From: Candidatus Pacearchaeota archaeon
GTDB lineage: Archaea > Nanobdellota > Nanobdellia > Pacearchaeales > GW2011-AR1
Length of the DNA: 64,000 nt
Assembly (NCBI GenBank): GCA_038874355.1
Contig: JAVZCO010000001.1
Location: 498,159 to 562,158 of the forward strand
Direction of reading: 5' to 3'
Positions 1 through 64,000 of the stretch are shown here, in pieces. The notes beneath the pieces are model-generated. The model was not told the DNA's origin. It worked only from the letters and a program-made list of their open reading frames with translations, and ran no database searches. The translations under genes were made by a program, and so were the position numbers. How positions within the stretch are numbered: position 1 is the stretch's first letter; the number at the start of each line of letters is the position of its first letter.

Positions 1-1011
1 TTTATCTGTTATTTTTTTTGCTCTTACATCAAGAGCGCCTCGAAATACTCCTGGAAATGCTAAAGCATTATTAATTTGATTTGGAAAATCACTTCTTCCA
101 GTAGCTATAATATAAGCACCAGCTTCTTTTGCATCTTTTGGGAAAATTTCTGGAATTGGGTTAGCCATAGCAAAAACAATTGCTTTTTTATTCATTTTTT
201 TTATCATTTCTTTTGTCACTATATTTCCTTTTGATAATCCTATTAAAACATCTCTTCCTTGTATAGCTTCTTTGATTCCACCATCAATATTTTCCTTATT
301 TGAAATTTTTAATAATTCTTTTTTGTATTTATCTAAATCTTTTCTATTTTTACTTATTATTCCTTTGATATCACAAAGAATTATATTTTTTGCCCCATAT
401 CTATATAATAATTTTGCTACAGCAGTTCCAGCTGCTCCCGCTCCTATAATTGCTATTTTTATTTCAGAAATTTTTTTATTTACTAATTTTAAAGAATTAA
501 TTAATGCTGCTAAAACAACAATAGCAGTTCCATGTTGATCATCATGCATTACAGGAATTCCTATATTTTGTAATCTCTTCTCAATTTCAAAACATTCCGG
601 CGCTTTATAATCTTCTAAATTTATCCCCCCAAAAACAGGAGAGATTTTCTTAATTATCTTAACATTTTCTTCTATATCTTTTGAATCAATGCATATTGGA
701 AAGGCGTCTATTCCTGCAAGCTCTTTGAAAATAGCACATTTTCCTTCCATTACAGGAATTGCTGCAAAAGCTCCTATATCTCCTAATCCTAAAACAGCGG
801 TTCCGTTACTAATAACAGCAACAGAATTACTTTTTATAGTATATTTGTAAACATCATTTTTATTAATATAAATTTTTTTGCATGGTTCTGCTACACCAGG
901 AGTATAAGCAAGAGAAAAATTTTTTTTTGTTTTTAATTTTACTTTTGATTTTATAATTAATTTTCCTCTAAGTTTTTCATGTAATTTAAGAGATTCTTTT
1001 TTTATATTCAT
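1..1011 (-). CDS. NAD(P)-dependent malic enzyme (C-terminus cut by window edge)
   Basis: Oxidative decarboxylation of malate to pyruvate and CO2, a cytoplasmic link between organic acids and pyruvate. The reading frame is open from the ATG at 1011 to the left edge, giving 337 residues without a stop. It shows the family's AYTPGVAEPC motif near residue 36, the DDQHGTA metal/substrate motif, the nucleotide-binding loop IAIIGAGAAG and the late block VFAMANPIPE. The PEP synthase at 48.4 kb could use the pyruvate made here. The length fits the short bacterial/archaeal form of the enzyme. Cofactor preference cannot be read. The start is supported by a TATA-like stretch shared with the divergent gene at 1062. 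Confidence 0.93.
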   Translation of the reverse strand, partial: MNIKKESLKLHEKLRGKLIIKSKVKLKTKKNFSLAYTPGVAEPCKKIYINKNDVYKYTIKSNSVAVISNGTAVLGLGDIGAFAAIPVMEGKCAIFKELAGIDAFPICIDSKDIEENVKIIKKISPVFGGINLEDYKAPECFEIEKRLQNIGIPVMHDDQHGTAIVVLAALINSLKLVNKKISEIKIAIIGAGAAGTAVAKLLYRYGAKNIILCDIKGIISKNRKDLDKYKKELLKISNKENIDGGIKEAIQGRDVLIGLSKGNIVTKEMIKKMNKKAIVFAMANPIPEIFPKDAKEAGAYIIATGRSDFPNQINNALAFPGVFRGALDVRAKKITDK

Positions 1012-1061
1012 ATTTTAACACATATATAAAAATTTATAAATATATGTTTTGTCTTTTTATT

Positions 1062-1292
1062 ATGGAAAAAGATATTGGAAGAATAAAGAAAAATCAAAAT
1101 ACAGATATTGTTATAAGAATAGATGATTTTGGAGGAAAGAAAGGAATAACAATCAGAGAGTTTAGTTCTAATGAAAGATATACAGGTTTTACAAAATCTG
1201 GTACAAGAATACCAGCTGAAAAATTTTTAGAATTTAAAGAAATTATTAATTCTATAGATTCAGATGATTTAAAAGAAGAAGTCAAGGAATAA
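1062..1292 (+). CDS. PC4/p15-like transcriptional coactivator family protein
   Basis: A 76-residue protein that fits the PC4 single-stranded DNA-binding fold: a short N-terminus, then a basic beta-rich segment with DIVIRIDDFGGKKGITIREF and YTGFTKSGTRIP, then a C-terminal helix. Family members bind ssDNA or melted promoters as dimers. The frame extends upstream to 1044, but the ATG at 1062 is preferred because a TATA box (TTTATAAATA, 1033-1042) lies at the right distance for a leaderless mRNA. It stands alone between the divergent malic enzyme and the MgtE-like gene. The family call rests on pattern recognition. The role in this cell is inferred. Confidence 0.75.
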   Translation: MEKDIGRIKKNQNTDIVIRIDDFGGKKGITIREFSSNERYTGFTKSGTRIPAEKFLEFKEIINSIDSDDLKEEVKE

Positions 1293-1340
1293 TAATTTTT
1301 TCTAAAAAAATTTATAAGTATAAAAATTATTAAAAATAAA

Positions 1341-1988
1341 ATGAAAATTTTAATTACTCTTTTATTTATAATAATATTAACAATTTTTTTAGGAATAACT
1401 TTAATAATTTTTATGAAAAAATTAAAAATTTCTAAGAGTATAATAAAAGAATCTTTATTAATACTTATTTTATGTATATTTGGAGAAATTCTTGCAGGAA
1501 TAATATTAAGCGATATAGAAAAGTTTCTAAATCTATTGCCTGGGGTACTTATTTTAGTTCCGATTGTTTCTGGAACAAGAGGTAGTTTGATGGGAATTTT
1601 TTGTTCTAGATTAACAAGTGCTTTACATTTAGGTTCTATTGAGGCAAATTTTAAAAAAGCTTTTTTTTTAAAAGACAATAATTTTAAAGAAAATGTTTTT
1701 GGTGTTTTATTTCTTACTATATTAATTGCTATTTTAAGTGGGGCTATGGCACATTACTTATGCATATTATTTAAATTTCCATCAGCCGGATTGTTTAAAT
1801 TTATATTTATAGTTTTAATAGCAAGTTTTCTTTCAGATTTTACTTTAATAATTACAGGAACAATAATTTCTTTTTTTAGTTTTAGAAAAGGATTTGACCC
1901 AGATAATTTATTATTTCCTTTAAATACAACTATAAGCGATATAATTTCTATATTATTTTTAGTTTTATCTGTCAGAATTTTGGTATGA
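1341..1988 (+). CDS. MgtE/SLC41-like divalent cation transporter membrane domain
   Basis: A 215-residue polytopic membrane protein with about five hydrophobic segments. The stretch around residues 70-95, containing LVPIVSGTRGSLMG and SRLTSALHLG, matches the MgtE/SLC41 membrane-domain signature (a 'P-x-x-x-x-x-RG-x-x-G' loop followed by SRLSTALHLG). It lacks the cytosolic N and CBS domains of full MgtE, so it is a single half-module that would have to dimerise. The PhoU/RCK-C protein encoded 40 bases downstream in the same direction is a likely soluble regulatory partner. Mg2+ or another divalent metal is the probable substrate by family. Confidence 0.72.
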   Translation: MKILITLLFIIILTIFLGITLIIFMKKLKISKSIIKESLLILILCIFGEILAGIILSDIEKFLNLLPGVLILVPIVSGTRGSLMGIFCSRLTSALHLGSIEANFKKAFFLKDNNFKENVFGVLFLTILIAILSGAMAHYLCILFKFPSAGLFKFIFIVLIASFLSDFTLIITGTIISFFSFRKGFDPDNLLFPLNTTISDIISILFLVLSVRILV

Positions 1989-2027
1989 TAAAATTTAAAT
2001 ATTTAAATAAATATAATATATAGAAAA

Positions 2028-2537
2028 ATGGAACAAAAAAATGTAAAAGAATTAATAACTAAAATAAAAGATTTATCTGTTTTAGCAGTAGATTTAGCAT
2101 ACTGTTCTGTTTTATTTTCTGATAAAGATTTAGCGAAAGAAGTTTCTTCTATATCAAGAAAAATAGATGATTTAAGAGATAATATTGAAAAATCTACATT
2201 AAAAGCTGCTACTTCTGGAGTGAATGAAGAAAAGCTTATTGGAATCTTAAGATTAGCATCTTATTCAGAAAGAATTTCTAATATTGCAGAAGAATTGGCA
2301 AAAACTGTTTTAAAAGGTCAAGTACACGAAATAGAAAAAAAGTCCTTAAATGAAGCAGAAGAAAATTTTGTTAGGATAAAAATAAAAAGAATAGATTCTA
2401 ATAAAAATGTTTCGCAATTTGGAAAAGATAATAAGATTTGGATTGTTACTATAAAAAGAAAGAAAACATGGATACATCATCCTAAAGCAGAAGAGAATTT
2501 ATTAGCAGGAGATTTAGTTTATGGCGTTAGACAATAG
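2028..2537 (+). CDS. PhoU-domain protein with C-terminal RCK_C (TrkA-C)-like domain
   Basis: 169 residues: an alpha-helical PhoU-like half (about residues 1-95, with a LAYCSVLF helix and an AEELAKTVLKG helix), then a beta-rich RCK_C/TrkA-C-like part (about 115-169) ending IWIVTIKRKKTWIHHP...GDLVYG. RCK_C domains bind ligands and gate cation transporters, and archaeal PhoU-RCK_C proteins are typically paired with transport genes. Its position directly after the MgtE-like gene suggests it regulates that transporter. The last 24 bases overlap the 3' end of the convergent hisS gene. Confidence 0.7.
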   Translation: MEQKNVKELITKIKDLSVLAVDLAYCSVLFSDKDLAKEVSSISRKIDDLRDNIEKSTLKAATSGVNEEKLIGILRLASYSERISNIAEELAKTVLKGQVHEIEKKSLNEAEENFVRIKIKRIDSNKNVSQFGKDNKIWIVTIKRKKTWIHHPKAEENLLAGDLVYGVRQ

Positions 2538-3698
2538 ATATTTTATTAATTTATTCTTATCCATCAATTTTTCTTTTCCAATAACCATATCTTTTATTTT
2601 AAATTTTTTAGTTTTTATTTCTTCTTCTCCTACAAATATAACATAAGGAATTTTATAATAATTTGCATATTCTAAAGCTTTAGATGGTTTTCCATACATA
2701 ATGCTGCAATAAATTTTATTTTTTCTTAATTCTTTTAATAAGTTTATAGATTCTTTATCTTGATTTAAACTTATTACTAAAACAAAATTTTCTTTTGTTT
2801 CTATTTTTGCTAATTTTGATAATCTTTCTAATCCAAAAGAAATTCCTGTAGATTGAATATTATCTATCATGTATGAACCTCCAGCGATTATTGTTTCTTT
2901 CATTTCATTACTTTTTATCTCAAAAACATTACCGTTATAATAAGAAAGACCTCTTGCCAAATTAGGTAAGAAATTAACTTTTACGCCATATAAATTACAC
3001 CAATCTTTTAATTCTATTATTTCTTTATAAGAAGGATATTTTTCAAAAAAAGATTCTTTTTGTTTAAAAATCTCTAAAATTTTTTCTGCATTATATTTTT
3101 TTAATTTTAATCTTACCTCTTCTTCAGTAATTTTGTCTAACTTATCTATTTCTCTTATTACCTCTTCTTTATTTTTTATTTCTTCAGAATCTAAAATTTC
3201 ATTAAGTAACTTTCTGTTATTTATATAAATAGTTGCCTTTACATTTAATTCATCTAAAATATTTTTTGCTAAAGATAAAATTTCTGCTTCATCTTTAATT
3301 GTTGATCCTACAATATCTACATCACATTGTGTAAATTGTCTAAATCTATTGCTTGACGTAGGTTCATCTCTAAAAACTTCCCCAATTTGATATCTTTTAA
3401 ATGGCAATTTTTTATTTTTATATAATCTTTTTAATTGAAATGTTAGTTCATATCTTAAAGCAAGATTCCTTTTTCCTTTATCTTGCAGTTTAAAAATATC
3501 TGATATCACTTCATCATTTTGATTGTTACCTTTAACAAAATCTTCGTACTCTATTATTGGAGTTTCAACTGGAGAAAATCCATACAATTTAAAATTTTTT
3601 ATTAAAATTTCTTTAACTTTTTCTCTTATTCTTGCTTCTTCTCCATCAATATCCTTAAATCCTTTTACATTTTCCATCTTTATTTTATTCTTTAACAT
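2514..3698 (-). CDS. hisS: Histidyl-tRNA synthetase
   Basis: Class II aminoacyl-tRNA synthetase charging tRNA-His. Motif 2 reads IGEVFRDEPTSSNRFRQFTQ and the histidine-binding block reads LARGLSYYNGNVFEI. A C-terminal Rossmann-like anticodon-binding domain follows (FVLVISLNQDKESI...). At 394 residues it is close to the compact archaeal form. The first ATG (3698) lies only 12 bases after the mature 3' end of tRNA-His; the ATG eight codons in (3677) is an alternative start. tRNA-His and hisS very likely share one transcript from a TATA box near 3813. The 3' end overlaps the convergent PhoU-like gene by 24 bases. Confidence 0.97.
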   Translation of the reverse strand: MLKNKIKMENVKGFKDIDGEEARIREKVKEILIKNFKLYGFSPVETPIIEYEDFVKGNNQNDEVISDIFKLQDKGKRNLALRYELTFQLKRLYKNKKLPFKRYQIGEVFRDEPTSSNRFRQFTQCDVDIVGSTIKDEAEILSLAKNILDELNVKATIYINNRKLLNEILDSEEIKNKEEVIREIDKLDKITEEEVRLKLKKYNAEKILEIFKQKESFFEKYPSYKEIIELKDWCNLYGVKVNFLPNLARGLSYYNGNVFEIKSNEMKETIIAGGSYMIDNIQSTGISFGLERLSKLAKIETKENFVLVISLNQDKESINLLKELRKNKIYCSIMYGKPSKALEYANYYKIPYVIFVGEEEIKTKKFKIKDMVIGKEKLMDKNKLIKYLLSNAIN

Positions 3699-3710
3699 TT
3701 ATTTTTTAAG

Positions 3711-3784
3711 GGCGGAAGGAGGGAGTCGAACCCTCTTCTAGCGGGCCACAGCCGCTCGTACTAAACCGTTATACTACATCCGCC
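3711..3784 (-). tRNA. tRNA-His (GUG)
   Basis: On the minus strand this folds as a full cloverleaf with a genomically encoded extra 5' G (G-1) facing C73, the tRNA-His identity pair. The acceptor stem has one T-T mismatch. The D-stem is GTAT/GTAC, the anticodon stem AGCGG/CCGCT holds loop CTGTGGC (anticodon GTG), and the T arm is GAGGG-TTCGACT-CCCTC. No CCA is encoded. It lies immediately upstream of hisS in the same direction, so tRNA and cognate synthetase appear co-transcribed. Confidence 0.95.
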
Positions 3785-3874
3785 ATTTCATAATTAATTA
3801 AATAAGAAGAATTTAAAAATCTATCAGAATATTAAAATTAATAAATATATTATAATTAATAGTATTTTTAATTT

Positions 3875-4240
3875 CTAAAACTTATTTTCAGAATGGAAAA
3901 TTTCATATTTTCTTAAAATATTTTCAACTTCCTTCTTTGATTTTTTCATATTATTTAATCTTTCTTTTTTTGATTTTTTTCCTTTTTCATATTCAATTTT
4001 TGCTATTAAATAATCATATTGCTTTTTTGCCAAAGAATAAAAATTCGATATTTTTTCTTTTTTTTCTTGTGGTAAATTACTAATCATTTTATTTAATAAT
4101 CTATAATGAATTAAGAAATTTTCTGGTATTTTATCTTTTTCTAATTCTTCGAAATCATTATAAAATATTTTTAATATACGCCTTTCTAAATTTACCCCAT
4201 TTATATAAACATAATCTAAGTTTTTACTTTCCTTTTTCAT
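3875..4240 (-). CDS. Hypothetical helical basic protein
   Basis: 121 residues, strongly lysine-rich and predicted helical, with no membrane segment or recognisable catalytic motif. The centre has a run of charged helices (EKGKKSKKERL, KKSKKEVENILRK). It follows the other unknown gene (4237-4596) with a 4-base ATGA overlap, so the two are probably translated together and may act together. I do not recognise the family. Confidence 0.6.
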   Translation of the reverse strand: MKKESKNLDYVYINGVNLERRILKIFYNDFEELEKDKIPENFLIHYRLLNKMISNLPQEKKEKISNFYSLAKKQYDYLIAKIEYEKGKKSKKERLNNMKKSKKEVENILRKYEIFHSENKF

Positions 4241-4596
4241 TTTTCTAAATTTTTTGTTCCTATATGAAAAAATCCTTCATAAATTAAACCAAGATATTCT
4301 TTATCATCCAAAAATTCATTGAAATATTCATTATAAATAGGATTTTCCTCAATTAAACTCATTTTATTTTTATTTTTTATAATATTAGAATTTAATCTAT
4401 TCCTTCTTAAATAATTTTTATCTAATAAACTGTAGTCTATATTTTCGTGTAATTTTAATTCTGTTATCTCTTCTATATTACCAAAATAATTTTTTTGATT
4501 TGAGATTAATTTAGAATTAATCTGTTTTAAAGATAACCCTTCTCTTTCAAGGATTTTTTCCCATTTCTGAAAAATTTTCAGTTTTTCTTCTTCCAT
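4237..4596 (-). CDS. Hypothetical cytoplasmic protein
   Basis: About 119 residues starting at MEEEKLKIFQ. The frame extends nine codons further upstream (to 4623), but the internal ATG at 4596 is about 30 bases from a TATA box at 4625-4634, as expected for a leaderless message. The protein is charged, with no membrane segment and no motif I can name. It forms a two-gene unit with the downstream unknown gene (4-base overlap). Function unknown. Confidence 0.6.
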   Translation of the reverse strand: MEEEKLKIFQKWEKILEREGLSLKQINSKLISNQKNYFGNIEEITELKLHENIDYSLLDKNYLRRNRLNSNIIKNKNKMSLIEENPIYNEYFNEFLDDKEYLGLIYEGFFHIGTKNLEK

Positions 4597-4624
4597 TTTA
4601 AAAAAATTAAAACGATAAAACAAG

Positions 4625-4634
4625 TTTATAAATA
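4625..4634. promoter_or_regulatory. TATA box probably shared by divergent genes
   Basis: TTTATAAATA on the plus strand sits 20 bases before the rhomboid ATG at 4654. Read on the minus strand, the same site (TATTTATAAAC) lies about 30 bases before the ATG at 4596. The near-symmetrical box could drive both divergent genes. Inferred from spacing only. Confidence 0.45.
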
Positions 4635-4653
4635 TTATTGTTTTTAAATAAAC

Positions 4654-5271
4654 ATGAAATTTATATCTTTATGGTTAAGTTTAGTGTGTATAGTTTTTTT
4701 TATTTTTCAATTCGTTTTTCCTAATTTTACAAATGCCTTTATTTTAAATCAACAAAGTTTTATTCAACCATATAGATTTGTTATTTCTATTTTTTTACAT
4801 GGAAATTTTGAACATTTAATTTTTAATTTATTTGCATTAATTATGTTTGGATTGATTCTTGAAAGTCTAATTGGAAGTAAAAAATTTCTTTTTGTTTTTT
4901 TTGTTTCTGGGATTTTAACAAATTTAATTACAGTAAATTTTTATAACTCTTCTCTCGGAGCATCTGGAGCAATTTATGGAATATTAGGAACTTTAACTAT
5001 AATTCGCCCATTAATGACGATATGGGTTTTTTCTTTACCTATGCCAATGTTTTTTGCTGCAATAATTTGGATTATTTTGAGTATTATTGGAATTTTTAAT
5101 CCTATAGATAATATAGGACATATTGCTCATTTATCTGGAATATTATTTGGATTTATTTTTGGTTTAGTATTTAGATTAAAAAATAATAACAAAAGAAATA
5201 AAATAAAAATAGAAAAAATAAATATTCCAGAAGAAGAAATAAGATTATGGGAAGATTATTATTTTAAATAA
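4654..5271 (+). CDS. Rhomboid-family intramembrane serine protease
   Basis: A 205-residue membrane protein with about six transmembrane helices. It carries the rhomboid features in order: an HGNFEHLIFNLFAL segment (about 50-63), the serine motif GASGAIYG with S104 as nucleophile, and the last-helix motif GHIAHLSG with H156/H159 supplying the catalytic histidine. Rhomboids cleave membrane proteins inside or near the bilayer. The C-terminal 35 residues form a charged cytoplasmic tail (KNNNKRNKIKIEK). It starts 20 bases after a TATA box, so it is likely leaderless. Substrates are unknown; the window encodes several single-pass surface proteins. Confidence 0.93.
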   Translation: MKFISLWLSLVCIVFFIFQFVFPNFTNAFILNQQSFIQPYRFVISIFLHGNFEHLIFNLFALIMFGLILESLIGSKKFLFVFFVSGILTNLITVNFYNSSLGASGAIYGILGTLTIIRPLMTIWVFSLPMPMFFAAIIWIILSIIGIFNPIDNIGHIAHLSGILFGFIFGLVFRLKNNNKRNKIKIEKINIPEEEIRLWEDYYFK

Positions 5272-5340
5272 ATATTTAAAAGATTAAAATATATTTTAAA
5301 TTTTAATAATTTTTAAAAAATCTTTTTTCCATTTTTAAAA

Positions 5341-5778
5341 ATGATTTATGATTATAAAAACTTAGAATTTTTCTTTTATGATAATGTAGAAAAAAACTTT
5401 AGAAATTTTAGTTTTTATGAAAAAGATTTAACTTTTTATATAACTAATATGCTTATTAAATTTGTTAAAGAAGAAAAAATTAGTAATTTAAGAAATTTTA
5501 AAATAGAAAATCTTATTCTTGCAGAAATGGAAAATATAAATTCTTATAATATTATTAGAAATTGTGCAGATTCTATATTATTTAGTCTCGGATTTTTTTC
5601 AGAATATTTTAAAAAAAGAAAATCAATAAGCTTTTATTCTTTTTTAGGAAAAAGATTGTATTACGTTTCTTCTTTACATGAATCTCCATATCAAAAAAGT
5701 TTATATTTAATCCATAAAAATTTTGAAGACTGTGTCTTAGGATTAAATATAATTAGAAAAGAATTGAATTTTAAGTGA
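5341..5778 (+). CDS. Hypothetical protein
   Basis: 145 residues, rich in aromatic and asparagine residues, with no clear membrane helix and no motif I recognise. Base composition matches the AT-rich core genome. It is the last gene before the less AT-rich restriction-modification island, so its end marks the approximate left limit of that island. A TATA-like stretch lies near 5311. Function unknown. Confidence 0.6.
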   Translation: MIYDYKNLEFFFYDNVEKNFRNFSFYEKDLTFYITNMLIKFVKEEKISNLRNFKIENLILAEMENINSYNIIRNCADSILFSLGFFSEYFKKRKSISFYSFLGKRLYYVSSLHESPYQKSLYLIHKNFEDCVLGLNIIRKELNFK

Positions 5779-5899
5779 GAAAAAAGATAATAACTAAAAT
5801 AATCTTAAGTAAACAAAATAAATTAAAACATTTAGAATTGTTAAAAGTTAGCGAGTCACATTAATATTCTTTCTATATTCAAGCAAAAATAAAATATTA

Positions 5900-5932
5900 T
5901 AAATCTTGCGAGCCCGAAGGGCGAGCTTGTGG
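5900..5932. other. GC-rich hairpin-like stretch at left edge of defence island
   Basis: In the 212-base gap between 5779 and 5990, a locally G/C-rich run contains GCCC-GAA-GGGC, a perfect 4-bp stem, flanked by imperfectly related GCGAG and GCGAGC. It stands out from the surrounding AT-rich sequence and resembles other short GC hairpins at 10.1 kb and 38.8 kb. No gene is seen in this gap before the RHH start. Confidence 0.4.
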
Positions 5933-5945
5933 GGGGAAAACAGTA

Positions 5946-5975
5946 ATATTTATATACAAATGTACATATTTATAT
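5946..5975 (+). promoter_or_regulatory. Promoter with duplicated ATATTTATAT box (possible operator)
   Basis: The 10-base element ATATTTATAT occurs twice, at 5946-5955 and 5966-5975, exactly 20 bases (two helical turns) apart. The upstream copy is suitably placed as the TATA box. The downstream copy would overlap the transcription start, where a bound RHH dimer could block initiation. The first gene downstream encodes such a regulator, so autoregulation is a reasonable inference. Confidence 0.45.
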
Positions 5976-5990
5976 TAGTTAGGGGTTGAA

Positions 5991-6134
5991 ATGAAATCAA
6001 AAAATATTACATTGAGAGTTAATTCCGATTTGTATGATAAGTATAAAGAGTTTTGCAAAAAGAAGGGTTTATTAATATCTCGTCAAGTTGAGATTATGAT
6101 GGAAGAGCAGCTTAAAGAGGAGACAAGAAAATGA
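5991..6134 (+). CDS. Ribbon-helix-helix (Arc/CopG-like) regulator
   Basis: A 47-residue protein with the RHH pattern: a short beta strand (NITLRVNSDLYDKYKEF), a helix, a turn (KKKGLLIS) and a second helix (RQVEIMMEEQLKEE). Such proteins bind operator DNA as dimers through the paired strands. The stop codon overlaps the start of the methylase-nuclease gene (ATGA), so it is the first gene of the restriction-modification operon and probably controls its expression. An AGGGG stretch upstream can act as ribosome binding site. Confidence 0.8.
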   Translation: MKSKNITLRVNSDLYDKYKEFCKKKGLLISRQVEIMMEEQLKEETRK

Positions 6135-7915
6135 ATAAAGACAATCATGATTCTATTTTTCAAAGAAACATACAGCGAGGAATAGACAAAGGGATTATAA
6201 AAGTAGAAAGCGATGGCTCAAAAATAACTTATTTCTGTAAAAAAGATTATTCTACTTCTTTTAAAAATCCAGAAGAAAAAGTAAGGGCTTCTTATTTTTG
6301 TGAGCTTGTTTTAGATTATGATTATCCTGCTAAAAATATAGATATTGAAGTTACTGTTCCAAGAAGAACACCTGAGGATAGGGCAGATATTGTCGTTTAT
6401 GATGAAGAAGGGGCAGAATATCTTGTTATTGAATGTAAAAAAGATGGAATTACAGACGCAGAATTTAAGCAAGCAATTGAGCAAGCGTTTGGAAATGCAA
6501 ACAGTTTAAGGGCAAAGTTTGCTTCGGTTGTTGCAGGTATTACAAAAACCGCTTTTGATGTTGCAGGTTTTAAGCCAAGTGAAAGAGAGAAAAATGTTAT
6601 TTCAGATATTCCAAAGAAATATGGAAAAACGCCAAAATACAAATTCATAAAAGGAGAAAAAGGCAAAGAATTAAAAGAAGTTTCCAGAGAGGAACTAATC
6701 AGAGCATTAGAGAAATCTCATGATACTGTTTGGCAAGGCGGGAAATTAGCGCCTACAACAGCTTTTGACGAAGTTTCTAAACTCCTTTTTTGTAAACTAA
6801 AGGATGAAAAAACAACAAAGAAAGGAGAAGCATATAGTTTTCAAATTGGAACGCATGAATCAGCGGAAGAAATTTTTAATAAGATAAATGCAATTTATCA
6901 AAAAGCCAAAAAAGAAGACGCAGAAGTTTTTAAAGAAGATATAAGATTAGAGCCGAAAGTCGTTTATAATGTTGTTGAGCATTTACAGGAATTAGCCATA
7001 AATAAGATTGATTTAGACACCAAAGGCGTGGCTTTTGAGAGGTTTATGGAAGATTTCTTTAAAGGAAAAATGGGGCAATTCTTTACACCGAGAGAAATAA
7101 TAAATTTCTGTGTTGAGATGATGAATCCAACAAGAGAAGATTTAATAATAGACCCTGCTTGCGGCTCAGGTGGTTTCTTGCTTAATGCTCTTGATAAAAT
7201 ACGGAAATTTGCAGAAACAAACTATGATGAGAAAGAAGCATGGGAACATTGGCATAAGTTTGCCATGAATAATCTTTATGGAATTGAGATAAACGACCAA
7301 ATAGCCCGTGTTTGCAAGATGAACATGATAATTCATGACGATGGACACACAAATATTATATCAACAGATTCGTTAAGAAACATTGATGAAATCACAAAAA
7401 TACACAAAGGGTTTAAGAAAAACCAGTTTGATATTTTGCTTACTAATCCCCCGTTTGGAGCTGTTGTAAAATCCAGCGAAAAAGATTATCTAGACAAATA
7501 CGAGTTAGGCAAAGGAAAGAAAAACCAAAAAACAGAAATATTATTTATAGAAAGATGTCTTGATTTCTTAAAACCAAATGGAAAAATGGCAATAGTGTTG
7601 CCTGACGGAATTTTAACAAATTCATCATTACAATATGTTAGAGATTTCTTAATGGAAAAATCACAAATATTAGCAGTTGTTTCACTTCCTCAGTTTGCAT
7701 TTACTCATTTCGGAGCAGGAGTAAAATCCTCTCTTGTATTTGTGAGAAAGAAAAAAGAAAATGAAAAATTAGGAAATTATCCTATCTTCATGGCAATAGC
7801 TGAACATATTGGTTATGACGCAACAGGCAGAAAAGACCCAATTAATGATTTAGATAAAATCTTAGAAGAATACAGAAAGTTTGAGAAAAATCCAAAAGGG
7901 TATAAAGGAGGATAG
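6131..7915 (+). CDS. Nuclease-methyltransferase fusion: HSDR_N-like domain + N6-adenine DNA methylase
   Basis: A 594-residue cytoplasmic protein. Residues about 45-190 resemble the N-terminal nuclease domain of type I HsdR proteins (PD-(D/E)XK fold), with D86 in RADIVVYD and E101-x-K103 in VIECKK. Residues about 200-300 resemble the HsdM N-terminal helical region, and about 300-560 form an N6-adenine methylase with SAM motif DPACGSGGF (from D341) and catalytic NPPFG (from N439). Methylation and cleavage may therefore reside in one chain that uses the S subunit encoded downstream, as in BcgI-like type IIG/IIB systems. No HsdR translocase gene is present nearby. Codon use is less AT-biased than in neighbouring genes, suggesting transfer. 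Confidence 0.88.
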   Translation: MNKDNHDSIFQRNIQRGIDKGIIKVESDGSKITYFCKKDYSTSFKNPEEKVRASYFCELVLDYDYPAKNIDIEVTVPRRTPEDRADIVVYDEEGAEYLVIECKKDGITDAEFKQAIEQAFGNANSLRAKFASVVAGITKTAFDVAGFKPSEREKNVISDIPKKYGKTPKYKFIKGEKGKELKEVSREELIRALEKSHDTVWQGGKLAPTTAFDEVSKLLFCKLKDEKTTKKGEAYSFQIGTHESAEEIFNKINAIYQKAKKEDAEVFKEDIRLEPKVVYNVVEHLQELAINKIDLDTKGVAFERFMEDFFKGKMGQFFTPREIINFCVEMMNPTREDLIIDPACGSGGFLLNALDKIRKFAETNYDEKEAWEHWHKFAMNNLYGIEINDQIARVCKMNMIIHDDGHTNIISTDSLRNIDEITKIHKGFKKNQFDILLTNPPFGAVVKSSEKDYLDKYELGKGKKNQKTEILFIERCLDFLKPNGKMAIVLPDGILTNSSLQYVRDFLMEKSQILAVVSLPQFAFTHFGAGVKSSLVFVRKKKENEKLGNYPIFMAIAEHIGYDATGRKDPINDLDKILEEYRKFEKNPKGYKGG

Positions 7916-7916
7916 A

Positions 7917-8126
7917 ATGACGCAATTAGAACAAATAAATCAATTATCTATAATTGGCTTAACATTCATTTTAGCAATATCTTCTGTATTTGATTTTTTA
8001 TATAATTATTTTGAAAAAAATATTATATTATTAATTTTTTATATCCTTCTTACTGGAATAGGTATACTCGTTATAATATTTTTTTTCAACAAAAAAATGA
8101 AAGGTGTAATTAAAAATGAAAAATAA
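7917..8126 (+). CDS. Small two-helix membrane protein inside RM operon
   Basis: 69 residues starting MTQLEQINQL, chosen because a strong Shine-Dalgarno site (GGAGG) lies within the last codons of the methylase gene, one base before this start. Two hydrophobic segments span about residues 10-28 and 33-55, followed by a basic tail (FNKKMKGVIKNEK). It overlaps the next membrane-protein gene by 11 bases. Small membrane proteins between M and S genes are not part of classical RM systems. Function unknown. Confidence 0.7.
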   Translation: MTQLEQINQLSIIGLTFILAISSVFDFLYNYFEKNIILLIFYILLTGIGILVIIFFFNKKMKGVIKNEK

Positions 8127-8589
8127 AAAAGGACAAATAGGAGATTGGGAAGAAATAATCAAATTTATATTAGTTTTTCCCATTTTATTAGTTTTATTAG
8201 GAGCAATTTTAGGAGTTATCTCACAAATAGGCAAACAAAATTGCCCTGCTTGTGATTGTTCTCAATATCAAAATACCATAAATAATTTGTCTGAGCAATT
8301 AGAAATTTGTAATAATCAAACTGTAGAAGTTCCTGTAGAAAAGATTTTAGAAGTCGAAAAACCAATTTACAAAGATTCACCCATTTCTATAACTTTGGTA
8401 TCTATATCTTTCATATTATCAATATTCTTAACTATAAAACTTTTCAAAATTAAAGTAAAACTTCCTAAAGAAATAGAAGAAAAAATAAAACATTATGATA
8501 AATGGATAATCAGATTCAAATGGCTTTCTTTAATTGTAAGTATCTTAATATTACTTAAACTGATAATAATCTTATGGAGTTTGTTATAA
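8116..8589 (+). CDS. Membrane protein with Cys motif, between RM methylase and S genes
   Basis: 157 residues: an N-terminal helix (about 16-38), a non-membrane segment of about 55 residues holding CPACDC and a coil-like stretch (NTINNLSEQLEI), then two more hydrophobic segments (about 92-112 and 135-156) separated by a basic cytoplasmic loop. It starts inside the preceding small membrane gene and ends one base before hsdS, so all are translated as one operon. The CPxCxC group could bind metal or form disulfides. No family recognised; its placement suggests membrane attachment or sensing for the RM complex (inference). Confidence 0.7.
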   Translation: MKNKKGQIGDWEEIIKFILVFPILLVLLGAILGVISQIGKQNCPACDCSQYQNTINNLSEQLEICNNQTVEVPVEKILEVEKPIYKDSPISITLVSISFILSIFLTIKLFKIKVKLPKEIEEKIKHYDKWIIRFKWLSLIVSILILLKLIIILWSLL

Positions 8590-8590
8590 G

Positions 8591-9949
8591 ATGGAATGCT
8601 TTACAGTAATGAGCAATGAAATCGAGGGAAGATTGGACCCTTTTTATTATAAGCCGGAGTTTAGAGAACTAAAAAGAATTTTGTTATCTAAAAAAATAGA
8701 AAAATTAGGTGATATTGCAAGTTTTCAATATGGACTTAATGAAACTGCTAAAGAGAAAGGAGATATTTTCTATATTCGAATAACTGATATTGATGAAGAA
8801 GGTTTACTAAAAAAAGACGAAATTGCATATTTAAATTATAAACCAGAATATTCGAATTATAAATTAACTAAAGGAGACATTTTAATAGCAAGAATTGGTG
8901 CTACATTTGGCAAATCTTTTTATTTTAACGAAAATTTGGAAGCCGTTTTTGCGGGATATCTCATTAGAATTAAATTAAAAGATAAAAAAGTAAATCCAAA
9001 ATTTTTATTTTATTTTTTTCAAACAAAATATTTCAAAAATCAAGCTAAGATGTTAGTTAAAGGAGGAGCACAGCCACAATTTAATGCAAATACCATAAAA
9101 GATTTATTGATTCCAATTTTATCATTAGAAACTCAAAACCGTATCGTTGCTTTAATGGACAAAGCTTATCAATCTAAAAAATCCAAGGAAGCGGAAGCCC
9201 AAAAACTTCTTGATTCAATCAATGATTATGTTCTTGATGAGCTTGGTATAAAGATGCCTGAATTAAAGGATAAAATGGTTTATGTTGTGAATAGTGATGA
9301 TGTAAAAGGCAAAAGGATAGATGCTTATTATTATCAGCCAAAGTTTGAGGAAGTTGAGAAAGCGATAAAGAGGGGGAAGTATGAGGTTAGAGAATTGAAA
9401 GAGTTTATTACAAAAATACATTATGGCGCATCTGTAAAAAATGAATATGTTAATGAAGGCATTCCATTATTAAGAATAATGAATTTGAAACCTAATAAAT
9501 TTGATTTAAAAGATATTGTCAAACTTCCAGAAACAATGAAAAAAGATTTAGGAAATGCGTTTGTAAAAGAAGGTGACTTGTTGATTTCAAGAAGTGGAAC
9601 TGTTGGTATGGTTTCAGTTGTGCCAAAAGAAGCAGAAGGTTTTGCTTTTGGCTCATTTATGATTAAGTTTTGCTTAAATGATAAAATAAATAAAAATTAT
9701 ATTTCTGCATGGCTCAATACAAAATTACAAAAACTACTTACCGAAAGAGAAAAAATAGGAGCAATTCAAGGAAACATTACTATTGAAACTATTGAGAATT
9801 TCAAAATCCCCCTCCCACCTCTTTCTATTCAGAACAAAATCGCTGATGAAGTAAAAAGAAGAATTCAGAAAGCAGAACAATTACAGAAAGAAGCTAAAGA
9901 AGAATTAGAAAAAGCAAAGCAGGAAGTTGAAAAGATTATTTTAGGTTAG
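8591..9949 (+). CDS. hsdS: Type I-style DNA specificity subunit (HsdS)
   Basis: 452 residues built of two similar halves. Each has a target recognition domain followed by a conserved helical spacer. The halves begin with related blocks (LDPFYYKPEF near residue 15 and IDAYYYQPKF near 235) and contain the TRD marks KGDILIARIGATFGK and EGDLLISRSGTVG, and PLPPLSIQNKIADEV before the second coil. HsdS confers sequence specificity on the methylase and, here, probably on the fused nuclease domain. It is the last gene of the operon. The tail (QLQKEAKEELEKAKQEVEK) is a coiled coil. Confidence 0.93.
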   Translation: MECFTVMSNEIEGRLDPFYYKPEFRELKRILLSKKIEKLGDIASFQYGLNETAKEKGDIFYIRITDIDEEGLLKKDEIAYLNYKPEYSNYKLTKGDILIARIGATFGKSFYFNENLEAVFAGYLIRIKLKDKKVNPKFLFYFFQTKYFKNQAKMLVKGGAQPQFNANTIKDLLIPILSLETQNRIVALMDKAYQSKKSKEAEAQKLLDSINDYVLDELGIKMPELKDKMVYVVNSDDVKGKRIDAYYYQPKFEEVEKAIKRGKYEVRELKEFITKIHYGASVKNEYVNEGIPLLRIMNLKPNKFDLKDIVKLPETMKKDLGNAFVKEGDLLISRSGTVGMVSVVPKEAEGFAFGSFMIKFCLNDKINKNYISAWLNTKLQKLLTEREKIGAIQGNITIETIENFKIPLPPLSIQNKIADEVKRRIQKAEQLQKEAKEELEKAKQEVEKIILG

Positions 9950-10080
9950 GTTTTCTTTCGTCCCCCCTTCTTTGTTTTTCATTCTCATTAAAATTGTCTC
10001 CTTTTTATTCGTGCCACTAAAATTTAATTTCACTTAACATATGCAATTATTCGCAAGATTTTCCATCTTAATCGTTGTTA

Positions 10081-10134
10081 CACGCCATAAACAAAGTGAA
10101 AGCCCGCGGGGCGTGGCAAATTACGAAGTAATTT
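10081..10134. other. Cluster of hairpins in 254-base gap after hsdS
   Basis: The gap 9950-10203 has no convincing ORF. It holds nested inverted repeats: CACGCC (10081) with GGCGTG (10110), GCCC-GCG-GGGC (10102-10112) and a perfect 7-bp stem AAATTAC-GAA-GTAATTT (10118-10134). The stretch is clearly less AT-rich than core DNA. It may be a transcription end region, a structured RNA or an insertion scar; the sequence does not decide. Confidence 0.4.
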
Positions 10135-10203
10135 TGAGTTCATAGTTCGGTCTAAGGCCTACCCCCTCTAAATTATTTTTAGTTTTGTATTTTTTAACCC
10201 TTT

Positions 10204-10884
10204 CTATTCCTCGCTCATCAGCTCACACCACTCGCAAATCTCGCCTTGTTCGTCTTTGTGTTTTAACGGGCATTTTCCGTTTAATAATCTAATTGCCTTT
10301 TCCCATGTTTTTTTAGCATTATCAATATCAACTTTCATCTTGACTAATTGAGTATCAAATATTACTTCTCCTGTTTCTGCAACTTCTTTTGGAACATAAA
10401 ATAACAAAAAAGCAAAATCTTCTGTTTCATAACCGATTTCTCTTAAAAGAAAATTGTAAATATCTATCTGCAATTGATAATGTTTTGCTGTTTCATCTTT
10501 TAATGGAAATCCTCTTGTCTTATAGTCAAGAACAATTATTTTGTTATTTTTCTTATTAACAAGTAAATTATCAATTCCTCCATGTAATATATTTCCATCT
10601 TCATCTTCTATCCATAATCCTTTGCGAGAATTTCTCCATTCTCTCAATAAATCTTCATCATCAAATAATTTATAATTACAACATTCTTTTTCTCTTTTTA
10701 ATTCAGGAGGCAATATTCCTTTTTCCATGAACTTGTCAAAATGTATTTTTAATATAGAATCCATGCCTGATGGAAGAGAGGAAAAAATTGCCAATGGCCT
10801 TTGCTTTCCATGAAAATGAAGCCAGAAGCATCTAGGACATTCTTGCATTAAGTTCAAAACAGATGGTGATAATTTGAATGGCAT
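10204..10884 (-). CDS. Cas4/RecB-like PD-(D/E)XK nuclease
   Basis: 226 residues with the RecB/Cas4 nuclease pattern: GGID with D105, VLDYKTRG with D120 and K122, and the following QxxxY motif (Q139, Y143). Cysteines C16 and C19 near the N-terminus, together with a C-terminal group (KCPLKH, EICEWCEL), fit the split four-cysteine Fe-S cluster site of Cas4/AddB-type enzymes. No cas1/cas2 or CRISPR repeats are visible. It lies between the RM operon and tRNA-Glu and reads toward the RM genes, so it may belong to the same defence island or act in DNA repair. Confidence 0.85.
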   Translation of the reverse strand: MPFKLSPSVLNLMQECPRCFWLHFHGKQRPLAIFSSLPSGMDSILKIHFDKFMEKGILPPELKREKECCNYKLFDDEDLLREWRNSRKGLWIEDEDGNILHGGIDNLLVNKKNNKIIVLDYKTRGFPLKDETAKHYQLQIDIYNFLLREIGYETEDFAFLLFYVPKEVAETGEVIFDTQLVKMKVDIDNAKKTWEKAIRLLNGKCPLKHKDEQGEICEWCELMSEE

Positions 10885-10910
10885 AGTTTTATTATTTATT
10901 ATTAGAATTA

Positions 10911-10983
10911 TGCCCCCTCCGGGATTCGAACCCGGGTCAGAGCCTCGAAAGGGCTCTATCCTTGGCCTCTAGACGAAAGGGGC
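10911..10983 (-). tRNA. tRNA-Glu (UUC)
   Basis: A minus-strand cloverleaf of 73 bases. The acceptor stem is GCCCCTT/AGGGGGC (one G-T pair) with discriminator A. The anticodon stem GAGCC/GGCTC holds loop CTTTCGA, anticodon TTC, and the T arm is CCGGG-TTCGAAT-CCCGG. No CCA is encoded. Its 3' end faces the nuclease/RM island, the usual orientation for tRNA-targeted integration, but I found no repeat of the tRNA 3' end at the left side of that island. Confidence 0.96.
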
Positions 10984-11028
10984 ATAAAAAGAATAGAAAA
11001 ATTTTATTTTTAAATTTATCTTAAATGA

Positions 11029-11808
11029 TTAATTAAATAAATTTTTATAAACTTTTATCATTTTTATGCTGTCTTCAAAAGGTAAAGGAGATTCATTTAT
11101 TATTGTTATATTTTTATGTTTTGGCAAATTTTTTAATAATTCTTTTATTCCATTTTCTTGTGTTATTTTATGGTTTTTTTCTCCTTTTTCTCCATATTCA
11201 ATTCCAGAAAAATGACAATGCCATTCTTTTTGTGGGAACAATTCTTCTATTCTTTTATAATCTATTTTTTTGTCTCTTGCAAGAATATGAGCAAAATCCA
11301 AGCAAAAAGAACATTTTGTTTCTTTAACTAATAATGATATTTCTTCTAATGAACCAAAAACATTTATTTTTCCTGTGGTTTCTGGTGCTAATTTTATTTT
11401 ATATTTATTTTTTTCTATGATGTTTTGTAATTTTATAATTTCTTTTTTTATATTCTCGTAAGTTGTTTTTTTATCATCTTTACCATAAAATCCTGGGTGA
11501 AAAACAACTAATTTTGCTCCTAAATATGATCCTATTTTACAGCATTCTAAAATTCTATTTTTGCTTTCTTCTATCTTTTTTTTATCATTACTATTAAGAT
11601 TTATCCAATAAGGAGCATGTATAGTTAATTTTATATTAAACTTTTTTGCAGCTTTTCCTATTTCAATAGCATCTTCTTCCTTTTTTATATAAACACCGTA
11701 TGTAAAAGCAATTTCACATGCTTTTATTCCTGCTTTATTATATTCTTCTAGATTAGAAATAGCTTCTTTTACACTTCCTAAACCTGCTGGACCGAATCTT
11801 ATTTCCAT
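11029..11808 (-). CDS. nfo: Endonuclease IV-like AP endonuclease (TIM barrel)
   Basis: A 259-residue xylose-isomerase-like TIM barrel of the AP endonuclease 2 family, which cleaves DNA at abasic sites using a trinuclear zinc centre. The expected metal ligands appear in order: IHAPYW, VFHPGF, APETTG, CLDFAHIL, CHFSG and a late NESP. The length is slightly below E. coli Nfo (about 285). It ends the cluster of minus-strand genes behind the cysteine desulfurase, 11 bases downstream of it. Base-excision repair is the most likely role; sugar isomerase homologues share the fold, but the ligand set favours Nfo. Confidence 0.85.
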   Translation of the reverse strand: MEIRFGPAGLGSVKEAISNLEEYNKAGIKACEIAFTYGVYIKKEEDAIEIGKAAKKFNIKLTIHAPYWINLNSNDKKKIEESKNRILECCKIGSYLGAKLVVFHPGFYGKDDKKTTYENIKKEIIKLQNIIEKNKYKIKLAPETTGKINVFGSLEEISLLVKETKCSFCLDFAHILARDKKIDYKRIEELFPQKEWHCHFSGIEYGEKGEKNHKITQENGIKELLKNLPKHKNITIINESPLPFEDSIKMIKVYKNLFN

Positions 11809-11819
11809 TTATTCTTCTT

Positions 11820-12992
11820 TTATTTTTTTTCTATAAATTTTGTTAAAGGAGATATTTTTCTTAAACTTCTTATTACTTTTTCTAGAATTTTTAATGTATA
11901 ATCAATTTCTTCTTTTTTTGTGTATTTGCTTATACTAAATCGAATAGCACTAGCAATTTCTTCTTCGCTGCAGTTTATTGCTTTTAAAACATGGCTTGGT
12001 TTAAGAGTATTAGAAGAACAAGCAGAGCCTGTAGAAACATAAATATTGTAAAGATTTAAAGAACTTACAATACTTTCTCCTTCAACACCTAAAAAAGATA
12101 TGTTTATGTTATTACATAATCTATTTTTTCCTCTAGGCCCATTTAATTTTGTATTAGGAATATTTTTTTCTATTTGTTCAATAAAATAATCTCTCAATTT
12201 TGACATTCTTTCTATGTCTTTTTTTGTTATGATTTGTGATGCTTTTGCAAAACCAACTATAGAAGCAATATTTTCTGTGCTACTTCTTAAATTTTTTTCT
12301 TGACCTCCTCCATGAAGAAGAGGTGTAATTCTAATTCCATCTTTTACATATAAAGCACCTACTCCTTTAGGTCCATGAATTTTATGAGAATTTAAAGTAA
12401 CTAAATCAAGGTTTTGTTTTTTAACATCAATTAAAACTTTAGTATAACTTTGGCATGCATCTGTATGAAAAAAAATATTATATTTTTTACATATTTTTCC
12501 TAACTCTTCTATATTTTGTATTGTTCCTATTTCATTATTTCCGTGAATACATGAAAATAATAAAGTTTCTTTTGTTATTGCTTTTTCTAAGTCTAATGGA
12601 TTAACAAAACCTTCTTTATCTACATCTAAATAACTAATATTATAATTAAAATTTTCTTCTAACCATTTACAAACATTTAAAATAGATGAATGTTCTATTT
12701 TCGTTGTTATTATGTGTTTTTTATCAGGATAAGAAAAAGCTAATCCTTTTATTGCAAAATTATTTGATTCTGTTCCGCCAGAAGTAAAAATTATTTCAGA
12801 AGATTTTGCGTTTATGGATTTTGCTATAATTTCTCTTGCATCTTCTAAAGTTTTTTTTACTTCTTCTCCTTTTTTGTGTAAAGAAGAAGCATTTCCATAT
12901 TTTTCTTTTAAATAAGGTATCATTTCTTCTAAAACTTCTTTTGCTACTTTAGTAGTTGCGGCATTATCTAAATAAATTTCTTTTTTTGACAT
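11820..12992 (-). CDS. iscS: Cysteine desulfurase (IscS/NifS type)
   Basis: A 390-residue PLP enzyme that removes sulfur from cysteine for Fe-S clusters and tRNA thiolation. Visible are YLDNAATT at the start, SGGTESNN (phosphate site), H101 in EHSSI, TDACQ, the PLP lysine K204 in SHKIHGPKG and the catalytic loop STGSACSS with C325. The short active-site loop fits group I desulfurases. The start is supported by a short leader with AAAAAGAGG before the ATG. No IscU scaffold gene is adjacent; a ferredoxin and a small Cys-containing gene lie just upstream on the same strand. Confidence 0.96.
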   Translation of the reverse strand: MSKKEIYLDNAATTKVAKEVLEEMIPYLKEKYGNASSLHKKGEEVKKTLEDAREIIAKSINAKSSEIIFTSGGTESNNFAIKGLAFSYPDKKHIITTKIEHSSILNVCKWLEENFNYNISYLDVDKEGFVNPLDLEKAITKETLLFSCIHGNNEIGTIQNIEELGKICKKYNIFFHTDACQSYTKVLIDVKKQNLDLVTLNSHKIHGPKGVGALYVKDGIRITPLLHGGGQEKNLRSSTENIASIVGFAKASQIITKKDIERMSKLRDYFIEQIEKNIPNTKLNGPRGKNRLCNNINISFLGVEGESIVSSLNLYNIYVSTGSACSSNTLKPSHVLKAINCSEEEIASAIRFSISKYTKKEEIDYTLKILEKVIRSLRKISPLTKFIEKK

Positions 12993-13022
12993 TTTCCTCT
13001 TTTTTATTTTTTAAAGATAAAT

Positions 13023-13343
13023 TTATTTTTTTCTATCTCCATAAAATCTTATAACCACACATTTTCCTTGATTTAATTTTTTAATAGCATTTTCAGTTGT
13101 ATCTTTAATATCACTAACTACAACATAATATTTTGCCTTTTTTCTAAAATCCTTGCAATATTTTAATCCCATAAAACAACAATGTTCAAAACTTGTACCT
13201 GCTCCACCACCTAAAAACTTATATTTATTCTCCTCTGCTTCTTTGAGAGTAATTCTTTTTAAATGAGCAAATGTTTTTGATAAGTCTTCTTCTCTTGCAA
13301 TTCCTATTCCAACACCTTTTAATTTTAATTTTTTCTTTTTCAT
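13023..13343 (-). CDS. Hypothetical Cys-containing protein next to cysteine desulfurase
   Basis: 106 residues, very basic at the N-terminus, with a central glycine-rich stretch (KFLGGGAGTSFEHCC) and a nearby third cysteine (GLKYC), then an alpha/beta-like C-terminus (YYVVVSDIKD, KCVVIRFYGD). No known motif is satisfied with confidence. It lies between ferredoxin and cysteine desulfurase on one strand, so a link with sulfur or Fe-S handling is plausible but not shown. Confidence 0.6.
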   Translation of the reverse strand: MKKKKLKLKGVGIGIAREEDLSKTFAHLKRITLKEAEENKYKFLGGGAGTSFEHCCFMGLKYCKDFRKKAKYYVVVSDIKDTTENAIKKLNQGKCVVIRFYGDRKK

Positions 13344-13392
13344 TTTTATCTTTTTAATAAACTTATTTCAATTATTATGAAAGCTGAATTTT

Positions 13393-13575
13393 CTATTTTT
13401 CTATTCTTATTGCTTGAACAGGACAAGAATTTGCTGCTTCTTCTTCGCAAGTTATTTTTTTTGGTTGTTTTTTTATTGTGCTTTTTCCATTTTTTATTTT
13501 AAAAGTTATTGGGCATATTGCTTCACAGGCACCACATCCAATACATTTTTTAGAATCTATTTTTATTGTTACCAT
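13393..13575 (-). CDS. Single-cluster [4Fe-4S] ferredoxin
   Basis: A 60-residue electron carrier. C11, C14 and C17 (CIGCGAC) with C51 (SCPVQAI) supply the four ligands of one [4Fe-4S] cluster. C21 and C43 occupy the positions where single-cluster ferredoxins of thermophiles and archaea often form a disulfide. The partner enzymes are not evident here; radical SAM enzymes at 32-41 kb would need such a reductant. Confidence 0.94.
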   Translation of the reverse strand: MVTIKIDSKKCIGCGACEAICPITFKIKNGKSTIKKQPKKITCEEEAANSCPVQAIRIEK

Positions 13576-13676
13576 AATTTTATTAATTTTTTTATATTTT
13601 TAAATTATTCTAAAATTTTTATATTAAAAAGCAGTAGAATGGAAAAATTTATAAATTAAAAATTTATCTTTTGATT

Positions 13677-14231
13677 ATGCTATGGATATTTTGGGTTTTA
13701 ATTGTATTAGTTGTTTTAGTAATAATCATGTTTATTTCTTATTATAATAGATTTGCTATACTTGTTAACAGAATAGAAAACTCTGCTGCTCAAATAGATG
13801 TGCAGCTTAAAAAAAGAGCAGATTTAGTACCTAATCTTATAGAAACTGTGAAAGGATATGCAAAACATGAAAAAGAAGTTATTTCAGAAGTAACAAATGC
13901 TAGAAAAGCTTTGCTTTCTGCAAAATCTTTAAACGACAAAGTAAAAGCAGGAAATCAATTACAAGAAGCATTAAAAAGCATTATTGCAATAGGAGAACAA
14001 TACCCTCAATTAAGAGCAAGTGAGAATTTTAAATCACTACAAGAAGAGCTTTCAAGTATAGAAAACAAAATAGCATATGCAAGACAATTTTATAATGATT
14101 CTATTTTAGAATATGACAACTTAAGAAGCACTTTTCCTGGAAATTTCTTTGCTAATCTATATGGAAGAAAAGAACTTCCTTATTTAAAAATAGAGGAAGA
14201 AGAAAGAAAACCTGTTAAGGTTAAATTTTAA
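13677..14231 (+). CDS. lemA: LemA family protein
   Basis: 184 residues: one N-terminal membrane helix (about 1-22) with a short outside end, then a long helical cytoplasmic or periplasmic-type domain with the family core NRFAILVNRIENSAAQIDVQLKKR broken here across residues 24-47, the RADLVPNLIETVKGYA block, and a C-terminal helix ending FNDSILEYDN-like. The ATG at 13677 is preferred over an upstream TTG because the TATA box (TTTATAAATT, about 13648) is 25-30 bases away. LemA proteins often occur with M48 proteases; htpX lies 2.4 kb downstream on the same strand. Confidence 0.93.
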   Translation: MLWIFWVLIVLVVLVIIMFISYYNRFAILVNRIENSAAQIDVQLKKRADLVPNLIETVKGYAKHEKEVISEVTNARKALLSAKSLNDKVKAGNQLQEALKSIIAIGEQYPQLRASENFKSLQEELSSIENKIAYARQFYNDSILEYDNLRSTFPGNFFANLYGRKELPYLKIEEEERKPVKVKF

Positions 14232-14442
14232 AAGAAATATTCTTTTTTTATAAATACACTAAATCCAAATAATTTATTATTTATCATTAAATAATTGTTG
14301 AATAAATATTATTTTATTATAAATTTCTTAATTATCAAAAACAAAATGTCTTTTATTCCAAGTTTTGATTAAGAATATTTTTTATTGTTACATCTAAAAT
14401 TAAAATAATTTTATTATATTTAAACTATTTTATTTCAATTAT

Positions 14443-14781
14443 TTAACTCAAATATTTTATTCCGTTTTTATAACCCATACACTCCCAAAAGGATTTTTCT
14501 TGATTAACTGGTATAACTCCTTTATTTATTCCTAACAATCTAGCAAAATCTTCTACAATAGAAACAAGTTTTTTTCCATGACCTTTTTTTCTATATTTTT
14601 TATCTATAACCAAATTAAGAATTTCATATCTATCTGCATAATAAAAATTTGCTCTTAACCACAAAGGGTTATCTTCTGATGTCTTTAATTGTAAAGCATA
14701 TTGATTTAGAAGTTTTATACTTATATTATAATCTTTTAATTTTCTTTTAATATCTTTTACTTCATTTTCTATTTTTTTCAT
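14443..14781 (-). CDS. GNAT-family acetyltransferase (short)
   Basis: 112 residues with the GNAT acetyl-CoA motif A, NLVIDKKYRKKGHGKKLV, followed by a helix and the motif-B-like end FWECMGYKNG. The substrate is unknown. The chain is short for a GNAT (usually 140-180) and begins with a charged helix, so the N-terminal strands are minimal. The 211-base gap upstream of 14443 (14232-14442) is AT-rich without other features. Confidence 0.75.
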   Translation of the reverse strand: MKKIENEVKDIKRKLKDYNISIKLLNQYALQLKTSEDNPLWLRANFYYADRYEILNLVIDKKYRKKGHGKKLVSIVEDFARLLGINKGVIPVNQEKSFWECMGYKNGIKYLS

Positions 14782-14856
14782 TATATAGAATATTTTTAGA
14801 ATAAGTTTATAAATCTTTTTTATTTTATTATAATATAAATTTTATATAATATAAAG

Positions 14857-15387
14857 ATGGCAAAAATATTAAATTTTTTATTAGGAATAGCAATCGCTGT
14901 ATCTATATTTATATTAATTTTAGTAAGCATACAATTATTTTATCCTCAGCCGCAATATGAAGATTTTTGTGATAAAAGTGTTTTTAATAATATTATTGAT
15001 ATAGAGAGATGTAATGAAAGCATAAGTGTAAAAGAATGTAAAGAATTTTTATCTAATAAAGAATATATAGAAAAGATAGATTTATGCTATAAGGAATATG
15101 ACAAAGAAATTAAAAGATATAATAATAATTTTTTTATTATTGTAATTATTTTAGTTTTATTATTATTAACTATTTCTTACTTTTTGTTAAACTTTCTAAT
15201 TATAAGTTCTGGAATTATTGCAGCGAGTATTTTGCTTATTATTAATGCTTTTTCAAGAGGGTTTAATTATCTAAGTAATACAACCAAGTTTATTTTTTCT
15301 TTTTTATTAACAATAGTTATAATATATCTTTCTTTAAAATTAAATAAAAAATCTTCAAATAAAAAATCAAAGAAATATAAAAAGTAA
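14857..15387 (+). CDS. Hypothetical polytopic membrane protein
   Basis: 176 residues: an N-terminal hydrophobic helix (about 5-28), an extracellular-type loop of about 60 residues with four cysteines (EDFCDK, ERCNES, KECKEF, DLCYKEY) that could form two disulfides, then three to four membrane helices (about 90-160) and a lysine-rich tail. It ends five bases before the deacetylase-like gene, so both are likely co-transcribed. No family recognised. Confidence 0.65.
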   Translation: MAKILNFLLGIAIAVSIFILILVSIQLFYPQPQYEDFCDKSVFNNIIDIERCNESISVKECKEFLSNKEYIEKIDLCYKEYDKEIKRYNNNFFIIVIILVLLLLTISYFLLNFLIISSGIIAASILLIINAFSRGFNYLSNTTKFIFSFLLTIVIIYLSLKLNKKSSNKKSKKYKK

Positions 15388-15391
15388 TAAA

Positions 15392-16615
15392 ATGGTTTTT
15401 AATCTAACAAAAAAAATAAAAACGATTTTTTTCTCTTTGATTTTTATATTTATTTTTTTTCTTGCTTTTTTTTACTATAAACATTTATTTTTTAATCCAT
15501 ACTTTTTTATTCCTTTGATTATCTTTTTCTTTCTTTTAATTTACATTTTTTTCTTCTATTACAGAAATATTTTATTTGGTCCGGCAGTTTTATTCGAAAA
15601 AGATAATAATATTAAAATAGGATTATGGCCTAATAATAAAAAAGTGGCTTTTGTTTTTACTATAGATGATATTAATGCTACAACAGAAATTTCTGATTTA
15701 AGGAAAATTATTAATCTTCTAGATAAGTACAATGTTAAATCAACACTTTTCATTGTTCCTTTTTATTCTAACACATATAAAATAAAAAAAGAAAGTTTGT
15801 TATCTCTTTATTTAAAAAAACAAGAAAAAAGAGGTAACGAAATAGCACAACACGGTTTAACTCATGTATCAAGAAGAAAGTCCTTATTAATAAAAAATAA
15901 TTTTAAAGAATTTTTAGATTATCCATATTCACAACAAAGAAAGAAAATAATATTGGGATTAGATATTTTAAATAATGCTAATTTTAAAATAGATGGTTTT
16001 AGAGCTCCTGCTTTTGGTATTGATAAAAAAACTCTTAAAATTTTAGACGAAGAAAAATTTTTATATGATTCTAGCATTAGAATATCTCCTTGGATATTAA
16101 TGAATAATAAAAGAGTAGCAGAATCTTTGTTTTATCCTTTTCATATTAATGAATTATCTTTACTTGAAATTATTACTAATGGAGATTTTTTTTGGGAAAC
16201 AAAAGTTCCTGTATTTGAAAGAAATAGATACAAGATATTGGTAAAAAGATTTAATGAATATTATGATAAAGAAGGGGCTTTTATACTTTTAAGCCATATT
16301 CAAAAAATAATGAAAGAAAAAAATTTTAATTTGCTTGAAAAATTTTTACAATATCAGAAAGATAAAGAGGTTTGGAGAACAACATTAAGAGAAATAGCTA
16401 TGTGGTGGTTAATAAGAGAGGATATTTATGCAGAAACTTCTATAAAAAACAAAACTTTAAAAATAAAATTAGAAACTTCTTTTGATAAAGAAAAAATTAA
16501 AGGTTTAACAATAGATATTTTAAATAACAATGTGGAAGAATATGAAATATATCTTAATAATGCTTTGATAAAAAAAGGAAGTGTAGATTTAAATAATAGA
16601 AAAATTATAATATGA
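15392..16615 (+). CDS. Membrane-anchored polysaccharide deacetylase-like protein
   Basis: 407 residues. Two hydrophobic segments at the N-terminus (about 10-30 and 35-56) anchor a NodB-like TIM-barrel domain (about 75-310). Motifs: FTIDDI with D92/D93 (metal and base), EIAQHGLTH with H154 and H158 (metal), and FRAPAFG. These enzymes remove acetyl groups from sugars in envelope polymers. The last 80 residues look like a beta-sandwich (IYAETSIKN...LNNRKIII). It lies in a unit with the preceding membrane protein and htpX, so an envelope role is likely. Confidence 0.82.
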   Translation: MVFNLTKKIKTIFFSLIFIFIFFLAFFYYKHLFFNPYFFIPLIIFFFLLIYIFFFYYRNILFGPAVLFEKDNNIKIGLWPNNKKVAFVFTIDDINATTEISDLRKIINLLDKYNVKSTLFIVPFYSNTYKIKKESLLSLYLKKQEKRGNEIAQHGLTHVSRRKSLLIKNNFKEFLDYPYSQQRKKIILGLDILNNANFKIDGFRAPAFGIDKKTLKILDEEKFLYDSSIRISPWILMNNKRVAESLFYPFHINELSLLEIITNGDFFWETKVPVFERNRYKILVKRFNEYYDKEGAFILLSHIQKIMKEKNFNLLEKFLQYQKDKEVWRTTLREIAMWWLIREDIYAETSIKNKTLKIKLETSFDKEKIKGLTIDILNNNVEEYEIYLNNALIKKGSVDLNNRKIII

Positions 16616-16649
16616 TTAAATTTAAAAATTTATAATTTTTATTTTTAAA

Positions 16650-17549
16650 ATGAAAAATAAAGTAAAGCATATAGATTTCCGTGATCAAATATCAAGAAAT
16701 AAAAGAAATTCTATATTATTGCTTTTATTTGTTTTTTTAATATTAATTTTTTTAGGATACCTTATAGGAAAGATAATTAAAGCTGATTTTTTTATATTCA
16801 TGACTATATTTTCCTTATTTTCTATATTTTACATTTGGCTTACTTACTATTTTTCTGCGCAAATTTCCTTATGGAGTGTAAATGCAAAAGAAGCTTCAAG
16901 AGAAAAATATAAATATCTTTATAATATGGTAGAGGGTTTAACTTTAGCTTCTGGTTTGCCAATGCCTAAAGTTTATATTATGGAACAACAAGCAATAAAT
17001 GCTTTTGCAACAGGAAGAAATCCTAAGAATGCTGTTGTTTGCGTTACAACAGGGGCATTAGAAAAATTAAATAAAGATGAATTAGAAGGAGTTATAGCAC
17101 ATGAATTAAGTCATATAAAAAATTATGATATAAGGTTTGTTACAATTGTTGCTGTTGTAGTTGGATTAATAGAGATATTAGCACAGATGTTTATAAGAAG
17201 TTTGTTTTATTCTTCTCATTATAGAAACAGAAATGAAAGGGGGAATATCATTTTTTTTATTATAGGGATAATTTTAGCTATTCTCGCTCCAATCATAGTT
17301 AAATTAGTTCAGCTTGCTATTTCAAGAAGAAGAGAATACATGGCAGATGCAGGAGCAGTAGAAATAACAAGATATCCGGATGGATTAGCAAATGCCTTGA
17401 AAAAGATAAAAAATGATTCAAAACCTTTAAATGTAAATAAAGCTGTTGCTCCAATGTTTATTTCTGATCCTGCAAAACAAAGAATAATAAATCTATTTCA
17501 AACACACCCGCCAATAGATGAAAGAATAAGAATTCTAGAATCAATGTAA
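16650..17549 (+). CDS. htpX: HtpX-like M48 membrane metalloprotease
   Basis: 299 residues with two N-terminal membrane helices, the zinc motif HELSH (H151, E152, H155), two further hydrophobic segments (about 160-180 and 205-228), and the third ligand region SRRREYMADAGAVE. The C-terminal HPPIDERIRIL is typical of HtpX. It degrades damaged membrane proteins. A TATA-like box (AAAATTTATAATTT, about 16623) suggests its own leaderless transcript. Confidence 0.96.
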   Translation: MKNKVKHIDFRDQISRNKRNSILLLLFVFLILIFLGYLIGKIIKADFFIFMTIFSLFSIFYIWLTYYFSAQISLWSVNAKEASREKYKYLYNMVEGLTLASGLPMPKVYIMEQQAINAFATGRNPKNAVVCVTTGALEKLNKDELEGVIAHELSHIKNYDIRFVTIVAVVVGLIEILAQMFIRSLFYSSHYRNRNERGNIIFFIIGIILAILAPIIVKLVQLAISRRREYMADAGAVEITRYPDGLANALKKIKNDSKPLNVNKAVAPMFISDPAKQRIINLFQTHPPIDERIRILESM

Positions 17550-17661
17550 AGATAATTTAAGACAATGAAAATAAACCCAAATTATATTTATTTTATTTAT
17601 AACTAAAAAGTAAAATGAAAGAAAGTTTTTATAAATTTTTAAAATTAAAACTTTAATTTTT

Positions 17662-18300
17662 TTATTCATTCAAACTCTTCCTCTTAATTAAATCTTTTAA
17701 ATCTTTAAAACTTTCTATTACAAAAGAAGGATTATTCCTTAACAATTCTTTTTTATTATTCCAAGAGATATTATGAACTATTACTATGCTTATACAACCT
17801 ATTTTTTTTGCTAATCTTATATCTCTTATAGTATCTCCTATATATACAACTTCATCTTTATTTAATTTATTATTTTTTATATATTCTTTTATAAATTCTT
17901 CCTTATTTTCAAATTTATCACCACCATAAATTTCTTTAAAATAATTTATTTTTTTACTTTTAATGCAAGAAAGAACGTTTTTTGTTGTTGTATTAGAAAT
18001 TATTATCTTTTTAACTTTAATTTTTTTTAAATAATTTATGCTTTTAGCTAAATTCACTTTTTTTATTTTATAAAAAACTTCTTTATGGATTTGTTTTTTT
18101 ATTTTTTCTTTGTTTTTTATTTTTAGTTTTTTTAATATTTCTTCAACCTTTATTCCTAAAAATTTAGTATGAAAATCTTTTTTTGAAAAAGAAATTCCTT
18201 CTTTTTTTAAGTATTTTTTTATTGTATTATACCATAAATTTTTTGTATTTGCAAGAGTTCCATCAAAATCAAATATTAAAAGTTTTATTTTCATTTTCAT
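17662..18300 (-). CDS. HAD-superfamily hydrolase (phosphoglycolate phosphatase-like)
   Basis: 212 residues with the HAD motifs in order: motif I FDFDGTLANT (D11 nucleophile, D13), motif II IISNTTTKN, motif III lysine in GGDKFENKEE, and motif IV VVYIGDTIRDI. The helical cap between motifs I and II (about 20-80) fits subfamily I phosphatases such as Gph or pyrophosphatase PpaX. The natural phosphate ester is unknown. It stands alone on the minus strand. Confidence 0.87.
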   Translation of the reverse strand: MKMKIKLLIFDFDGTLANTKNLWYNTIKKYLKKEGISFSKKDFHTKFLGIKVEEILKKLKIKNKEKIKKQIHKEVFYKIKKVNLAKSINYLKKIKVKKIIISNTTTKNVLSCIKSKKINYFKEIYGGDKFENKEEFIKEYIKNNKLNKDEVVYIGDTIRDIRLAKKIGCISIVIVHNISWNNKKELLRNNPSFVIESFKDLKDLIKRKSLNE

Positions 18301-18428
18301 ATTTTATAACTTTTAAATTTTTATTTGAGAAGAATTCTTGTATTTATTAATCTTATGAATTAAATGAATATAATATCTTTTCTATACCGATTTTTAAGGA
18401 AAAAAGAATTTTGATTTTTCTAAATAAA

Positions 18429-20468
18429 TTAAAATTTATTTCTTCTTAGGAAATCTTGAATAAATTTCTCATTACTTTCTCTTACTAAAGATTTTTCTAA
18501 AGAATATGCTATTATTCCTTCTACATTTATTTTTTCTGCTTTTATTATTGACATTAACTTTTTGTATATCTCTTCTGACAATAAAATTAAATTATTTTTG
18601 TTTAAAGAAATATCTGACAATTTTTTTGATAGTGATAAAGTGTTTCCAATAGGCAAGAATTTCAATTTCTCTTCTTTTCTTAGAATCATTTTTCCTGTAT
18701 GAATAGCTATTCCTACATTAATTTTTTCCTTAAATTTTTTGTTATGTTCTTTTATTAAAGAATAAATTTTTTCTGCTGTTTTTATTGCAATTTTCTCATT
18801 TTCAAATGTTCTTGTATTTAAGAAAGAATAAATTCCTATTATATAATTGTTATTCTGATATATAGAACCTTTACTTTCTTTTATAGAATTAACTATTGTT
18901 TCTATTACATCTTTATTACTTATTAAATATTTTTGTAAATTCTCAAATTTTAATGATAGAACAGAAACATTTTCCTCTTTTCCTTTTAATTCTACTTCAT
19001 ACTGGGCATTAACAGAGTGAATTTTTATGAAGTTTTTATCTATATGTTCTGGAAAGTTTTTTGTATTTCTTTTTGAAATTTCATTTTTTTCTTCCTTAAT
19101 CAAAGATGGTCTTATTTTTTCTATTCCGTATTTCTCTTCGTTTATTTTACTACCATAAGATAATTTATTTTTTTTAAAGATAACAAATAGTAAAGCAATT
19201 ATTAAAGCTATTAAGAATATCCAAACAAAAATATAACTTTTCCAATCATATAAATATTCTTTTATTTCTTCTATATTTATAGCAGCTCCTGTTAAAGGAA
19301 CATTATTAACAATAAAATTTTCATATGCATCTTCTATAACTATGTTATACTCTCCATCTGGTGCTTCTAATTTATACTCTTTTGATTCATCTATATCTAA
19401 AAAAACATCAATAACTTCAGTATAATTCCCTATTGTTACTTTTAAAGATTCATTGTAGGGAATATTTCCTATATTTGTTATTTTTAAAACGCTATTTTCT
19501 AAATTAAACCTTGCTCTTTCTAATTCTTTTATTGTTATTATTTTTTCTTTTGTTAAATTAAAGGATTTTGCCTTTATCTTCCATTTTCCTGGGATATCAT
19601 TATAATGAACAGCAATATAATTTTTTTCTCCTAATAAAACTTCCTTGCTATATTTCAAATTATTATAAGAATCATAAATTTCTATATTTGTTTTTCCTTC
19701 AACTAGGTCTAATGCTTGATCTAAAACAATAGAATATAAACTTATTTCTTCATTAGGTAAATAACTATCTTTATCTGTAACAATTTCTAAACTTGTTGGA
19801 ACTTGATTTATAGTTATTATTATTTGTTCTTCACCTTCATTTTCTACAATATCATTTTCTTTTTGATATGCATAAATATTTATTTTATAATTTCCTGATT
19901 TTATGTCATTCGGTATGTTTATTATTGAAGAAAACTTGTTGTTTATTGTTTGTGTTTCTTTTTTTGTTCCCTCAAAATAAATTTCTATATTTAAAGAAGC
20001 AGTTTTTCCATTTAAAGGTAGGGCAGTTCCTTCTATTTTTAAATTACTTCCTGGATTTATTTGCGTTTCTTTTATGTTTAATGTTATGTTTATTTCATCT
20101 GTTAATATAAAGGTATTAGATTCTTTCTTTTCATTTCCATAACTTGCTAAAAACTTACAATTTCCTTTTAAATCATCAAGAAAATATTTTGAAAAAAGCA
20201 TAGAATAAGTTATTTTTTCCTCTCCTTTTTTTATCCACAAAGAAGGAATCTGCATTAAATTTTTATCTCCGTTTTCACAAACTAAATCTAAAGAAAATGG
20301 TTTTTGTTGTTTGGAAGAATCTTTTATTATTATTGAAATGTCTTCGCTATCTAAAAAATTATAAATGCTTTTTTTTGGTTCTGATATGGTTATTTCTGCT
20401 TTTATTAAATGTATAGATAGCAAAATAATAAAAAATATAGAGATAAGATAAAATTTGTTTTTTTTCAT
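18429..20468 (-). CDS. Surface protein with cytoplasmic degenerate class III cyclase-like domain
   Basis: 679 residues: signal peptide (about 1-24), roughly 380 residues of repeated Ig-like beta domains outside the cell (for example ILNPGSNL-like and YLPNEEISLY starts), one membrane helix (about 410-432), then a cytoplasmic domain (about 490-660) resembling class III nucleotide cyclases. Matching blocks are VSVLSLKFENL, GIAIHTGKMI and FLPIGNTLSLSKKL. Both metal-binding aspartates appear lost (K and N positions), as are the usual Asn and Arg of the transition-state motif, so catalysis is unlikely. A sensor with a non-catalytic cyclase fold is the best reading. Confidence 0.7.
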   Translation of the reverse strand: MKKNKFYLISIFFIILLSIHLIKAEITISEPKKSIYNFLDSEDISIIIKDSSKQQKPFSLDLVCENGDKNLMQIPSLWIKKGEEKITYSMLFSKYFLDDLKGNCKFLASYGNEKKESNTFILTDEINITLNIKETQINPGSNLKIEGTALPLNGKTASLNIEIYFEGTKKETQTINNKFSSIINIPNDIKSGNYKINIYAYQKENDIVENEGEEQIIITINQVPTSLEIVTDKDSYLPNEEISLYSIVLDQALDLVEGKTNIEIYDSYNNLKYSKEVLLGEKNYIAVHYNDIPGKWKIKAKSFNLTKEKIITIKELERARFNLENSVLKITNIGNIPYNESLKVTIGNYTEVIDVFLDIDESKEYKLEAPDGEYNIVIEDAYENFIVNNVPLTGAAINIEEIKEYLYDWKSYIFVWIFLIALIIALLFVIFKKNKLSYGSKINEEKYGIEKIRPSLIKEEKNEISKRNTKNFPEHIDKNFIKIHSVNAQYEVELKGKEENVSVLSLKFENLQKYLISNKDVIETIVNSIKESKGSIYQNNNYIIGIYSFLNTRTFENEKIAIKTAEKIYSLIKEHNKKFKEKINVGIAIHTGKMILRKEEKLKFLPIGNTLSLSKKLSDISLNKNNLILLSEEIYKKLMSIIKAEKINVEGIIAYSLEKSLVRESNEKFIQDFLRRNKF

Positions 20469-20614
20469 AAGGTAGTATAGAATTGAAAGTTTTTAAAGAT
20501 TTTTCTTTGTTATGCTATCCAAAAAGATTAGATTTTATTGAATAATAATAAAATTTATATACGTAATAACTTTATAAATATTAAAAGAAGGTAAAGTTAT
20601 TAAATAACTTAAAA

Positions 20615-21010
20615 ATGAAAAAATATCCAGAAGAAAAAATAATTATAATTTTGTTATGCTGTATCATTTTTCTTTTAATTTTATTAATTATTTTTGTTTT
20701 TAGCACATATTATGAAATAATTAAAAGTAAAAAAGAAATAAATAAATGTTATGATGAAACTTGCTTTTTTTCTTCTTTACAGAATAAAGAAAAATCTAAA
20801 ATATCTATAACAGAGGGGGATTATTTATTAGGAATAACAATAAATGAATTTAAGAATAATCTATTATATGTTAATGTTATAGCATATAGTTATAAAACAA
20901 TGAAAAGAACTTATTTAAATTGCGAGATTCCTTATGAAATATCTCAAGATTATAAACATGAAATAATATCATTTTTAGAAGGAAAACAGGCAAGAATAAA
21001 ATGTCAGTAA
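20615..21010 (+). CDS. Hypothetical single-pass membrane protein
   Basis: 131 residues: one strong N-terminal membrane helix (about 8-32), then an outward-facing region of about 95 residues with four cysteines (INKCYDETC, YLNCEIP and the final KCQ) that may pair. Its end overlaps the start of the 1484-residue surface protein by 10 bases, so the two are translationally coupled and may be assembled together. No family recognised. Confidence 0.65.
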   Translation: MKKYPEEKIIIILLCCIIFLLILLIIFVFSTYYEIIKSKKEINKCYDETCFFSSLQNKEKSKISITEGDYLLGITINEFKNNLLYVNVIAYSYKTMKRTYLNCEIPYEISQDYKHEIISFLEGKQARIKCQ

Positions 21011-24000
21011 AAAAAATAAAATTAATATTTTTCATTTTTTCTTTATTTATTATTATTTTATTTTTTTATAACTCTATAAGTTTTGTAAGTGCAGCTACAG
21101 AAATTTCTTCTTGCACTACTATAACCTCTCCAGGAGAATACACTTTAACTGCTGATATAATTAATTCATCAGCATCAATATGTATAGACATACAAGCAAA
21201 TGATGTCACATTAGATTGCCAAGGATATACTATAGACGGAAAAGACACATCTAACACATATGGAATTCGTGTTTATCGTTCATCATCAACAGATACAAAT
21301 GTAATAATAAAAAATTGCATATTAACAGATTGGTTTGGAGGAATTTATTTATATAGAGCAAATAATAACACAATAATAAACTCAACATCTAATTCAAATT
21401 CTCAGTATGGTATCTATCTTTCTTCAAGTTCAAATAACACAATCATAAATTCAATATTTAATTCAAATTATTATGGCATCTATCTTACTTCAAGTTCAAA
21501 TAATAACACAATCATCAACTCAACAGCTAATTCAAATTCTCAGTATGGTATCTATCTTGCTTCAAGTTCAAATAATAACCAAATCATAAATTCAACATTT
21601 AATTCAAATTCTCAGTATGGTATCTTTCTTTATTCAAGTTCAAATAACACAATCATAAATTCAATATTTAATTCAAATTATTATGGCATCTATCTTTCTT
21701 CAAGTTCAAATAACCAAATCATAAATTCAAGTTTAATTAATAATATAGTATATGATTTATATCTTTATTCTTCACAAGATTCATACTGCCAAAACAAACT
21801 TGAAAATGTAATAGGAACAGATAATAAACCTATAATATATTATAATGAAACTGTAAATATACAAGGCTGGAACAATAACTTTTCTGAGTTAATATTATGT
21901 AATGCTGATTATTCTGTAATTAAAAATGTAAACCTAACTCATATTAACAAAAAGAATAATGGAATTTTATTAGTTAGAACAGATTACTCTAATTTAACTA
22001 ATATTTTTGTTAATAATTCTTATTATGGTATTTATCTTTATTCAAGTTCAAATAACACAATCATAAATTCAATATTTAATTCAAATTCTTATGGCATCTA
22101 TCTTTATTCAAGTTCAAATAACCAAATCATAAACTCAACAGCTAATTTAAATTCTCGTGGTATCTATCTTTATTCAAGTTCAAATAATACGGTAGTTAAT
22201 AATATAATAAAAGAGAATAATAATTTTGATATTTATATTTATGCATCAAAAAATGAAGATTGCAATAATATATTAGAAAATAACATTGGTTCTATGGACA
22301 GAACTATTAAATATTTTAATAATTCAATAAATTTATCAAATGAAGTATTATCCGAATTAATATTATGTAATGCAGATTATTCAGTCATCACAAATATAAC
22401 AATAGAAGCTTCTCAAATCAAAAAGAATAATGGGCTTATTGCTTTTTTAACTGATAACTCAAATTTCATAAATATAAATTCTTCAAATAATTGGTACGGT
22501 ATTTATTTAAGTGGATCAAATAATACAATAATGAATAATATTGCTAATTCAAATAGTGATATAGGGATTCTTTTAGGTGGATCAAATAATACAATAATGA
22601 ATAATATTGCTAATTCAAATAGTTATGGAATTAGGATAAGTGGATCAAATAATACAATAATGAATAATATTGCGAATAATAATTCTGGAGGTTTTGGATT
22701 TGATTTACCTAGCTTATCAAATAGTATATTAGTAAATAATACTGCTAATTCAAATAATAATGGTATCTATCTTGATTCAAGTTCAAATAACCAAATCATA
22801 AACTCAACAGCTAATTTAAATTTTCGTGGTATCTCTCTTTCTTCAAGTTCAAATAATAACACATTACACTCAAACACAATCACAAAAAATACACAATATG
22901 GAATTTATTTATCTTCACCAGATTCAACTCCTAACACAATTTACAATAATTTCTTTAACAACACAAACAACTTCTATTTTATTGGAACACCACGAGCTAA
23001 TAATTGGAACACAACAAAAACATCAGGCACAAACATAATAGGCGGAAATTATTTAGGTGGTAACTTCTGGGCAAAACCAGATGGAACTGGATACAGCGAG
23101 ACTTGTTCTGATTCTGATTCAGATGGAATTTGCGATTCTGCTTATATTCTTGCTTCTAATAACATAGATTATTTGCCCTTAGCTATTTATAGTAGCATTG
23201 GTATAACACCATTTCAACTAACAATAATCTCACCAGCAAACATAACATATAACACAAACACAATCAGCTTTAACATAACAGCAAATAAAGCATTATCATC
23301 TTGTAAATATACTCTTAATAACTGGCAAACAAATATAACCATGACAAAATTAAATGACACATACTTCTATAACATAACTCAATTAAACGACGGAAGCTAC
23401 ACAGCAAGGTTCTGGTGTAATGATACAGCTAGCAATGTAAATAATACAGAACAAGTTAGTTTTGTTGTTAATACAACACAACCAGAATTTGGTTGTAATG
23501 TTAATGAAAATCATCCTTATGATTACAATGATGATAAAATTTTAAATGGAACAGATATTACATTTTTATTTTTACTTTATCCCCCATACGAATTAGATAA
23601 TTGTCCTATAGGAAAGATATGTGATTTAGATAAAGATGGATATATGAATGATTCTGATGTTTTATTATTAATTGATTATATTGCAAAGGGTTGTCAGTCT
23701 TTTTGTGGAGATAATATTTGTAATGAAAATATAGGAGAAAACTATACTTCTTGTCCTAATGATTGTTTAAAAAAAATTCCAAAAGGAATAGCATACTGGG
23801 CAGATATGAATCAAAATTATATAAACAAAACTAATGTAAATGATAGTGTATTAATGATATACAACATAGGAGAAGAATATAACGGACAAGAAATTAATTT
23901 TGAAGTTCATGAAGTAGATAAAGGTTTATTTGATGTAGATTGTTCTGGTGACTGGCCTAATGAAGCAAGATATGCAAGAGCAAATGTTATTAATGGAAAA

Positions 24001-25455
24001 GCAATTGCTTTATGGAAAGCAAGATATTGTTCTAATGGAGAAAGTGATGGAGTTTATTTCATAGCAAAATTAAATGATACTATAAAAAATGAATCAAATA
24101 TATTAGAAATTTTGCAAGAAAGTGATTCTCCTACTTATTATGAAATTATTGAGCCAAGAGAAGATTTATATTATTATACAAATGAAGAAATAAGATTTAT
24201 ACAAAATACTCACGATATAGATGATATAATTGAATACACTTGGTATTTTGGTGATGGTAACTATGTTTCAGGCAACACATTTACTTACGAAAATTACAAT
24301 ATAACACATAATTATTCTTCTGATGGAAAAAAGGAAGTTATTTTAAAAATAAAATCAAGAGAAACTGAATATTCTTTAAAAAGAAATATTTATGTCATAG
24401 ATAAAAGTTCAACAAAGAAATATGCTTTTGCTAATATTCGCGAACCTAAAGATAATAATTTCTCTTCTGAAATTGTAAATTTCAGTGCTCTTGGAAGTCA
24501 CGCAATATTATATAATTCTTCTACTAATAATATCACTTGCTTAATAGGGATTTGTTTATCAAAAGATATGTATAATAAAAATATTTTGGATAATATAAAA
24601 TCTTATGATGAAATGAGATTTTATTGGACTTTTGATAAAGGGTTGAATGAATTACAGACAAATGGTAGTTCTGGACTAAACTTTAGTTTATACTTTCAAC
24701 CAGGCCAACATTATGTAGAATTATATGTAGAGTTTGACGATCCTATCCAAAGTGAAAAGATTAATAATCAATTTAATGTCTATCCCTCAGTAGGATATTA
24801 TTGTTCTTCTGGAGGAGAATATTGGATAAATTCTTCTGGTGATTCAGAAGATAGTTTAAATGATTGTTATAGAGAAAATGTTTTAATTTTTTCAAGTAAA
24901 ACTTGCTGTCCATTAGGATATAAATGTATTAGCGATATATGCAAAGAAGAACATATAGAAACTTGTTTTGATTATAAAACAAAAGAAGATTGCGAAAATT
25001 ATAGTTTAGAGATAGCGAAAAATAGCATTCATAGCTTGTTTTCTGCTCAAGATTTAGGATTAAAATGTGGTGGCTTTTTTTTCAATAATACAAATGATGG
25101 AATTTATGTGAATTATATACAAAATTGTAAATGCATATGGAATGAAACTTCACAAAAATGTTACGCAAAATACGAACAAAATAATAAAAAGATATTCTCT
25201 AATGAAAATTTAAATAATTATGGAAATTGCACAATAAAAGAAGAATCTTTAACAGAGTGTATCAATGGTAGAATAAGATACTTAAATATTAATGTTTTTT
25301 GGGAAGGAAATCAACCAAGAGGATGTAATAATTTAAATGAAGCAATAATTCCTTGTTTTTCAGAGATTATTTTGCCTTTTATTAGTTGGTTTTCTGTAAT
25401 CTTATTTTTAGTAATTTTATTAATTTATTATTACAAAAAATTAAAAAAAGATTAA
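21001..25455 (+). CDS. Giant surface protein: beta-helix, dockerin-like and PKD domains, C-terminal anchor
   Basis: 1484 residues. Signal peptide (about 1-32). Residues about 35-740 form a right-handed parallel beta-helix of NosD/CASH type built from repeats such as NNTIINSTANSNSYGIYL. An Ig-like segment follows (about 745-825). A dockerin-like pair of calcium-loop motifs lies near 838-905 (DYNDDKILNGTD and DLDKDGYMNDSD). A PKD domain is centred on WYFGDG (about 1083). The rest is cysteine-rich, with a C-terminal membrane helix (about 1457-1477) and KKLKKD tail. Many N-x-S/T sites suggest N-glycosylation. Beta-helices often bind or cut polysaccharides; no catalytic residues are evident. Confidence 0.88.
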   Translation: MSVKKIKLIFFIFSLFIIILFFYNSISFVSAATEISSCTTITSPGEYTLTADIINSSASICIDIQANDVTLDCQGYTIDGKDTSNTYGIRVYRSSSTDTNVIIKNCILTDWFGGIYLYRANNNTIINSTSNSNSQYGIYLSSSSNNTIINSIFNSNYYGIYLTSSSNNNTIINSTANSNSQYGIYLASSSNNNQIINSTFNSNSQYGIFLYSSSNNTIINSIFNSNYYGIYLSSSSNNQIINSSLINNIVYDLYLYSSQDSYCQNKLENVIGTDNKPIIYYNETVNIQGWNNNFSELILCNADYSVIKNVNLTHINKKNNGILLVRTDYSNLTNIFVNNSYYGIYLYSSSNNTIINSIFNSNSYGIYLYSSSNNQIINSTANLNSRGIYLYSSSNNTVVNNIIKENNNFDIYIYASKNEDCNNILENNIGSMDRTIKYFNNSINLSNEVLSELILCNADYSVITNITIEASQIKKNNGLIAFLTDNSNFININSSNNWYGIYLSGSNNTIMNNIANSNSDIGILLGGSNNTIMNNIANSNSYGIRISGSNNTIMNNIANNNSGGFGFDLPSLSNSILVNNTANSNNNGIYLDSSSNNQIINSTANLNFRGISLSSSSNNNTLHSNTITKNTQYGIYLSSPDSTPNTIYNNFFNNTNNFYFIGTPRANNWNTTKTSGTNIIGGNYLGGNFWAKPDGTGYSETCSDSDSDGICDSAYILASNNIDYLPLAIYSSIGITPFQLTIISPANITYNTNTISFNITANKALSSCKYTLNNWQTNITMTKLNDTYFYNITQLNDGSYTARFWCNDTASNVNNTEQVSFVVNTTQPEFGCNVNENHPYDYNDDKILNGTDITFLFLLYPPYELDNCPIGKICDLDKDGYMNDSDVLLLIDYIAKGCQSFCGDNICNENIGENYTSCPNDCLKKIPKGIAYWADMNQNYINKTNVNDSVLMIYNIGEEYNGQEINFEVHEVDKGLFDVDCSGDWPNEARYARANVINGKAIALWKARYCSNGESDGVYFIAKLNDTIKNESNILEILQESDSPTYYEIIEPREDLYYYTNEEIRFIQNTHDIDDIIEYTWYFGDGNYVSGNTFTYENYNITHNYSSDGKKEVILKIKSRETEYSLKRNIYVIDKSSTKKYAFANIREPKDNNFSSEIVNFSALGSHAILYNSSTNNITCLIGICLSKDMYNKNILDNIKSYDEMRFYWTFDKGLNELQTNGSSGLNFSLYFQPGQHYVELYVEFDDPIQSEKINNQFNVYPSVGYYCSSGGEYWINSSGDSEDSLNDCYRENVLIFSSKTCCPLGYKCISDICKEEHIETCFDYKTKEDCENYSLEIAKNSIHSLFSAQDLGLKCGGFFFNNTNDGIYVNYIQNCKCIWNETSQKCYAKYEQNNKKIFSNENLNNYGNCTIKEESLTECINGRIRYLNINVFWEGNQPRGCNNLNEAIIPCFSEIILPFISWFSVILFLVILLIYYYKKLKKD
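21361..22870 (+). repeat. Degenerate in-frame repeats coding beta-helix coils
   Basis: Units of about 66-75 bases recur, encoding ~22-25 residue coils. The shared DNA core is AATAACACAATCATAAA followed by TTCAAATT and GGTATCTATCTTTCTTC variants. One subset near 22506-22680 uses a different wording (GGATCAAATAATACAATAATG) three times, indicating recent local duplication. Copy number probably varies between strains. Confidence 0.85.
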
Positions 25456-25583
25456 AAGATTTGTTTATTATAAGATAATCCATAGTACTTTAAAGAAGAT
25501 TTAAAAAACATATCAAAAAAATATATATTTCAAAAAATTTTTTTAATCTTATTACTAACTTATCTTCTTTACTTAATTTACTA

Positions 25584-26294
25584 TTAACTTAAAACAACAA
25601 TTCCTTTATTTGTTATCTTCATTGGTACAGGTTCTCTCACGTGGGCGGTTCTTCTCATTTTTATTATTCTTATTGCTCTATCTGCTTCTCCACCTACACC
25701 TAAAGAATGTAATTTTATAACACCATCAGTTAAGAATTCTACAATGTTATGAACCTCTTCTGAAGAAGATAAATCTCCTTCTCCATCTCCTGGAGTTTCT
25801 AAACTTAACAATACTGTAACTTTTAATCTTTTTAACAAAGAACATAAATCATATAATATTCTTCTTATTCTAGCTGGATCATTTATAGTCATATTAAAAA
25901 CACTTAAAGGATCTATACATACTCTTTTAACATCATATTTTGCTACAAAAGACATTATTTGTTTTGTTAATTCTTTATCAGTTATAGAAGGATCTAATCT
26001 TATAAATTTACATTTTCCTGCTTGATCATACTTAGAAAAATCCCAACCTAAAATATAAGCATCTTGCATTACATCTGTTAAATCAGATTCAAAACTTATG
26101 TAAAGTCCATTCTCATTATATGCTAAGCCAGTCCATAAATATTGCAATAAAAAAATAGTTTTCCCTGCTCCAGGACCACCTAAAACAACATATGTATTAT
26201 TTCTCACTAAACCACCATTACATAACTTATCAAATCCCGGAATTCCTGTTGGGCATCTTTCTACTAACATTTCGTCAACAGAAGGTTTTGGCAT
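25584..26294 (-). CDS. KaiC-like single-domain RecA-fold ATPase
   Basis: 236 residues with Walker A GGPGAGKT (39-46), the glutamates of YISFESD for hydrolysis, and a Walker B-like strand RVCIDPLSVF. The opening CPTGIPGFDKLCNGG is characteristic of KaiC/RadA-type ATPases. Archaea carry many such proteins, often linked to signalling or motility; a single KaiC domain cannot be assigned a clock role. A short leader with GAGG (26299-26302, minus strand) precedes the ATG. It is isolated between the surface protein and tldD. Confidence 0.9.
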   Translation of the reverse strand: MPKPSVDEMLVERCPTGIPGFDKLCNGGLVRNNTYVVLGGPGAGKTIFLLQYLWTGLAYNENGLYISFESDLTDVMQDAYILGWDFSKYDQAGKCKFIRLDPSITDKELTKQIMSFVAKYDVKRVCIDPLSVFNMTINDPARIRRILYDLCSLLKRLKVTVLLSLETPGDGEGDLSSSEEVHNIVEFLTDGVIKLHSLGVGGEADRAIRIIKMRRTAHVREPVPMKITNKGIVVLS

Positions 26295-26441
26295 TTTTCC
26301 TCTTTTTATATTTTTATATAAAATTTGATATATTTAAATTTAACTATTTATAAAAATAATTTTATTTATAAATAAATAGATATTATAAAAATATTTTTTT
26401 AGTATAATTTTATTTATAAATAAAACTTTTCTTATTTAATT

Positions 26442-28112
26442 ATGTTAAAAAAGGAAGAAATTTTTGAATTTTTAAAAGAAATAAGAGAACATTTTAAAAG
26501 TCCAGAATGTAAAGAAGAAATAAAGAAAAAATTTTCATCTTCTTTACCATATGACTTAGAAGAAGAATATTTTTCTATGTTATTTAGTAATAATACTATT
26601 ATAGAAGTTACAGCAGAAAAAGGAGAAATTATTAATTCAGATAAAAGAGAAGTTGGAAATGTAAGTTATATTACTTTTATTAGGCCAACAACAAAAAAAG
26701 AGTTTTATGGAGGTGCTTATGGAAATGGTTATTATAAAATAAAACCTTCTTCAAAAGAAGGATTTTTTAAGATAATAGAAAAGTGCAGAAAAGAAAGTTT
26801 AAATGATGCTATAACAAATTTAGCTGGGTATATATCAAGTGCTTCTGATAATACAGGAAAAAATGCGATTAGAAAATATGATTTTTTTGAAACAATACAA
26901 CCAACAAAATATTATTCAAATTTTTATTTAAACTTTGATTACGATCTTTCTGAAATAGAAGAAATTGCTATAAATATTTCCAAAAACTTAGATAGAAGTA
27001 AAGTGGTAGATGAAAGCGGAGAAATAGAAATTTTATCATTAAAAAATGAAAAAATGTTAGTTAATTCTGAGGGAACAGAAATAATTTATGATCCATCTAG
27101 CACATTTGAAATATATATGAATGCTTTTGTTAAAACTGGGATAGGAAAAATAAAAATTACAGAAAAAATTAGGGAAAAAAATTTAGAAGATATTTTAAAA
27201 GAGAAAAAAATAGAAAAGAAAATATTGGATTTAGAAAAAAAAATTATAAATCAAAAAAATGCTATTAATATAAAACCAGGAACTTATGACATATTATTTA
27301 TAGAAAAAAGTTATGCAGATGCTGTTCATGAAGCAGGAGCAGCTCATTTATTTTCTCTTTCGTACCAAGTAGATGATATGGTAGGGATATTCTCTTTAGA
27401 AGATATTGGTAAAAAAATTGGTAATGAAAATCTTTCTGTTATATTAGATCCTTTTTATCCAGGAAAGGGAGAATGGGGTTATTATAATATTGATGATGAA
27501 GGAACTCCAGCAAAAAAAGTTAATTTGATTAGTAATGGTTTTTTAGAAAATTTTATTTGTGATAGAAAAAGCAAAGCAAAACTTAAGTTTTTAGATTCTA
27601 TTGATTTAGAATTAAATGGTCATGCAAGAGCAGAAGATATAAAGGAATATGTTGAACCAAGAGTTAGTAATTTACTAGTTAGATGGAATCAAAAATTAAA
27701 AAATGAAAAAGAGATTTTATATTTTTTCATAGAAATGTTAAAAAGAAAAGGAAAAAGTTATGGAATCTTGTTTAATAGTTCTGCTGGAGAAGTAAATTTA
27801 TTAGAAGAAGAAAGGGAAGATTCTGATGAAGATCAAGAAGTAAGAAAAACCATTTGTACTTTATATCCATCAGAAGCATTTCTTATAAATCTAGACGGAA
27901 AAATAACACCTATATTAAAAAATATTTCATTAAATTTTATGCCTCGCTCTATTTTTGAAAATATCGCTTTTGTTGGTGGAGAATATGTTAAAGAAAATCA
28001 TTATTGTGGCAGTGATTCTGGTTGCATAACAACTTTAAGCGAATCACCTTCATTGGTAGTAGTAGAAAATTTAACTATAGAAAAATCAAGAATAAGCAAC
28101 AAAAGAGAATAA
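26442..28112 (+). CDS. tldD: TldD/PmbA-family metalloprotease, atypical zinc motif
   Basis: A 556-residue soluble TldD-like protein. The zinc site is HEAGAAH (H296, E297, H302), one residue longer than the usual HExxxH. The later Cys ligand region is HYCGSDSGC and the C-terminal SPSLVVVENL block matches TldD. Known TldD works with TldE to degrade unfolded peptides or to trim RiPP precursors such as microcin B17. No TldE partner is adjacent. Length is above E. coli TldD (481), with an inserted charged helix near 245-275. A link to the peptide cluster at 39 kb is possible but only inferred. Confidence 0.86.
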   Translation: MLKKEEIFEFLKEIREHFKSPECKEEIKKKFSSSLPYDLEEEYFSMLFSNNTIIEVTAEKGEIINSDKREVGNVSYITFIRPTTKKEFYGGAYGNGYYKIKPSSKEGFFKIIEKCRKESLNDAITNLAGYISSASDNTGKNAIRKYDFFETIQPTKYYSNFYLNFDYDLSEIEEIAINISKNLDRSKVVDESGEIEILSLKNEKMLVNSEGTEIIYDPSSTFEIYMNAFVKTGIGKIKITEKIREKNLEDILKEKKIEKKILDLEKKIINQKNAINIKPGTYDILFIEKSYADAVHEAGAAHLFSLSYQVDDMVGIFSLEDIGKKIGNENLSVILDPFYPGKGEWGYYNIDDEGTPAKKVNLISNGFLENFICDRKSKAKLKFLDSIDLELNGHARAEDIKEYVEPRVSNLLVRWNQKLKNEKEILYFFIEMLKRKGKSYGILFNSSAGEVNLLEEEREDSDEDQEVRKTICTLYPSEAFLINLDGKITPILKNISLNFMPRSIFENIAFVGGEYVKENHYCGSDSGCITTLSESPSLVVVENLTIEKSRISNKRE

Positions 28113-28114
28113 TC

Positions 28115-28678
28115 TTATTTAATAATAAATTCACAATAATCTCCATTCTTTGCTTTGCATTTTTCTTCTATAGCATCAACTTTTTTTCCAAAAACATATG
28201 AAAAAATTCCTGCTATTACAGCTGCTGTTATTGCACACACTGCTTTTTCTGCTCTTTTTTTATTTTTTTTAAGATAAGTCTCTGCAAGTACGCTTTCATA
28301 TATTCTTACTACTGCTTGCTTTTTTGTATTATCTAAAGAAGCTATAATCATCTTTCCTAACCCATATATATCAAATATATCCTGAATTGTTTTTATTATT
28401 CCTTCATTACTACTTATTTTTTTACTTAGAGTTGAGATGTCTAAAGCAACCACTTCTTTAAGTTGTTTATAAACCTTAGCATGCTCAACAAATTTGGATA
28501 GTTGTAATAAAGTTGAATCTTTTATTAAAGAATATAACCTAACATCATCTATTTCTTGTAATTCTAATAAAACATCATCGCTAAGCATTACATGTCTATT
28601 TCCTAGAATATTTATTTTCCCATTGTCTATAGAAAATTGTCTTACAAAAAGTAGTTTTTTAAGTAAAGGACTTAACAT
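28115..28678 (-). CDS. V4R-domain protein
   Basis: 187 residues. The C-terminal half has the V4R (4-vinyl reductase) ending: a helix with a GIFSYVFGKKVDAIEEKC stretch followed by KAKNGDYCEFII, with two cysteines as in V4R and related small-ligand sensing domains. The N-terminal half (IDNGKINILGNRHVML...) also fits. V4R domains bind hydrocarbons or metals and often sit in sensory proteins. It follows the 126-residue gene by 40 bases on the same strand and has its own AAAAAGAGG leader. Ligand unknown. Confidence 0.8.
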   Translation of the reverse strand: MLSPLLKKLLFVRQFSIDNGKINILGNRHVMLSDDVLLELQEIDDVRLYSLIKDSTLLQLSKFVEHAKVYKQLKEVVALDISTLSKKISSNEGIIKTIQDIFDIYGLGKMIIASLDNTKKQAVVRIYESVLAETYLKKNKKRAEKAVCAITAAVIAGIFSYVFGKKVDAIEEKCKAKNGDYCEFIIK

Positions 28679-28718
28679 TTTCCTCTTTTTATTATTTAAT
28701 ATTTTTACCTTTTTAAAT

Positions 28719-29099
28719 TTATTTTATTTTTATTTCTTTTATTAAGTATGTTTTTTTTAATTTTATTAAAGTTTTTTTTAAGGCATTATACAATTTATTC
28801 ATTTTTTCTTTAGATGTAACATAAATATTTAATTCTTGTGGCATTAAGTATATCTCCATAAAACCGGATTTTGAAAACATGAATCTTTCACAAATTTTAT
28901 CGTTAATAAAATCTATTCCTATATACCATATCACTTCATGCATTGATTTTTCTAAATTTCTTAAAAATTTTTCAATAGAAGTTTCTATTTTGCTTATTTC
29001 GGAAAAAGATTTTTTAGTTTCATCATAAAAAAGATTTACAGCTTTTAGAGTTATGCAAAATCCCATTTTCTCTTTTTTTTCTTTATCATAATTTTTCAT
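28719..29099 (-). CDS. Unknown cytoplasmic protein, paralogous to tail of the adjacent surface protein
   Basis: 126 residues, alpha/beta. Its centre, ERFMFSKSGFMEIYLM followed by LNIYVTS and a lysine-rich helix, aligns with the C-terminal cytoplasmic part of the next gene (RFLFYKEGFMEIQF, INIHFSS). It thus appears to be a free-standing copy of that tail domain. The two genes are 17 bases apart on one strand. The domain itself is not one I recognise. Confidence 0.7.
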   Translation of the reverse strand: MKNYDKEKKEKMGFCITLKAVNLFYDETKKSFSEISKIETSIEKFLRNLEKSMHEVIWYIGIDFINDKICERFMFSKSGFMEIYLMPQELNIYVTSKEKMNKLYNALKKTLIKLKKTYLIKEIKIK

Positions 29100-29116
29100 T
29101 TTATTTTTATTTAATT

Positions 29117-31354
29117 TTATTTCTTAAAATTTTCTGCTAATTTTTTTAGTTTTCTTTCTCTTGAAATATTTCTTATTGCTGAAATTATACTTGCTGATTC
29201 TTTTGTTATTATAATAGACTTTTCAATTTTTTTCATTTTTTCTATTCCATAAAGAGTTTTTATTGTCTCTAAAAATGCTTTCTTAAAACTTCTTGTCCTT
29301 CTTGATGAAGAAAAATGAATATTTATTATTAAAGGATAATCGAATTGAATTTCCATGAAACCTTCTTTATAAAATAAGAATCTATAACTATTTTGTGTTT
29401 CTTCAACTAAAATTATTTTTTCTTTAAAATGATTTTCTAATAAAGAAATAAATTTTTCAATTTCTTTTTTGTTTATTAAAATTTGCTTTTTATTTTTATC
29501 CTCACTTACAAAAGGAAGCTGCATATTTGTATCTATATAAGCAAGACAAATATGTCTTAAGCGCAAAATGAAAAATGGCAAAAATAAACTTATTATCCAT
29601 AACCATAAGAAATGTAAACTTGTGGCTATAACAGCAACAGTTGTTGTATAAGCTGCTGTGTCTACAACAACATCCGGAATATCTCCGTGAGGTATAAAAT
29701 CAGAAGGCTTAGATAATGTTATATTAGTGCCTTTTCCTTTAAATTTTATTTTTTTTGTTTCTGGTTTTTCTTCTTCTATTATTTCTTTTGTAATAAGAGA
29801 ACAAATTCCTGTTGTATAATTACATTCTTCATTATCACTACATGTGTCTGTTTTTATGTAATAACAACCGTCATCTTTTAATTTACATAATAAAGAAGTT
29901 TTACTATCTTTACATTGAGGATAATTATCAGGCAAGCATTCATTTATACAAGTTATGTTTTTTATACAACTTCCTTCTTCACAAATATAATTATAACTAC
30001 ATGATTCATAACTATAACTACTCCACTCTAAACAGGAATCAGAATCATAATTTCCACATGTTCTTATTTTTATTGTTGTTGAATTCACGCAAGATTTTTC
30101 TTCTTGGCCAGATGAACATTCATCACTACAGCTTTCACCACCCCCGCCACTACCACCACCTCCACTAGAAGAAGCAACACAAATTCCTTCACTACATATA
30201 TAACCACTATTACAACTAATTAATCTATAGTTATATATTGTTCTATTATCAGCACAGCCATAAATATCAGATTGATTTATTTCTTGTGATTGATTTTTTG
30301 TTGTTGAATTAACACAACTATAATCTTGCCATTCACCTATAGATACATTAATATATTCAGGTCCTACTAATTGATATTCATATTCAGTCACATTTTCAGC
30401 ACAACCATATGAATCATATTTTATTCTGCTTCTTGATTGGTTCATGTCATTACCAGCACAACCTACATTCTGCCAATCAGTCCAATCAGTATAAGTCCAA
30501 TTAGGTCCTACAAAGGTATAATTATAAACAGTTTCATTTGCCTTACATCCATATAAATCATATTGAGTTGCACTTTGCTTTAATCTCATTTGATTTCCTA
30601 TACAGGTATCTTCTTGCCACTCTCCAAATGTTGTATTTTGCAATATAGGTCCATCTAATCTATAATCATATATAGTTTCATTTTCATAACAGCCTGTATC
30701 ATTAGCATCATATTGAGTTAAGTAACGAGATTGATTCATTTGTTCATTAACACAAGTTAAATTTTGCCATTCACTCCAAGATGTATTAACTAAGCTTATG
30801 TATAATATTCTGTATTCTGTCCAAGTTGTGTTAGTTTCATTGCAGCCATTTGCGTCATATTGAGTTATATTACGTGATTGATTCCTTCCCTCGCTTAAAC
30901 AATTCAAATTCTGCCATTCTGTTGTTATATTTTGCCAGTTTGATGTGCATTCTGTATTATTTAAGCAACCTGAATTATTTATTCCTATATATTCGTTTCC
31001 ACTTGTACAAATATACCAATCATTCATATTACAATTTTTTATTGTTACATTTGTTCCTTGAATAATCAAACCTGTTGTTTCATCATAAATATTTCCATTA
31101 AAACTATAACCTTGACAATCAAGAGTACAATCAGAACACATTATTGTTAAGCCATCTCCTGCTAAACATGTAACATCTGCAGAAAATATAGAAGATTCAC
31201 TCATTGTAAAACCACAAGTATTTCCAGGATTTGAATAAACAGCAAATCCTGTTAGTTTTTTTTCTTGAAGAAAAAACATGCTTGCTGAGAGAACAATAAA
31301 TAATGAAACAACTATAATGATAGCACTACTAACAGCAATTGCTTTTTTTTGCAT
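29117..31354 (-). CDS. Repeat-rich surface protein with membrane anchor and cytoplasmic domain
   Basis: About 745 residues from ATG 31354; upstream ATG at 31399 is rejected because a TATA box (about 31376-31384) fits leaderless initiation at 31354. The N-terminus is a signal anchor ending LTGFAVY, common in DPANN surface proteins. Then come about six ~50-residue repeats with pattern W-x-x-W-Q...C...Q-S-R...Y-D...G-C...N-x-T-x-Y, rich in N-glycosylation sites, a GGGGSGGGG linker, cysteine-rich modules, a membrane helix (about 590-620), and a ~130-residue cytoplasmic domain shared with the next gene. The repeats recall thrombospondin type 1 modules. Confidence 0.82.
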   Translation of the reverse strand: MQKKAIAVSSAIIIVVSLFIVLSASMFFLQEKKLTGFAVYSNPGNTCGFTMSESSIFSADVTCLAGDGLTIMCSDCTLDCQGYSFNGNIYDETTGLIIQGTNVTIKNCNMNDWYICTSGNEYIGINNSGCLNNTECTSNWQNITTEWQNLNCLSEGRNQSRNITQYDANGCNETNTTWTEYRILYISLVNTSWSEWQNLTCVNEQMNQSRYLTQYDANDTGCYENETIYDYRLDGPILQNTTFGEWQEDTCIGNQMRLKQSATQYDLYGCKANETVYNYTFVGPNWTYTDWTDWQNVGCAGNDMNQSRSRIKYDSYGCAENVTEYEYQLVGPEYINVSIGEWQDYSCVNSTTKNQSQEINQSDIYGCADNRTIYNYRLISCNSGYICSEGICVASSSGGGGSGGGGESCSDECSSGQEEKSCVNSTTIKIRTCGNYDSDSCLEWSSYSYESCSYNYICEEGSCIKNITCINECLPDNYPQCKDSKTSLLCKLKDDGCYYIKTDTCSDNEECNYTTGICSLITKEIIEEEKPETKKIKFKGKGTNITLSKPSDFIPHGDIPDVVVDTAAYTTTVAVIATSLHFLWLWIISLFLPFFILRLRHICLAYIDTNMQLPFVSEDKNKKQILINKKEIEKFISLLENHFKEKIILVEETQNSYRFLFYKEGFMEIQFDYPLIINIHFSSSRRTRSFKKAFLETIKTLYGIEKMKKIEKSIIITKESASIISAIRNISRERKLKKLAENFKK

Positions 31355-31383
31355 TAATAAAAAAGAAAAATAAAGTTTATAAA
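31345..31383 (-). promoter_or_regulatory. Promoter/start region, near-copy at 38991-39029
   Basis: The 39-base stretch covering the start codon and TATA box of the surface-protein gene recurs at 38991-39029 with two mismatches, again placed over an ATG and TATA box. Identity is concentrated at GCATTAATAAAAAAGAAAAA and GTTTATAAA. Confidence 0.7.
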
Positions 31384-31417
31384 GATTATTTACAAGCAAG
31401 CTAAAGGCAGGTGAGAA

Positions 31418-32233
31418 TTATTTTTTATATAAATTATCTGCATATTCAAAAACTATGTCAGCTTCTGTTGGACCAGGACCAGGTAAAGTTAATTTTCCTT
31501 CTTTATCAGGAATTCCTTTAACACTTCCGTCTACATAAAGTATATTTACATATTCTCCTTTATGATTGAAGTAGTTATATGCTCCTCTAACATTATAATC
31601 CATAACTAAAGCTGGTTTTTCTCTTCTTTCTGAAGAATCAACTTTGTAAGATGTTAAGCCGCCAGATAAACCTCTATAGAAGTATGTAGAATCTGTATTC
31701 TGGTTTGCTTCCCAATTTGCTTTTACTTTTTCTTTTGTAGTCCAATTGTTTGATGGGCAAACCATTAAATCTGTTGTATTAATGTATTGGGGAATTAAAT
31801 CTCCTAAACAAATTTTTCTGCTAGAGGTTCTTATTCTATTATTAGCATAACCTAAAGGACCTGTATAAGGATACATCTGATCATTATCAGCAGCATACAT
31901 CTCGCAGGCTAAACCAATTTGCTTGAGATTATTCATGCATGTTGCTCTTCTTGCGCTTTCTCTTGCCCTGCTTAATGCTGGCATAAGCATTGCAGCTAAT
32001 GTTGCAATTATTCCAACTACAACCAAAAGCTCAATTAAGGTAAAACCTGCTTTTTTCCCTACTCTAATAACATCTTCTTTTTTTGTTATTCCTTGTTTAA
32101 ATAATCTTTTAGCAAAAGAATGCAAATTAGAATCATTATTATTTGTTTTTTCTTCTAACCCATTTCCTGTCGGTGAAGGCATAGCATCTGCTCCTAACAA
32201 ATAATCATCTGCATAGCTATTATAATTTGTCAT
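31418..32233 (-). CDS. Bacterial-type type IV prepilin-like protein (H-x9-DG family)
   Basis: 271 residues. A class III prepilin site, [14 protein letters not shown], lies at residues 61-70 (cleavage after G63, E68 at +5), with the hydrophobic helix following. The rest ([35 protein letters not shown]) matches the pseudopilin-like proteins abundant in Planctomycetes, Lentisphaerae and Omnitrophota. The 63-residue leader before the site is far longer than usual. Codon use is less AT-rich than neighbours. It looks like a bacterial import; no pilus assembly genes are nearby. Its promoter is a near-exact copy of the one at 42.6 kb. Confidence 0.85.
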
Positions 32234-32319
32234 ATTCTTTTTAAGATCCTGAGGTTTATAAATCTTTTGTTTTTGTTACTTTGAAGTGAATATAAATAGA
32301 TGAAGTTGATTTTTTAAAT
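32231..32319. repeat. Direct repeat DR1 (89 bp), copy at 42631-42719
   Basis: Positions 32231-32319 and 42631-42719 are identical apart from one base (G at 32283, T at 42683). In both cases homology begins exactly with the start codon (CAT on the plus strand) of a minus-strand gene and includes its TATA box (TTTATAAA). The two copies are exactly 10,400 bases apart and in the same orientation. Confidence 0.97.
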
Positions 32320-32440
32320 CCTTCTTGATTTGATTAATAATAATTTTGATTTCTTATTATAAAAATTTTAAATCATTTTTGTTTACAAAAATAAAAATTT
32401 TAGAGAAAAGAATTAAAAACCATCTCTCTTTTAGAATTTT

Positions 32441-32611
32441 ATGAAAGAAAACTGCATTTTGCGCAAGATTGTCAAAGGAGAACTTCCTTGCTATAAAATT
32501 TGGGAAGATGAAAAACATTTAGCTTTTTTTAAAATCTTTCACAATTCTAGGGCCACCACTACAAACAGAATTAAGATAACAACAAGATTTGCACTCTCCA
32601 AATACTCCTGA
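32441..32611 (+). pseudogene. Truncated HIT-family gene (5' fragment)
   Basis: The first 28 codons read as the start of a histidine-triad hydrolase: ILRKIVKGELPCYKIW followed by EDEKHLAFF, matching the usual CIFCKIVKGE...WEDE...AF opening. Homology stops near 32524, where the sequence runs into the 3' end of the convergent radical SAM gene; the frame then continues with unrelated residues to a stop at 32611. The HIT motif itself is missing and the second cysteine of CxxC is lost. This is a scar at the left edge of the island. Confidence 0.75.
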
Positions 32612-33493
32612 GTTATTGCGACATTCATAATTCTTTAACGCATTGTAAGCTTCTAAGAAGGTCCCATACTTCTTTAAATCGTCAATTTTATATATTCTTA
32701 AAGGGAGGCATCTCCAAATAGTTAAATCAGGGGATATATCAAAAAATGGGGGGCAAATAAAAGAAACATCATTCTCTTGTTTTGCAAAGATTTCTAATTG
32801 AGATTCACTGAATGCACAATGAGGGACGCATATATCGCCCCAAGTTTCAATGCCTCTTTTATTTGCTTCTTGTACGATTTCATAAATTCTTTTTCCATAC
32901 TTTCGTAAAGTATTCTGGCTCTTATATCCAAAAAGATTGCCAGAGCTAACTATAGGTTCTGAAAATGACCATCTAAGTTCGAAATGATATTTTTCAGCTA
33001 TATCTAAATGTTCAATACCACTAAAGTTATCAGAATCTATTATTGCACCAATTGAAACAACACCTCCTTTTTGTCTAAGTTGTTCAAAAGTCTCAATGAG
33101 TTCTTTTTTTTGATTAGAGCTATAATGATGCCATCCTAAAAAAGTTATTTCTGTTTCTATAGGGTATTCTATTCTTTCAAATTCTTTTCTAAATTTTCTA
33201 TTCCAAAGCCCGTTTGTACTCAAGCCTATTGAAGTGCCACAATTATAAAATCTTCTTCCAATTTCTAGTGCATGGGGGTGAAGAGTCGGCTCTCCTCCAA
33301 GAAGATTGATTTGTTTTGGAGGTTCTTTTCTTATTCTTTTTTCTAATTCTAAAATCATATCCTCTTGTATAAACATTGGTTTCCGGCATTCAGACATATA
33401 ATCTCTTGCGATGCACCATTTACAATCCAAGTTACAAAAGGATGTTAGGAACAGATTTACAGTTAGATCTTGTAGACTATAACCTTTTATCAT
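32519..33493 (-). CDS. Radical SAM protein with C-terminal SPASM-like cysteines
   Basis: 324 residues. The radical SAM cluster motif is CNLDCKWC (C20, C24, C27), followed by NLLGGEPTLH, which fits the SAM-binding 'GGEP' motif, and a TNG-type strand (IGLSTNGLW). The C-terminal region has multiple cysteines (FICPPF, WRCLPL, YECRNN, GECKSCCYLNSVCSGG) as in SPASM auxiliary Fe-S cluster enzymes, which modify peptides or assist such reactions. It lies 50 bases downstream of the methyltransferase gene on the same strand and ends inside the HIT fragment. Substrate unknown. Confidence 0.88.
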   Translation of the reverse strand: MIKGYSLQDLTVNLFLTSFCNLDCKWCIARDYMSECRKPMFIQEDMILELEKRIRKEPPKQINLLGGEPTLHPHALEIGRRFYNCGTSIGLSTNGLWNRKFRKEFERIEYPIETEITFLGWHHYSSNQKKELIETFEQLRQKGGVVSIGAIIDSDNFSGIEHLDIAEKYHFELRWSFSEPIVSSGNLFGYKSQNTLRKYGKRIYEIVQEANKRGIETWGDICVPHCAFSESQLEIFAKQENDVSFICPPFFDISPDLTIWRCLPLRIYKIDDLKKYGTFLEAYNALKNYECRNNSGVFGECKSCCYLNSVCSGGPRIVKDFKKS

Positions 33494-33543
33494 GTTATTA
33501 CTAAATAGTAAAGATTTATAAATTTTATGCTAATATGCATACT

Positions 33544-34122
33544 TTAACAATCATTTAACGCAATTATTTTAACTAGAGAATGAACCATATGTTCGTCTTT
33601 TTCTTTAAATTTAAGGTATTTAATTATCTTCCAATCAGAATATATCTCTTTTAGTTGGTTATTTCTAAAATATAATCTTTTTTTATTAAAAGTCGGGTCT
33701 TGTTCAGTAAATGAAATAATTATATTAACTCCTTGTTTTTTTGTCATTTTTTTCATTCTTTTTATAAGTTCTATCCCTTTTTGATAATTTAGGAAGTGAA
33801 ATGTTCCTGTAGAGATTATTATGTCGTATTTTTTTGTTATCTTGAAAAACTCCAAATCGGCGACTTTCGTGTTTATTTTTATTTTTTCCTTTTTTGCTCT
33901 TTCCTTTATTTTTTTTATTGCTGTTCTTGATATATCCACACAAGTAACACAGAATCCTTTTTTTGCAAGATAAAGGGCATTTCCGCCTTCGCCGCAACCT
34001 AAATCCAAAACACTTCCAGATTTTTTCAACTTTAAAATATCTTTTACCAATCCCGAATCTTCTTCGAATTTAAAATTCTTTCTTTTGTATATCTTATCAA
34101 AATAAAATTTATTTGAATGCAT
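33544..34122 (-). CDS. Class I SAM-dependent methyltransferase (TehB/UbiE-like)
   Basis: 192 residues with SAM motif I SVLDLGCGEGGNALYLA, the acidic loop VTCVDIS, and post-motif DIIISTGTFHFL. The fold is complete for a small-molecule methyltransferase. Its first 14 bases overlap the end of the kinase-like gene, so it is translated in the polyamine operon. The substrate cannot be read; a polyamine or peptide amine would suit the context (inference). A truncated relative lies at 38875-39000. Confidence 0.88.
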   Translation of the reverse strand: MHSNKFYFDKIYKRKNFKFEEDSGLVKDILKLKKSGSVLDLGCGEGGNALYLAKKGFCVTCVDISRTAIKKIKERAKKEKIKINTKVADLEFFKITKKYDIIISTGTFHFLNYQKGIELIKRMKKMTKKQGVNIIISFTEQDPTFNKKRLYFRNNQLKEIYSDWKIIKYLKFKEKDEHMVHSLVKIIALNDC

Positions 34123-35209
34123 TTTTCATTATCTCCTTATTTTTTTGAAATTCTTCTATCTCGGAAAGAATTTGATGTTTATTTAATTTAACATCTTTAT
34201 ATTTAAGATATCCTATATTGAATCCTTCAATTAAACTCTGAGCAGAAAAATCAAAAATACAATTCTCAAAATATGCTAAAGATGAATAAACCCCTGTTAT
34301 AAAAAGATTTAAATCATTCTTCTGAAATCTTAAGAAAGATTCTTCATTTCCTTTAAATGAATCTTTTGAATACATAGAATCTAAATCTGTAATTCCTATT
34401 TCTCCATTAGGCATAATAATTTCATTCCCGTACCAAGAATTTCCTATACCTCTTATAAACCCCTTATTATGTAATTTTCTATAGATAAATCCTATCTTTT
34501 TTCCTAAGTTATATAATAGCTTTAATTTTTCATGATGGTCTTTAAGAATTCTTGTAACTTTAATATTTTTAATTAAAAAATAATTTTTTTTCTTGTTAAA
34601 CTGAACTGAGTCTTTTAATTTTGCAAGAATATTTATTATAACTGCCATGCAAAATTCATCTACTCTTAAATCGCTATTAACAAGGTATATTAAAGAACAA
34701 TAAGTTTCTGATGTTCTAAATGGCAATAATACCCTTCTTATTCCAATCGGAATATAAGGACTAACAAATCCTTCTTTGATAATTAAATGGTAATTCTTTA
34801 TTTCCCTCTTAGCATCATTATAATCTAAAGTACCTCTGTGCTCATAAATATTACTTTCTATAATAATCTTCTTTTTAAATAAAATCTCTCTATCGATTAT
34901 GCAATTCTTAATAAAACCTTTGTACTTCGTACCATTCCTTTTAAATTTGTATGTTTCTCCTTCGATTTTTACTAATGCTCCGCCAGTACCACAACTTAAA
35001 CCCAGATACTCTCCTTTTGAATCTTTTATTAAAAAGGGAATATTTTTTAATTTAGGATTATACTCCTCCAATATTTCTGAAGGATAAATTTTTAGTCTAA
35101 TTGGTTTTCTAAATGTAAGAGATAATCTTTTTGTGAACTCATCGTTATTGTTCCAACCACTATGAAATCCAAAAAAACCTTCAGGATATGAAAAATCAAA
35201 CTTTGTCAT
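34109..35209 (-). CDS. Unknown protein with kinase-fold-like features
   Basis: 366 residues. The segment around 255-290, LHNKGFIRGIGNSWYGN followed by NGEIGITDLDS, resembles the catalytic loop and DFG-like strand of aminoglycoside phosphotransferase/protein-kinase-fold proteins, but the usual HGD aspartate is replaced (RGIG). An N-terminal GTGGALVKIEGETYKF could correspond to the nucleotide-binding lobe. Overlaps by 4 bases with speD-like upstream and 14 bases with the methyltransferase downstream, so it is firmly in the operon. Phosphorylation or a lost kinase activity are both possible; the family call is tentative. Confidence 0.55.
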   Translation of the reverse strand: MTKFDFSYPEGFFGFHSGWNNNDEFTKRLSLTFRKPIRLKIYPSEILEEYNPKLKNIPFLIKDSKGEYLGLSCGTGGALVKIEGETYKFKRNGTKYKGFIKNCIIDREILFKKKIIIESNIYEHRGTLDYNDAKREIKNYHLIIKEGFVSPYIPIGIRRVLLPFRTSETYCSLIYLVNSDLRVDEFCMAVIINILAKLKDSVQFNKKKNYFLIKNIKVTRILKDHHEKLKLLYNLGKKIGFIYRKLHNKGFIRGIGNSWYGNEIIMPNGEIGITDLDSMYSKDSFKGNEESFLRFQKNDLNLFITGVYSSLAYFENCIFDFSAQSLIEGFNIGYLKYKDVKLNKHQILSEIEEFQKNKEIMKNAFK

Positions 35210-35553
35210 TTTAATCTAATTGAATATTTTTTAATTTTTAAGCTCTTGCAATCAAAGTTTTTCTTAAGATATTTTATTAATTCTTTTAATTTATGCGGTT
35301 TTGTACATATAGAAGCTTCTATTATGACAATATTATACTCAGGATAAGAGCTATATATAATATGACTTGTAGACAAAAAATAGCAGATATTTATTCCTTG
35401 ATGATTATAATATTTATATGTTCTTCTTATAATTTTAGAATCAAGTAAACTAGAAATAGTATCAAGAATACTGTAAACCTTTTTTCTGTCATCTAAGATA
35501 TCTTTTGTTTTTGTCTTTAAAATAAAAATAAAATTATGTATTTTATTTATCAT
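35206..35553 (-). CDS. speD: SpeD-family pyruvoyl decarboxylase with variant active site
   Basis: 115 residues, the normal size of the bacterial/archaeal S-adenosylmethionine decarboxylase proenzyme. The self-cleavage serine is S63 in STSHIIYSSYPE, where the canonical form is ESHxSxHTYPE; the preceding Glu and the following His are changed. C83 (SIC) fits the catalytic cysteine. Canonical SpeD makes the aminopropyl donor for spermidine; family members with altered sites have been reported to decarboxylate ornithine or arginine. It lies eight bases after the speE-like gene and next to bpsA-like, so a polyamine role is well supported while the exact substrate is open. Confidence 0.8.
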   Translation of the reverse strand: MINKIHNFIFILKTKTKDILDDRKKVYSILDTISSLLDSKIIRRTYKYYNHQGINICYFLSTSHIIYSSYPEYNIVIIEASICTKPHKLKELIKYLKKNFDCKSLKIKKYSIRLK

Positions 35554-35561
35554 TTTGTGTT

Positions 35562-36467
35562 TTATAATTTGGAAAAAAGATATTTATCTCTTTCATGAAT
35601 AACACCCCAGTTTTTATTTAAATTCTCTAAAATATCATTTGAAAATGAACGAAAAATTGAATAAAAAAGCATAGAATTAAGCCATTTTAGATTTATTTTT
35701 AGAGTCTTTATTTTAATTTCTATATCTTTTTCAGAGAATTTGAGGGGGTCTACAATATCAGAAGCTATTAATCTCCCCCAAAAGTCTACATAATGAGGTA
35801 TCCAGATCCTATAAGGTCTAACAATTTTGAATACAGACTTGTAAGTTTGAATTATTCTATAATAAACTTCTCCCGCAGAGTCAGGAGACTCGCAATGAGT
35901 AACAATGGCTGACTTTTCTTTCATAATTCTCTTTAGATTAAGAATAAACTCCTTTGAAAAAATCTTTAGAGCAAAATTTTTAGGGTCAGAAATATCTAAG
36001 ACGATGAGATCATATTTATTATGAGTGTCTTTTACATAGTCAAAACCATCATTAAAATAAAGACGAACTCTTTTATCGTTAAAATATTTTTTAACTTCTG
36101 GGAAGTATTTCCTACAAATATTTACTACATCTTTATCGATTTCTACAAGATCTATTCTTTGAATATAAGGATATTTTATTAATTCCCCTAAAGAAAAACC
36201 ATCCCCTCCGCCAATAACTAACACTTCTTTTATTTTTTCCATAGATAAAACAACAGGGTGTATAAGACTTTCATGAACATAACTATTAAATTTTTCACAA
36301 ATTTGTATCTCATTATCAAGAGTAAGAATCTTTCCAAAAAGGTTAGACTTATATATTTCTATCTTTTGAAATCTAGAGAATTTATGAAAAATTCTTTTAA
36401 CCCTAATTAAATGTTTTATATTTTGAGAATTCCAATTCTTAAACCAGATTAATTTATTTTTTCTCAT
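35562..36467 (-). CDS. speE: Spermidine synthase-like aminopropyltransferase
   Basis: About 301 residues from MRKNKLIWFK (ATG 36467); an ATG 20 codons upstream would overlap the previous gene more deeply and lacks family similarity. Motifs: VLVIGGGDGF (substrate nucleotide loop), LVEIDKDVV, and LIVLDISDP with the catalytic aspartates. These enzymes transfer aminopropyl from decarboxylated SAM to putrescine or similar amines. The C-terminal third (after about 215) is longer than in E. coli SpeE and diverged. It overlaps the bpsA-like gene by 14 bases. Confidence 0.87.
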   Translation of the reverse strand: MRKNKLIWFKNWNSQNIKHLIRVKRIFHKFSRFQKIEIYKSNLFGKILTLDNEIQICEKFNSYVHESLIHPVVLSMEKIKEVLVIGGGDGFSLGELIKYPYIQRIDLVEIDKDVVNICRKYFPEVKKYFNDKRVRLYFNDGFDYVKDTHNKYDLIVLDISDPKNFALKIFSKEFILNLKRIMKEKSAIVTHCESPDSAGEVYYRIIQTYKSVFKIVRPYRIWIPHYVDFWGRLIASDIVDPLKFSEKDIEIKIKTLKINLKWLNSMLFYSIFRSFSNDILENLNKNWGVIHERDKYLFSKL

Positions 36468-37467
36468 AATATTGGTAAAAGTACATTTTCCCCCATTTCT
36501 TTTCTTTTGATCTATCATAAAAATCATTTTTTGGGTATTTAAAATTTTTTGTTATTTTTAATTCAATTATTGTTTCAGGCGATAATGAAACTCCTGGAAG
36601 AAATTCAGAAAAACCAAAACGCTTTAAAAAACTAATAAGTTTTAATTTTGATACATCTTGTTGAAATAAATTTAATAACTCTTTGATAAATCTTTTAATT
36701 AATATTTCCGGGCAATCGTAAGTAACTGCTTTCTTTTCTATTTTATTTATTTTTAATCCGTGCGATTTAATAAAATTAAATAATTTTTTTCTTTCTTTAT
36801 ATGTGAATATAGGAATATCGTCAACTAATTGAATAACGAATTGGCCGCCGAAACCATTTTTTGATAAACAGTTTATTACTCTTGTTAAAAAAGAAATATA
36901 CCCACCAAGACAATGTGAAGAATCAAAAAAGAAATAATCATAAGACTTTAAAAATTTTTTAGGTAAAGGTTCTCTCACATCATAATGAAAGGTGTTAATC
37001 TTATATCTCTTTTTTTTAGAAACCTTCTCAATGTAATTTATAATTCTTGTATCTATCTCTAAAACATCTATTTTTAATTTATTGAAATTTGCAGCTAAAA
37101 AAATACTTAATAGATCATCATCTCCTAAGATTAAGATTTTTTTAATAGAAAATTTGTTTAATGAATCCTTAAAAAGGTCTAGTTTTTTAAACATCGTTCG
37201 TTTGTCTGTATATAGCTGAGAATACTTCAATGTAGGGGAATTAATTTTTCTAAACCTCTCAATTTCTTTTGGGAAAAACCATTTTTTTGAACTAAACTTG
37301 CTTTGAATATCGCAATTATTTAAATAATTTGCAATTTTACAAGGATTTTTTTGATATAGAATCCATAAGTCCATCAGTATGTCCTCAACTTTTGATTCAG
37401 ATCTCATAAAATCCATAAAAGAATATCTTCTTTTGATACTCTCTTCTATTTCTTTTATTCTGTTCAT
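36454..37467 (-). CDS. bpsA: BpsA-like branched-chain polyamine synthase
   Basis: 337 residues: an N-terminal helical part (about 1-90) and a Rossmann-like domain with the BpsA hallmark GDDD (G115-D118, in ILILGDDDLLSIF), then VLEIDTRI and DYFFFDSSHCLGG. BpsA of Thermococcus adds two aminopropyl groups to spermidine to make N4-bis(aminopropyl)spermidine, a branched polyamine typical of thermophiles. It is first in the minus-strand operon with speE-like, speD-like, kinase-like and methyltransferase genes. Whether the product is a free polyamine or a modified conjugate is unknown. Confidence 0.8.
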   Translation of the reverse strand: MNRIKEIEESIKRRYSFMDFMRSESKVEDILMDLWILYQKNPCKIANYLNNCDIQSKFSSKKWFFPKEIERFRKINSPTLKYSQLYTDKRTMFKKLDLFKDSLNKFSIKKILILGDDDLLSIFLAANFNKLKIDVLEIDTRIINYIEKVSKKKRYKINTFHYDVREPLPKKFLKSYDYFFFDSSHCLGGYISFLTRVINCLSKNGFGGQFVIQLVDDIPIFTYKERKKLFNFIKSHGLKINKIEKKAVTYDCPEILIKRFIKELLNLFQQDVSKLKLISFLKRFGFSEFLPGVSLSPETIIELKITKNFKYPKNDFYDRSKEKKWGKMYFYQYYEKK

Positions 37468-37596
37468 ACTCTCTTTAAAAATCAGTTAATATTTAAATTT
37501 TGTTTTATCAAAATAAAAAATTTAGGAAAATAAAGAATTTAGCATTTAATCTTAAATGCTTTGGAGAAAAGTGTTTTTGTGCTATGCCCAATACAT

Positions 37597-38016
37597 TCAA
37601 AAATTAAATAAAGTTTTAAGTTCGGTTGGGTTTGAAACTATTTTTTTTATTTGTTCTAAGTAGTCATCATTCAATCTGTTGAACAAAATATAAGGTTTAT
37701 TTATAAGATGATTATTTGGTAGATCTATACTACTTGCCGAATCCCAAAGTCCGACTTTCGTAACTTTTCCCTCTAAATTCAACTGTTCCCAAATTCTTTG
37801 AGCTGCATTTGGTAAATAAGGCTGTGTTAAAATAGCTAGAGTTTTACATAAATTAGCACATAAATATAAAGTACAGTTTGTTCTTTTATTATCTTTTTTT
37901 ACAGTATTCCATGGTTCGCTATCATTAAAATATTTATTTCCATAAGATACAAGAGAAAGGATCTTAAAAAACATCGATTTTGCAAGCGATATGGTAAAAA
38001 TAGGCTTAATAGACAC
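37597..38016 (-). pseudogene. metG: Fragment of methionyl-tRNA synthetase (anticodon-binding domain)
   Basis: A 139-residue frame matching the MetRS C-terminal helical domain: VSYGNKYFNDSEPW and LAILTQPYLPNAAQRIW are diagnostic. The whole catalytic half with HIGH and KMSKS is absent; upstream the sequence changes into a plus-strand radical SAM remnant. It cannot charge tRNA. This is most simply debris from insertion or recombination inside the island. A complete metG must exist elsewhere. Confidence 0.85.
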
Positions 38017-38259
38017 ATTAAATCATGTAAAAATCATGTAATAATGGTTCCATATCCAGGAACTCCGTTAGCAAGAAATCCAGATAAATATGGAATAAAA
38101 ATTTTAACTAGAGATTAGAAGCAAGATGACGAATACGGATTACCAGTTTTCGAATCTCGAACAATCGAAAGAAAAGAAATTCTCGATTTATATGAATATG
38201 CCAATATTAGATTCGCTGAAGTTTTGGAAGAAACTTATAATTCTATGCTTGTTGAATAA
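37991..38259 (+). pseudogene. C-terminal remnant of a B12-type radical SAM protein
   Basis: Reading across two lesions gives GLIDTLNH, then VPYPGTPLARNPDKYGIKIL, then DDEYGLPVFESRTIERKEI and RFAEVLE, typical of the end of BchE-like radical SAM proteins. Lesion one is an 11-base tandem duplication (GTAAAAATCAT, about 38025-38039) that shifts the frame. Lesion two is a TAG at 38116-38118 where a Trp codon would fit. The iron-sulfur half is missing. It overlaps the opposite-strand MetRS fragment by 26 bases. Confidence 0.7.
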
Positions 38260-38289
38260 CTTTTTAACCTATAACAGATTTAATCGTTT

Positions 38290-38742
38290 ATGAAGATTAA
38301 ATTAGCAAGAAAAGAATACTTAGAAGTATTTATACCAACAAAACAAGAATTTAACGAAGATTATGGGATTTCTGAAAAATCAGAAAATTTTATTATTGAA
38401 GAATTTGAAGACTATCTAAAAAGAGGGTGTATAATCCTGGCGGCGATAGATAAATCCAAAATTATAGGATATCTTGCAGGAATAATTGAAGAATATTTAT
38501 ATGAGAAATTTGGTTATATCGGAGAAGTTTTTATTTCAAAGAAATTCAGAAATAAAGGAATTTCAACTAAATTAAAAGATAAATTTATTGAATTTCTTAA
38601 ATCAAAAAATATTAATTTATGTAGAATAGATGTAAATCCAGATAATTCTGCTCAAGAAGTTTATAAAAAGTGGGGTTTCAAGATAGATAGATATAGAATG
38701 AGTTTAAAGTTATCTAAGAAATTAACAACGGCGACCCCCTAA
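38290..38742 (+). CDS. GNAT-family N-acetyltransferase
   Basis: 150 residues, full-length GNAT: N-terminal strand-helix (KIKLARKEYLEVF), acetyl-CoA motif A IGEVFISKKFRNKGISTKL, and motif B NPDNSAQEVYKKWGF. Such RimI-like enzymes acetylate amines of small molecules or proteins. It is the only intact gene among the fragments between the two biosynthetic blocks. Polyamine acetylation would suit the location but is only a guess. Confidence 0.86.
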   Translation: MKIKLARKEYLEVFIPTKQEFNEDYGISEKSENFIIEEFEDYLKRGCIILAAIDKSKIIGYLAGIIEEYLYEKFGYIGEVFISKKFRNKGISTKLKDKFIEFLKSKNINLCRIDVNPDNSAQEVYKKWGFKIDRYRMSLKLSKKLTTATP

Positions 38743-38757
38743 AACCTTAGATATTGT

Positions 38758-38822
38758 CTTGCTTCGCAAGAAATATTATACAAAACTCAAACTCAACTTT
38801 GAGCTTTTGGGCATTCGCCCAA
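38758..38822. other. Three consecutive short hairpins
   Basis: Perfect inverted repeats in a row: CTTGC-TTC-GCAAG (38758-38770), CTCAA-CT-TTGAG (38792-38803) and TTGGGC-ATTC-GCCCAA (38807-38822). The 38743-39103 gap between the GNAT and the small peptide otherwise holds only the methyltransferase remnant and the promoter copy. The DNA here is notably less AT-rich. Recombination-site-like or REP-like nature is possible; unproven. Confidence 0.5.
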
Positions 38823-38874
38823 CGTTGCACTAAAACTCAATCCCTGCAAGTATTCAGGAAAAATGAACAGCAAT

Positions 38875-39000
38875 TTAACGGTTCCGCTCACCTGCATTTC
38901 CGTCTCCCACATCCAAAATTTCAATTATATATTTATCTGGCTTTAATCCCCATAAACATTTTTCTTCTTTATATTTTTTTTCAAATAAATTTTTTTGCAT
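38875..39000 (-). pseudogene. Truncated start of a class I methyltransferase
   Basis: A 41-codon frame starting at ATG 39000 reads as the N-terminus of a TehB-like methyltransferase, with CLWGLKPDKYIIEILDVGDG (compare WG...P...LDLGCG) and then stops. No continuation is found in other frames. The start region is the 39-base promoter copy shared with the gene at 31354. Remnant of a lost gene. Confidence 0.55.
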
Positions 39001-39029
39001 TAATAAAAAAGAAAAAGGAAGTTTATAAA
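38991..39029 (-). repeat. Copy of the 31345-31383 promoter/start region
   Basis: 39 bases matching 31345-31383 except two positions, including the minus-strand ATG (39000) and TATA box (TTTATAAA, about 39022). Here it heads the truncated methyltransferase. Confidence 0.7.
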
Positions 39030-39103
39030 ATTTGTGAAGAAGAAAGATTTTTAAATTTTTATTTTTTTAAATTATAAAAGTAAAATATAGGAGGAAAAAC
39101 AAA

Positions 39104-39208
39104 ATGTCAAAATGCAAAGCGATTTTAGATGTAAAAAAAATTGAGAGAATTAGTTTACAAAAGAAAAATCAAAAATCTTCTAATAATGTTAAAAAATCTA
39201 ATAAATAA
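39104..39208 (+). CDS. Small basic peptide, candidate RiPP precursor
   Basis: A 34-residue ORF: starts MSKCKAILDVKKIERI, continues with a Ser-Leu-Gln-Lys-Lys stretch and ends in a Lys/Asn/Ser-rich tail (NNVKKSNK). It has the strongest ribosome binding site in the region, GGAGG at 39090-39094, nine bases before the ATG. The next gene, 26 bases downstream, is a radical SAM/SPASM enzyme with a PqqD-like domain, the domain that binds RiPP leader peptides. The first half could be a helical leader and the tail the core. It has one Cys and no aromatic residue. No known precursor family recognised. Confidence 0.6.
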   Translation: MSKCKAILDVKKIERISLQKKNQKSSNNVKKSNK

Positions 39209-39234
39209 AATCCTTTTTTATTTTATTTTTTAAG

Positions 39235-40524
39235 ATGATAGAAAAACTACATTATTATAGTATACCCCATTTAATTCATATTGAAACAACTTATGGATGC
39301 AATCAGGGATGTATTTTTTGTTATAATCCTAATAGAAATTACTCTATTGATTATAAAAAATTAGACAAAATTATAGATAGTGTTTATAAATCAAAAATAC
39401 CCCATGTTTATCTTATTGGAGGGGAACCTTCACTTTTAAGTGTTAAAAAATTAAATGAATATATAGATAAACTTTCAAAATATTCTTCAGTTACAATTGT
39501 AACTAATGGTTTTAAGTATATGAAAGGTCTCTCAAAAAATCTCGCTTGCTTAGGCATCCCAATTCATGGAGATAAAAAAACCCATGAATATTTAACTAAT
39601 AATCCTAAAAGTTATAATAAAATAATTAGTAATATAAAAAAATATATTGAAGAAGGTTTTGATGTAAGAATTATCCCTGTTTTGACATCTATTAATTATA
39701 ATCAGATGTATAATATAATTAAACTCTCTACTAAATTAGGAGCGGAAAGTGTTTTTGTAGATAGATTTGAGCCAGGAGGAATTGGTAGCAAATTAACAAA
39801 AAAACTTTTACCTTCAACCAAACAGTTTAAAATTGCTTTAGATCAAATGATAAAAGCAAAAAAAGATTTCGGAATTCCTCTTGGTTTTGGTACAGCAATT
39901 CCTTATTGTTTAGACAAAAGATTAATTGATGAAAATATTTATGCAAATTGCGGAGCAGGGATAACTTTTGGAGCTATAAATCCAAATGGCGATTTTAGAA
40001 TTTGTAATCAATCTTTAAAGGTTTATGGAAATGTTTTAAAAGAACCATTAGAAAAAATTTGGAATAAAAAAGAATTAGACGAATTTAGAAATTTAAGTTG
40101 GGTTAATGAGCCTTGTAAAAGTTGTAATTTACTCTACGAATGTTTAGGAGGTTGTAAGGTTGATTCTAATTTCCCTGGAGAATTTTGTATTGATTATTCT
40201 GTAAGATGTTGTAAAGAACCTCTTAATAAAATTAAAATTAAAACAAAAAAACTAATATTTAAAGTACCAACAAACATGAGAAGATTTAAGAAAAATAGAT
40301 ATTTAAAATTAAATGATTTTCATAAAGAAATTTATATTGTTACAAGGTATCAAACAGTAGAGATTGATGAATCTACTAAAAGAATAGTAAAGTTTATTTT
40401 AAAGAATGAAGATTATATTTTAGAGAAAGAAATTTTAGATAAATTTTCAAATGATTTTGAAAAAAAAGATTTAAGAGAGCTACTTTCAAAATTTATATAT
40501 ATCGGAGCAATAGATGAAATATAA
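39235..40524 (+). CDS. Radical SAM/SPASM peptide maturase with C-terminal PqqD-like RRE
   Basis: 429 residues. Radical SAM motif CNQGCIFC (C22, C26, C29), LIGGEPSLL, and a TNG strand. The SPASM-type auxiliary cluster region has YANCGAG, FRICNQ, EPCKSCNLLYECLGGC and FCIDYSVRCC. Residues about 340-429 look like a PqqD/RiPP recognition element: a strand pair, then VEIDESTKRIVKFIL, a helix-turn-helix and LLSKFIYIGAI. This architecture is typical of enzymes that crosslink or epimerise ribosomal peptides. It overlaps the next radical SAM gene by 11 bases. Confidence 0.9.
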   Translation: MIEKLHYYSIPHLIHIETTYGCNQGCIFCYNPNRNYSIDYKKLDKIIDSVYKSKIPHVYLIGGEPSLLSVKKLNEYIDKLSKYSSVTIVTNGFKYMKGLSKNLACLGIPIHGDKKTHEYLTNNPKSYNKIISNIKKYIEEGFDVRIIPVLTSINYNQMYNIIKLSTKLGAESVFVDRFEPGGIGSKLTKKLLPSTKQFKIALDQMIKAKKDFGIPLGFGTAIPYCLDKRLIDENIYANCGAGITFGAINPNGDFRICNQSLKVYGNVLKEPLEKIWNKKELDEFRNLSWVNEPCKSCNLLYECLGGCKVDSNFPGEFCIDYSVRCCKEPLNKIKIKTKKLIFKVPTNMRRFKKNRYLKLNDFHKEIYIVTRYQTVEIDESTKRIVKFILKNEDYILEKEILDKFSNDFEKKDLRELLSKFIYIGAIDEI

Positions 40525-41413
40525 AAATTTTATTCAAAGATGTGATTGGGAAATAACAACAAAGTGTAATCTTAATTGTAAACATTGTTTAATTAATTAT
40601 AAGCCGAAAAAAGAACTTTCTACTAAAGAGTGTTTTTTAGTGATAGATCTATTAAAAAAATTGGGGTGCAAGCAGATAAATTTTACTGGTGGCGAAGCTC
40701 TTATCAAAAAAAATTTTTTAAAAATTTTAAAGTACTCTTATGAAAGAGGGATAGTAAATAACCTTTTTACAAATGGAACACAGATTAATAGTAAAAATAT
40801 TATTTTTCTTAAAAAATACATTAATTATATTGGAGTAAGTATTGAAGGAATGAAAGAAGAAAATGATTTTATTAGGGGAAAAAACTCTTACAACAAAGTA
40901 AAAAGAACATTAGTATTATTAAATAAAGAAAAAATTCCTTTTGGAATTTATATGACTTTAAATAAAAAGAACATATTAAATCTCAAAAAAATTCTTAAAA
41001 AAATTGTTAAATATAATCCTAAAAATATTAGTTTAAACGAACTCGTTTTTAGGGGAAAAGCTAAAAAAAATAAAAAAAAAGTATATGTAAAAATAAATAA
41101 TAAAGAAATCTTAAGAATTTTAAAAGAAATTTTTCCTGACGAAAGATTTAGAATTGAGAGGGGTTGTAATATTAATCCAAAAAATATTTTTCTAACCTCT
41201 GAAGGAAAGTTTTATTTCTGTACGGAAATAAGGCAATGTAAAAAAACAAAATTTTTAGGAAGTTTTTTTCCTCCCAATTTTCATAAATTCAAAAAATTCT
41301 CAAATAATTTTTCTAAAAAGAATTTGCCAAAAAATTGCCCTTATTTCTCTTATATTTCAAAAAATATAAAATTAAATCTTTTAACAGGTAAAAAATGCCC
41401 ATTTATAAAATAA
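40514..41413 (+). CDS. Second radical SAM enzyme of the peptide cluster
   Basis: 299 residues with CNLNCKHC (C18, C22, C25), NFTGGEALI, LFTNGTQ and a VSIEG strand, the usual order for MoaA/PqqE-like radical SAM proteins. C-terminal cysteines (RGCNIN, YFCTEI, NCPYFS, KKCPFIK) suggest at least one extra Fe-S site, in a pattern different from the first enzyme. It is very lysine-rich. It overlaps both neighbours, so the four genes form a tight operon. Confidence 0.88.
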   Translation: MKYKNFIQRCDWEITTKCNLNCKHCLINYKPKKELSTKECFLVIDLLKKLGCKQINFTGGEALIKKNFLKILKYSYERGIVNNLFTNGTQINSKNIIFLKKYINYIGVSIEGMKEENDFIRGKNSYNKVKRTLVLLNKEKIPFGIYMTLNKKNILNLKKILKKIVKYNPKNISLNELVFRGKAKKNKKKVYVKINNKEILRILKEIFPDERFRIERGCNINPKNIFLTSEGKFYFCTEIRQCKKTKFLGSFFPPNFHKFKKFSNNFSKKNLPKNCPYFSYISKNIKLNLLTGKKCPFIK

Positions 41414-41958
41414 ATATAAAAAATATTTTTCCAGGAATTTCGAAAGTTTGTAAAAATTGTAATATTTGTTGTAGAACTTATGGTTGGCTTTTAGAAGAGG
41501 AGGCAAAGAAATTTTATAAAAGAGGGTATCCAATAATAAATTTAAATAATTCTATTTTTTGTATAGATTCATTTAAACGGGATAAAAAAGGAAATTTAAT
41601 TTTGAATAAAATTCCTCGTTGCCGATTTTATAAAAAAAAGAAGTGTTTAATTAATAAAAACAAACCTCTTGATTGTAAACTTTTTCCTATTAAAGTCAGA
41701 TTCAATGAAGATGATTGTTTTTTAGGTTTAAGTCTTGGTTGTAAATATATATCTAATCTAAGTGAGAAAGAAAAAAATAAACTCTATAAGAGAGTAAAAA
41801 ATTTTATAGAACATATGCCAAAAAAAGATTTAGATAAATATCTTAATTTAATGTATAATGTTAACTTAATATCCCAACCTAAAAAGTTTTGGATGAAAAA
41901 ATTAATAACTTTTAAAAAAGAAGGAAATTCTTGGAAATTAATATCTTTTCATGACTAA
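41395..41958 (+). CDS. YkgJ-family zinc/iron-chelating cysteine-cluster protein
   Basis: 187 residues. The cluster CKNCNICCR (C19, C22, C25, C26), then RCRFY, KKCLI and LDCKLFPI matches the YkgJ (CxxCxxCC) family, which is thought to bind Fe-S or zinc. Such proteins occur beside radical SAM enzymes in several peptide pathways. It is the last gene of the operon and ends 21 bases inside the convergent Bud23-like gene. Exact role unknown. Confidence 0.82.
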   Translation: MPIYKINIKNIFPGISKVCKNCNICCRTYGWLLEEEAKKFYKRGYPIINLNNSIFCIDSFKRDKKGNLILNKIPRCRFYKKKKCLINKNKPLDCKLFPIKVRFNEDDCFLGLSLGCKYISNLSEKEKNKLYKRVKNFIEHMPKKDLDKYLNLMYNVNLISQPKKFWMKKLITFKKEGNSWKLISFHD

Positions 41959-42633
41959 ATAAATTGTTCTTTTTTTTGGTATATCTGGCCAATCAATAAT
42001 TATTTCTCCATAAAAACCATTATTAGTAAAAATTCTAGCAATCTCTTTTAATTCTTTTTCACTTTTTGGATAAAATTGAATAATAAGAGGCCCTCCCTCA
42101 TTTAAAACAGAATAAATTCCTTGAGCTACTTTTTTTATGTCATTTTTGTCTTTGATCCACTGAAGAGCGGAAACAGAAACAACTCCATCAAATTTACGAC
42201 CATTAAATAATTCTTTAATATCTCTCATATCCCCAACATAAGCTTCAAATCCTTTTTCTTTTGCTTTTTCTATCATTTTTGGAATTAAATCCATACATAC
42301 CACATTATATCCAGCAGAGCGATAAACCTCCGCGGTATATCCTGGCCCTGAACCAATATCTAATAAAGATTTTCCTGGTTCTAATTCTAAAAGTTCTAAA
42401 ACTCTATACGCAATTTTTTCTTGCGCTCTTCTCATACCTCCAGAACGTGCATATTTTTCTACTTCTTCATCACTATAATAAAGAAAGGGATCTCCTAAAT
42501 ATTCTTCAGGTCTATCATTTTTTACAAACCATCCTTTATCTTTCTTTGAGCTTACTTTTTTTCTTTGATTTCTGTTAAATTCCCTTTCCATTTCTTTAAA
42601 TAAATAATTTTCTAAATTTTTATTCTTTTTCAT
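41938..42633 (-). CDS. Bud23-like rRNA (guanine-N7) methyltransferase
   Basis: 231 residues. The order DPFLYYSDEEVEKYARSGG, RVLELLELEPGKSLLDIGSGPG, SVSALQWI and PLIIQFYPKSEKE with a final YLVMKR follows Bud23/WBSCR22, which methylates a conserved guanine of small-subunit rRNA. A 50-residue basic extension precedes the usual start. No Trm112-like partner is visible here. It is probably a core gene that forms the right border of the island; its promoter and start codon are the second copy of the 89-bp repeat. Confidence 0.87.
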   Translation of the reverse strand: MKKNKNLENYLFKEMEREFNRNQRKKVSSKKDKGWFVKNDRPEEYLGDPFLYYSDEEVEKYARSGGMRRAQEKIAYRVLELLELEPGKSLLDIGSGPGYTAEVYRSAGYNVVCMDLIPKMIEKAKEKGFEAYVGDMRDIKELFNGRKFDGVVSVSALQWIKDKNDIKKVAQGIYSVLNEGGPLIIQFYPKSEKELKEIARIFTNNGFYGEIIIDWPDIPKKRTIYLVMKRY

Positions 42634-42719
42634 ATTCTTTTTAAGATCCTGAGGTTTATAAATCTTTTGTTTTTGTTACTTTTAAGTGAATATAAATAGA
42701 TGAAGTTGATTTTTTAAAT
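42631..42719. repeat. Direct repeat DR2 (89 bp), copy of 32231-32319
   Basis: Same orientation and one mismatch relative to DR1. It covers the start codon and TATA box of the Bud23-like gene and ends 133 bases before thrS. The remaining gap 42720-42852 is AT-rich and carries the thrS promoter. Confidence 0.97.
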
Positions 42720-42852
42720 TATAAAGATATCAAAGTAATTTTTATTACTTATTAATCACTACAAAATAAAAAGGTTTAAATAGTAGAAAATTAAATTATA
42801 TTTAATAAAAATAATTAGAAAGATTATTAAATAATATTAACTTGAAGATTTA

Positions 42853-44307
42853 ATGAAAGATAAAAGAAAAACACAACGAGAAATAATAAGTGAAAAAATA
42901 AAAAGAGAGTATTTTATTTTGACACAAAAAGGTGAAGAATATTCGATAAATTTGGATAACAAAGAAGAAGTTGAAAGAGTATTATCTAAAGTAGGCAGTC
43001 AAGAATTGAAGACTTATGTAACAAATATAGAATTGGGCATGATGCCTAAAAAAGAGTCTCCTTCAATAAAAGAGATGCAACAACAAGAACTTGTTGGTTA
43101 TGCTCCTGAAGCAGATTCTGGGCATTTTAAGTTTTATCCAAAGGGTAATTTGATTTTTGAATTAATCAAAGATTGGTGTGATGAAATTGCTATTAAAAGA
43201 CTTAACTGTATGAAAATAGAAACACCAGTAATGTATAATTGGGCAGATCCAGAAATAAAAGAACAAGGAGGAAGTTTTCATGAAAGACATTATACTGTTA
43301 AATGTCCTGATGAGCCAGAAAAAGAGCTTGTGATGAGATTTGCAGGAGATTTTGGTTTATTTAAAATTATGAAAAATGCTAAGTTTTCTTATAAAAATCT
43401 TCCTTTAAGAATTTATGAATTTAGCAAGAGTTTTAGATATGAACAAGCTGGAGAACTTTCTGGGCTTAAAAGATTAAGAGCATTTCATATGCCTGATATT
43501 CATAGTTTTACTGCTGATGTAGAGAGTGGATGGGAAGAATATAAAGAACTTTATAGAAATTATGATGATTTAACTAAAGGATTAGGAATAAAATATGCTA
43601 TTGCTTTTAGAATTGTTAAAGATTTTTATGAAAAATATAAAGAACAAATTATTGAGATGTTGAAATATTCTGGTATGCCAGCATTTATAGAAACTCTTTC
43701 TGAAATGAAGCACTATTGGGCAGTTAAGCATGAATTTCAAGGTTTAGATTCTGTTGGTGGTTCTACACAACTTGCTACAGTTCAATTGGATGTTAAAGAT
43801 TCAGAAACATATGGCATAACTTATGTGGATAAAGATGGTAAGAATAAAGGATGTATTATAGTTCACAGTTCTATAGGAAGTATAGAAAGATTATTATATT
43901 GTATTTTAGAAAATGCTTTTACACAATCAAAGAAAATGTTGCCATATTGGCTTTGTCCTACTCAATTACGAATTGCTCCTTTATCTGAAAAATATTTGGA
44001 AGAAAGTATAAATTTAGCAAAACGATTTAACTCTTATGGAATTAGAACTGATGTTGATGACAGAAATGAAACAATTCAGAAAAAGGTTTTAAATGCCGAA
44101 AATGAATGGATTAGGTATTTAATTGTTTATGGTGAAAAGGAAATGAAAGAGAAACAATATTCTGTTAGGGAAAGAGAAAGTGGCAAAATAATAAAATTTT
44201 CAGAAGAAGAATTAAAAAGAAAACTTTTGGAACAACAACAAGGAATGCCTTATCGCGACTTGCCCCTTCCACTATGCATAAGTAAAAGACCTATATTTTA
44301 TGGTTAA
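42853..44307 (+). CDS. thrS: Threonyl-tRNA synthetase lacking the archaeal editing domain
   Basis: 484 residues. Catalytic core of archaeal type: FKFYPKGNLIFELI, VMRFAGDFGLF, motif 2 region EFSKSFRYEQAGELSGLKRLRAFHMPD, motif 3 GSIERLLY, then an anticodon-binding domain (LCPTQLRIAPLSEKYLEE). Archaeal ThrRS normally begins with a ~140-residue D-aminoacyl deacylase-like editing domain; only about 70 unrelated residues stand here. In the zinc site FAACFG the cysteine is replaced by Asp (FAGDFG). It overlaps the next frame by 8 bases. Confidence 0.93.
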   Translation: MKDKRKTQREIISEKIKREYFILTQKGEEYSINLDNKEEVERVLSKVGSQELKTYVTNIELGMMPKKESPSIKEMQQQELVGYAPEADSGHFKFYPKGNLIFELIKDWCDEIAIKRLNCMKIETPVMYNWADPEIKEQGGSFHERHYTVKCPDEPEKELVMRFAGDFGLFKIMKNAKFSYKNLPLRIYEFSKSFRYEQAGELSGLKRLRAFHMPDIHSFTADVESGWEEYKELYRNYDDLTKGLGIKYAIAFRIVKDFYEKYKEQIIEMLKYSGMPAFIETLSEMKHYWAVKHEFQGLDSVGGSTQLATVQLDVKDSETYGITYVDKDGKNKGCIIVHSSIGSIERLLYCILENAFTQSKKMLPYWLCPTQLRIAPLSEKYLEESINLAKRFNSYGIRTDVDDRNETIQKKVLNAENEWIRYLIVYGEKEMKEKQYSVRERESGKIIKFSEEELKRKLLEQQQGMPYRDLPLPLCISKRPIFYG

Positions 44308-44601
44308 AGTACAAATGGATGAAAATTTATACAAAAAAGCAATTTATCAAATCTTAGGAGAAGAAATTGGTTTTGATGAAGCAAAAATATACCTAGATAT
44401 GTTATTTTCTAAAAAAATTTTCAAAAATTTTAGTATAAGTAAAACATATAGAATACTTCAAAAATTATATAGGATAGCAACGAACCTTATGGACTTTCCT
44501 ATGATTCTGAGTTAGAGTATATTTTAAATGCAAACATTAGGGAATCTGATAAAAAGAAAATTTTATCAGAAAATGCTAAGGAGATTTTTAGATTAAAGTA
44601 A
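44300..44601 (+). pseudogene. Frameshifted small gene after thrS, amidohydrolase-like end
   Basis: A 71-residue frame (44300-44515) is followed, in another frame, by EPYGLSYDSELEYILNANI and KKKILSENAKEIFRLK up to a stop at 44601. That second part resembles the end of metal-dependent amidohydrolases (SD...L..ILNANIS...KILY.NAKRIF). A one- or two-base indel near 44485 would join them into about 100 residues. The N-terminal part is not recognised, so this may be a decayed fragment or a sequencing/assembly frameshift. Confidence 0.5.
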
Positions 44602-44723
44602 TATTATAAGTTAATTGTTCTTTATATGTTTTCTTAATAGTTTCATAAACCATATAGTATAATATCAAAGCTACTATTTAAATTTTTCGTAAATAATTTC
44701 ACTTTTAAACAATATTTAATTAT

Positions 44724-45158
44724 TTAATTGAAAATTCTATTTTCTAATTCTTTTACTTCTTTACTTAAATCTAAATCTAATTCAGAACAAACTCTTTTGG
44801 TTATATTAGAAATGTGTGTATGAAGAGCATTCCTATCAATAAATTTTTTGCTAATGTTATTATGTATTAGCTCATGGATTAATACTACAAGAATATATTT
44901 TTCATTTTCTTCATATCTTAATGTTAGTGGGCTTGATATTGGCTTTGTTTTTTCTGTTAAATAAATAGGAATATATTTTTTCCTCCAAGGTTCATTAAAT
45001 TTCTCAATAAAAATTAATATTTTTTTTATATATTTATTGTATAAATCTTCAAATTTTGAAAATTTTATTTTTAATTCTTCTAGTTTAATGTGATTAAATT
45101 CTTTGTTAAATAGAGCATTATATGGGTATGAATATATTAATTCAGTTTTGGGTATCAT
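44724..45158 (-). CDS. Small zincin-like protein (HExxH)
   Basis: 144 residues, soluble, with HELIHNN (HExxH) in its last third (about 96-102), preceded by a YILVVLI strand, as in minimal zinc metalloproteases. The third ligand is not obvious; H113 or H115 (ALHTHIS) are candidates. No signal peptide. It stands alone between the thrS remnant and the tRNA pair. Confidence 0.65.
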   Translation of the reverse strand: MIPKTELIYSYPYNALFNKEFNHIKLEELKIKFSKFEDLYNKYIKKILIFIEKFNEPWRKKYIPIYLTEKTKPISSPLTLRYEENEKYILVVLIHELIHNNISKKFIDRNALHTHISNITKRVCSELDLDLSKEVKELENRIFN

Positions 45159-45233
45159 TTTAAAGTAAATTATATGAATTATATATAAATTTTACTTTTT
45201 AAATTTCTAAATTCTTCCATAAACAACCCATCT

Positions 45234-45251
45234 CTATCTAGAAGTAGATAG
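45234..45251. other. Perfect 7-bp hairpin in 255-base gap
   Basis: CTATCTA-GAAG-TAGATAG lies in the otherwise featureless AT-rich gap 45159-45413 upstream of tRNA-Gly. It may be a terminator or a small-RNA stem; no box C/D pair could be completed around it. Confidence 0.35.
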
Positions 45252-45413
45252 CCTAAGAGCAACCAAATTCTGAAAATGAAATTTCATCAAATATGACAAA
45301 TTATTAAGTAAAAATACTTACAAATAATTTTTTTATTAATAAATAAGGAAAGATAAAATTATAATCAATAAGATAAAATATTTAAAAATACTAATTAATT
45401 TATATTATTTAAA

Positions 45414-45486
45414 GCGTTCGTAGTATAGTTGGTTAGTATCTCTCGTTGCCAACGAGAAGGCCCGGGTTCGAATCCCGGCGAACGCA
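45414..45486 (+). tRNA. tRNA-Gly (GCC)
   Basis: A 73-base cloverleaf: acceptor GCGTTCG/CGAACGC, discriminator A, anticodon stem TCTCG/CGAGA with loop TTGCCAA (anticodon GCC), T arm CCGGG-TTCGAAT-CCCGG. No CCA is encoded. Confidence 0.96.
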
Positions 45487-45525
45487 TACATAAATTTAAA
45501 AGCATAAATAATTTTTAATACTAGA

Positions 45526-45596
45526 GAGCCTGTAGGCTAATGGCAGACCCTCTCGTTTACACCGAGATGGCGGAGGTTCGATTCCTCCCAGGCTCA
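45526..45596 (+). tRNA. tRNA-Val (UAC)
   Basis: A 71-base cloverleaf: acceptor GAGCCTG/CAGGCTC, discriminator A, anticodon stem TCTCG/CGAGA with loop TTTACAC (anticodon TAC), T arm GGAGG-TTCGATT-CCTCC. It is 39 bases after tRNA-Gly and shares the same anticodon stem, so the pair is probably one transcript. Confidence 0.95.
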
Positions 45597-45644
45597 TTAA
45601 AGAATTTAAACAAAGTTTAAATATTAACTTTATTTATTTAAAAA

Positions 45645-47453
45645 ATGAATGCAGAAGAAAAAAAACAAGAAAAAAATAATTTAGATAATATCAAAGATCA
45701 TTCTGAAATTTATAAAAAGATTTCTAATCAAATTCCTGAAAAAGGAAAAAAAGAATTGGAATTAGAAAATGTAAAAAAAGAAATTGAAAAATTAAAAAAA
45801 GAAGTAATAAAAAAGTATTCTTTTGTTCTTGCTATTGGAATTATTCCGCCACAAGCAAATGAAAAATTCGTAGAAGAAGAAATAGAAGAAGAGCTACCAA
45901 AAGAAGAGATAGAACAAAGAAAAAAATTAATTCATCTTGCTATAATAATACCGGATGAAAAAATTAAAGAATTACCAAAAATAAAATTAGATTTGATTCA
46001 GAAGGTAAAAGAATATAAACAAAAAGTATGGTTGCATTTTTTTTCTCCTAATATAATATGGGAAATGTGTATGGATGAAAAGTATGATTTAGTTGAAGCA
46101 TTATCTATGTCTTTTCCTTTGTTTGATAAAGGAATTTTGGGATCTTTAAGATTAGCGTCAATTCATAAAACATTGGTGTTAAGGAAATTCGAAAAATATG
46201 TTGTAAGTTATGTTATTGCAGGATCTTTAGTTAGAGGAGAAGCAAAAGAGACTTCTGATGTTGATGTTTATGTAATTATAAATGATACTGATGTAAAAAG
46301 AATGAACAGATTTGAATTAAAAGAAAAACTCAGAAGTATTATCTATTCTTACATAATAGAGGCTTCGGAAATAGCTGGAGTAAAAAATAAGTTAAATGTA
46401 CAAGTTTATATCTTAACAGAATTTTGGGAATCTGTAAAAGATGCAAATCCTGTAATTTTCACTTTTATTCGAGACGGGGTTCCTTTATTTGATCAAGGCA
46501 CTTTTATGCCATGGAAATTGTTATTAAAAATGGGAAAATTAAAACCAAGCCCAGAAGCAATAGATATGTTCATGTCTATAGGAGATAAAATAGAAGAAAT
46601 AGCTAAAAAAAAATTAATTGATATAGTAATTAATGAAATGTACTGGGGAATTGTAACTCCTTCTCAAGCATTATTGATGTTATATGGTATTCCTCCATTA
46701 GCACCAAAAGAAACTGTAAGTGAAATGAAAAAAATATTTTTAGATAAAGAGAAAATTCTTGAAAAAAAATATATTGATATACTAGAAAAAATTATAAAAT
46801 TGTATAAAGCATATGAACATGATGAATTAAAAGAAATAAAAGGAAAAGAAATAGATGTTTTAATAGAAGAATGTCGAGAGTATATGAAAAGATTAAAAGA
46901 ACTGAGAAAGCAAATAGAAGAGAGAGTTAATGAAAAAACAATAGAAGAATTATATAAGAATGTTATAGAATTAATGAAAAATTTATTTGGAAGAGGTAGT
47001 GAAAAAATTTACAAAGAAAAAATAGAAGAAAAAATAAAAAATGGAATTTTTCCTTCCTATATAATTAAACTATTTAATAATTTATTAAAGATTAAAAAAG
47101 AGATAAAAAAAGCATCTAAACATGAAGTAGAAAATGCAAGAAAAGATGCTAATATATTAATAAACTATTTAACTGAATATAATCAAAGACAAGAGTTTTT
47201 AAAATCAGAAAAAAACAGATATAAAATAAAAATAAAAGATAAAATAAAAGAATTAGTAATTTTAGGAAAAGAAGTATTTTTATTAGATGAGAAAAAAGTG
47301 TATAGGTATAACGAAGAAAAAGAGGTATTTAAAGAATCTAATATTGAAGAAATTTCAAATTTTATTTCAAATAAGGAAGAAGAAATTAAATTAAATGATA
47401 AATTTTTTTCTGCTCTAAAAAAACAATTTGGAAATTATGAAATAACCTTTTAA
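45645..47453 (+). CDS. Large nucleotidyltransferase-fold protein with helical extension
   Basis: 602 residues. Residues about 180-290 hold a minimal nucleotidyltransferase domain: GSLVRGEAKETSDVDVYV with G193-S194 and D205/D207. The following helical region (MYWGIVTPSQALLMLYG... PKETVSEMKKIF) is HEPN-like and aligns with the same region of the protein at 51723-52574. An N-terminal charged region (1-170) and a long coiled C-terminal half (about 390-600) are extra. Such NT/HEPN pairs act as toxin-antitoxin or RNA-modifying enzymes; here the fusion may be a housekeeping enzyme of DPANN. Function unknown. Confidence 0.75.
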   Translation: MNAEEKKQEKNNLDNIKDHSEIYKKISNQIPEKGKKELELENVKKEIEKLKKEVIKKYSFVLAIGIIPPQANEKFVEEEIEEELPKEEIEQRKKLIHLAIIIPDEKIKELPKIKLDLIQKVKEYKQKVWLHFFSPNIIWEMCMDEKYDLVEALSMSFPLFDKGILGSLRLASIHKTLVLRKFEKYVVSYVIAGSLVRGEAKETSDVDVYVIINDTDVKRMNRFELKEKLRSIIYSYIIEASEIAGVKNKLNVQVYILTEFWESVKDANPVIFTFIRDGVPLFDQGTFMPWKLLLKMGKLKPSPEAIDMFMSIGDKIEEIAKKKLIDIVINEMYWGIVTPSQALLMLYGIPPLAPKETVSEMKKIFLDKEKILEKKYIDILEKIIKLYKAYEHDELKEIKGKEIDVLIEECREYMKRLKELRKQIEERVNEKTIEELYKNVIELMKNLFGRGSEKIYKEKIEEKIKNGIFPSYIIKLFNNLLKIKKEIKKASKHEVENARKDANILINYLTEYNQRQEFLKSEKNRYKIKIKDKIKELVILGKEVFLLDEKKVYRYNEEKEVFKESNIEEISNFISNKEEEIKLNDKFFSALKKQFGNYEITF

Positions 47454-47573
47454 ATTAAAAATTATAAAATTATTACATAAATTTAAAAAATCTAATTAAA
47501 GATAATTAATAAAATAATAAAAAATAATTTTGTAAAGATTTTTAAATACTACCTTTATATTAAGTTTTATAAA

Positions 47574-47828
47574 ATGGCTAAAGTAATTCAATTTAGAAGA
47601 GGAAGGCATACTTTACATAAAAGGCATTTTATTATAGATGTTGGAGCAAAAAATAAAGAAGAGGCATCTAAGTTTATAGGAAAAGAAGTTGCATGGAAAA
47701 GTCCATCTGGAAAAATTATAAAAGGAAAGATTTCTTCTTGTCATGGAAATAAAGGATTAGTAAGAGCTATATTTGAAAAAGGTTTACCAGGCCAAGCGCT
47801 AAATAATGAAATTGAAATAATAAAATAA
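47574..47828 (+). CDS. rpl35ae: Ribosomal protein eL33 (L35Ae)
   Basis: 84 residues, large subunit. Matches L35Ae: GRHTLHKRHFIID, EASKFIGKEVAWKSPSGK, GKISSCHGNKGLVRAIFEKGLPGQ. Found in archaea and eukaryotes only. A TATA box (TTTAAATAC, about 47541) lies about 30 bases upstream. One base separates its stop from the uL16 gene. Confidence 0.95.
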   Translation: MAKVIQFRRGRHTLHKRHFIIDVGAKNKEEASKFIGKEVAWKSPSGKIIKGKISSCHGNKGLVRAIFEKGLPGQALNNEIEIIK

Positions 47829-47829
47829 A

Positions 47830-48369
47830 ATGGCATTAAGAAAAGCTTTAGCATATAGTAAAAAACACGTAACACCTTATACTAGAAAGTCTACATCAAA
47901 AAATAAAAATTATATAAAAACTGTCCCTCCTGTAAAAATATCTAAATTTCAGATGGGAGATTTAAATGGTTATAAAGAAGGAAAGTATAATATAATTATA
48001 AAATTATGCTCAGGAGAAGATGTATTGATAAGAGATAATGCATTAGAAGCCGCAAGACAATATGTCAATAAAGAATTAGAAAAAAATTCTGCTGGTCAAT
48101 TTTATTTTGAGCTGAAAGTTCATCCTCATCATATAATAAGAGAAAATAAAACATTAACAGGAGCTGGGGCTGATAGAATGTCTAAAGGAATGCAACATTC
48201 TTTCGGTACAACAATAGGAAGAGGTGCTATAGTAAAAAAAGATAAAGAAATATTTTTAGTAGCGACAAATAATGAAAAAGTAAAAAGAATAGCAATTGAT
48301 GCTTTAGAAAAAATAAAGGCAAAAATTCCATGTCATGCAAGAATTGTTTTAGAAACAAAAAATAAATAA
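47830..48369 (+). CDS. rpl10e: Ribosomal protein uL16 (archaeal L10e)
   Basis: 179 residues, large subunit near the tRNA acceptor path. Recognised by KFQMGDLNGYKEG, FYFELKVHPHHIIRENK, GADRMSKGMQHSFG and the GR(G)AIV block. Length and order fit archaeal L10e. It directly follows eL33 in one operon. Confidence 0.96.
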   Translation: MALRKALAYSKKHVTPYTRKSTSKNKNYIKTVPPVKISKFQMGDLNGYKEGKYNIIIKLCSGEDVLIRDNALEAARQYVNKELEKNSAGQFYFELKVHPHHIIRENKTLTGAGADRMSKGMQHSFGTTIGRGAIVKKDKEIFLVATNNEKVKRIAIDALEKIKAKIPCHARIVLETKNK

Positions 48370-48410
48370 AAAAGGCTAAAATTTATTAAGTATAATTTTC
48401 TTATTGAGAT

Positions 48411-50873
48411 ATGACAAAAGAGAGGTATAATTTTGTTAAGTGGTTTTCTGAAATATCAAAAAAAGATATAAAATTAGTTGGCGGGAAGGGTGCTAATCTA
48501 GGGGAAATGTATAACGAAGGTTTTCCTGTACCTTCCGGTTTTGTAGTAACATCAGAAGCATATGAATTTTTTTTAAGAGAAAGTGGATTAAAAGAAAAAA
48601 TCTATGATATATTAAAATTTCTTAATATTGAAAATACGCAAGAATTAGAAGAAACTTCAAAAAAGATAAACGAAATGATAGAAAAAGCTAATATGCCAGA
48701 AATTTTAGAAGAAGAAATTTTAGATGCTTATGATATTTTATCAACAAGCGATTCTTTATTTATTACTAATAATTTGATTACAACTTCGATATTAAAAACC
48801 TCAAAAGAAAATGTTTTTGTTGCTATTAGATCTAGTGCTACTGCAGAAGATACTATAAAAGCAAGTTTTGCCGGTCAAAATGAAACTTTCCTTAATGTAA
48901 AAGGAAAATATGAAGTTATAAATCACATAAAGAAATGTTTTGCATCTCTTTTTACTTCCAGATCAATTTATTATAGAATAAAAAAAGGTTTTAAACATGA
49001 AGATGTACTAATTGCTGTTATAGTCCAAAAAATGGTTAATAGTGATAAGTCTGGTGTAATGTTTTCTCGTAATCCAATAAATCCTGAAGATAATAACATT
49101 ATAATAGAAGCTGTTTATGGATTAGGAGAAGGCATAGTATCTGGAAAAATTTCTCCAGATAAGTATGTTGTTTCAAGAGATTTAAATATTTTAGAACAAA
49201 TTATAGGAAATAAAAAAATAGAAATTACACGTAATTCTGAAGGAAAAAATATTATTATACAACTAAATGAAAAAAAAGCAAAATCAAAAGTTTTAACAGA
49301 TGATGAAATAAAAAAACTTGCGGAATATGCTATAAAATTAGAAAAACACTATAACCAACCACAAGACATAGAGTTTGCAATAGATTCTAATGAAATATAC
49401 ATTGTTCAAACAAGACCTATAACAACAATAGGAAAAATAGAAACAACAAAAAAAATTTCCGAAGGAAAAGTAATCTTAAGCGGATTTGGCGTTTCCCCAG
49501 GAATAGGTATTGGAAAAGTAAAAATAGTTAATACATTAAAAGATTTAGAAAAAATAGAAAAAGGAGATATTCTTGTAACAAAAATGACAAATCCAGATAT
49601 GGTTGTGACAATGCAAAAATGCTCTGCTATAATTACAGATGAAGGTGGCTTAACATGTCATGCAGCTATTGTTAGCAGAGAGATGGGCATACCTGCTGTT
49701 GTAGGAACAGAAAAAGCTACTTCTATTTTAAAAGAAGATTTAATTGTTACTGTAGATGGTTTTACCGGAAAGATTTATGAAGGTAAAGCAAAAGAAGAAA
49801 TAAAGGTCGAAATAAAAGAAGTAGTAAAAACCAAAACAAAGATAAAAGTTGGAATTGATTTACCAAGCTTCGCGGAAAGGGCATCAAAAACTTCTTGTAA
49901 AGAAGTTGGTTTATTAAGATTAGAAGGAATAATTGCGGAATCAGGAAAACATCCGTTCTATTTTTTAAAAAATAATAAAATAGATGAATACGAAAAAATA
50001 ATCTTTAAAGGAATATCTGAAATAGCGAAATATTTTGATGAAATATGGATTAGAACATCTGATATAAGAAGTGATGAATATAATAATTTAGAAGGAGCAC
50101 CAAAAGAAAAAGAAAATAATCCTATGTTAGGACTACATGGAATTAGAGCAAGTTTAAAATATAAAGAAATATTAAAAGCAGAGATTAAAGCAATGTTAGA
50201 ACTATCCAAAAATAAAATTATTGGAATATTATTACCACAAGTTATTAAAGTAGAAGAAATAAAAGAATTTAAAAAAATTTTATATTCTCTAACAACTAAT
50301 GAAATAAAAAATATAAAACTAGGAATTATGATAGAAACTCCTGCTTCTACACAAATAATTTATGATTTATGTAAAGAAGGTATAGATTTTATAAGTTTTG
50401 GAACTAATGATTTAACTCAATACACTTTAGCTGTCGACAGGAATAATGAAAATGTACAATATTTATATGATGAAATGCATCCTGCTATATTAAAACAATT
50501 AGCATATGTTATATCTGTATGTAAAAAATATAAAGTAGAAACTTCTATATGTGGGCAGGCAGCAAATAATGAAAAAATGGTAGAATTTTTGATTAAACAT
50601 GGAATAGATAGTTTAACTGTAACTCCTGATAAAGCTTACGAAATAAGTAAATTTGTTTTGGATTTAGAAAAAAAAGGATTGAAAGGGATAAGTTTAAAAA
50701 CTAAAAGATTTAAATTAAAATTTATGGCAAAAAAGAAAGAGTTAGAAAATAAAGAAAAATTAGAGAAAAAAGAAGAAGATAAAAAGTTAGAAGAGAAAAA
50801 AGAAGAAGGAAAACAAGAGGAATGGCCAGACTTAGATTTAGGAATAGACATTTTTAATAGCGATCTTAAATAA
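48411..50873 (+). CDS. ppsA: Phosphoenolpyruvate synthase
   Basis: 820 residues. Makes PEP from pyruvate, ATP and water for gluconeogenesis. N-terminal ATP-grasp domain (GGKGANLGEM, RSSATAEDT), central phosphohistidine domain with H417 in GGLTCHAAIVSREMGIPA, and C-terminal PEP/pyruvate barrel with GIMIETPAS and SFGTNDLTQYTLAVDR. After about residue 765 comes a lysine/glutamate-rich tail (KKEEDKKLEEKKEE) that the family lacks. With malic enzyme it offers a malate-to-PEP route. Confidence 0.96.
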   Translation: MTKERYNFVKWFSEISKKDIKLVGGKGANLGEMYNEGFPVPSGFVVTSEAYEFFLRESGLKEKIYDILKFLNIENTQELEETSKKINEMIEKANMPEILEEEILDAYDILSTSDSLFITNNLITTSILKTSKENVFVAIRSSATAEDTIKASFAGQNETFLNVKGKYEVINHIKKCFASLFTSRSIYYRIKKGFKHEDVLIAVIVQKMVNSDKSGVMFSRNPINPEDNNIIIEAVYGLGEGIVSGKISPDKYVVSRDLNILEQIIGNKKIEITRNSEGKNIIIQLNEKKAKSKVLTDDEIKKLAEYAIKLEKHYNQPQDIEFAIDSNEIYIVQTRPITTIGKIETTKKISEGKVILSGFGVSPGIGIGKVKIVNTLKDLEKIEKGDILVTKMTNPDMVVTMQKCSAIITDEGGLTCHAAIVSREMGIPAVVGTEKATSILKEDLIVTVDGFTGKIYEGKAKEEIKVEIKEVVKTKTKIKVGIDLPSFAERASKTSCKEVGLLRLEGIIAESGKHPFYFLKNNKIDEYEKIIFKGISEIAKYFDEIWIRTSDIRSDEYNNLEGAPKEKENNPMLGLHGIRASLKYKEILKAEIKAMLELSKNKIIGILLPQVIKVEEIKEFKKILYSLTTNEIKNIKLGIMIETPASTQIIYDLCKEGIDFISFGTNDLTQYTLAVDRNNENVQYLYDEMHPAILKQLAYVISVCKKYKVETSICGQAANNEKMVEFLIKHGIDSLTVTPDKAYEISKFVLDLEKKGLKGISLKTKRFKLKFMAKKKELENKEKLEKKEEDKKLEEKKEEGKQEEWPDLDLGIDIFNSDLK

Positions 50874-50935
50874 TGTTATTACTCAAAAAAGACAAAAAAG
50901 AAAAAATTTATAAATTTCTTTTTCTTTTAAAAAAT

Positions 50936-51673
50936 ATGGGTAAAAAGGAATTTATAGAAAAGTGGGAAGAAGAAAGAAAAGATAAATCTATTTTAGAAAA
51001 TTTGAGTAGAGATAATTATGATCCTAATATTTATCAATATGTAAGAAATCAAACAATAGAAATAACAGGATTAGATCCAACTGTAGATGAAAATGGAAAT
51101 AGCATAAATTTAACACCAGATAAATATAGAGCTTTAATGAATGCTGTTTATTTAACAAAAAGAGGAAGAGCGATAGATTTTTCAAAAAGAAATTTAGAAA
51201 ATATACTAAAAGATGCAGAAGAAAAAGAATTATTTAATATATCTTTATTGAGTAAATCTTCTTCTGATCAAAAGTATAAAGAGTTTATAAAATATTTAGA
51301 AGAGGTAAAAAATATACAACAGATAATTTTTTTATATAAACAAGGTAATGAAAAAGAGAAGGAAATTGCTAAAAATTTAATGAATCAAGAAGCGGGAAAA
51401 ATAATTAAAGAATATCTAATTGAAAGTAAAAAATTAAAAGATGAAAAAGAAATAAAAATGTGGACAAATGTATTTTTATATGTTTCTGCAATAAACCATG
51501 ATTTGATTTTAAAAATTTATCAAAACAAATTAGAAAAATTAGAAGAAAAAACAAAAAAATTCAAAAAACCATATTTAGTAGATTATATAAAAGATATACA
51601 TAAAAAAGCGGATGAAGTTGAAAAAGAAAGACTATATGAAACTATATATGAAGTTTTTAAATCAAAGGAATAA
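50936..51673 (+). CDS. Hypothetical helical cytoplasmic protein
   Basis: 245 residues from MGKKEFIEKW. The frame is open from 50873, directly at the ppsA stop, but a TATA box (AATTTATAAATTT, about 50905-50917) lies 25 bases before the ATG at 50936, so this start is preferred. Fully helical and charged, with no membrane segment or motif; internal LTPDKYRALMNAVYLT and a coiled stretch near 215. Function unknown. Confidence 0.6.
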   Translation: MGKKEFIEKWEEERKDKSILENLSRDNYDPNIYQYVRNQTIEITGLDPTVDENGNSINLTPDKYRALMNAVYLTKRGRAIDFSKRNLENILKDAEEKELFNISLLSKSSSDQKYKEFIKYLEEVKNIQQIIFLYKQGNEKEKEIAKNLMNQEAGKIIKEYLIESKKLKDEKEIKMWTNVFLYVSAINHDLILKIYQNKLEKLEEKTKKFKKPYLVDYIKDIHKKADEVEKERLYETIYEVFKSKE

Positions 51674-51722
51674 ATCTTTATAAAAAATTTAAAGGCATTT
51701 TAGATAAGAATTTTTAATATGA

Positions 51723-52574
51723 TTATACTAATAAATCTTTAACTATTCTTTTCATTTCTTCTACAAAAGAATTAGTTTTCTCAAACCATTCATCTATTTC
51801 TCTTCCCTTTATATCTGTTATTTCTCCATGAAGAATTTTTCTATGCAGAACATATAAGTCTCTTAACCATACAACATAATTAATTTTTAATTCTTTTTTA
51901 TCAACAAAAGTTTCTTTTAACATAAGTGGTACATTTTCTGGACTTGGAGGTAATTTTTTAGCCGCCATTAATGCTGCTTGTGCAGAATCTATCATTGCCC
52001 AATATAATCCTTCAATAGTAGAAAGTTTATTTGCTCTGCTTCTTGAAATGTGTAAAGGAGCTCTTTGTAAATTAATAAAAATAGATTCTTCTGTTGATTT
52101 AATTTTTCCTTCTTGCAGTAATACTTTTAAAGGAGTAAAAAAACCACCAAAATCTATAAGAGGATAACCATATCTTAATATATTAATAACTATAGGATCT
52201 CCTCTAATTAAATCTTGCCACCAAGTTTTTAATCTAATAGAATTAATATGAAGTTCTTTTCTATAAGGATTAGATTGTATTAATTTTCCTAATTCTTCTC
52301 TATACCAAACAATAAGTTCTTCATCCCAAGATACAGAAACATCATCCACTATAATTATTATATCTATATCGCTACCTGGTGTAGAAGTTCCTTTAACATT
52401 ACTACCAAAAAGAATTATACTTTTTATAAGTTTGTCAAATTTTTGATAAACTTTTGTAGCAAAATCAAAAGCAATATCTTTTTCTGTTACTAATTTTAAG
52501 GTTTCTTTTTCTTTTAAATATTTATTTTTTGAAGAAATATTCTTTAATCTTTCTTTTTTATTTTTATTTTCCAT
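51723..52574 (-). CDS. Nucleotidyltransferase with HEPN-like C-terminal domain
   Basis: 283 residues. Minimal nucleotidyltransferase motif LFGSNVKGTSTPGSDIDII (G57-S58, D69/D71), then a third acidic strand near ELHINSI. Residues about 170-280 are HEPN-like: LYWAMIDSAQAALMAA, PPSPENVPLMLKETFVDK, ELKINYVVWLRDLYVLHRKI. The same order occurs in the 602-residue protein at 45.6 kb. A short leader with GAGG precedes the ATG. Role unknown. Confidence 0.82.
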   Translation of the reverse strand: MENKNKKERLKNISSKNKYLKEKETLKLVTEKDIAFDFATKVYQKFDKLIKSIILFGSNVKGTSTPGSDIDIIIIVDDVSVSWDEELIVWYREELGKLIQSNPYRKELHINSIRLKTWWQDLIRGDPIVINILRYGYPLIDFGGFFTPLKVLLQEGKIKSTEESIFINLQRAPLHISRSRANKLSTIEGLYWAMIDSAQAALMAAKKLPPSPENVPLMLKETFVDKKELKINYVVWLRDLYVLHRKILHGEITDIKGREIDEWFEKTNSFVEEMKRIVKDLLV

Positions 52575-52687
52575 TTTACCTCTTTTTAATTTAAGTTAAT
52601 TAATTTAAGTTAAATTAAGTTTTTAAATTTTGCTTATAAAACCATTTGTTATATAATTCTTATATTTTTATTTTTTATCATATTTAT

Positions 52688-54511
52688 TTAATCTACTGGT
52701 GTACCGCTAACTCTTGATTGTTTTCCTGAAACTTGGCCTCCTAGTTCCATTGGTAATGATGTAAAACCAGAACCATAAATAGAAAAATGCTGTTCTGGTA
52801 AAATAGTTCCCATTCCTGCATAATAAGAATAAAATCCTCCTGCTTGATTCCAATAAGGAGCCATCATCATGCTATATAAAGGAGAGGAAAACGCTTCTAA
52901 AGAGTATGTTATTGGTGGTGTTTTAAAATGTTGCCACCAACTTGCTGCTTCTACAATTTTTTTTGCTTCATATCCTTCTTTTCCCAATTTTTCTAAAATT
53001 TCTTTTATTGGAACATTTCCCATACCCATAGGCAATTCTGTATGTTCTAAACCAAAATTATCACTTAAATGAATTTTCTTAACGAAAGGTTTTATTTTTT
53101 CTGTTTCTTTTATTATATCCTCTTTCTCATAACCATATTTTCTTAACATATTAATATGACCAACATCCCATGTAGCACCTATTATTTTTTCTGCAGCTTT
53201 TCTTGCTTCTTCTTCTGACATTCCTTCTCTTTTTGCTCTTTCTATAAAATTTTTTCTTGATTTTTCTATTAAAGCTTTTAATTCTTCTGCTGTCGAAATA
53301 GCACTACCTAATGGAGGATTTTCTATAGCTATTATAGGCGCTTTGTCTTTAAATTCTTTGTAAGATTGAAAAGCGACATTTCCAAAAGTTTCAGCAGATT
53401 TATCAATTATAAATTCATTTAATGGTTTAAACAAAGGAGGATTTTTTATTTCAGATAAAATTTTTACACCTTTTCTAATAATGTCAGAAAATTCTATTAA
53501 TTTTTCAGGATTATCTTCTATTCCTTGTTGTATTTGTTTTTCTATTTCTTTTCTATAAGAATCTAATTTTTTCTTATCTTCTTCGTCGGCATATTTATAA
53601 GCTCTGTTGTAGAGTTCTCTTAAATTATTGTAAGAATCTCTTAAAAATATTTTTGAATGATCTAGTGATTTAAAAATTTCAGAAGCTCCTTCTTTTAAAG
53701 GCTGAATTGCAGGAATATTTGGAAGGGAATCTATTTTCCCAGATGCGTAAGCTTTAAATAAATCTTCTCTAATTTCATTAATCCTATCTTTATCATAACC
53801 TGATTGTTCTAATATTCTTTTTACAGAAGAATCGATCTCTTTAACTTCTCTTTCCCCATAATGCAAATAATATTCTATGCTATTAAGAATTCTATACCAT
53901 TGCTCTTTATTTAACCTTTCCAACTCTTTTTCTTTTTCAAAACCCTCATAACCTTTTTTTTCTGGAAAAAATTTCTCTTCTCTTTTTATTTGATGTATTT
54001 GGCCAGTTGTAGGATCTACAACTAAAAAACTTTGTAATTCTTCCTTCCCTTTTTCTTTAATTTTCACTTCTTCTTGCGGCAACATAGCACTAGAATGAAA
54101 AGTAACATTAACATTTCCTTTATCAGATAAATCGACTGCTCTTTTTATAGTTGATAATATTTGTTTTTCTGCTTGTTTTCTTGCTGCTTCATTCCAGCCA
54201 TATTGTGTAAATCCAGAAGGTTCTACTAAAGGGCCGTGTAAAGTTGGTTCTACTCCTGTCAGTTTTGATAGTCTATTCATTTCTTGTAGATGATGTTTTG
54301 GAATAGAATCAAAAACTTCTGGAGAAATGCTTCCAACTTCTATAACCTTACTCCCAAAATTTATTTTATTGCTTAATTCTTGTAATTGATTTGCAGTTCT
54401 TGCATCTAAAGTGATTCCTGATGCTTGATATGCAGGTAAAACATATCCTGTTGAATAAGGGCTTCTGAATGGTTCTAGATTATTTCCTTCATAAAAAAAT
54501 TCATATGCCAT
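52688..54511 (-). CDS. Xylose isomerase/endonuclease IV-like TIM-barrel protein with large insertion
   Basis: 607 residues. The full AP-endonuclease-2-type metal ligand set is visible: LHGPLVEPSG, VTFHSSAML, AIENPPLGS, GATWDVGHINML, KKIHLSDNFGLEH. A helical insert of about 200 residues (about 190-390) splits the barrel, and a Gly/Tyr/Met-rich tail of about 60 residues follows. The metal site suggests an active enzyme, either sugar isomerase or nuclease. Its position before the K/E-rich and 528-residue genes suggests a shared function. Substrate unknown. Confidence 0.75.
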   Translation of the reverse strand: MAYEFFYEGNNLEPFRSPYSTGYVLPAYQASGITLDARTANQLQELSNKINFGSKVIEVGSISPEVFDSIPKHHLQEMNRLSKLTGVEPTLHGPLVEPSGFTQYGWNEAARKQAEKQILSTIKRAVDLSDKGNVNVTFHSSAMLPQEEVKIKEKGKEELQSFLVVDPTTGQIHQIKREEKFFPEKKGYEGFEKEKELERLNKEQWYRILNSIEYYLHYGEREVKEIDSSVKRILEQSGYDKDRINEIREDLFKAYASGKIDSLPNIPAIQPLKEGASEIFKSLDHSKIFLRDSYNNLRELYNRAYKYADEEDKKKLDSYRKEIEKQIQQGIEDNPEKLIEFSDIIRKGVKILSEIKNPPLFKPLNEFIIDKSAETFGNVAFQSYKEFKDKAPIIAIENPPLGSAISTAEELKALIEKSRKNFIERAKREGMSEEEARKAAEKIIGATWDVGHINMLRKYGYEKEDIIKETEKIKPFVKKIHLSDNFGLEHTELPMGMGNVPIKEILEKLGKEGYEAKKIVEAASWWQHFKTPPITYSLEAFSSPLYSMMMAPYWNQAGGFYSYYAGMGTILPEQHFSIYGSGFTSLPMELGGQVSGKQSRVSGTPVD

Positions 54512-54543
54512 CTCTTTTTAATATTTTTACTTATTTTAAGAAG

Positions 54544-55200
54544 TTATTCGAGTTTAAAATTCTTTCTTTTTATTCTTTTTTTTTCAAAAGGTAGTTTTGT
54601 ATCTTCTAATATGTCATTTTGCTTTATATCAATATAAGATTTTATTTTTGTCTCATTTTTCTTTTCCCATACTACATGATGTTGCAAATTTAATTTATCT
54701 AAATGAACTAAGTTTGTATTATCAAAAAAATCGTTTGTAAATGAATCTGTTACTAGAGACATTCTTTTTTCTTTATCTTCATTTTCTCTTGAAATTATGT
54801 AGTAATCACTTTTTTTATAATTCATTAAATCATATTTATCATATTGTTTTTTGATATTAGAATAATTAAAAGACATATCGTCTTTATTTGATTTTGTATT
54901 ATTTAAATTTGATTCATCAATTGTTATTTCTTCTAAATTAATATTTTTATTTGATATTAAAACAGGCGCAATTCTTTCTATAAAAAATCCTTCTGAAGAG
55001 GAATTATTAAATAAACCAATTTCATTAAAATCTTCTATTTTATTTTCTTTTATTTCTTCTTCATTTTTTAATTCTTTTATTTCCTTTTTATCTTCTGATA
55101 TTTCTTTATTTTCAGTTTCTTCTTTTATTTCATTTTTTTGTTCTTTTTCTTTATTTTTTTCTTTTCTATTTTTTTCTCTATTTTCTTTCTTTTTTATCAT
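54544..55200 (-). CDS. Low-complexity Lys/Glu-rich protein
   Basis: 218 residues. The first ~55 are almost only Lys, Glu, Asn and Arg. The rest is acidic and Asn/Asp-rich, with scattered aromatics and no fold-like pattern. Probably largely disordered, acting as a linker or chaperone. It lies between the 607- and 528-residue protein genes on the same strand. Real gene status is supported by position and frame length rather than by homology. Confidence 0.5.
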   Translation of the reverse strand: MIKKKENREKNRKEKNKEKEQKNEIKEETENKEISEDKKEIKELKNEEEIKENKIEDFNEIGLFNNSSSEGFFIERIAPVLISNKNINLEEITIDESNLNNTKSNKDDMSFNYSNIKKQYDKYDLMNYKKSDYYIISRENEDKEKRMSLVTDSFTNDFFDNTNLVHLDKLNLQHHVVWEKKNETKIKSYIDIKQNDILEDTKLPFEKKRIKRKNFKLE

Positions 55201-55245
55201 TTTTATATATATACTTATTTTTTATTAAAATTAAAAAACTAAAGA

Positions 55246-56832
55246 TTATACAAATTCTCCATAACCAGGATGAGCTGCCCAACCTCTTGATTTCTTAAAC
55301 TTATCAAAAAAATTCCAAGAAGCTTCTGCTGCTTCTTCTTGTGCTATTTTTCTTAATATTTTTTCATAGAAATTATCTGGCTTTATTAATAATTCTTGTT
55401 TTTTTTCTTTTTTGTTAATTTTTTCTTTTCTATTTTTTTTTTCTGATGTGGATTTATTATAAAATCCAAACAATGCTAAAAAAGGATTTACATCAGTTAT
55501 TTCATTTTTTTCTCCTTCTTTTTCCCTTTCATCACTTAAAAAATATTCTATATCATCTTTTAATTCATTTATAGCTTCTTCTGTCATTCCAGAAGCCAAT
55601 TTTAAAGTTTCATTAAAACTAGATTCATTTATTTTTTCTTTTAATAGTTTTATCTCTTCACTATTTAAAGCAAAAGATTGTATATGAACTTCTGCTCTTC
55701 CAGAATAAGATATTCCTCCACGAGCTGTTTGAACAGGATAACTTCTAAAAATAAAATCAATAAAAACACAAGCATAATAATCTCTCTTAAAAGAAATTTT
55801 TTCAAAAACTTCTGGTAACATTTTATTTTTTCCATAAATTAAATCTTTTGGATCAATTTTCTTTTGAGTAAATAAAAGCATCTCTAAAACTATAGTATTA
55901 AAGGCTGTAACTAAATATGGATTTGTTATGTTAAAATTTCTTTGTTCTAATTGAGCTGCTGCTTTTAGATAAGGCTGTGCCCATTTTGTATATAATTTTA
56001 AAGAGTTTAATTGCGATTTTAGATATGCTCTTTCAATATTGTATCTTTTAGTTAACTCTGCATAACTTCTTTTTTTCCATTCCAAAAATTCTGCTATTCT
56101 TGGTTTTAATAATCTTTTAACTCTATCATTTAAATCTAAATAATCTACCTCTTTAGGATCATTAACCAACATAAAAGCATCTCTTAAAGTAACAAAATTT
56201 AGATCTCCTCTTGTTAAAGCATTAATACTTCCAATTCCTCTTTTAATATCTACATTATCTAGCCATATTTGTTTTAAAGCCAATAATCCAGCTTCTCTTT
56301 CTGCTTTATTTTTACTCTCTGATTTTTTGTAGTGGTCTAATCTTATTTCAAATTCCTTCAAATCATAAATTATGTTTAAAATACTTTTTATTAATACACC
56401 AATAGTTTGCATTATTTTCATTATTTCTTCTTGCATTCTTGTAGCTTTTCCCATTAGTTCAGAAAAATTTCCAGATCCAGGTGTAGCAGAAAAATTATCT
56501 ATTAATTTTTCAAATTTACCCCCACTATCTTGTAAAAAATCAACTATCCAAAAATAAATAGGTTCTAATGCCTCCATAGAAGAATCAAAAACTATTTTAT
56601 GATATTCTGTTTCTCTTTCTGGGCATATTTCTGGCTCAATAGGTTCTGCTTTTTCTACAGCTTCCCAAAATTTTCCTTCTCTTAAAAGTTGTTTTACTTT
56701 TAAAGCTGCCTTTTTCTTACAATAAATATCTGGACTAACAGTAGCAATTAATTTAGCTATAAAATTCATTTCTTCAAAAACTTTATCACGAGCTTCTCTT
56801 TCTTCAGAAGGTAATTCTATTGGATTTGCCAT
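55246..56832 (-). CDS. Conserved-looking helical protein of unknown function
   Basis: 528 residues, soluble and mostly helical, with a middle part of mixed alpha/beta character (DYYACVFIDFIFRSYPVQTARGG-type stretch near 360-385) and a C-terminal end VGWAAHPGYG-like motif after a coil (ASWNFFDKFKKSRGWAAHP). No membrane segment. The leader before the ATG carries AAAAAGAGGAG, suggesting efficient translation. I do not recognise it; it may belong to a DPANN-specific family. Confidence 0.65.
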   Translation of the reverse strand: MANPIELPSEEREARDKVFEEMNFIAKLIATVSPDIYCKKKAALKVKQLLREGKFWEAVEKAEPIEPEICPERETEYHKIVFDSSMEALEPIYFWIVDFLQDSGGKFEKLIDNFSATPGSGNFSELMGKATRMQEEIMKIMQTIGVLIKSILNIIYDLKEFEIRLDHYKKSESKNKAEREAGLLALKQIWLDNVDIKRGIGSINALTRGDLNFVTLRDAFMLVNDPKEVDYLDLNDRVKRLLKPRIAEFLEWKKRSYAELTKRYNIERAYLKSQLNSLKLYTKWAQPYLKAAAQLEQRNFNITNPYLVTAFNTIVLEMLLFTQKKIDPKDLIYGKNKMLPEVFEKISFKRDYYACVFIDFIFRSYPVQTARGGISYSGRAEVHIQSFALNSEEIKLLKEKINESSFNETLKLASGMTEEAINELKDDIEYFLSDEREKEGEKNEITDVNPFLALFGFYNKSTSEKKNRKEKINKKEKKQELLIKPDNFYEKILRKIAQEEAAEASWNFFDKFKKSRGWAAHPGYGEFV

Positions 56833-56950
56833 TCTCCTCTTTTTATACTACAAATAAAAGAATTCTTATTTAAAAAAGCTTTGTTTTTTTAGTTGCATAA
56901 GTTTACTAAGGTTTTATTAGTTCGCTAAATCTTTATCAATTATATTTTTT

Positions 56951-56967
56951 TCTCTTCAGTTAAGAGA
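56951..56967. promoter_or_regulatory. Inverted repeat between divergent genes
   Basis: TCTCTT-CAGTT-AAGAGA in the 237-base divergent gap (56833-57069), 102 bases from the 57070 start. T-runs lie on both sides. It could be an operator or a bidirectional terminator; nothing else is seen in the gap apart from TATA-like sequence near 57040. Confidence 0.35.
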
Positions 56968-57069
56968 ATCTTTTTCTAATTTAGTTTTTGATATTCTTTG
57001 ATTATATTTATAATAAGATATTTATTAAAATTTAGTTAAGTTTAAATATAAATATTACTAAACAGATAT

Positions 57070-57423
57070 ATGTTTTTTAGAAGAAAAAGAGATAAAATTA
57101 TAGATTTAACACCATTAGAAAGAATAAGAAAAAAGAAAGAACAAAGTGAATACCAGAAAAATGTAATACAAGAGGATTTAACTGCACAAACAACTACTCA
57201 ACAAAATTCAGATATATTTTCTTCTTTTTCTGCACTAGCAACTAATGAAAATTTTGATTCTCAAAATGAAAATTATTTTTCTAAACAAGAAGATAATGTA
57301 AAGGAAAATATTAAATTAAAAGAAATAGAAGAAAGAATAGATAAATTAAGCAGAAGAATTTATTCTTTAGTTGATAGGGTAGATTTATTAGAAAAGAAAG
57401 TTAGAAGATTAGAAGGAAGTTAA
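57070..57423 (+). CDS. Hypothetical protein with C-terminal coiled coil
   Basis: 117 residues: a basic N-terminus (FFRRKRDKIIDLTPLERIRKKK), a Ser/Gln/Asn-rich middle that is probably disordered, and a strongly predicted coiled coil (about 80-116, IEERIDKLSRRIYSLVDRVDLLEKK). It lies 40 bases before gltX and may share its transcript. Function unknown. Confidence 0.65.
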   Translation: MFFRRKRDKIIDLTPLERIRKKKEQSEYQKNVIQEDLTAQTTTQQNSDIFSSFSALATNENFDSQNENYFSKQEDNVKENIKLKEIEERIDKLSRRIYSLVDRVDLLEKKVRRLEGS

Positions 57424-57463
57424 ATAATTTTAATAAATAAAATTTTAAAAAGATAAAATTAAT

Positions 57464-59164
57464 ATGAAATCCAAAATAAAAAAAGAAAAAACAAAAAAAG
57501 AAAATTGGGAAGAGCTTATTTATGCATATGCTTTAAAAAATGCTATAGAACATAATGGAAAAGCTATTTCTAATTTTGTTTTATCTCCTCTATTTCAACA
57601 TGGTTTAAAAAAAGATAAAATAAAAGAAATTTTTCTTAAAATAGAAGAGATAGTAAAAAAAGTAAATTCTTTAAGTGAAGAAGAACAAATCCATGAATTT
57701 AATAAAATAAGTAATAAAATCACTAAAATAAATAAAAAAGAAAAAAAAGAGAAAGATATTTTAAGAAAAATAAAAAAGAAAAATAAAAAAATTGTTACAA
57801 GAATTGCTCCAGAACCAAGTAAATTTTGTCATATCGGCCATGCTTTATCTTTTTTATTAAATTATTTATATGCTAAAGAAAATAAAGGAAAATGTTATTT
57901 AAGATTTGAAGATACTAATCCAGATAAAGAATCTCAAGAATATGTTGAAGCTATGAAAGAAGATATTATAAATTATTTAGGTATAAAACCAGATAAAATT
58001 ACTTTTGTTTCTGATGACATGTTAAAACTTTACAAATATGCTGAAGAATTAATAAAAAAAGAAAAAGCTTATGTTTGTTTTTGCCCAAGAGATAAAATAA
58101 AGAATTTAAGAAAATTGGGTGTAGAATGTTCTTGTAGGAAAAAAAACAAGAGGCAGAATTTAATAGAATGGAGAAGAATGATCAAAGGAATATACAAAGA
58201 AGGAGAAGCAACATTAAGAGCAATAGGAGATATGCAAAGTTTAAATTATGTTATGCGTGATCCTGTACTTTTTAGAATAGTAGAAAAAGAACATTTTAAA
58301 CAAAAAAATAAATATGCTGCTTGGCCGACCTATGATTTTTATAATCCAATAGAAGATAGTTTAATGAATATAACTCATGTTTTAAGAAGTAATGAATTTG
58401 AAGTAAGAGCAGAATTTCATGATTATTTAAGAAAAATTCTTAATTTAAAAAAACCAGAAATAATACAATATGGAAGATTTAATGTGATTGGAGCAATAAC
58501 AAAAGGAAGAGAAATTTTAGAGCTTATAAAATCAAAAAAATATATTGGATGGGATGATCCTAGGTTAGTAACATTAAAAGCATTAAGAAGAAGGGGTATA
58601 GTAAAAGAAACTTTTTATGAATTAATAAAGCAAATTGGTTTAGAAAAAAAACAAGCAAATATAGATTTTAATATTATTGCTGCAATAAATCGTAAAATTA
58701 TTGACAAAAAAGCAAAAAGATATTCCTTTGTAGCAAATCCTATTTCATTAAAAATTGAAAATAAACCAAATATAAAAGAAATTGAAGTTAAGATTCATCC
58801 AGAAAAAAAAGAAAAAAGAAAAATAAAAATAAAAGAAAATATTTTTATTTCTCAAGAAGATTATGAAAAATATTTAGAAAAAGAAGTTAGATTAATGCAT
58901 CTTTACAATATAAGAATAGAAAAAGAAAAAGCTATATTTACAAGTTTAGAAAATAAAGAAGAACTACCAAAAATAAACTGGGTATCAGAATTTGTAAAAG
59001 CAAAAGTGTTAATGGATAATGCAGAATGGGTAAATGGTTATGCTTCTTCCGATATAAAGAAATTGAAAAAAAATGAAATAATACAATTTGAAAGATTTGG
59101 TTTTGTAAGATTCGATAATATAAATAAAAATAAAGAATACGAATTTTGGTTTGCACATAGATAA
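57464..59164 (+). CDS. gltX: Archaeal-type glutamyl-tRNA synthetase
   Basis: 566 residues, class Ic. HIGH motif in APEPSKFCHIGHALS, then LRFEDTNP, and the GWDDPRL block before ALRRRGI that is shared by archaeal GluRS and GlnRS. A C-terminal beta-barrel anticodon domain follows. The usual LSKRK (KMSKS) site is altered to ITKGRE. An unrelated ~95-residue helical N-terminus is typical of archaeal GluRS. It probably also charges tRNA-Gln when a GatDE amidotransferase is present. Confidence 0.93.
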   Translation: MKSKIKKEKTKKENWEELIYAYALKNAIEHNGKAISNFVLSPLFQHGLKKDKIKEIFLKIEEIVKKVNSLSEEEQIHEFNKISNKITKINKKEKKEKDILRKIKKKNKKIVTRIAPEPSKFCHIGHALSFLLNYLYAKENKGKCYLRFEDTNPDKESQEYVEAMKEDIINYLGIKPDKITFVSDDMLKLYKYAEELIKKEKAYVCFCPRDKIKNLRKLGVECSCRKKNKRQNLIEWRRMIKGIYKEGEATLRAIGDMQSLNYVMRDPVLFRIVEKEHFKQKNKYAAWPTYDFYNPIEDSLMNITHVLRSNEFEVRAEFHDYLRKILNLKKPEIIQYGRFNVIGAITKGREILELIKSKKYIGWDDPRLVTLKALRRRGIVKETFYELIKQIGLEKKQANIDFNIIAAINRKIIDKKAKRYSFVANPISLKIENKPNIKEIEVKIHPEKKEKRKIKIKENIFISQEDYEKYLEKEVRLMHLYNIRIEKEKAIFTSLENKEELPKINWVSEFVKAKVLMDNAEWVNGYASSDIKKLKKNEIIQFERFGFVRFDNINKNKEYEFWFAHR

Positions 59165-59272
59165 AAAATAAAAAATATAATATAAAATAAGTAAAAATAG
59201 GGTAAACAAAACTTTTATAAATACTAATTCTAAATATATTTATCCAATGAACTAAAATAAAGGAAGGAAAAA

Positions 59273-59560
59273 ATGTCTTCTGGATACGAACTTGTAGAAA
59301 AAGCAAGAAAAACTGGAAAAATAGAGAAAGGTGTAAATGAAGTTACAAAAGCAATAGAAAGAGGAACAGCAAAAATAGTGGTAATTGCAAAAGATGTAAA
59401 TCCAAAAGAAATAATACAACATATACCAATTCTTTGCAAAGAAAAAAACATAAGATTAGAAGAAGTAGATAGTAAAGAAAAACTTGGAGCAGCAGCTGGT
59501 TTAAATGTTGCTTGTTCATCAGTAGCTATAATTGAATTAGAAGAAACAAAGAAGAAATAA
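59273..59560 (+). CDS. rpl7ae: Ribosomal protein L7Ae (eL8)
   Basis: 95 residues. L7Ae binds kink-turn RNA in the ribosome, in box C/D and H/ACA sRNPs and in RNase P. Recognised by [33 protein letters not shown] and LCKEKNIR...LGAAAG. TATA box at about 59211-59222; unlike many neighbours it has a ~30-base leader with a purine-rich site (AAGGAAGGA). First gene of the eS28-eL24 operon. Confidence 0.97.
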
Positions 59561-59593
59561 AAATAATTATTTTTAAGATTAGTTATTTTTAAG

Positions 59594-59884
59594 ATGGGAA
59601 GTGATAAAAAAAGAGTTAAAGAAGTAAAAACAGAAACAATAAAAATAGAAAAAAAAGAAAATATTGCTGTTCCTGCTTTAGTAGAAGAAATACTTGGAAG
59701 AACAGGTTTTCGAGGAGAAATAACTCAAGTTAAATGCAGAATAATGGAAGGAAGAGAAAAGGGAAAACAATTAAGAAGAAATGTGAAAGGACCTATACAA
59801 TTAAATGATATTCTTATGTTAAGAGAAACTGAAATTGAAGCAAGACCAATAAAAAGTAAAGTAACAAAAGGAGCATTTAGTTAA
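59594..59884 (+). CDS. rps28e: Ribosomal protein eS28
   Basis: 96 residues. Small-subunit protein with [35 protein letters not shown] and the C-terminal [10 protein letters not shown] signature. The first 30 residues are a lysine-rich extension. It is followed after one base by the eL24 gene. Confidence 0.97.
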
Positions 59885-59885
59885 A

Positions 59886-60053
59886 ATGCCAAAATGTAGC
59901 TATTGTAAAAAAGAATACGAATTTCCAAGAGGAATAACTTTAGTTAATAGTAATACTGGCCATATTTCATATTTTTGTTCAAGAAAATGTAGGAAATATT
60001 CTGAAATGAATAGAAAAAAAGGAAAATGGTCTTCTTCTAAAAAAGAAGAATAA
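59886..60053 (+). CDS. rpl24e: Ribosomal protein eL24
   Basis: 55 residues. Zinc-finger protein of the large subunit: C4 and C7 (KCSYCKKEY) with C31 and C35 (YFCSRKCRKY) in treble-clef order, plus PRGITLV and a short basic tail. It overlaps nothing; the start is fixed by spacing of one base after the eS28 stop. Last gene of the operon. Confidence 0.95.
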   Translation: MPKCSYCKKEYEFPRGITLVNSNTGHISYFCSRKCRKYSEMNRKKGKWSSSKKEE

Positions 60054-60070
60054 AAAAATTTCTATTAAAC

Positions 60071-60107
60071 TTCGTCGAAATTTCGTCGACGAAAATTAAT
60101 TTTTTAT
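60071..60107 (+). terminator. Probable terminator of the L7Ae-eS28-eL24 operon
   Basis: TTCGTCG (60071) can pair with CGACGAA (60087), and 60081-60094 (TTTCGTCGACGAAA) is itself a perfect palindrome. T-rich runs follow immediately (TTAATTTTTTATAAATTTT). Placed 17 bases after the eL24 stop. Confidence 0.5.
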
Positions 60108-60174
60108 AAATTTTGCATTATTAAGGCTTATAAAGTTAAAATTTTAGAAGCAAACTTTTTAAATATAGTTTTCT

Positions 60175-60208
60175 CCTTAAATAAGGATTTGAGGTGATAA
60201 ACTCAAAT
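60175..60208 (+). promoter_or_regulatory. Two inverted repeats in the gyrB leader/promoter region
   Basis: CCTTA-AA-TAAGG (60175-60186) is followed directly by ATTTGAG-GTGATAAA-CTCAAAT (60187-60208), a perfect 7-bp stem with 8-base loop. A TATA-like box (TTTTAAATATAG, 60157-60168) would put the start of transcription on or just before them, so they could be operators or an RNA hairpin in the leader. Confidence 0.45.
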
Positions 60209-60256
60209 TTCTAATAAAAAATAAAAGATAAATTAACTTAGACAAAAATATTTAAA

Positions 60257-62161
60257 ATGCAAGAAGAAAAAAACAAGAAAAATTATACTGCTGATGATAT
60301 TAAAGTTTTAGATGGTTTAGAAGGTGTAAGAAAAAGACCTGCTATGTATATAGGAAGTACGGGAAAAGAAGGATTACATCATTTAGTTTATGAAATAGTG
60401 GATAATAGTGTTGATGAAGCACTAGCAGGATTTTGTAATAAGATTATAGTTATACTAGAAAAAGATGGTTCTGTTATAGTAGAAGATAACGGTAGAGGAA
60501 TTCCTGTAGAAAAACATAAACAAACAGGAAAAAGCACAGTAGAAACAGTTATGACAATTCTTCATGCAGGAGGAAAATTTGAACATAAAGCATACATTAT
60601 TTCTGGAGGTTTGCATGGAGTTGGAGCAAGTGTTGTTAATGCTCTCTGTAAAAAATTTATTGTTACAGTAAAAAGAGATGGTAAAATATGGCAACAAGAA
60701 TTTTCTAGAGGAAAACCAAAAACAGAATTAAAGATTGTTGGAAAGTCAAAAGATGAAAAAGAAACAGGAACTATAATTCAATTCTGGCCGGATGAAGAAA
60801 TTTTTTCTACATTAAATTTTGATTATTCCCTTTTATTAAATAGACTTAGAGAAATTGCTTTTTTAACTCCGGGATTAAAAATTATTTTAAAAGATGAGAT
60901 AAAAAATAGAAAAGAAGAATTATTATTTGAAGGAGGATTAATAGAATTTGTGAAATGGCTTAACAGAGGAAAAGAAGTTTTACATAAACCAATTTACTTT
61001 AAAAAACAAACAGATGATACAATAATAGAAGTTGCAATACAATATAATGCATCTTATAATGATAATATTTATGGTTTTGTTAATACTATTAATACAATAG
61101 AAGGAGGAACTCACATCGTAGGATTTAAAACAGCTTTGACAAGAGTTATAAACAATTATGCTACTAAAAATAAAATAATAAAAACCGAAACTATTACAGG
61201 AGATGATACAAAAGAAGGATTAACTGCTGTTATTTCTTTAAGGATTAAAGATCCGCAATTTGAAGGACAGACAAAAACAAAACTTGGAAATAGCGAAATT
61301 AAAGGATTTGTTGATTCTGTTGTAACCTCTTTCTTAAACCAATTTTTTGAAGAAAATCCTTCCATAGCAAAAAAAATAACAGAAAAAGTTGCACAAGCAA
61401 GTAAAGCAAGAGAAGCTGCAAAAAAAGCTCGTGATTTAGTAAGAAGAAAAAATGCTTTTAATGTTAGTGGTTTACCAGGAAAATTAGCAGATTGTTCTTC
61501 TAACAAAGTTGAAGAGACAGAACTTTTTATTGTTGAGGGGGAAAGTGCTGGTGGTTCTAGCAAAATGGGAAGAAATAAAGAATTTCAAGCTATTTTACCA
61601 CTAAAAGGAAAAATATTAAATGTAGAAAAAGCCCAACCAATAAAAGTTTTAAGCAATGAAGAAATCGCAAATTTAATAACTGCAATTGGAACAGGAATTG
61701 GAGATGAATTTAATATAGAAAAATTAAGATATGGAAAAATAATAATAATGACAGATGCCGATGTTGATGGCCAACATATAAAAACATTATTATTAACTTT
61801 CTTTTATAGATACATGCCGCAATTGATAGAAAATGGAAAAATTTATGTGGCCGTACCTCCTTTATATAAAGTAAGAAAAGATAAAGATTATTATATCTAT
61901 TCTGATAAAGAATTAAAAATTTTATTAGATAAAATACAAAGTAAGAATGTTAATGTTCAACGCTTTAAAGGGCTTGGAGAAATGAACCCGCAACAATTAT
62001 GGGAAACTACAATGAATCCAAAAACACGAATATTAAGAAGAATAACTATAGAAGATGCAATTGAAGCAAATGAAACAATAAGTGTATTAATGGGAGATGA
62101 TGTTCAGCCAAGAAAAGAATTTATAGAAGAACATGCAAAAGAAGCTAATTTAGATTTATAA
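60257..62161 (+). CDS. gyrB: DNA gyrase subunit B
   Basis: 634 residues. GHKL ATPase (YEIVDNSVDEALAG, EDNGRGIPV, ISGGLHGVGASVVNAL), transducer with YVNTINTIEGGTH-like strand, then TOPRIM domain with EGESAGGS and DADVDG. Together with GyrA it introduces negative supercoils. Gyrase in archaea is of bacterial origin and, once gained, usually essential. The gyrA start lies 53 bases after its stop, in the same direction. Confidence 0.97.
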   Translation: MQEEKNKKNYTADDIKVLDGLEGVRKRPAMYIGSTGKEGLHHLVYEIVDNSVDEALAGFCNKIIVILEKDGSVIVEDNGRGIPVEKHKQTGKSTVETVMTILHAGGKFEHKAYIISGGLHGVGASVVNALCKKFIVTVKRDGKIWQQEFSRGKPKTELKIVGKSKDEKETGTIIQFWPDEEIFSTLNFDYSLLLNRLREIAFLTPGLKIILKDEIKNRKEELLFEGGLIEFVKWLNRGKEVLHKPIYFKKQTDDTIIEVAIQYNASYNDNIYGFVNTINTIEGGTHIVGFKTALTRVINNYATKNKIIKTETITGDDTKEGLTAVISLRIKDPQFEGQTKTKLGNSEIKGFVDSVVTSFLNQFFEENPSIAKKITEKVAQASKAREAAKKARDLVRRKNAFNVSGLPGKLADCSSNKVEETELFIVEGESAGGSSKMGRNKEFQAILPLKGKILNVEKAQPIKVLSNEEIANLITAIGTGIGDEFNIEKLRYGKIIIMTDADVDGQHIKTLLLTFFYRYMPQLIENGKIYVAVPPLYKVRKDKDYYIYSDKELKILLDKIQSKNVNVQRFKGLGEMNPQQLWETTMNPKTRILRRITIEDAIEANETISVLMGDDVQPRKEFIEEHAKEANLDL

Positions 62162-62214
62162 ATTTGAATTATTAAGAAAAAAAGAAATTCATAAAAAAAT
62201 AAAGAAAAAATAAA

Positions 62215-64000
62215 ATGATAGAAGAAAAAAATAAAGAAAATACGAAAATAATAGAAGAAGAAGGAATAGAAGAAGCAGAAATAAGTGAAGAAATGAAAAA
62301 GGCTTACATAGACTATGCTATGAGTGTTATTGTTGCTAGAGCTTTACCTGCTGCAGAAGATGGGTTGAAACCTGTTCATAGAAGAATTTTATATGCAATG
62401 AATGAAATGAATCTTACCCATGACAAACAAACAAAAAAGTCCGCTCGTATAGTCGGAGAGGTTTTGGGTAAATATCATCCTCATGGAGATGCTGCTGTAT
62501 ATGATGCTTTAGTTAGAATGGCTCAAGATTTTTCTATGAGATATCCTTTAATTATAGGACAGGGAAACTTTGGTTCTGTAGATAATGATCCTCCTGCTGC
62601 TATGCGTTATACCGAAGCTAAACTTTCTAAAATAGCAGAAGAGCTTTTAAAAGATATAGAAAAAAATATAGTTGATTTTGTTCCTAATTTTGATAATTCT
62701 TTAAAAGAACCAAAATTATTACCTGCAAGAATACCAAATTTATTAATAAATGGTTCTAGTGGTATAGCAGTGGGTATGGCAACTAATATACCTCCCCATA
62801 ACATAATAGATGTATGTAATGCTATACTTGCTTATTTAGATAATGAAAAAATTGAAATTGAAAAATTAGTAAATATAATTCAGGGTCCGGATTTTCCTAC
62901 AGGCGGAATAATAGTATCTTCTAATTTATTAGAATTTTACAAAACTGGTAAAGGAAGTATAATAATGAGAGGAAAATTAACAACAGAACAAATGAAGGGA
63001 GGAAAAGAAGCAATAATAATAACAGAAATTCCTTATCAAATAAATAAAACAAACTTAATTGAAAAAATAGCATATTTAGTTGGAGAAAAAAAACTTCCAG
63101 ATATTGTTGATATAAGGGACGAATCATCAAAGGGGAAAATAAGAATTGTTTTGGAATTAAGAAGAGGTGCTGAACCAAAATTTACTATAAACAGATTATA
63201 TAAATACACAGATATGCAATGCAATTTTGATGCTAATATGCTCGCATTAGTTGATAATGAACCAAGGTTATTAAATTTAAAACAAATAATAGAAGTTTAT
63301 GTAAATTATAGAAAAAAAGTAATCAAAAGAAGAACGGAATTTGAATTAAAAAAAGCAGAAGAAAGGAAGCATATAGTAGAAGGTTTAATTATTGCATTAA
63401 AGAATATAGAAGAAATTGTAACAATAATAAAAAAATCAAAAAATTCTACAGAAGCTTTAGAAAGTTTAATTAAAAAATTTTCTTTAACACAAAAACAAGC
63501 TCAAGCTATTCTTGAAATGAAATTATCTTCCTTAACATCTTTGGAAACAGAAAAATTAAAAGATGAAAACAAAAAATTAGAAGAATTAATAAAAGAATTG
63601 AAGAAAATTTTAAGTGATGAAAAAGAAATTATTAATATAATAAAAAAGGATATGCAAGATTTAAAAAGAAATTATGGAGATGAAAGAAAAACACAAATAA
63701 TACAGAAGATTATAGAAATACAAGAAAAAGATCTCATTGCAAAAAAGAAAGTGGTAATAATAATAACAGGAAAGGATTATGTAAAAAGAATAGATGAGAA
63801 AGCATATAAAGAACAAAAAAGAGGCGGAAAAGGAGTAATAGGAAGTGATTTGACAACAGGAGATTATATTAAGAAGGTTATAACTTGTTCTACTCATGAT
63901 TACTTATTATTTTTTACAGATAAAGGTAAAGTTTATTGGTTGAAAGCATATGAAATTCCAGAAGCAGAAAGATATTCAAAGGGAAAGGCAATTGTTAATT
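62215..64000 (+). CDS. gyrA: DNA gyrase subunit A (3' end cut by window edge)
   Basis: 595 codons to the edge, without stop. [32 protein letters not shown], and the catalytic tyrosine Y132 in [10 protein letters not shown]. The breakage-reunion core and coiled coil are complete; the C-terminal beta-pinwheel begins near [19 protein letters not shown], which fits the GyrA-box (QRRGGKG) that marks true gyrase rather than topoisomerase IV. The first ~35 residues are an extra acidic extension. Confidence 0.97.

Follow-up and report, generated by a model that had tools for sequence, protein, structure and literature searches.

A radical SAM, kinase-fold and methyltransferase gene trio beside polyamine genes in DPANN archaea: a candidate polyamine-tailoring locus

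A six-gene run in a 64,000-nucleotide stretch of DNA from a DPANN archaeon (the whole stretch analysed, hereafter the window) was read, with about an even chance of being right, as a polyamine-tailoring locus, in which a conserved trio encoding a radical SAM protein, a kinase-fold protein and a methyltransferase would modify an amine from a supply module. Judged from gene content and sequence, the conserved unit is this trio and not bpsA–speE–speD: radical SAM and methyltransferase genes lay beside the kinase gene in all three members of the kinase family, and both members with readable flanks adjoined speD and speE. That the trio travels as a set with polyamine genes in a few very small archaea of symbiont type suggests an undescribed modified polyamine or polyamine conjugate.

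Organization of the six-gene run

The source assembly of the window was 593 kb in size, and the genome had a G+C content of 25%. All six ORFs were intact on the minus strand, where the first-pass annotation had placed them (Table 1). From bpsA to the radical SAM gene, the successive spacings were an overlap of 14 bases, a gap of 8, overlaps of 4 and 14, and a gap of 50; the claimed unbroken succession with overlaps of 4 to 14 bases held at the junctions up to the methyltransferase gene, except between speE and speD with their gap of 8, and the 50 bases before the radical SAM gene were confirmed. The longest speE ORF spanned 36527 to 35562, and the ATG at 36467, giving the 14-base overlap with bpsA, was the likelier start. 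Two TATA-like sequences were recognized: TTTAAATA before bpsA is the probable operon promoter, and TTTATAAA in the 50-base gap may be a separate predicted promoter for the radical SAM gene in this genome. The run lay between a truncated HIT gene and a C-terminal piece of the MetRS gene, and the G+C content of the radical SAM gene was 0.328, as against 0.20 to 0.27 in its neighbours.

Table 1. Features of the window and of the second locus, L006 (a single position per gene is given for L006 except for its SpeDC-type gene)
Feature	Sequence	Position	Strand	Match or remark
bpsA-like aminopropyltransferase gene, 337 aa	Window	36454..37467	-	Pfam BpsA_C, 87.7 bits (cut-off 27)
speE-like aminopropyltransferase gene	Window	35562..36467	-	Spermine_synth, 149.9 bits
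speD-like gene, AdoMet decarboxylase fold	Window	35206..35553	-	AdoMet_dc, 49.0 bits
Kinase-fold protein gene	Window	34109..35209	-	Fold from AlphaFold2 model, no Pfam match
TehB-like class I SAM-dependent methyltransferase gene	Window	33544..34122	-	Pfam TehB, 113.2 bits; Methyltransf_25
Radical SAM protein gene	Window	32519..33493	-	Radical_SAM, 49.4 bits (cut-off 29.5)
TATA-like TTTAAATA	Window	37490..37497	-	23-30 bases before bpsA ATG; read by eye
TATA-like TTTATAAA	Window	33515..33522	-	22-29 bases before radical SAM ATG; read by eye
Truncated HIT gene	Window	From 32441 to end of radical SAM gene		Flank
MetRS C-terminal fragment	Window	37597-38016		Flank
Neighbouring operon	Window	39235-41958	+	Two radical SAM genes and a CxxCxxCC protein
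speD	JAHJRR010000060.1	2862
speE	JAHJRR010000060.1	3214
SpeDC-type gene (second SpeD)	JAHJRR010000060.1	4109-4483
Radical SAM protein gene	JAHJRR010000060.1	4480
Kinase-fold protein gene	JAHJRR010000060.1	5499
Methyltransferase gene	JAHJRR010000060.1	6580

Conservation of the trio

The second locus, L006, was located on another Nanoarchaeota contig, from a different genus, and its genes overlapped slightly or stood no more than 2 bases apart. L006 lacked bpsA and displayed another gene order, so the proposed conservation of a six-gene order was rejected; what recurred was the trio together with speD and speE, but not the six-gene set. The third locus, L003, comprised the radical SAM C-terminus, the kinase and the methyltransferase on a truncated contig. 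The trio thus adjoined polyamine genes in two of the two readable loci, in two genera, with gene order and polyamine genes differing. The identity between the window and L006 was 38% for the kinase, 47% for the methyltransferase and 46% for the radical SAM protein, and 30-31% for SpeE and 23% for SpeD; orthologues of the methyltransferase were found in both L006 and L003, and coding-sequence comparison showed the kinase and methyltransferase of the trio to be under purifying selection (dN/dS 0.12-0.14 between L006 and L003). The first-pass annotation had held that conservation of bpsA–speE–speD alone, with the other genes varying at random, would speak against its idea; the opposite was seen, the trio being kept and the polyamine genes varying, and a functional link between trio and polyamine genes is therefore likely.

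By profile, SpeD of L006 exceeded the NCBIfam cut-off (88.6 over 75.65 bits), and SpeE exceeded both NCBIfam speE cut-offs (266.9 bits for TIGR00417 and 309.8 over 260 bits for PRK00811). Its second SpeD contained the Gln, Thr, Phe and Tyr of ornithine decarboxylase (QLIETSLISGHF...Y; matched as residues, the exact logo columns lying outside the available part of the source), which in the central region are, according to that part of PMC10407285, diagnostic of SpeDC-type L-ornithine decarboxylase; on this partial source, L006 therefore encodes the route from ornithine through putrescine to spermidine.

The kinase family was rare, being present in 3 of the 181 genomes of the family and 3 of the 371 of the phylum, and a scan of 84,980 species gave three relatives. 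A viral or phage origin was rejected, with no kinase relatives among viral contigs or phages; in viral contigs the radical SAM profile detected only distant relatives, 26-31% identical along a portion of their length. Anti-phage defence was likewise rejected, PADLOC matching only a generic viperin N-terminus and a mads_2 methyltransferase domain.

Proteins of the trio

The kinase-fold protein had no Pfam, NCBIfam or PHROG match, and its first-pass description was borne out by a modest AlphaFold2 model (pLDDT 67, pTM 0.72) whose best fold matches were SelO/YdiU, PKR and PRPK/Bud32, ordinary protein kinases being numerous at lower Z in the PDB and viral fold lists; a fold nearer than SelO/Bud32 may exist. 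A Gly-rich loop (70-76), K88/K90, E136, N262 and D275 were invariant in the family, the HRD/HGD aspartate was missing, and RGI stood at the HGD position; model and alignment together point to the SelO-like pattern of a kinase fold that keeps nucleotide/metal residues without the HRD aspartate. Since this aspartate is missing, phosphorylation is not implied, and the suggested phosphate addition is not supported. SelO membership by sequence was rejected: compared with six SelO sequences, the family reached an hhalign probability of 0.1%, at the low sensitivity of four query sequences.

The radical SAM protein contained the core motif CX3CX2C (C20-x3-C24-x2-C27), and its domain score placed it in the superfamily (Table 1). 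It also carried C-terminal SPASM-like cysteines (C247-x14-C262 and C301-x2-C304-x6-C311) and ended 14 residues earlier than the L006 protein. The methyltransferase matched TehB relatives in the PDB (3m70, E 8e-28).

Polyamine genes of the window

BpsA of the window aligned with Thermococcus kodakarensis BpsA (5xnc, E 6e-14) and kept IDxR and GDDD (LGDDDLLS in the 5xnc alignment, equivalent to Asp159/Asp160 of Tk-BpsA), motifs whose roles are described in PMC12979288. Its C-terminus, ...DFYDRSKEKKWGKMYFYQYYEKK, was basic and lacked the acidic carrier cluster that Tk-BpsA has there at Glu339-Glu345; the aligned BpsA of L050 also lacked one, so the acidic cluster is perhaps not universal in BpsA. 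A BpsA-like match in genome G476 was rejected as BpsA, having DPPW and no GDDD, and was read as DNA-methyltransferase-like.

SpeE of the window scored below both NCBIfam cut-offs (187.8/249.55 bits for TIGR00417 and 233.6/260 bits for PRK00811) and was 42% identical to Halobaculum rubrum SpeE. It kept the GGGDG cofactor motif and the catalytic DxxD (LDISD), and the acceptor-side YHE was replaced by VHE, shared among 14 sequences only with Halobaculum SpeE. The two grouped together in the tree (support 99/98); window and L006 SpeE as sisters were rejected (AU p=0.009), while a clade of window, Halobaculum and L006 SpeE was not (p 0.32). With window and L006 SpeE not sisters, the SpeE genes to which the trio is coupled thus belong to different lineages.

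SpeD of the window, the single SpeD-like gene of its genome (one PF02675 match, in an amine-gene search covering SpeD, SpeE, BpsA and DHS families), scored 39.9/75.65 bits against NCBIfam TIGR03330. In alignments with T. maritima 1tlu/2iii and family members it kept the equivalents of Ser63 and Cys83, and His68 was replaced by Ser, leaving incomplete the Ser63/His68/Cys83 set of class 1b SpeD for self-processing and catalysis; His68 is, in the available part of PMC10407285, essential for self-processing in T. maritima SpeD. Because SpeD lacks His68 and SpeE lacks the YHE tyrosine, local spermidine synthesis by these predicted enzymes is doubtful, and the polyamine half of the window is, by its residues, either altered or decaying.

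Proposed function and alternative readings

In the polyamine-tailoring reading, the supply module of SpeD and SpeE, with BpsA (window) or the ornithine-decarboxylase-type SpeD (L006), would deliver an aminopropylated amine, namely spermidine in L006 and possibly a branched or otherwise unusual one in the window. The radical SAM/SPASM-like enzyme would act on a carbon centre of the amine or of a conjugate formed from it; the kinase-fold protein would spend ATP on a non-canonical activation in a SelO- or SidJ-like manner, either nucleotidylation or an activation that prepares for conjugation, and not on classical phosphorylation; and the methyltransferase would methylate amine or conjugate, the end product presumably being a modified polyamine or polyamine conjugate. 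The first-pass argument that plain polyamine synthesis needs no such extra enzymes was correct, though in this genome the enzymes of that synthesis carry changes at key residues; its decorated polyamine or conjugate drew support from the recurrence of the trio beside polyamine genes in L006, but not in the form of a peptide conjugate or of phosphorylation.

Counted against tailoring were the number of complete loci (two), the doubtful spermidine synthesis in the window given the residues missing from its SpeD and SpeE, the non-rejected clade of window, Halobaculum and L006 SpeE, the possible own promoter of the radical SAM gene in the window, a genome (G363, 89% complete) with the trio on a 3-kb contig and no SpeE detected, and a distant kinase homologue (L007) adjoining a lysine 2,3-aminomutase-like (KamA-like) gene without polyamine genes. 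It would be a bold and improbable extension to make the kinase-fold protein the founder of an ATP-dependent amine-conjugating or -nucleotidylating family, which would build a new class of decorated polyamines with the radical SAM protein and methyltransferase in DPANN archaea and, in the L007-type relative, act likewise on beta-lysine.

Hypusine, agmatidine and the microcin C aminopropyl group offer precedents for amine or aminopropyl transfer, and beta-lysine is another protein-attached amine (EF-P). By analogy, the trio might modify a macromolecule (protein, tRNA or lipid), the co-substrate being either a polyamine or decarboxylated AdoMet as donor of its aminopropyl group; this is possible but rather unlikely. 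The kinase model is similar in fold to SelO and Bud32/PRPK, which act on proteins or in tRNA modification, some class I methyltransferases are macromolecule modifiers, deoxyhypusine-synthase-type genes in five of the five genomes examined make amine transfer available, and the distant kinase homologue lies beside a KamA-like gene; however, the clusters contained no conserved target gene, the DHS-type gene lay elsewhere in each genome, and no tRNA or translation factor gene was linked except the broken MetRS fragment.

An incidental association, with both trio and polyamine genes as horizontally moving cargo collected in islands of a streamlined genome and the trio of unrelated function, is unlikely: the broken HIT and MetRS genes, as at an insertion site, the deviating G+C content of the radical SAM gene and the differing gene orders would fit it, but a kinase family carried by about 1% of genomes abuts SpeD and SpeE almost without gaps in both readable loci, with differing polyamine genes, and chance placement twice in genomes of about 700 genes is very unlikely (by our estimate, less than 1 in 10,000). 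Less probable still is that the window operon is a decaying remnant in this genome, L006 being the live version; the His68 and YHE replacements and the shortened radical SAM end beside the truncated HIT gene agree with decay, but six tightly spaced ORFs stay open in a 25% G+C genome, VHE also occurs in one intact haloarchaeal SpeE, suggesting a changed acceptor and not decay, and BpsA GDDD and the motifs of the trio are intact.

A RiPP pathway, joining the radical SAM/SPASM-like protein of the run to the neighbouring operon 2 kb away (Table 1) and yielding a polyamine-carrying peptide, is highly improbable, as the two operons lie on opposite strands, no precursor-peptide-like small ORF downstream of the trio was common to the loci, the L006 run is too closely packed to admit a precursor gene, and the neighbouring operon recurs in genome G460 (70% identical), where the 18 kb covered contained neither polyamine genes nor any member of the trio. 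A link between the two operons was accordingly rejected, and the peptide-conjugate idea, for which the first-pass annotation had cited this vicinity, loses support because the neighbour is a separate unit.

DPANN archaea, with their very small genomes, are believed to retain few biosynthetic pathways; a run of six genes devoted to an elaborated polyamine, if true, would be informative on the needs of DPANN cells or on exchange with their hosts. The trio, in its cleanest version in L006, represents a defined, testable gene set for a modified polyamine not described in the searched literature, and the kinase-fold family is new to the libraries searched and devoid of the phosphotransfer aspartate.

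Comparison with known systems

The kinase fold ran along residues 1-337 in the SelO match (Z 13.4), with the HRD/HGD aspartate lost as in SelO, and along residues 41-338 in the PRPK match (Z 14.2); it differed from SelO/YdiU and Bud32/PRPK in its catalytic loop, RGxxxSWxGNE, and in operon context. MoaA, viperin and PqqE-like radical SAM/SPASM proteins shared the CX3CX2C core and SPASM-like C-terminal cysteines with the radical SAM protein, but its last SPASM cysteine was a proline and it scored far under every NCBIfam cut-off (the best, viperin, reached 43/180 bits and covered no more than the first 90 residues). The methyltransferase resembled the TehB family over most of its length (113-130 bits), but it remained below the NCBIfam TehB cut-off (114.3/219.5 bits) and had no tellurite context.

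No polyamine cluster with radical SAM, kinase and methyltransferase genes was found in the literature searched. The DPANN/CPR SpeDC/SpeDA clusters likewise have SpeD-derived decarboxylases, L006 having an AdoMet decarboxylase plus an ornithine-decarboxylase-type copy; the available part of PMC10407285 gives speE, casdh/casdc, speY, speB or hss as their genes and makes no mention of radical SAM, kinase-fold or methyltransferase partners. The branched-chain polyamine pathway of Thermococcus/Thermus (SpeE plus BpsA, PF01861) was paralleled by the speE and GDDD-bearing bpsA-like genes in the run of the window; in contrast to that pathway, bpsA was absent from L006, the window BpsA was divergent in score and C-terminus, its SpeD and SpeE were atypical, and three further enzymes followed the polyamine genes.

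Gene organization of the polyamine operon and related loci

The assembly containing the window had a size of 593 kb (4 contigs, 95.8% complete). The operon carried BpsA_C, Spermine_synth, AdoMet_dc, TehB-like methyltransferase, and Radical_SAM genes, as assigned by Pfam and NCBIfam searches, together with a 366-aa kinase-like protein matching neither database. With speE counted from ATG 36467, bpsA and speE overlapped by 14 bases, 8 bases separated speE from speD, the next two junctions overlapped by 4 and 14 bases, and 50 bases preceded the radical SAM gene: the first-pass annotation, which described unbroken overlaps of 4-14 bases and then a 50-base gap, was right on the three overlaps and the last gap but missed the 8-base gap between speE and speD. 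TATA-like TTTAAATA preceded bpsA, and TATA-like TTTATAAA lay inside the 50-base gap, 5′ of the radical SAM gene, so that this gene may also be transcribed alone.

Features of the window and of the second Nanoarchaeota locus L006 (JAHJRR010000060.1)
Locus	Feature	Position	Strand	Remark
Window	large surface-type protein	29117-31399	-	several repeated EWQ..C..NQS..I..D..GC units
Window	bacterial-type pseudopilin	31418-32233	-	in an archaeal genome
Window	truncated HIT-like gene	32441-32527	+	cut by operon 3′ end; N-terminal 29 residues remain
Window	polyamine operon	37467-32519	-	six ORFs, all intact
Window	kinase-like gene	34109-35209	-	within operon
Window	MetRS C-terminal (anticodon-binding) fragment	37597-38016	-	upstream of operon
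Window	operon of two radical SAM proteins + CxxCxxCC protein	39235-41958	+	
L006	speD	2862-3212		one direction with other five genes; passes curated NCBIfam cut-off
L006	speE	3214-4116		passes curated NCBIfam cut-off
L006	second SpeD-type gene	4109-4483		ornithine decarboxylase residues
L006	radical SAM	4480-5496		
L006	kinase-like	5499-6587		
L006	methyltransferase	6580-7173		

Adjacent L006 genes were separated by ≤2 bases or overlapped by 4 to 8. Because its SpeD and SpeE passed the cut-offs and its second SpeD-type protein had the residues that PMC10407285 reports as diagnostic of SpeD-derived ornithine decarboxylases, L006 encodes a route from ornithine via putrescine to spermidine, together with the trio (radical SAM protein, kinase-like protein, and methyltransferase). 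The third, partial locus L003 contained the radical SAM gene end, the kinase-like gene, and the methyltransferase gene. Divergent radical SAM and ThiF-type genes, neither with a 5′ end, abutted at one point there (about 2190-2612), and the contig end at the ThiF-type gene looks like an assembly chimera or a deletion.

Conservation of the trio

Between the window and L006, identities were 46% (radical SAM), 47% (methyltransferase), and 38% (kinase-like) for the trio versus 30-31% (SpeE) and 23% (SpeD) for the polyamine genes. Window SpeE was most similar to a plasmid-encoded SpeE of Halobaculum rubrum (42% identity and 279 bits, against 160 to 180 for the next match), and the two formed a supported pair in the tree; a window-L006 SpeE sister pair was rejected (AU p 0.009), while a group of window, Halobaculum, and L006 SpeE was not (p 0.32). 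The trio therefore kept together while the adjoining polyamine genes varied, the reverse of the outcome named at first pass as refuting, namely bpsA-speE-speD alone conserved among randomly varying genes. SpeD was present in 49/180 family genomes, and inspection of the neighbourhoods of most family SpeD genes disclosed the trio only in the window and L006 genomes. Gene content, linkage, and selection of the locus are direct observations; dN/dS between L006 and L003 was 0.12 (kinase-like) and 0.14 (methyltransferase). In two DPANN loci (L016 598-2448 and L017 1504-3420), a trio-related Radical SAM domain (about 110 bits) was fused to a glycosyltransferase-9-like domain.

Unusual polyamine enzymes

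Window SpeD kept Ser63 and Cys83 but had Ser in place of His68, which PMC10407285 reports as essential for T. maritima SpeD self-processing; a SpeD family search found no second SpeD-type gene in the window genome. Window BpsA kept GDDD and had no counterpart of the C-terminal acidic cluster described for T. kodakarensis BpsA (PMC12979288). Window SpeE had VHE, shared among 14 sequences solely by Halobaculum SpeE, versus tyrosine (mostly YHE) in the others. Three explanations may apply: (i) the enzymes use other acceptors, a changed SpeE specificity being favoured by the shared VHE, possibly the signature of a group of archaeal SpeE proteins that use a different acceptor; (ii) decarboxylated AdoMet is supplied from elsewhere; or (iii) the polyamine half is decaying in this genome.

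Related arrangements were seen as follows: SpeD, a YkgJ-type CxxCxxCC protein, and SpeE in an overlapping run on the Halobaculum plasmid (NZ_CP082285.1, 8104-9882), and a variant family SpeD group (L071, L074, and L084) with ESGASIYTW or DSGISVYIW where the His68-containing self-processing motif would stand. bpsA also occurred at a second DPANN locus (L050, 1461-3572), which had SpeD, BpsA (187 bits), and methyltransferase in overlapping order but contained no kinase or radical SAM gene.

Surroundings of the operon

With a truncated gene, which we take to be of the HIT family, on one side and the MetRS fragment on the other, the operon region looks like an inserted segment, its flanks resembling those left by insertion or recombination. 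The window radical SAM protein was 14 residues shorter than that of L006. The pseudopilin gene looks transferred from a PVC-type bacterium. The proposed link to the nearby peptide-maturation operon was not borne out: that operon is a separate unit, conserved in genome G460 (L114 8120-10833; first gene 70% identical, second radical SAM and CxxCxxCC fused as one ORF) with no polyamine genes within the 18 kb taken.

Proposed pathway

In the best reading, whose order of steps, substrate, and product we infer, aminopropyltransferases and SpeD-type decarboxylases would supply an amine, which the trio would alter through radical chemistry, a reaction that requires ATP and is probably something other than simple phosphorylation, and methylation. 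The cluster itself is real and unusual and makes functional sense as a whole; it is a new form of polyamine gene cluster, whose putative tailoring trio has not been described in the literature searched. With two complete loci, this tailoring reading is about as likely as not.

Distribution and fold of the kinase-like protein

Searches of 92 close relatives, 371 phylum, 181 family, and 378 class genomes and one 84,980-species scan gave, beyond the window, relatives of this protein in just three genomes: G363 (L003/L005), that of L006 (G434/G501, identical contig number and coordinates), and, distantly, G124 (L004/L007). The G124 homologue overlapped a KamA-family (lysine 2,3-aminomutase-like) gene by 19 bases (SKHI01000023.1, 437-2784); this one locus would fit an amine-handling family. 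The AlphaFold2 model from four sequences (pLDDT 67, pTM 0.72) displayed a kinase fold, with SelO/YdiU and PKR top-ranked in Foldseek; VIA-align gave Z 14.2 with PRPK (187 residues, 3.2 A) and Z 13.4 with SelO (243 residues, 4.6 A, starting at residue 1). Invariant residues included a GLSxGxG glycine-rich loop, K88/K90, E136, N262, and D275, and RGI/RGY occupied the HRD/HGD position, leaving out the usual catalytic aspartate, as is also the case in SelO. The difference from SelO was the lack of sequence-level relation (hhalign, six SelO sequences; low sensitivity with only four query sequences), while the likeness lay in fold and missing aspartate; given these features and the invariant residues, we take the modelled protein to have an atypical, ATP-binding kinase fold rather than to be a normal kinase.

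Follow-up and report, generated by a model that had tools for sequence, protein, structure and literature searches.

A conserved short ORF precedes two radical SAM enzymes and a CxxCxxCC protein in a rare, probably RiPP-like operon of DPANN archaea

Introduction

A gene for a 34-residue peptide lies directly ahead of a radical SAM/SPASM enzyme (rSAM1), a second radical SAM enzyme (rSAM2) and a small cysteine-cluster protein in the genome of a Pacearchaeota archaeon (593 kb, 96% complete), which raises the question of whether the peptide is the substrate of these enzymes, as in the ribosomally made, radical-modified peptides (RiPPs). The operon was analysed within a stretch of 64,000 nucleotides, hereafter the window, and compared with related loci in other DPANN genomes.

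Organization of the operon and its surroundings

The four genes are all encoded on the forward strand (window ORFs) in the order peptide ORF, rSAM1, rSAM2 and Cys-cluster protein, with a 26-base gap between the end of the peptide ORF and the start of rSAM1, an 11-base overlap between rSAM1 and rSAM2, and a 19-base overlap between rSAM2 and the Cys-cluster gene (Table 1). The sequence, its ORFs and Pfam searches bear out a preliminary description of this DNA as to the gene positions and their overlaps, the GGAGG site and the gene families. In the corresponding locus of a second genome, JAHJSH010000017.1, TTATATAA is situated approximately 34-41 bases 5' of the peptide ATG, and GAGG occupies the position of the Shine-Dalgarno-like site.

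Table 1. Features of the operon and of the homologous peptide ORF (window coordinates unless another locus is given)
Feature	Position	Strand	Description	Basis
Possible TATA box	39072..39079	+	TTATAAAA, ~25-32 bases 5' of the peptide ATG	Sequence reading, inferred
Shine-Dalgarno-like site	39090..39094	+	GGAGG	Sequence
Presumed precursor peptide gene	39104..39208	+	Operon gene 1; 34 aa, MSKCKAILDVKKIERISLQKKNQKSSNNVKKSNK	
Conserved N-terminal segment	39104..39157	+	Residues 1-18, including Cys4; presumed leader and RRE-binding strand	
Variable polar tail	39158..39205	+	Residues 19-34; presumed core, or unconstrained tail	
rSAM1	39235..40524	+	Radical SAM/SPASM enzyme with C-terminal RRE-like domain, 429 aa	Pfam/NCBIfam, PDB sequence match, Foldseek
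rSAM1 C-terminal 89 residues	40255..40521	+	RRE-like winged helix (predicted)	AlphaFold2
rSAM2	40514..41413	+	Second radical SAM enzyme, 299 aa	Pfam, NCBIfam
A6 run	41390..41395	+	rSAM2/Cys-cluster junction	Frame arithmetic on sequence; G148 fusion
Cys-cluster protein	41395..41958	+	CxxCxxCC (YkgJ / PF03692-like), 187 aa	Sub-threshold PF03692, motif
Homologous peptide ORF	L002:1386-1487		MSKCTAVLDAKKVESITLEDSSESLNADTESLD (G148, JAHJSH010000017.1)	

The non-coding stretch 5' of the operon contains three short hairpins (window 38757-38822; folding z = -2.66 for the region). Further upstream, a polyamine-type gene cluster on the opposite strand (window 33544-37467) encodes a branched-chain polyamine synthase-like protein, a spermidine synthase, an AdoMet decarboxylase, an unknown 366-aa protein and a TehB-like methyltransferase, after which comes a further radical SAM gene (32519-33493). 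On the 3' side of the operon, both genomes harbour related, convergent genes for SAM-dependent methyltransferases (window 41938-42633 and L031:9635-10297, both on the minus strand), with a histone-deacetylase-family gene lying between the operon and the methyltransferase gene in the second genome. The relatedness of these downstream genes points to common descent of the locus or to its co-transfer.

Conservation and coding signal of the short ORF

Sequence comparison indicates that the short ORF is conserved beyond chance, a homologue being present in the same position, directly before rSAM1, in the only other genome with the operon, the Nanoarchaeota MAG JAHJSH010000017.1 (G148). Within residues 1-18, 12 of the 18 positions are identical and the other changes are mostly conservative (consensus MSKCxAxLDxKKxExIxL); local alignment of the peptide pair scored 69, which none of 20,000 shuffles reached (maximum 46). 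As there are two intact loci, this conservation rests on one comparison (n = 2). Lack of conservation of the ORF upstream of homologous enzymes had been named beforehand as evidence against a precursor; residues 1-18 proved to be conserved in JAHJSH010000017.1. In both genomes the peptide is encoded once, at the operon, and no further precursor copies with the same leader were found in either.

The tails of the two peptides have no alignable similarity and no residue pattern in common, with net charges of +6 (window) and -6 (G148). Both are polar and devoid of aromatic residues and cysteine, leaving Cys4 as the sole cysteine of the peptide. That the Lys/Asn/Ser tail constitutes the core can be no more than presumed, the G148 tail being wholly unlike it. 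NCBIfam precursor models matched neither peptide.

It is very improbable that the ORF is untranslated and that the two loci resemble each other because of a conserved 5' element in DNA or RNA. The conserved stretch spans only 57 bases, and random placement of the 17 nucleotide differences found in the first 19 codons preserves the protein equally well with P=0.05 when identity alone is scored; however, the BLOSUM score gives P=0.0014, the differences are concentrated at third positions (4/3/10 over the codon positions), the frame is open to its end in both genomes despite the fully diverged tail, and the Shine-Dalgarno site and ATG are preserved.

The SPASM enzyme and its C-terminal domain

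rSAM1 matched the Pfam Radical_SAM (5.7e-16) and SPASM (3.1e-9) models, both above their cut-offs, carries a radical SAM motif of the CX3CX2C type (CNQGCIFC) and is 71% identical to the rSAM1 of G148. Its best PDB sequence match was PqqE (9.6e-9), and the top PDB match of its predicted model, which is of moderate confidence (pLDDT 64), was SuiB (Foldseek, 1.6e-13); SuiB, anSME, PqqE, CteB and SkfB were near the top of the Foldseek matches, which were nearly all peptide or protein maturases. Scores against the NCBIfam equivalogs for PQQ, mycofactocin, SCIFF and streptide maturation were all far below cut-off. The initial assignment of rSAM1 to the radical SAM/SPASM peptide maturases is supported by the Pfam matches, the structural matches to maturases and the Cys-rich ORFs found beside its nearest relatives.

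When modelled in isolation, the C-terminal 89 residues of rSAM1 formed four short strands and then three helices (AlphaFold2, low confidence, pLDDT 58.5); RREs are defined by the order of strands followed by three helices (PMC12710340). Foldseek searches with this model retrieved TbiB1, McbB, CteB and PqqD among other winged helices, at E-values of 0.08-0.85, none of which is significant, with a TM-score of approximately 0.52-0.57 for TbiB1. The Pfam PqqD model (PF05402) matched neither whole rSAM1 nor the isolated C-terminus, and its best score in the whole source genome, 14 bits, was obtained elsewhere than in rSAM1. A profile built from nine such C-termini matched a DPANN PqqD-like protein (probability 71%, E 3.7e-5), and its comparison with true PqqD was not significant. 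It is reasonable to regard the C-terminus as RRE-like. Of the PqqD-like leader-binding domain proposed earlier, the predicted RRE order of secondary structure is retained, but a significant match to PqqD was obtained by none of Pfam, Foldseek and profile comparison.

The second radical SAM enzyme and the Cys-cluster protein

rSAM2 matched the Pfam Radical_SAM model (1.5e-19) with no Pfam SPASM match, and contains the conserved extra cysteines C218, C236, C275 and C295. The Cys-cluster protein has an intact CKNCNICC motif and nine conserved cysteines. In G148 the two are encoded as one fused protein of 474 aa (L002:2790-4211), the first part of which is 49% identical to rSAM2 and the fused domain of which is 44% identical to the Cys-cluster protein; this fusion argues for joint action. 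In the window, re-reading one A of the A6 run would join the two frames as in the G148 fusion, and the junction may reflect coupling, frameshifting or an indel.

The name YkgJ, under which the Cys-cluster protein was introduced, is apt as regards the CxxCxxCC motif, which occurs in both genomes, and tentative as regards family membership: the PF03692 match in the window is below threshold (E=0.0017, 19.5 bits against a cut-off of 23), and for the G148 fused protein none was listed at E<=0.05. In FliB, a CX4CX3CC cysteine cluster holds a [4Fe-4S] cluster in an enzyme that methylates lysines of a protein (PMC8598068); cysteine clusters of the PF03692 kind can thus be [4Fe-4S] clusters and can even be catalytic.

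DPANN relatives and distribution of the operon

A tree with DPANN relatives placed rSAM1 in a group of 12 (support 99/98), within which its operon forms a long branch. All ten other DPANN members of this group adjoin a small Cys-rich ORF and nine of the ten adjoin an HExxH metallopeptidase gene; most relatives of rSAM1 also carry a C-terminal RRE-like tail. The rSAM1-related SPASM loci with Cys-rich ORFs were L004, L006, L007, L010, L011, L013, L014, L032, L033 and L034, and apparently they belong to a widespread and varied DPANN RiPP-like group, mostly with an HExxH peptidase. Related SPASM enzymes beside short Cys-rich precursor-like ORFs were also seen at L017, L020, L022 and L053; examples of such ORFs are CYSTGDCYSTGGCYSG, ACKSCQCNCRLC, CDSGDSCDGDGGCDGGSCDGGD and NCAWGRCVWGQC, and L032 and L033 have a common conserved precursor (42% identical).

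Compared with these kin, the window operon lacks the Cys-rich core and the peptidase and has rSAM2 and the Cys-cluster protein in addition. Neither a peptidase nor a transporter is encoded within it, and the HExxH peptidase of the relatives was not found elsewhere in the source genome, the search of G148 giving a weak match with a stop. A small HELIH-motif protein is encoded nearby (window 44724-45158, minus strand); 13 of 165 family genomes have one, and the window copy shares 48% identity with that located close to an unrelated RiPP-like locus in L013. This protein was considered as the missing peptidase and rejected, since homologues occur independently of the operon and the matches listed for G148 included none.

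Searches of the whole family (181 genomes), a class sample (378), a phylum sample (371), genome contigs and viral contigs retrieved two intact operons, those of the window and JAHJSH010000017.1, and no further ones. The Cys-cluster domain was absent from the viral contigs, and the fused rSAM2/Cys-cluster protein gave only partial radical-SAM matches against plasmids. A decayed 48-aa piece of the Cys-cluster gene was present in a third genome, G137 (L049:1501-1716; G137:C52:19647-19790), with approximately 84% nucleotide identity to the window copy over 93 bases. The operon is rare and, in at least one lineage, seems to have decayed. The G137 remnant adjoins an ORF with a tyrosine recombinase C-terminal signature; a repeat shared between the window upstream region and the flank of the remnant was not significant (30/1000 shuffles).

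Proposed pathway and alternatives

With a probability of roughly 0.7, we interpret the operon as a rare DPANN radical-SAM RiPP-like pathway, in which the RRE-like domain would bind the conserved N-terminal segment whilst both radical SAM enzymes act on the peptide. The 34-aa peptide would be made first, and its conserved segment KAILDVKKIERISL (residues ~5-18) would add as a strand to the C-terminal RRE-like domain of rSAM1, which would in this way guide the peptide into the SPASM active site. rSAM2 and the CxxCxxCC protein, acting as one unit, would make a second change on the peptide, with the Cys-cluster domain probably holding an Fe-S cluster and either feeding electrons or joining in catalysis. 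On this reading, too, the modified position may be Cys4 instead of the tail. RRE binding, the role of the peptide as substrate and the order of these steps are what we infer from the following: the short ORF is conserved in position, with coding-type substitutions, and occurs once per genome; rSAM1 has a SPASM domain, maturase matches and well-supported kinship (99/98) to enzymes beside Cys-rich ORFs; the strand and helix order of its C-terminus is that by which RREs are defined (PMC12710340); and rSAM2 and the Cys-cluster protein are fused in G148, clusters like that of FliB being able to hold [4Fe-4S] (PMC8598068). Against this reading stand the number of loci (two), the low-confidence C-terminal model, the non-significant PqqD profile and Foldseek comparisons, the commonness of winged helices in regulators, the tails without a common residue pattern, and an operon without peptidase or transporter.

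An alternative, which we consider unlikely though worth weighing, is that modification takes place within the conserved N-terminal segment (at Cys4 or in LDxKKxE) and that the tail is a polar spacer drifting with genome composition, which would be closer to the maturation of a cofactor or small protein than to a natural product with a variable core. Residues 1-18 are indeed conserved and the tail is not, and the latter follows the composition of the operon: rSAM2 and the Cys-cluster protein are unusually basic in the window (net charges +47 and +26) and near neutral in G148 (-3 and 0). Charge complementarity between tail and enzymes was examined and rejected, because the tail follows operon composition in each genome, the charges of tail and enzymes shifting the same way, opposite to expectation. 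Since the enzyme charges drift likewise, the tail may be a polar stretch free of constraint, with the conserved Cys4 as a possible target; all ten sampled relatives have Cys-rich ORFs, and Cys4 is the only cysteine remaining here. However, leaders and cores normally show just this pattern of a constant N-terminal and a variable C-terminal part, the conserved segment resembles an RRE-binding strand, and in most leader-guided pathways it is the C-terminal part that is modified. We think it improbable, to a greater degree, that the peptide is a small accessory or regulatory protein and that the two radical SAM enzymes have a different protein or a small molecule as substrate. Heme, cofactor and protein maturases also occur among SPASM enzymes; the best NCBIfam models for rSAM1, all far below threshold, are of the NirJ/NirJ2/PqqE/mycofactocin types; and the operon has neither transporter nor peptidase. 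The place of the short ORF in the operon, the RRE-like domain and the kin beside Cys-rich precursor-like ORFs count against this reading.

Characterized radical SAM RiPP maturases act mostly on cysteine or aromatic residues. Because the tail has no aromatic, Cys, Gly or Pro residues, thioether or aromatic cross-links are not possible within it, and we tentatively raise the possibility, itself rather doubtful, of a RiPP-like family in which a radical SAM enzyme with a fused CxxCxxCC Fe-S domain would install a new peptide modification, for instance a methylation or a change to the backbone or to Ser/Asn/Lys side chains.

Relationship to known systems

The kind of system is familiar, very probably one in which a peptide is made and then altered by two radical enzymes. 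Streptide biosynthesis (SuiB/SuiA) likewise has a short precursor and a SPASM radical SAM enzyme, which in that system carries an RRE. The RRE of SuiB is N-terminal, whereas the RRE-like domain of rSAM1 is C-terminal; SuiB makes a Lys-Trp link, whereas the window peptide has no Trp; and the window operon adds a second radical SAM enzyme and the Cys-cluster protein. The PQQ and mycofactocin systems (PqqA/D/E, MftA/B/C) also comprise a short peptide and a radical SAM/SPASM enzyme, together with a PqqD-type helper domain to which the RRE-like C-terminus of rSAM1 may correspond, but rSAM1 falls far short of the respective NCBIfam models (65.8 bits for a cut-off of 381, 68.6 for one of 265), the window peptide has no aromatic residue, and no other PQQ or mycofactocin enzymes are encoded in the operon. 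The DPANN ranthipeptide/sactipeptide-type loci (L004, L006, L007, L010, L011, L013, L032-L034) belong to the same clade as rSAM1, but have Cys-rich ORFs and HExxH peptidases, whereas the window operon has neither; a Cys-rich core is absent here, the tail being Cys-free in both genomes. The Cys-cluster protein has a cysteine cluster similar to those of FliB and PF03692 proteins, but differs in its sub-threshold Pfam match and in that its gene overlaps that of a radical SAM enzyme, or in G148 is fused to it. FliB methylates lysines, but the G148 tail, unlike that of the window peptide, has none, so that both loci are unlikely to have methylation of tail lysines as their shared reaction.

Radical SAM-dependent RiPP clusters have already been predicted across DPANN in a survey of archaea, and the products of such archaeal clusters are largely uncharacterized (PMC12144867). 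The earlier claim of an undescribed archaeal RiPP pathway must be narrowed to this extent, but neither the operon type nor a link between a YkgJ-type protein and a radical SAM RiPP was found in the literature searched. The operon belongs to a larger group of DPANN loci that are RiPP-like and Cys-rich and have peptidases of their own, and its presumed leader, which is conserved, its unrelated Cys-free and aromatic-free tails, and its radical SAM/Cys-cluster fusion, which was likewise not found in the literature searched, point to an enzyme chemistry that is directly testable.
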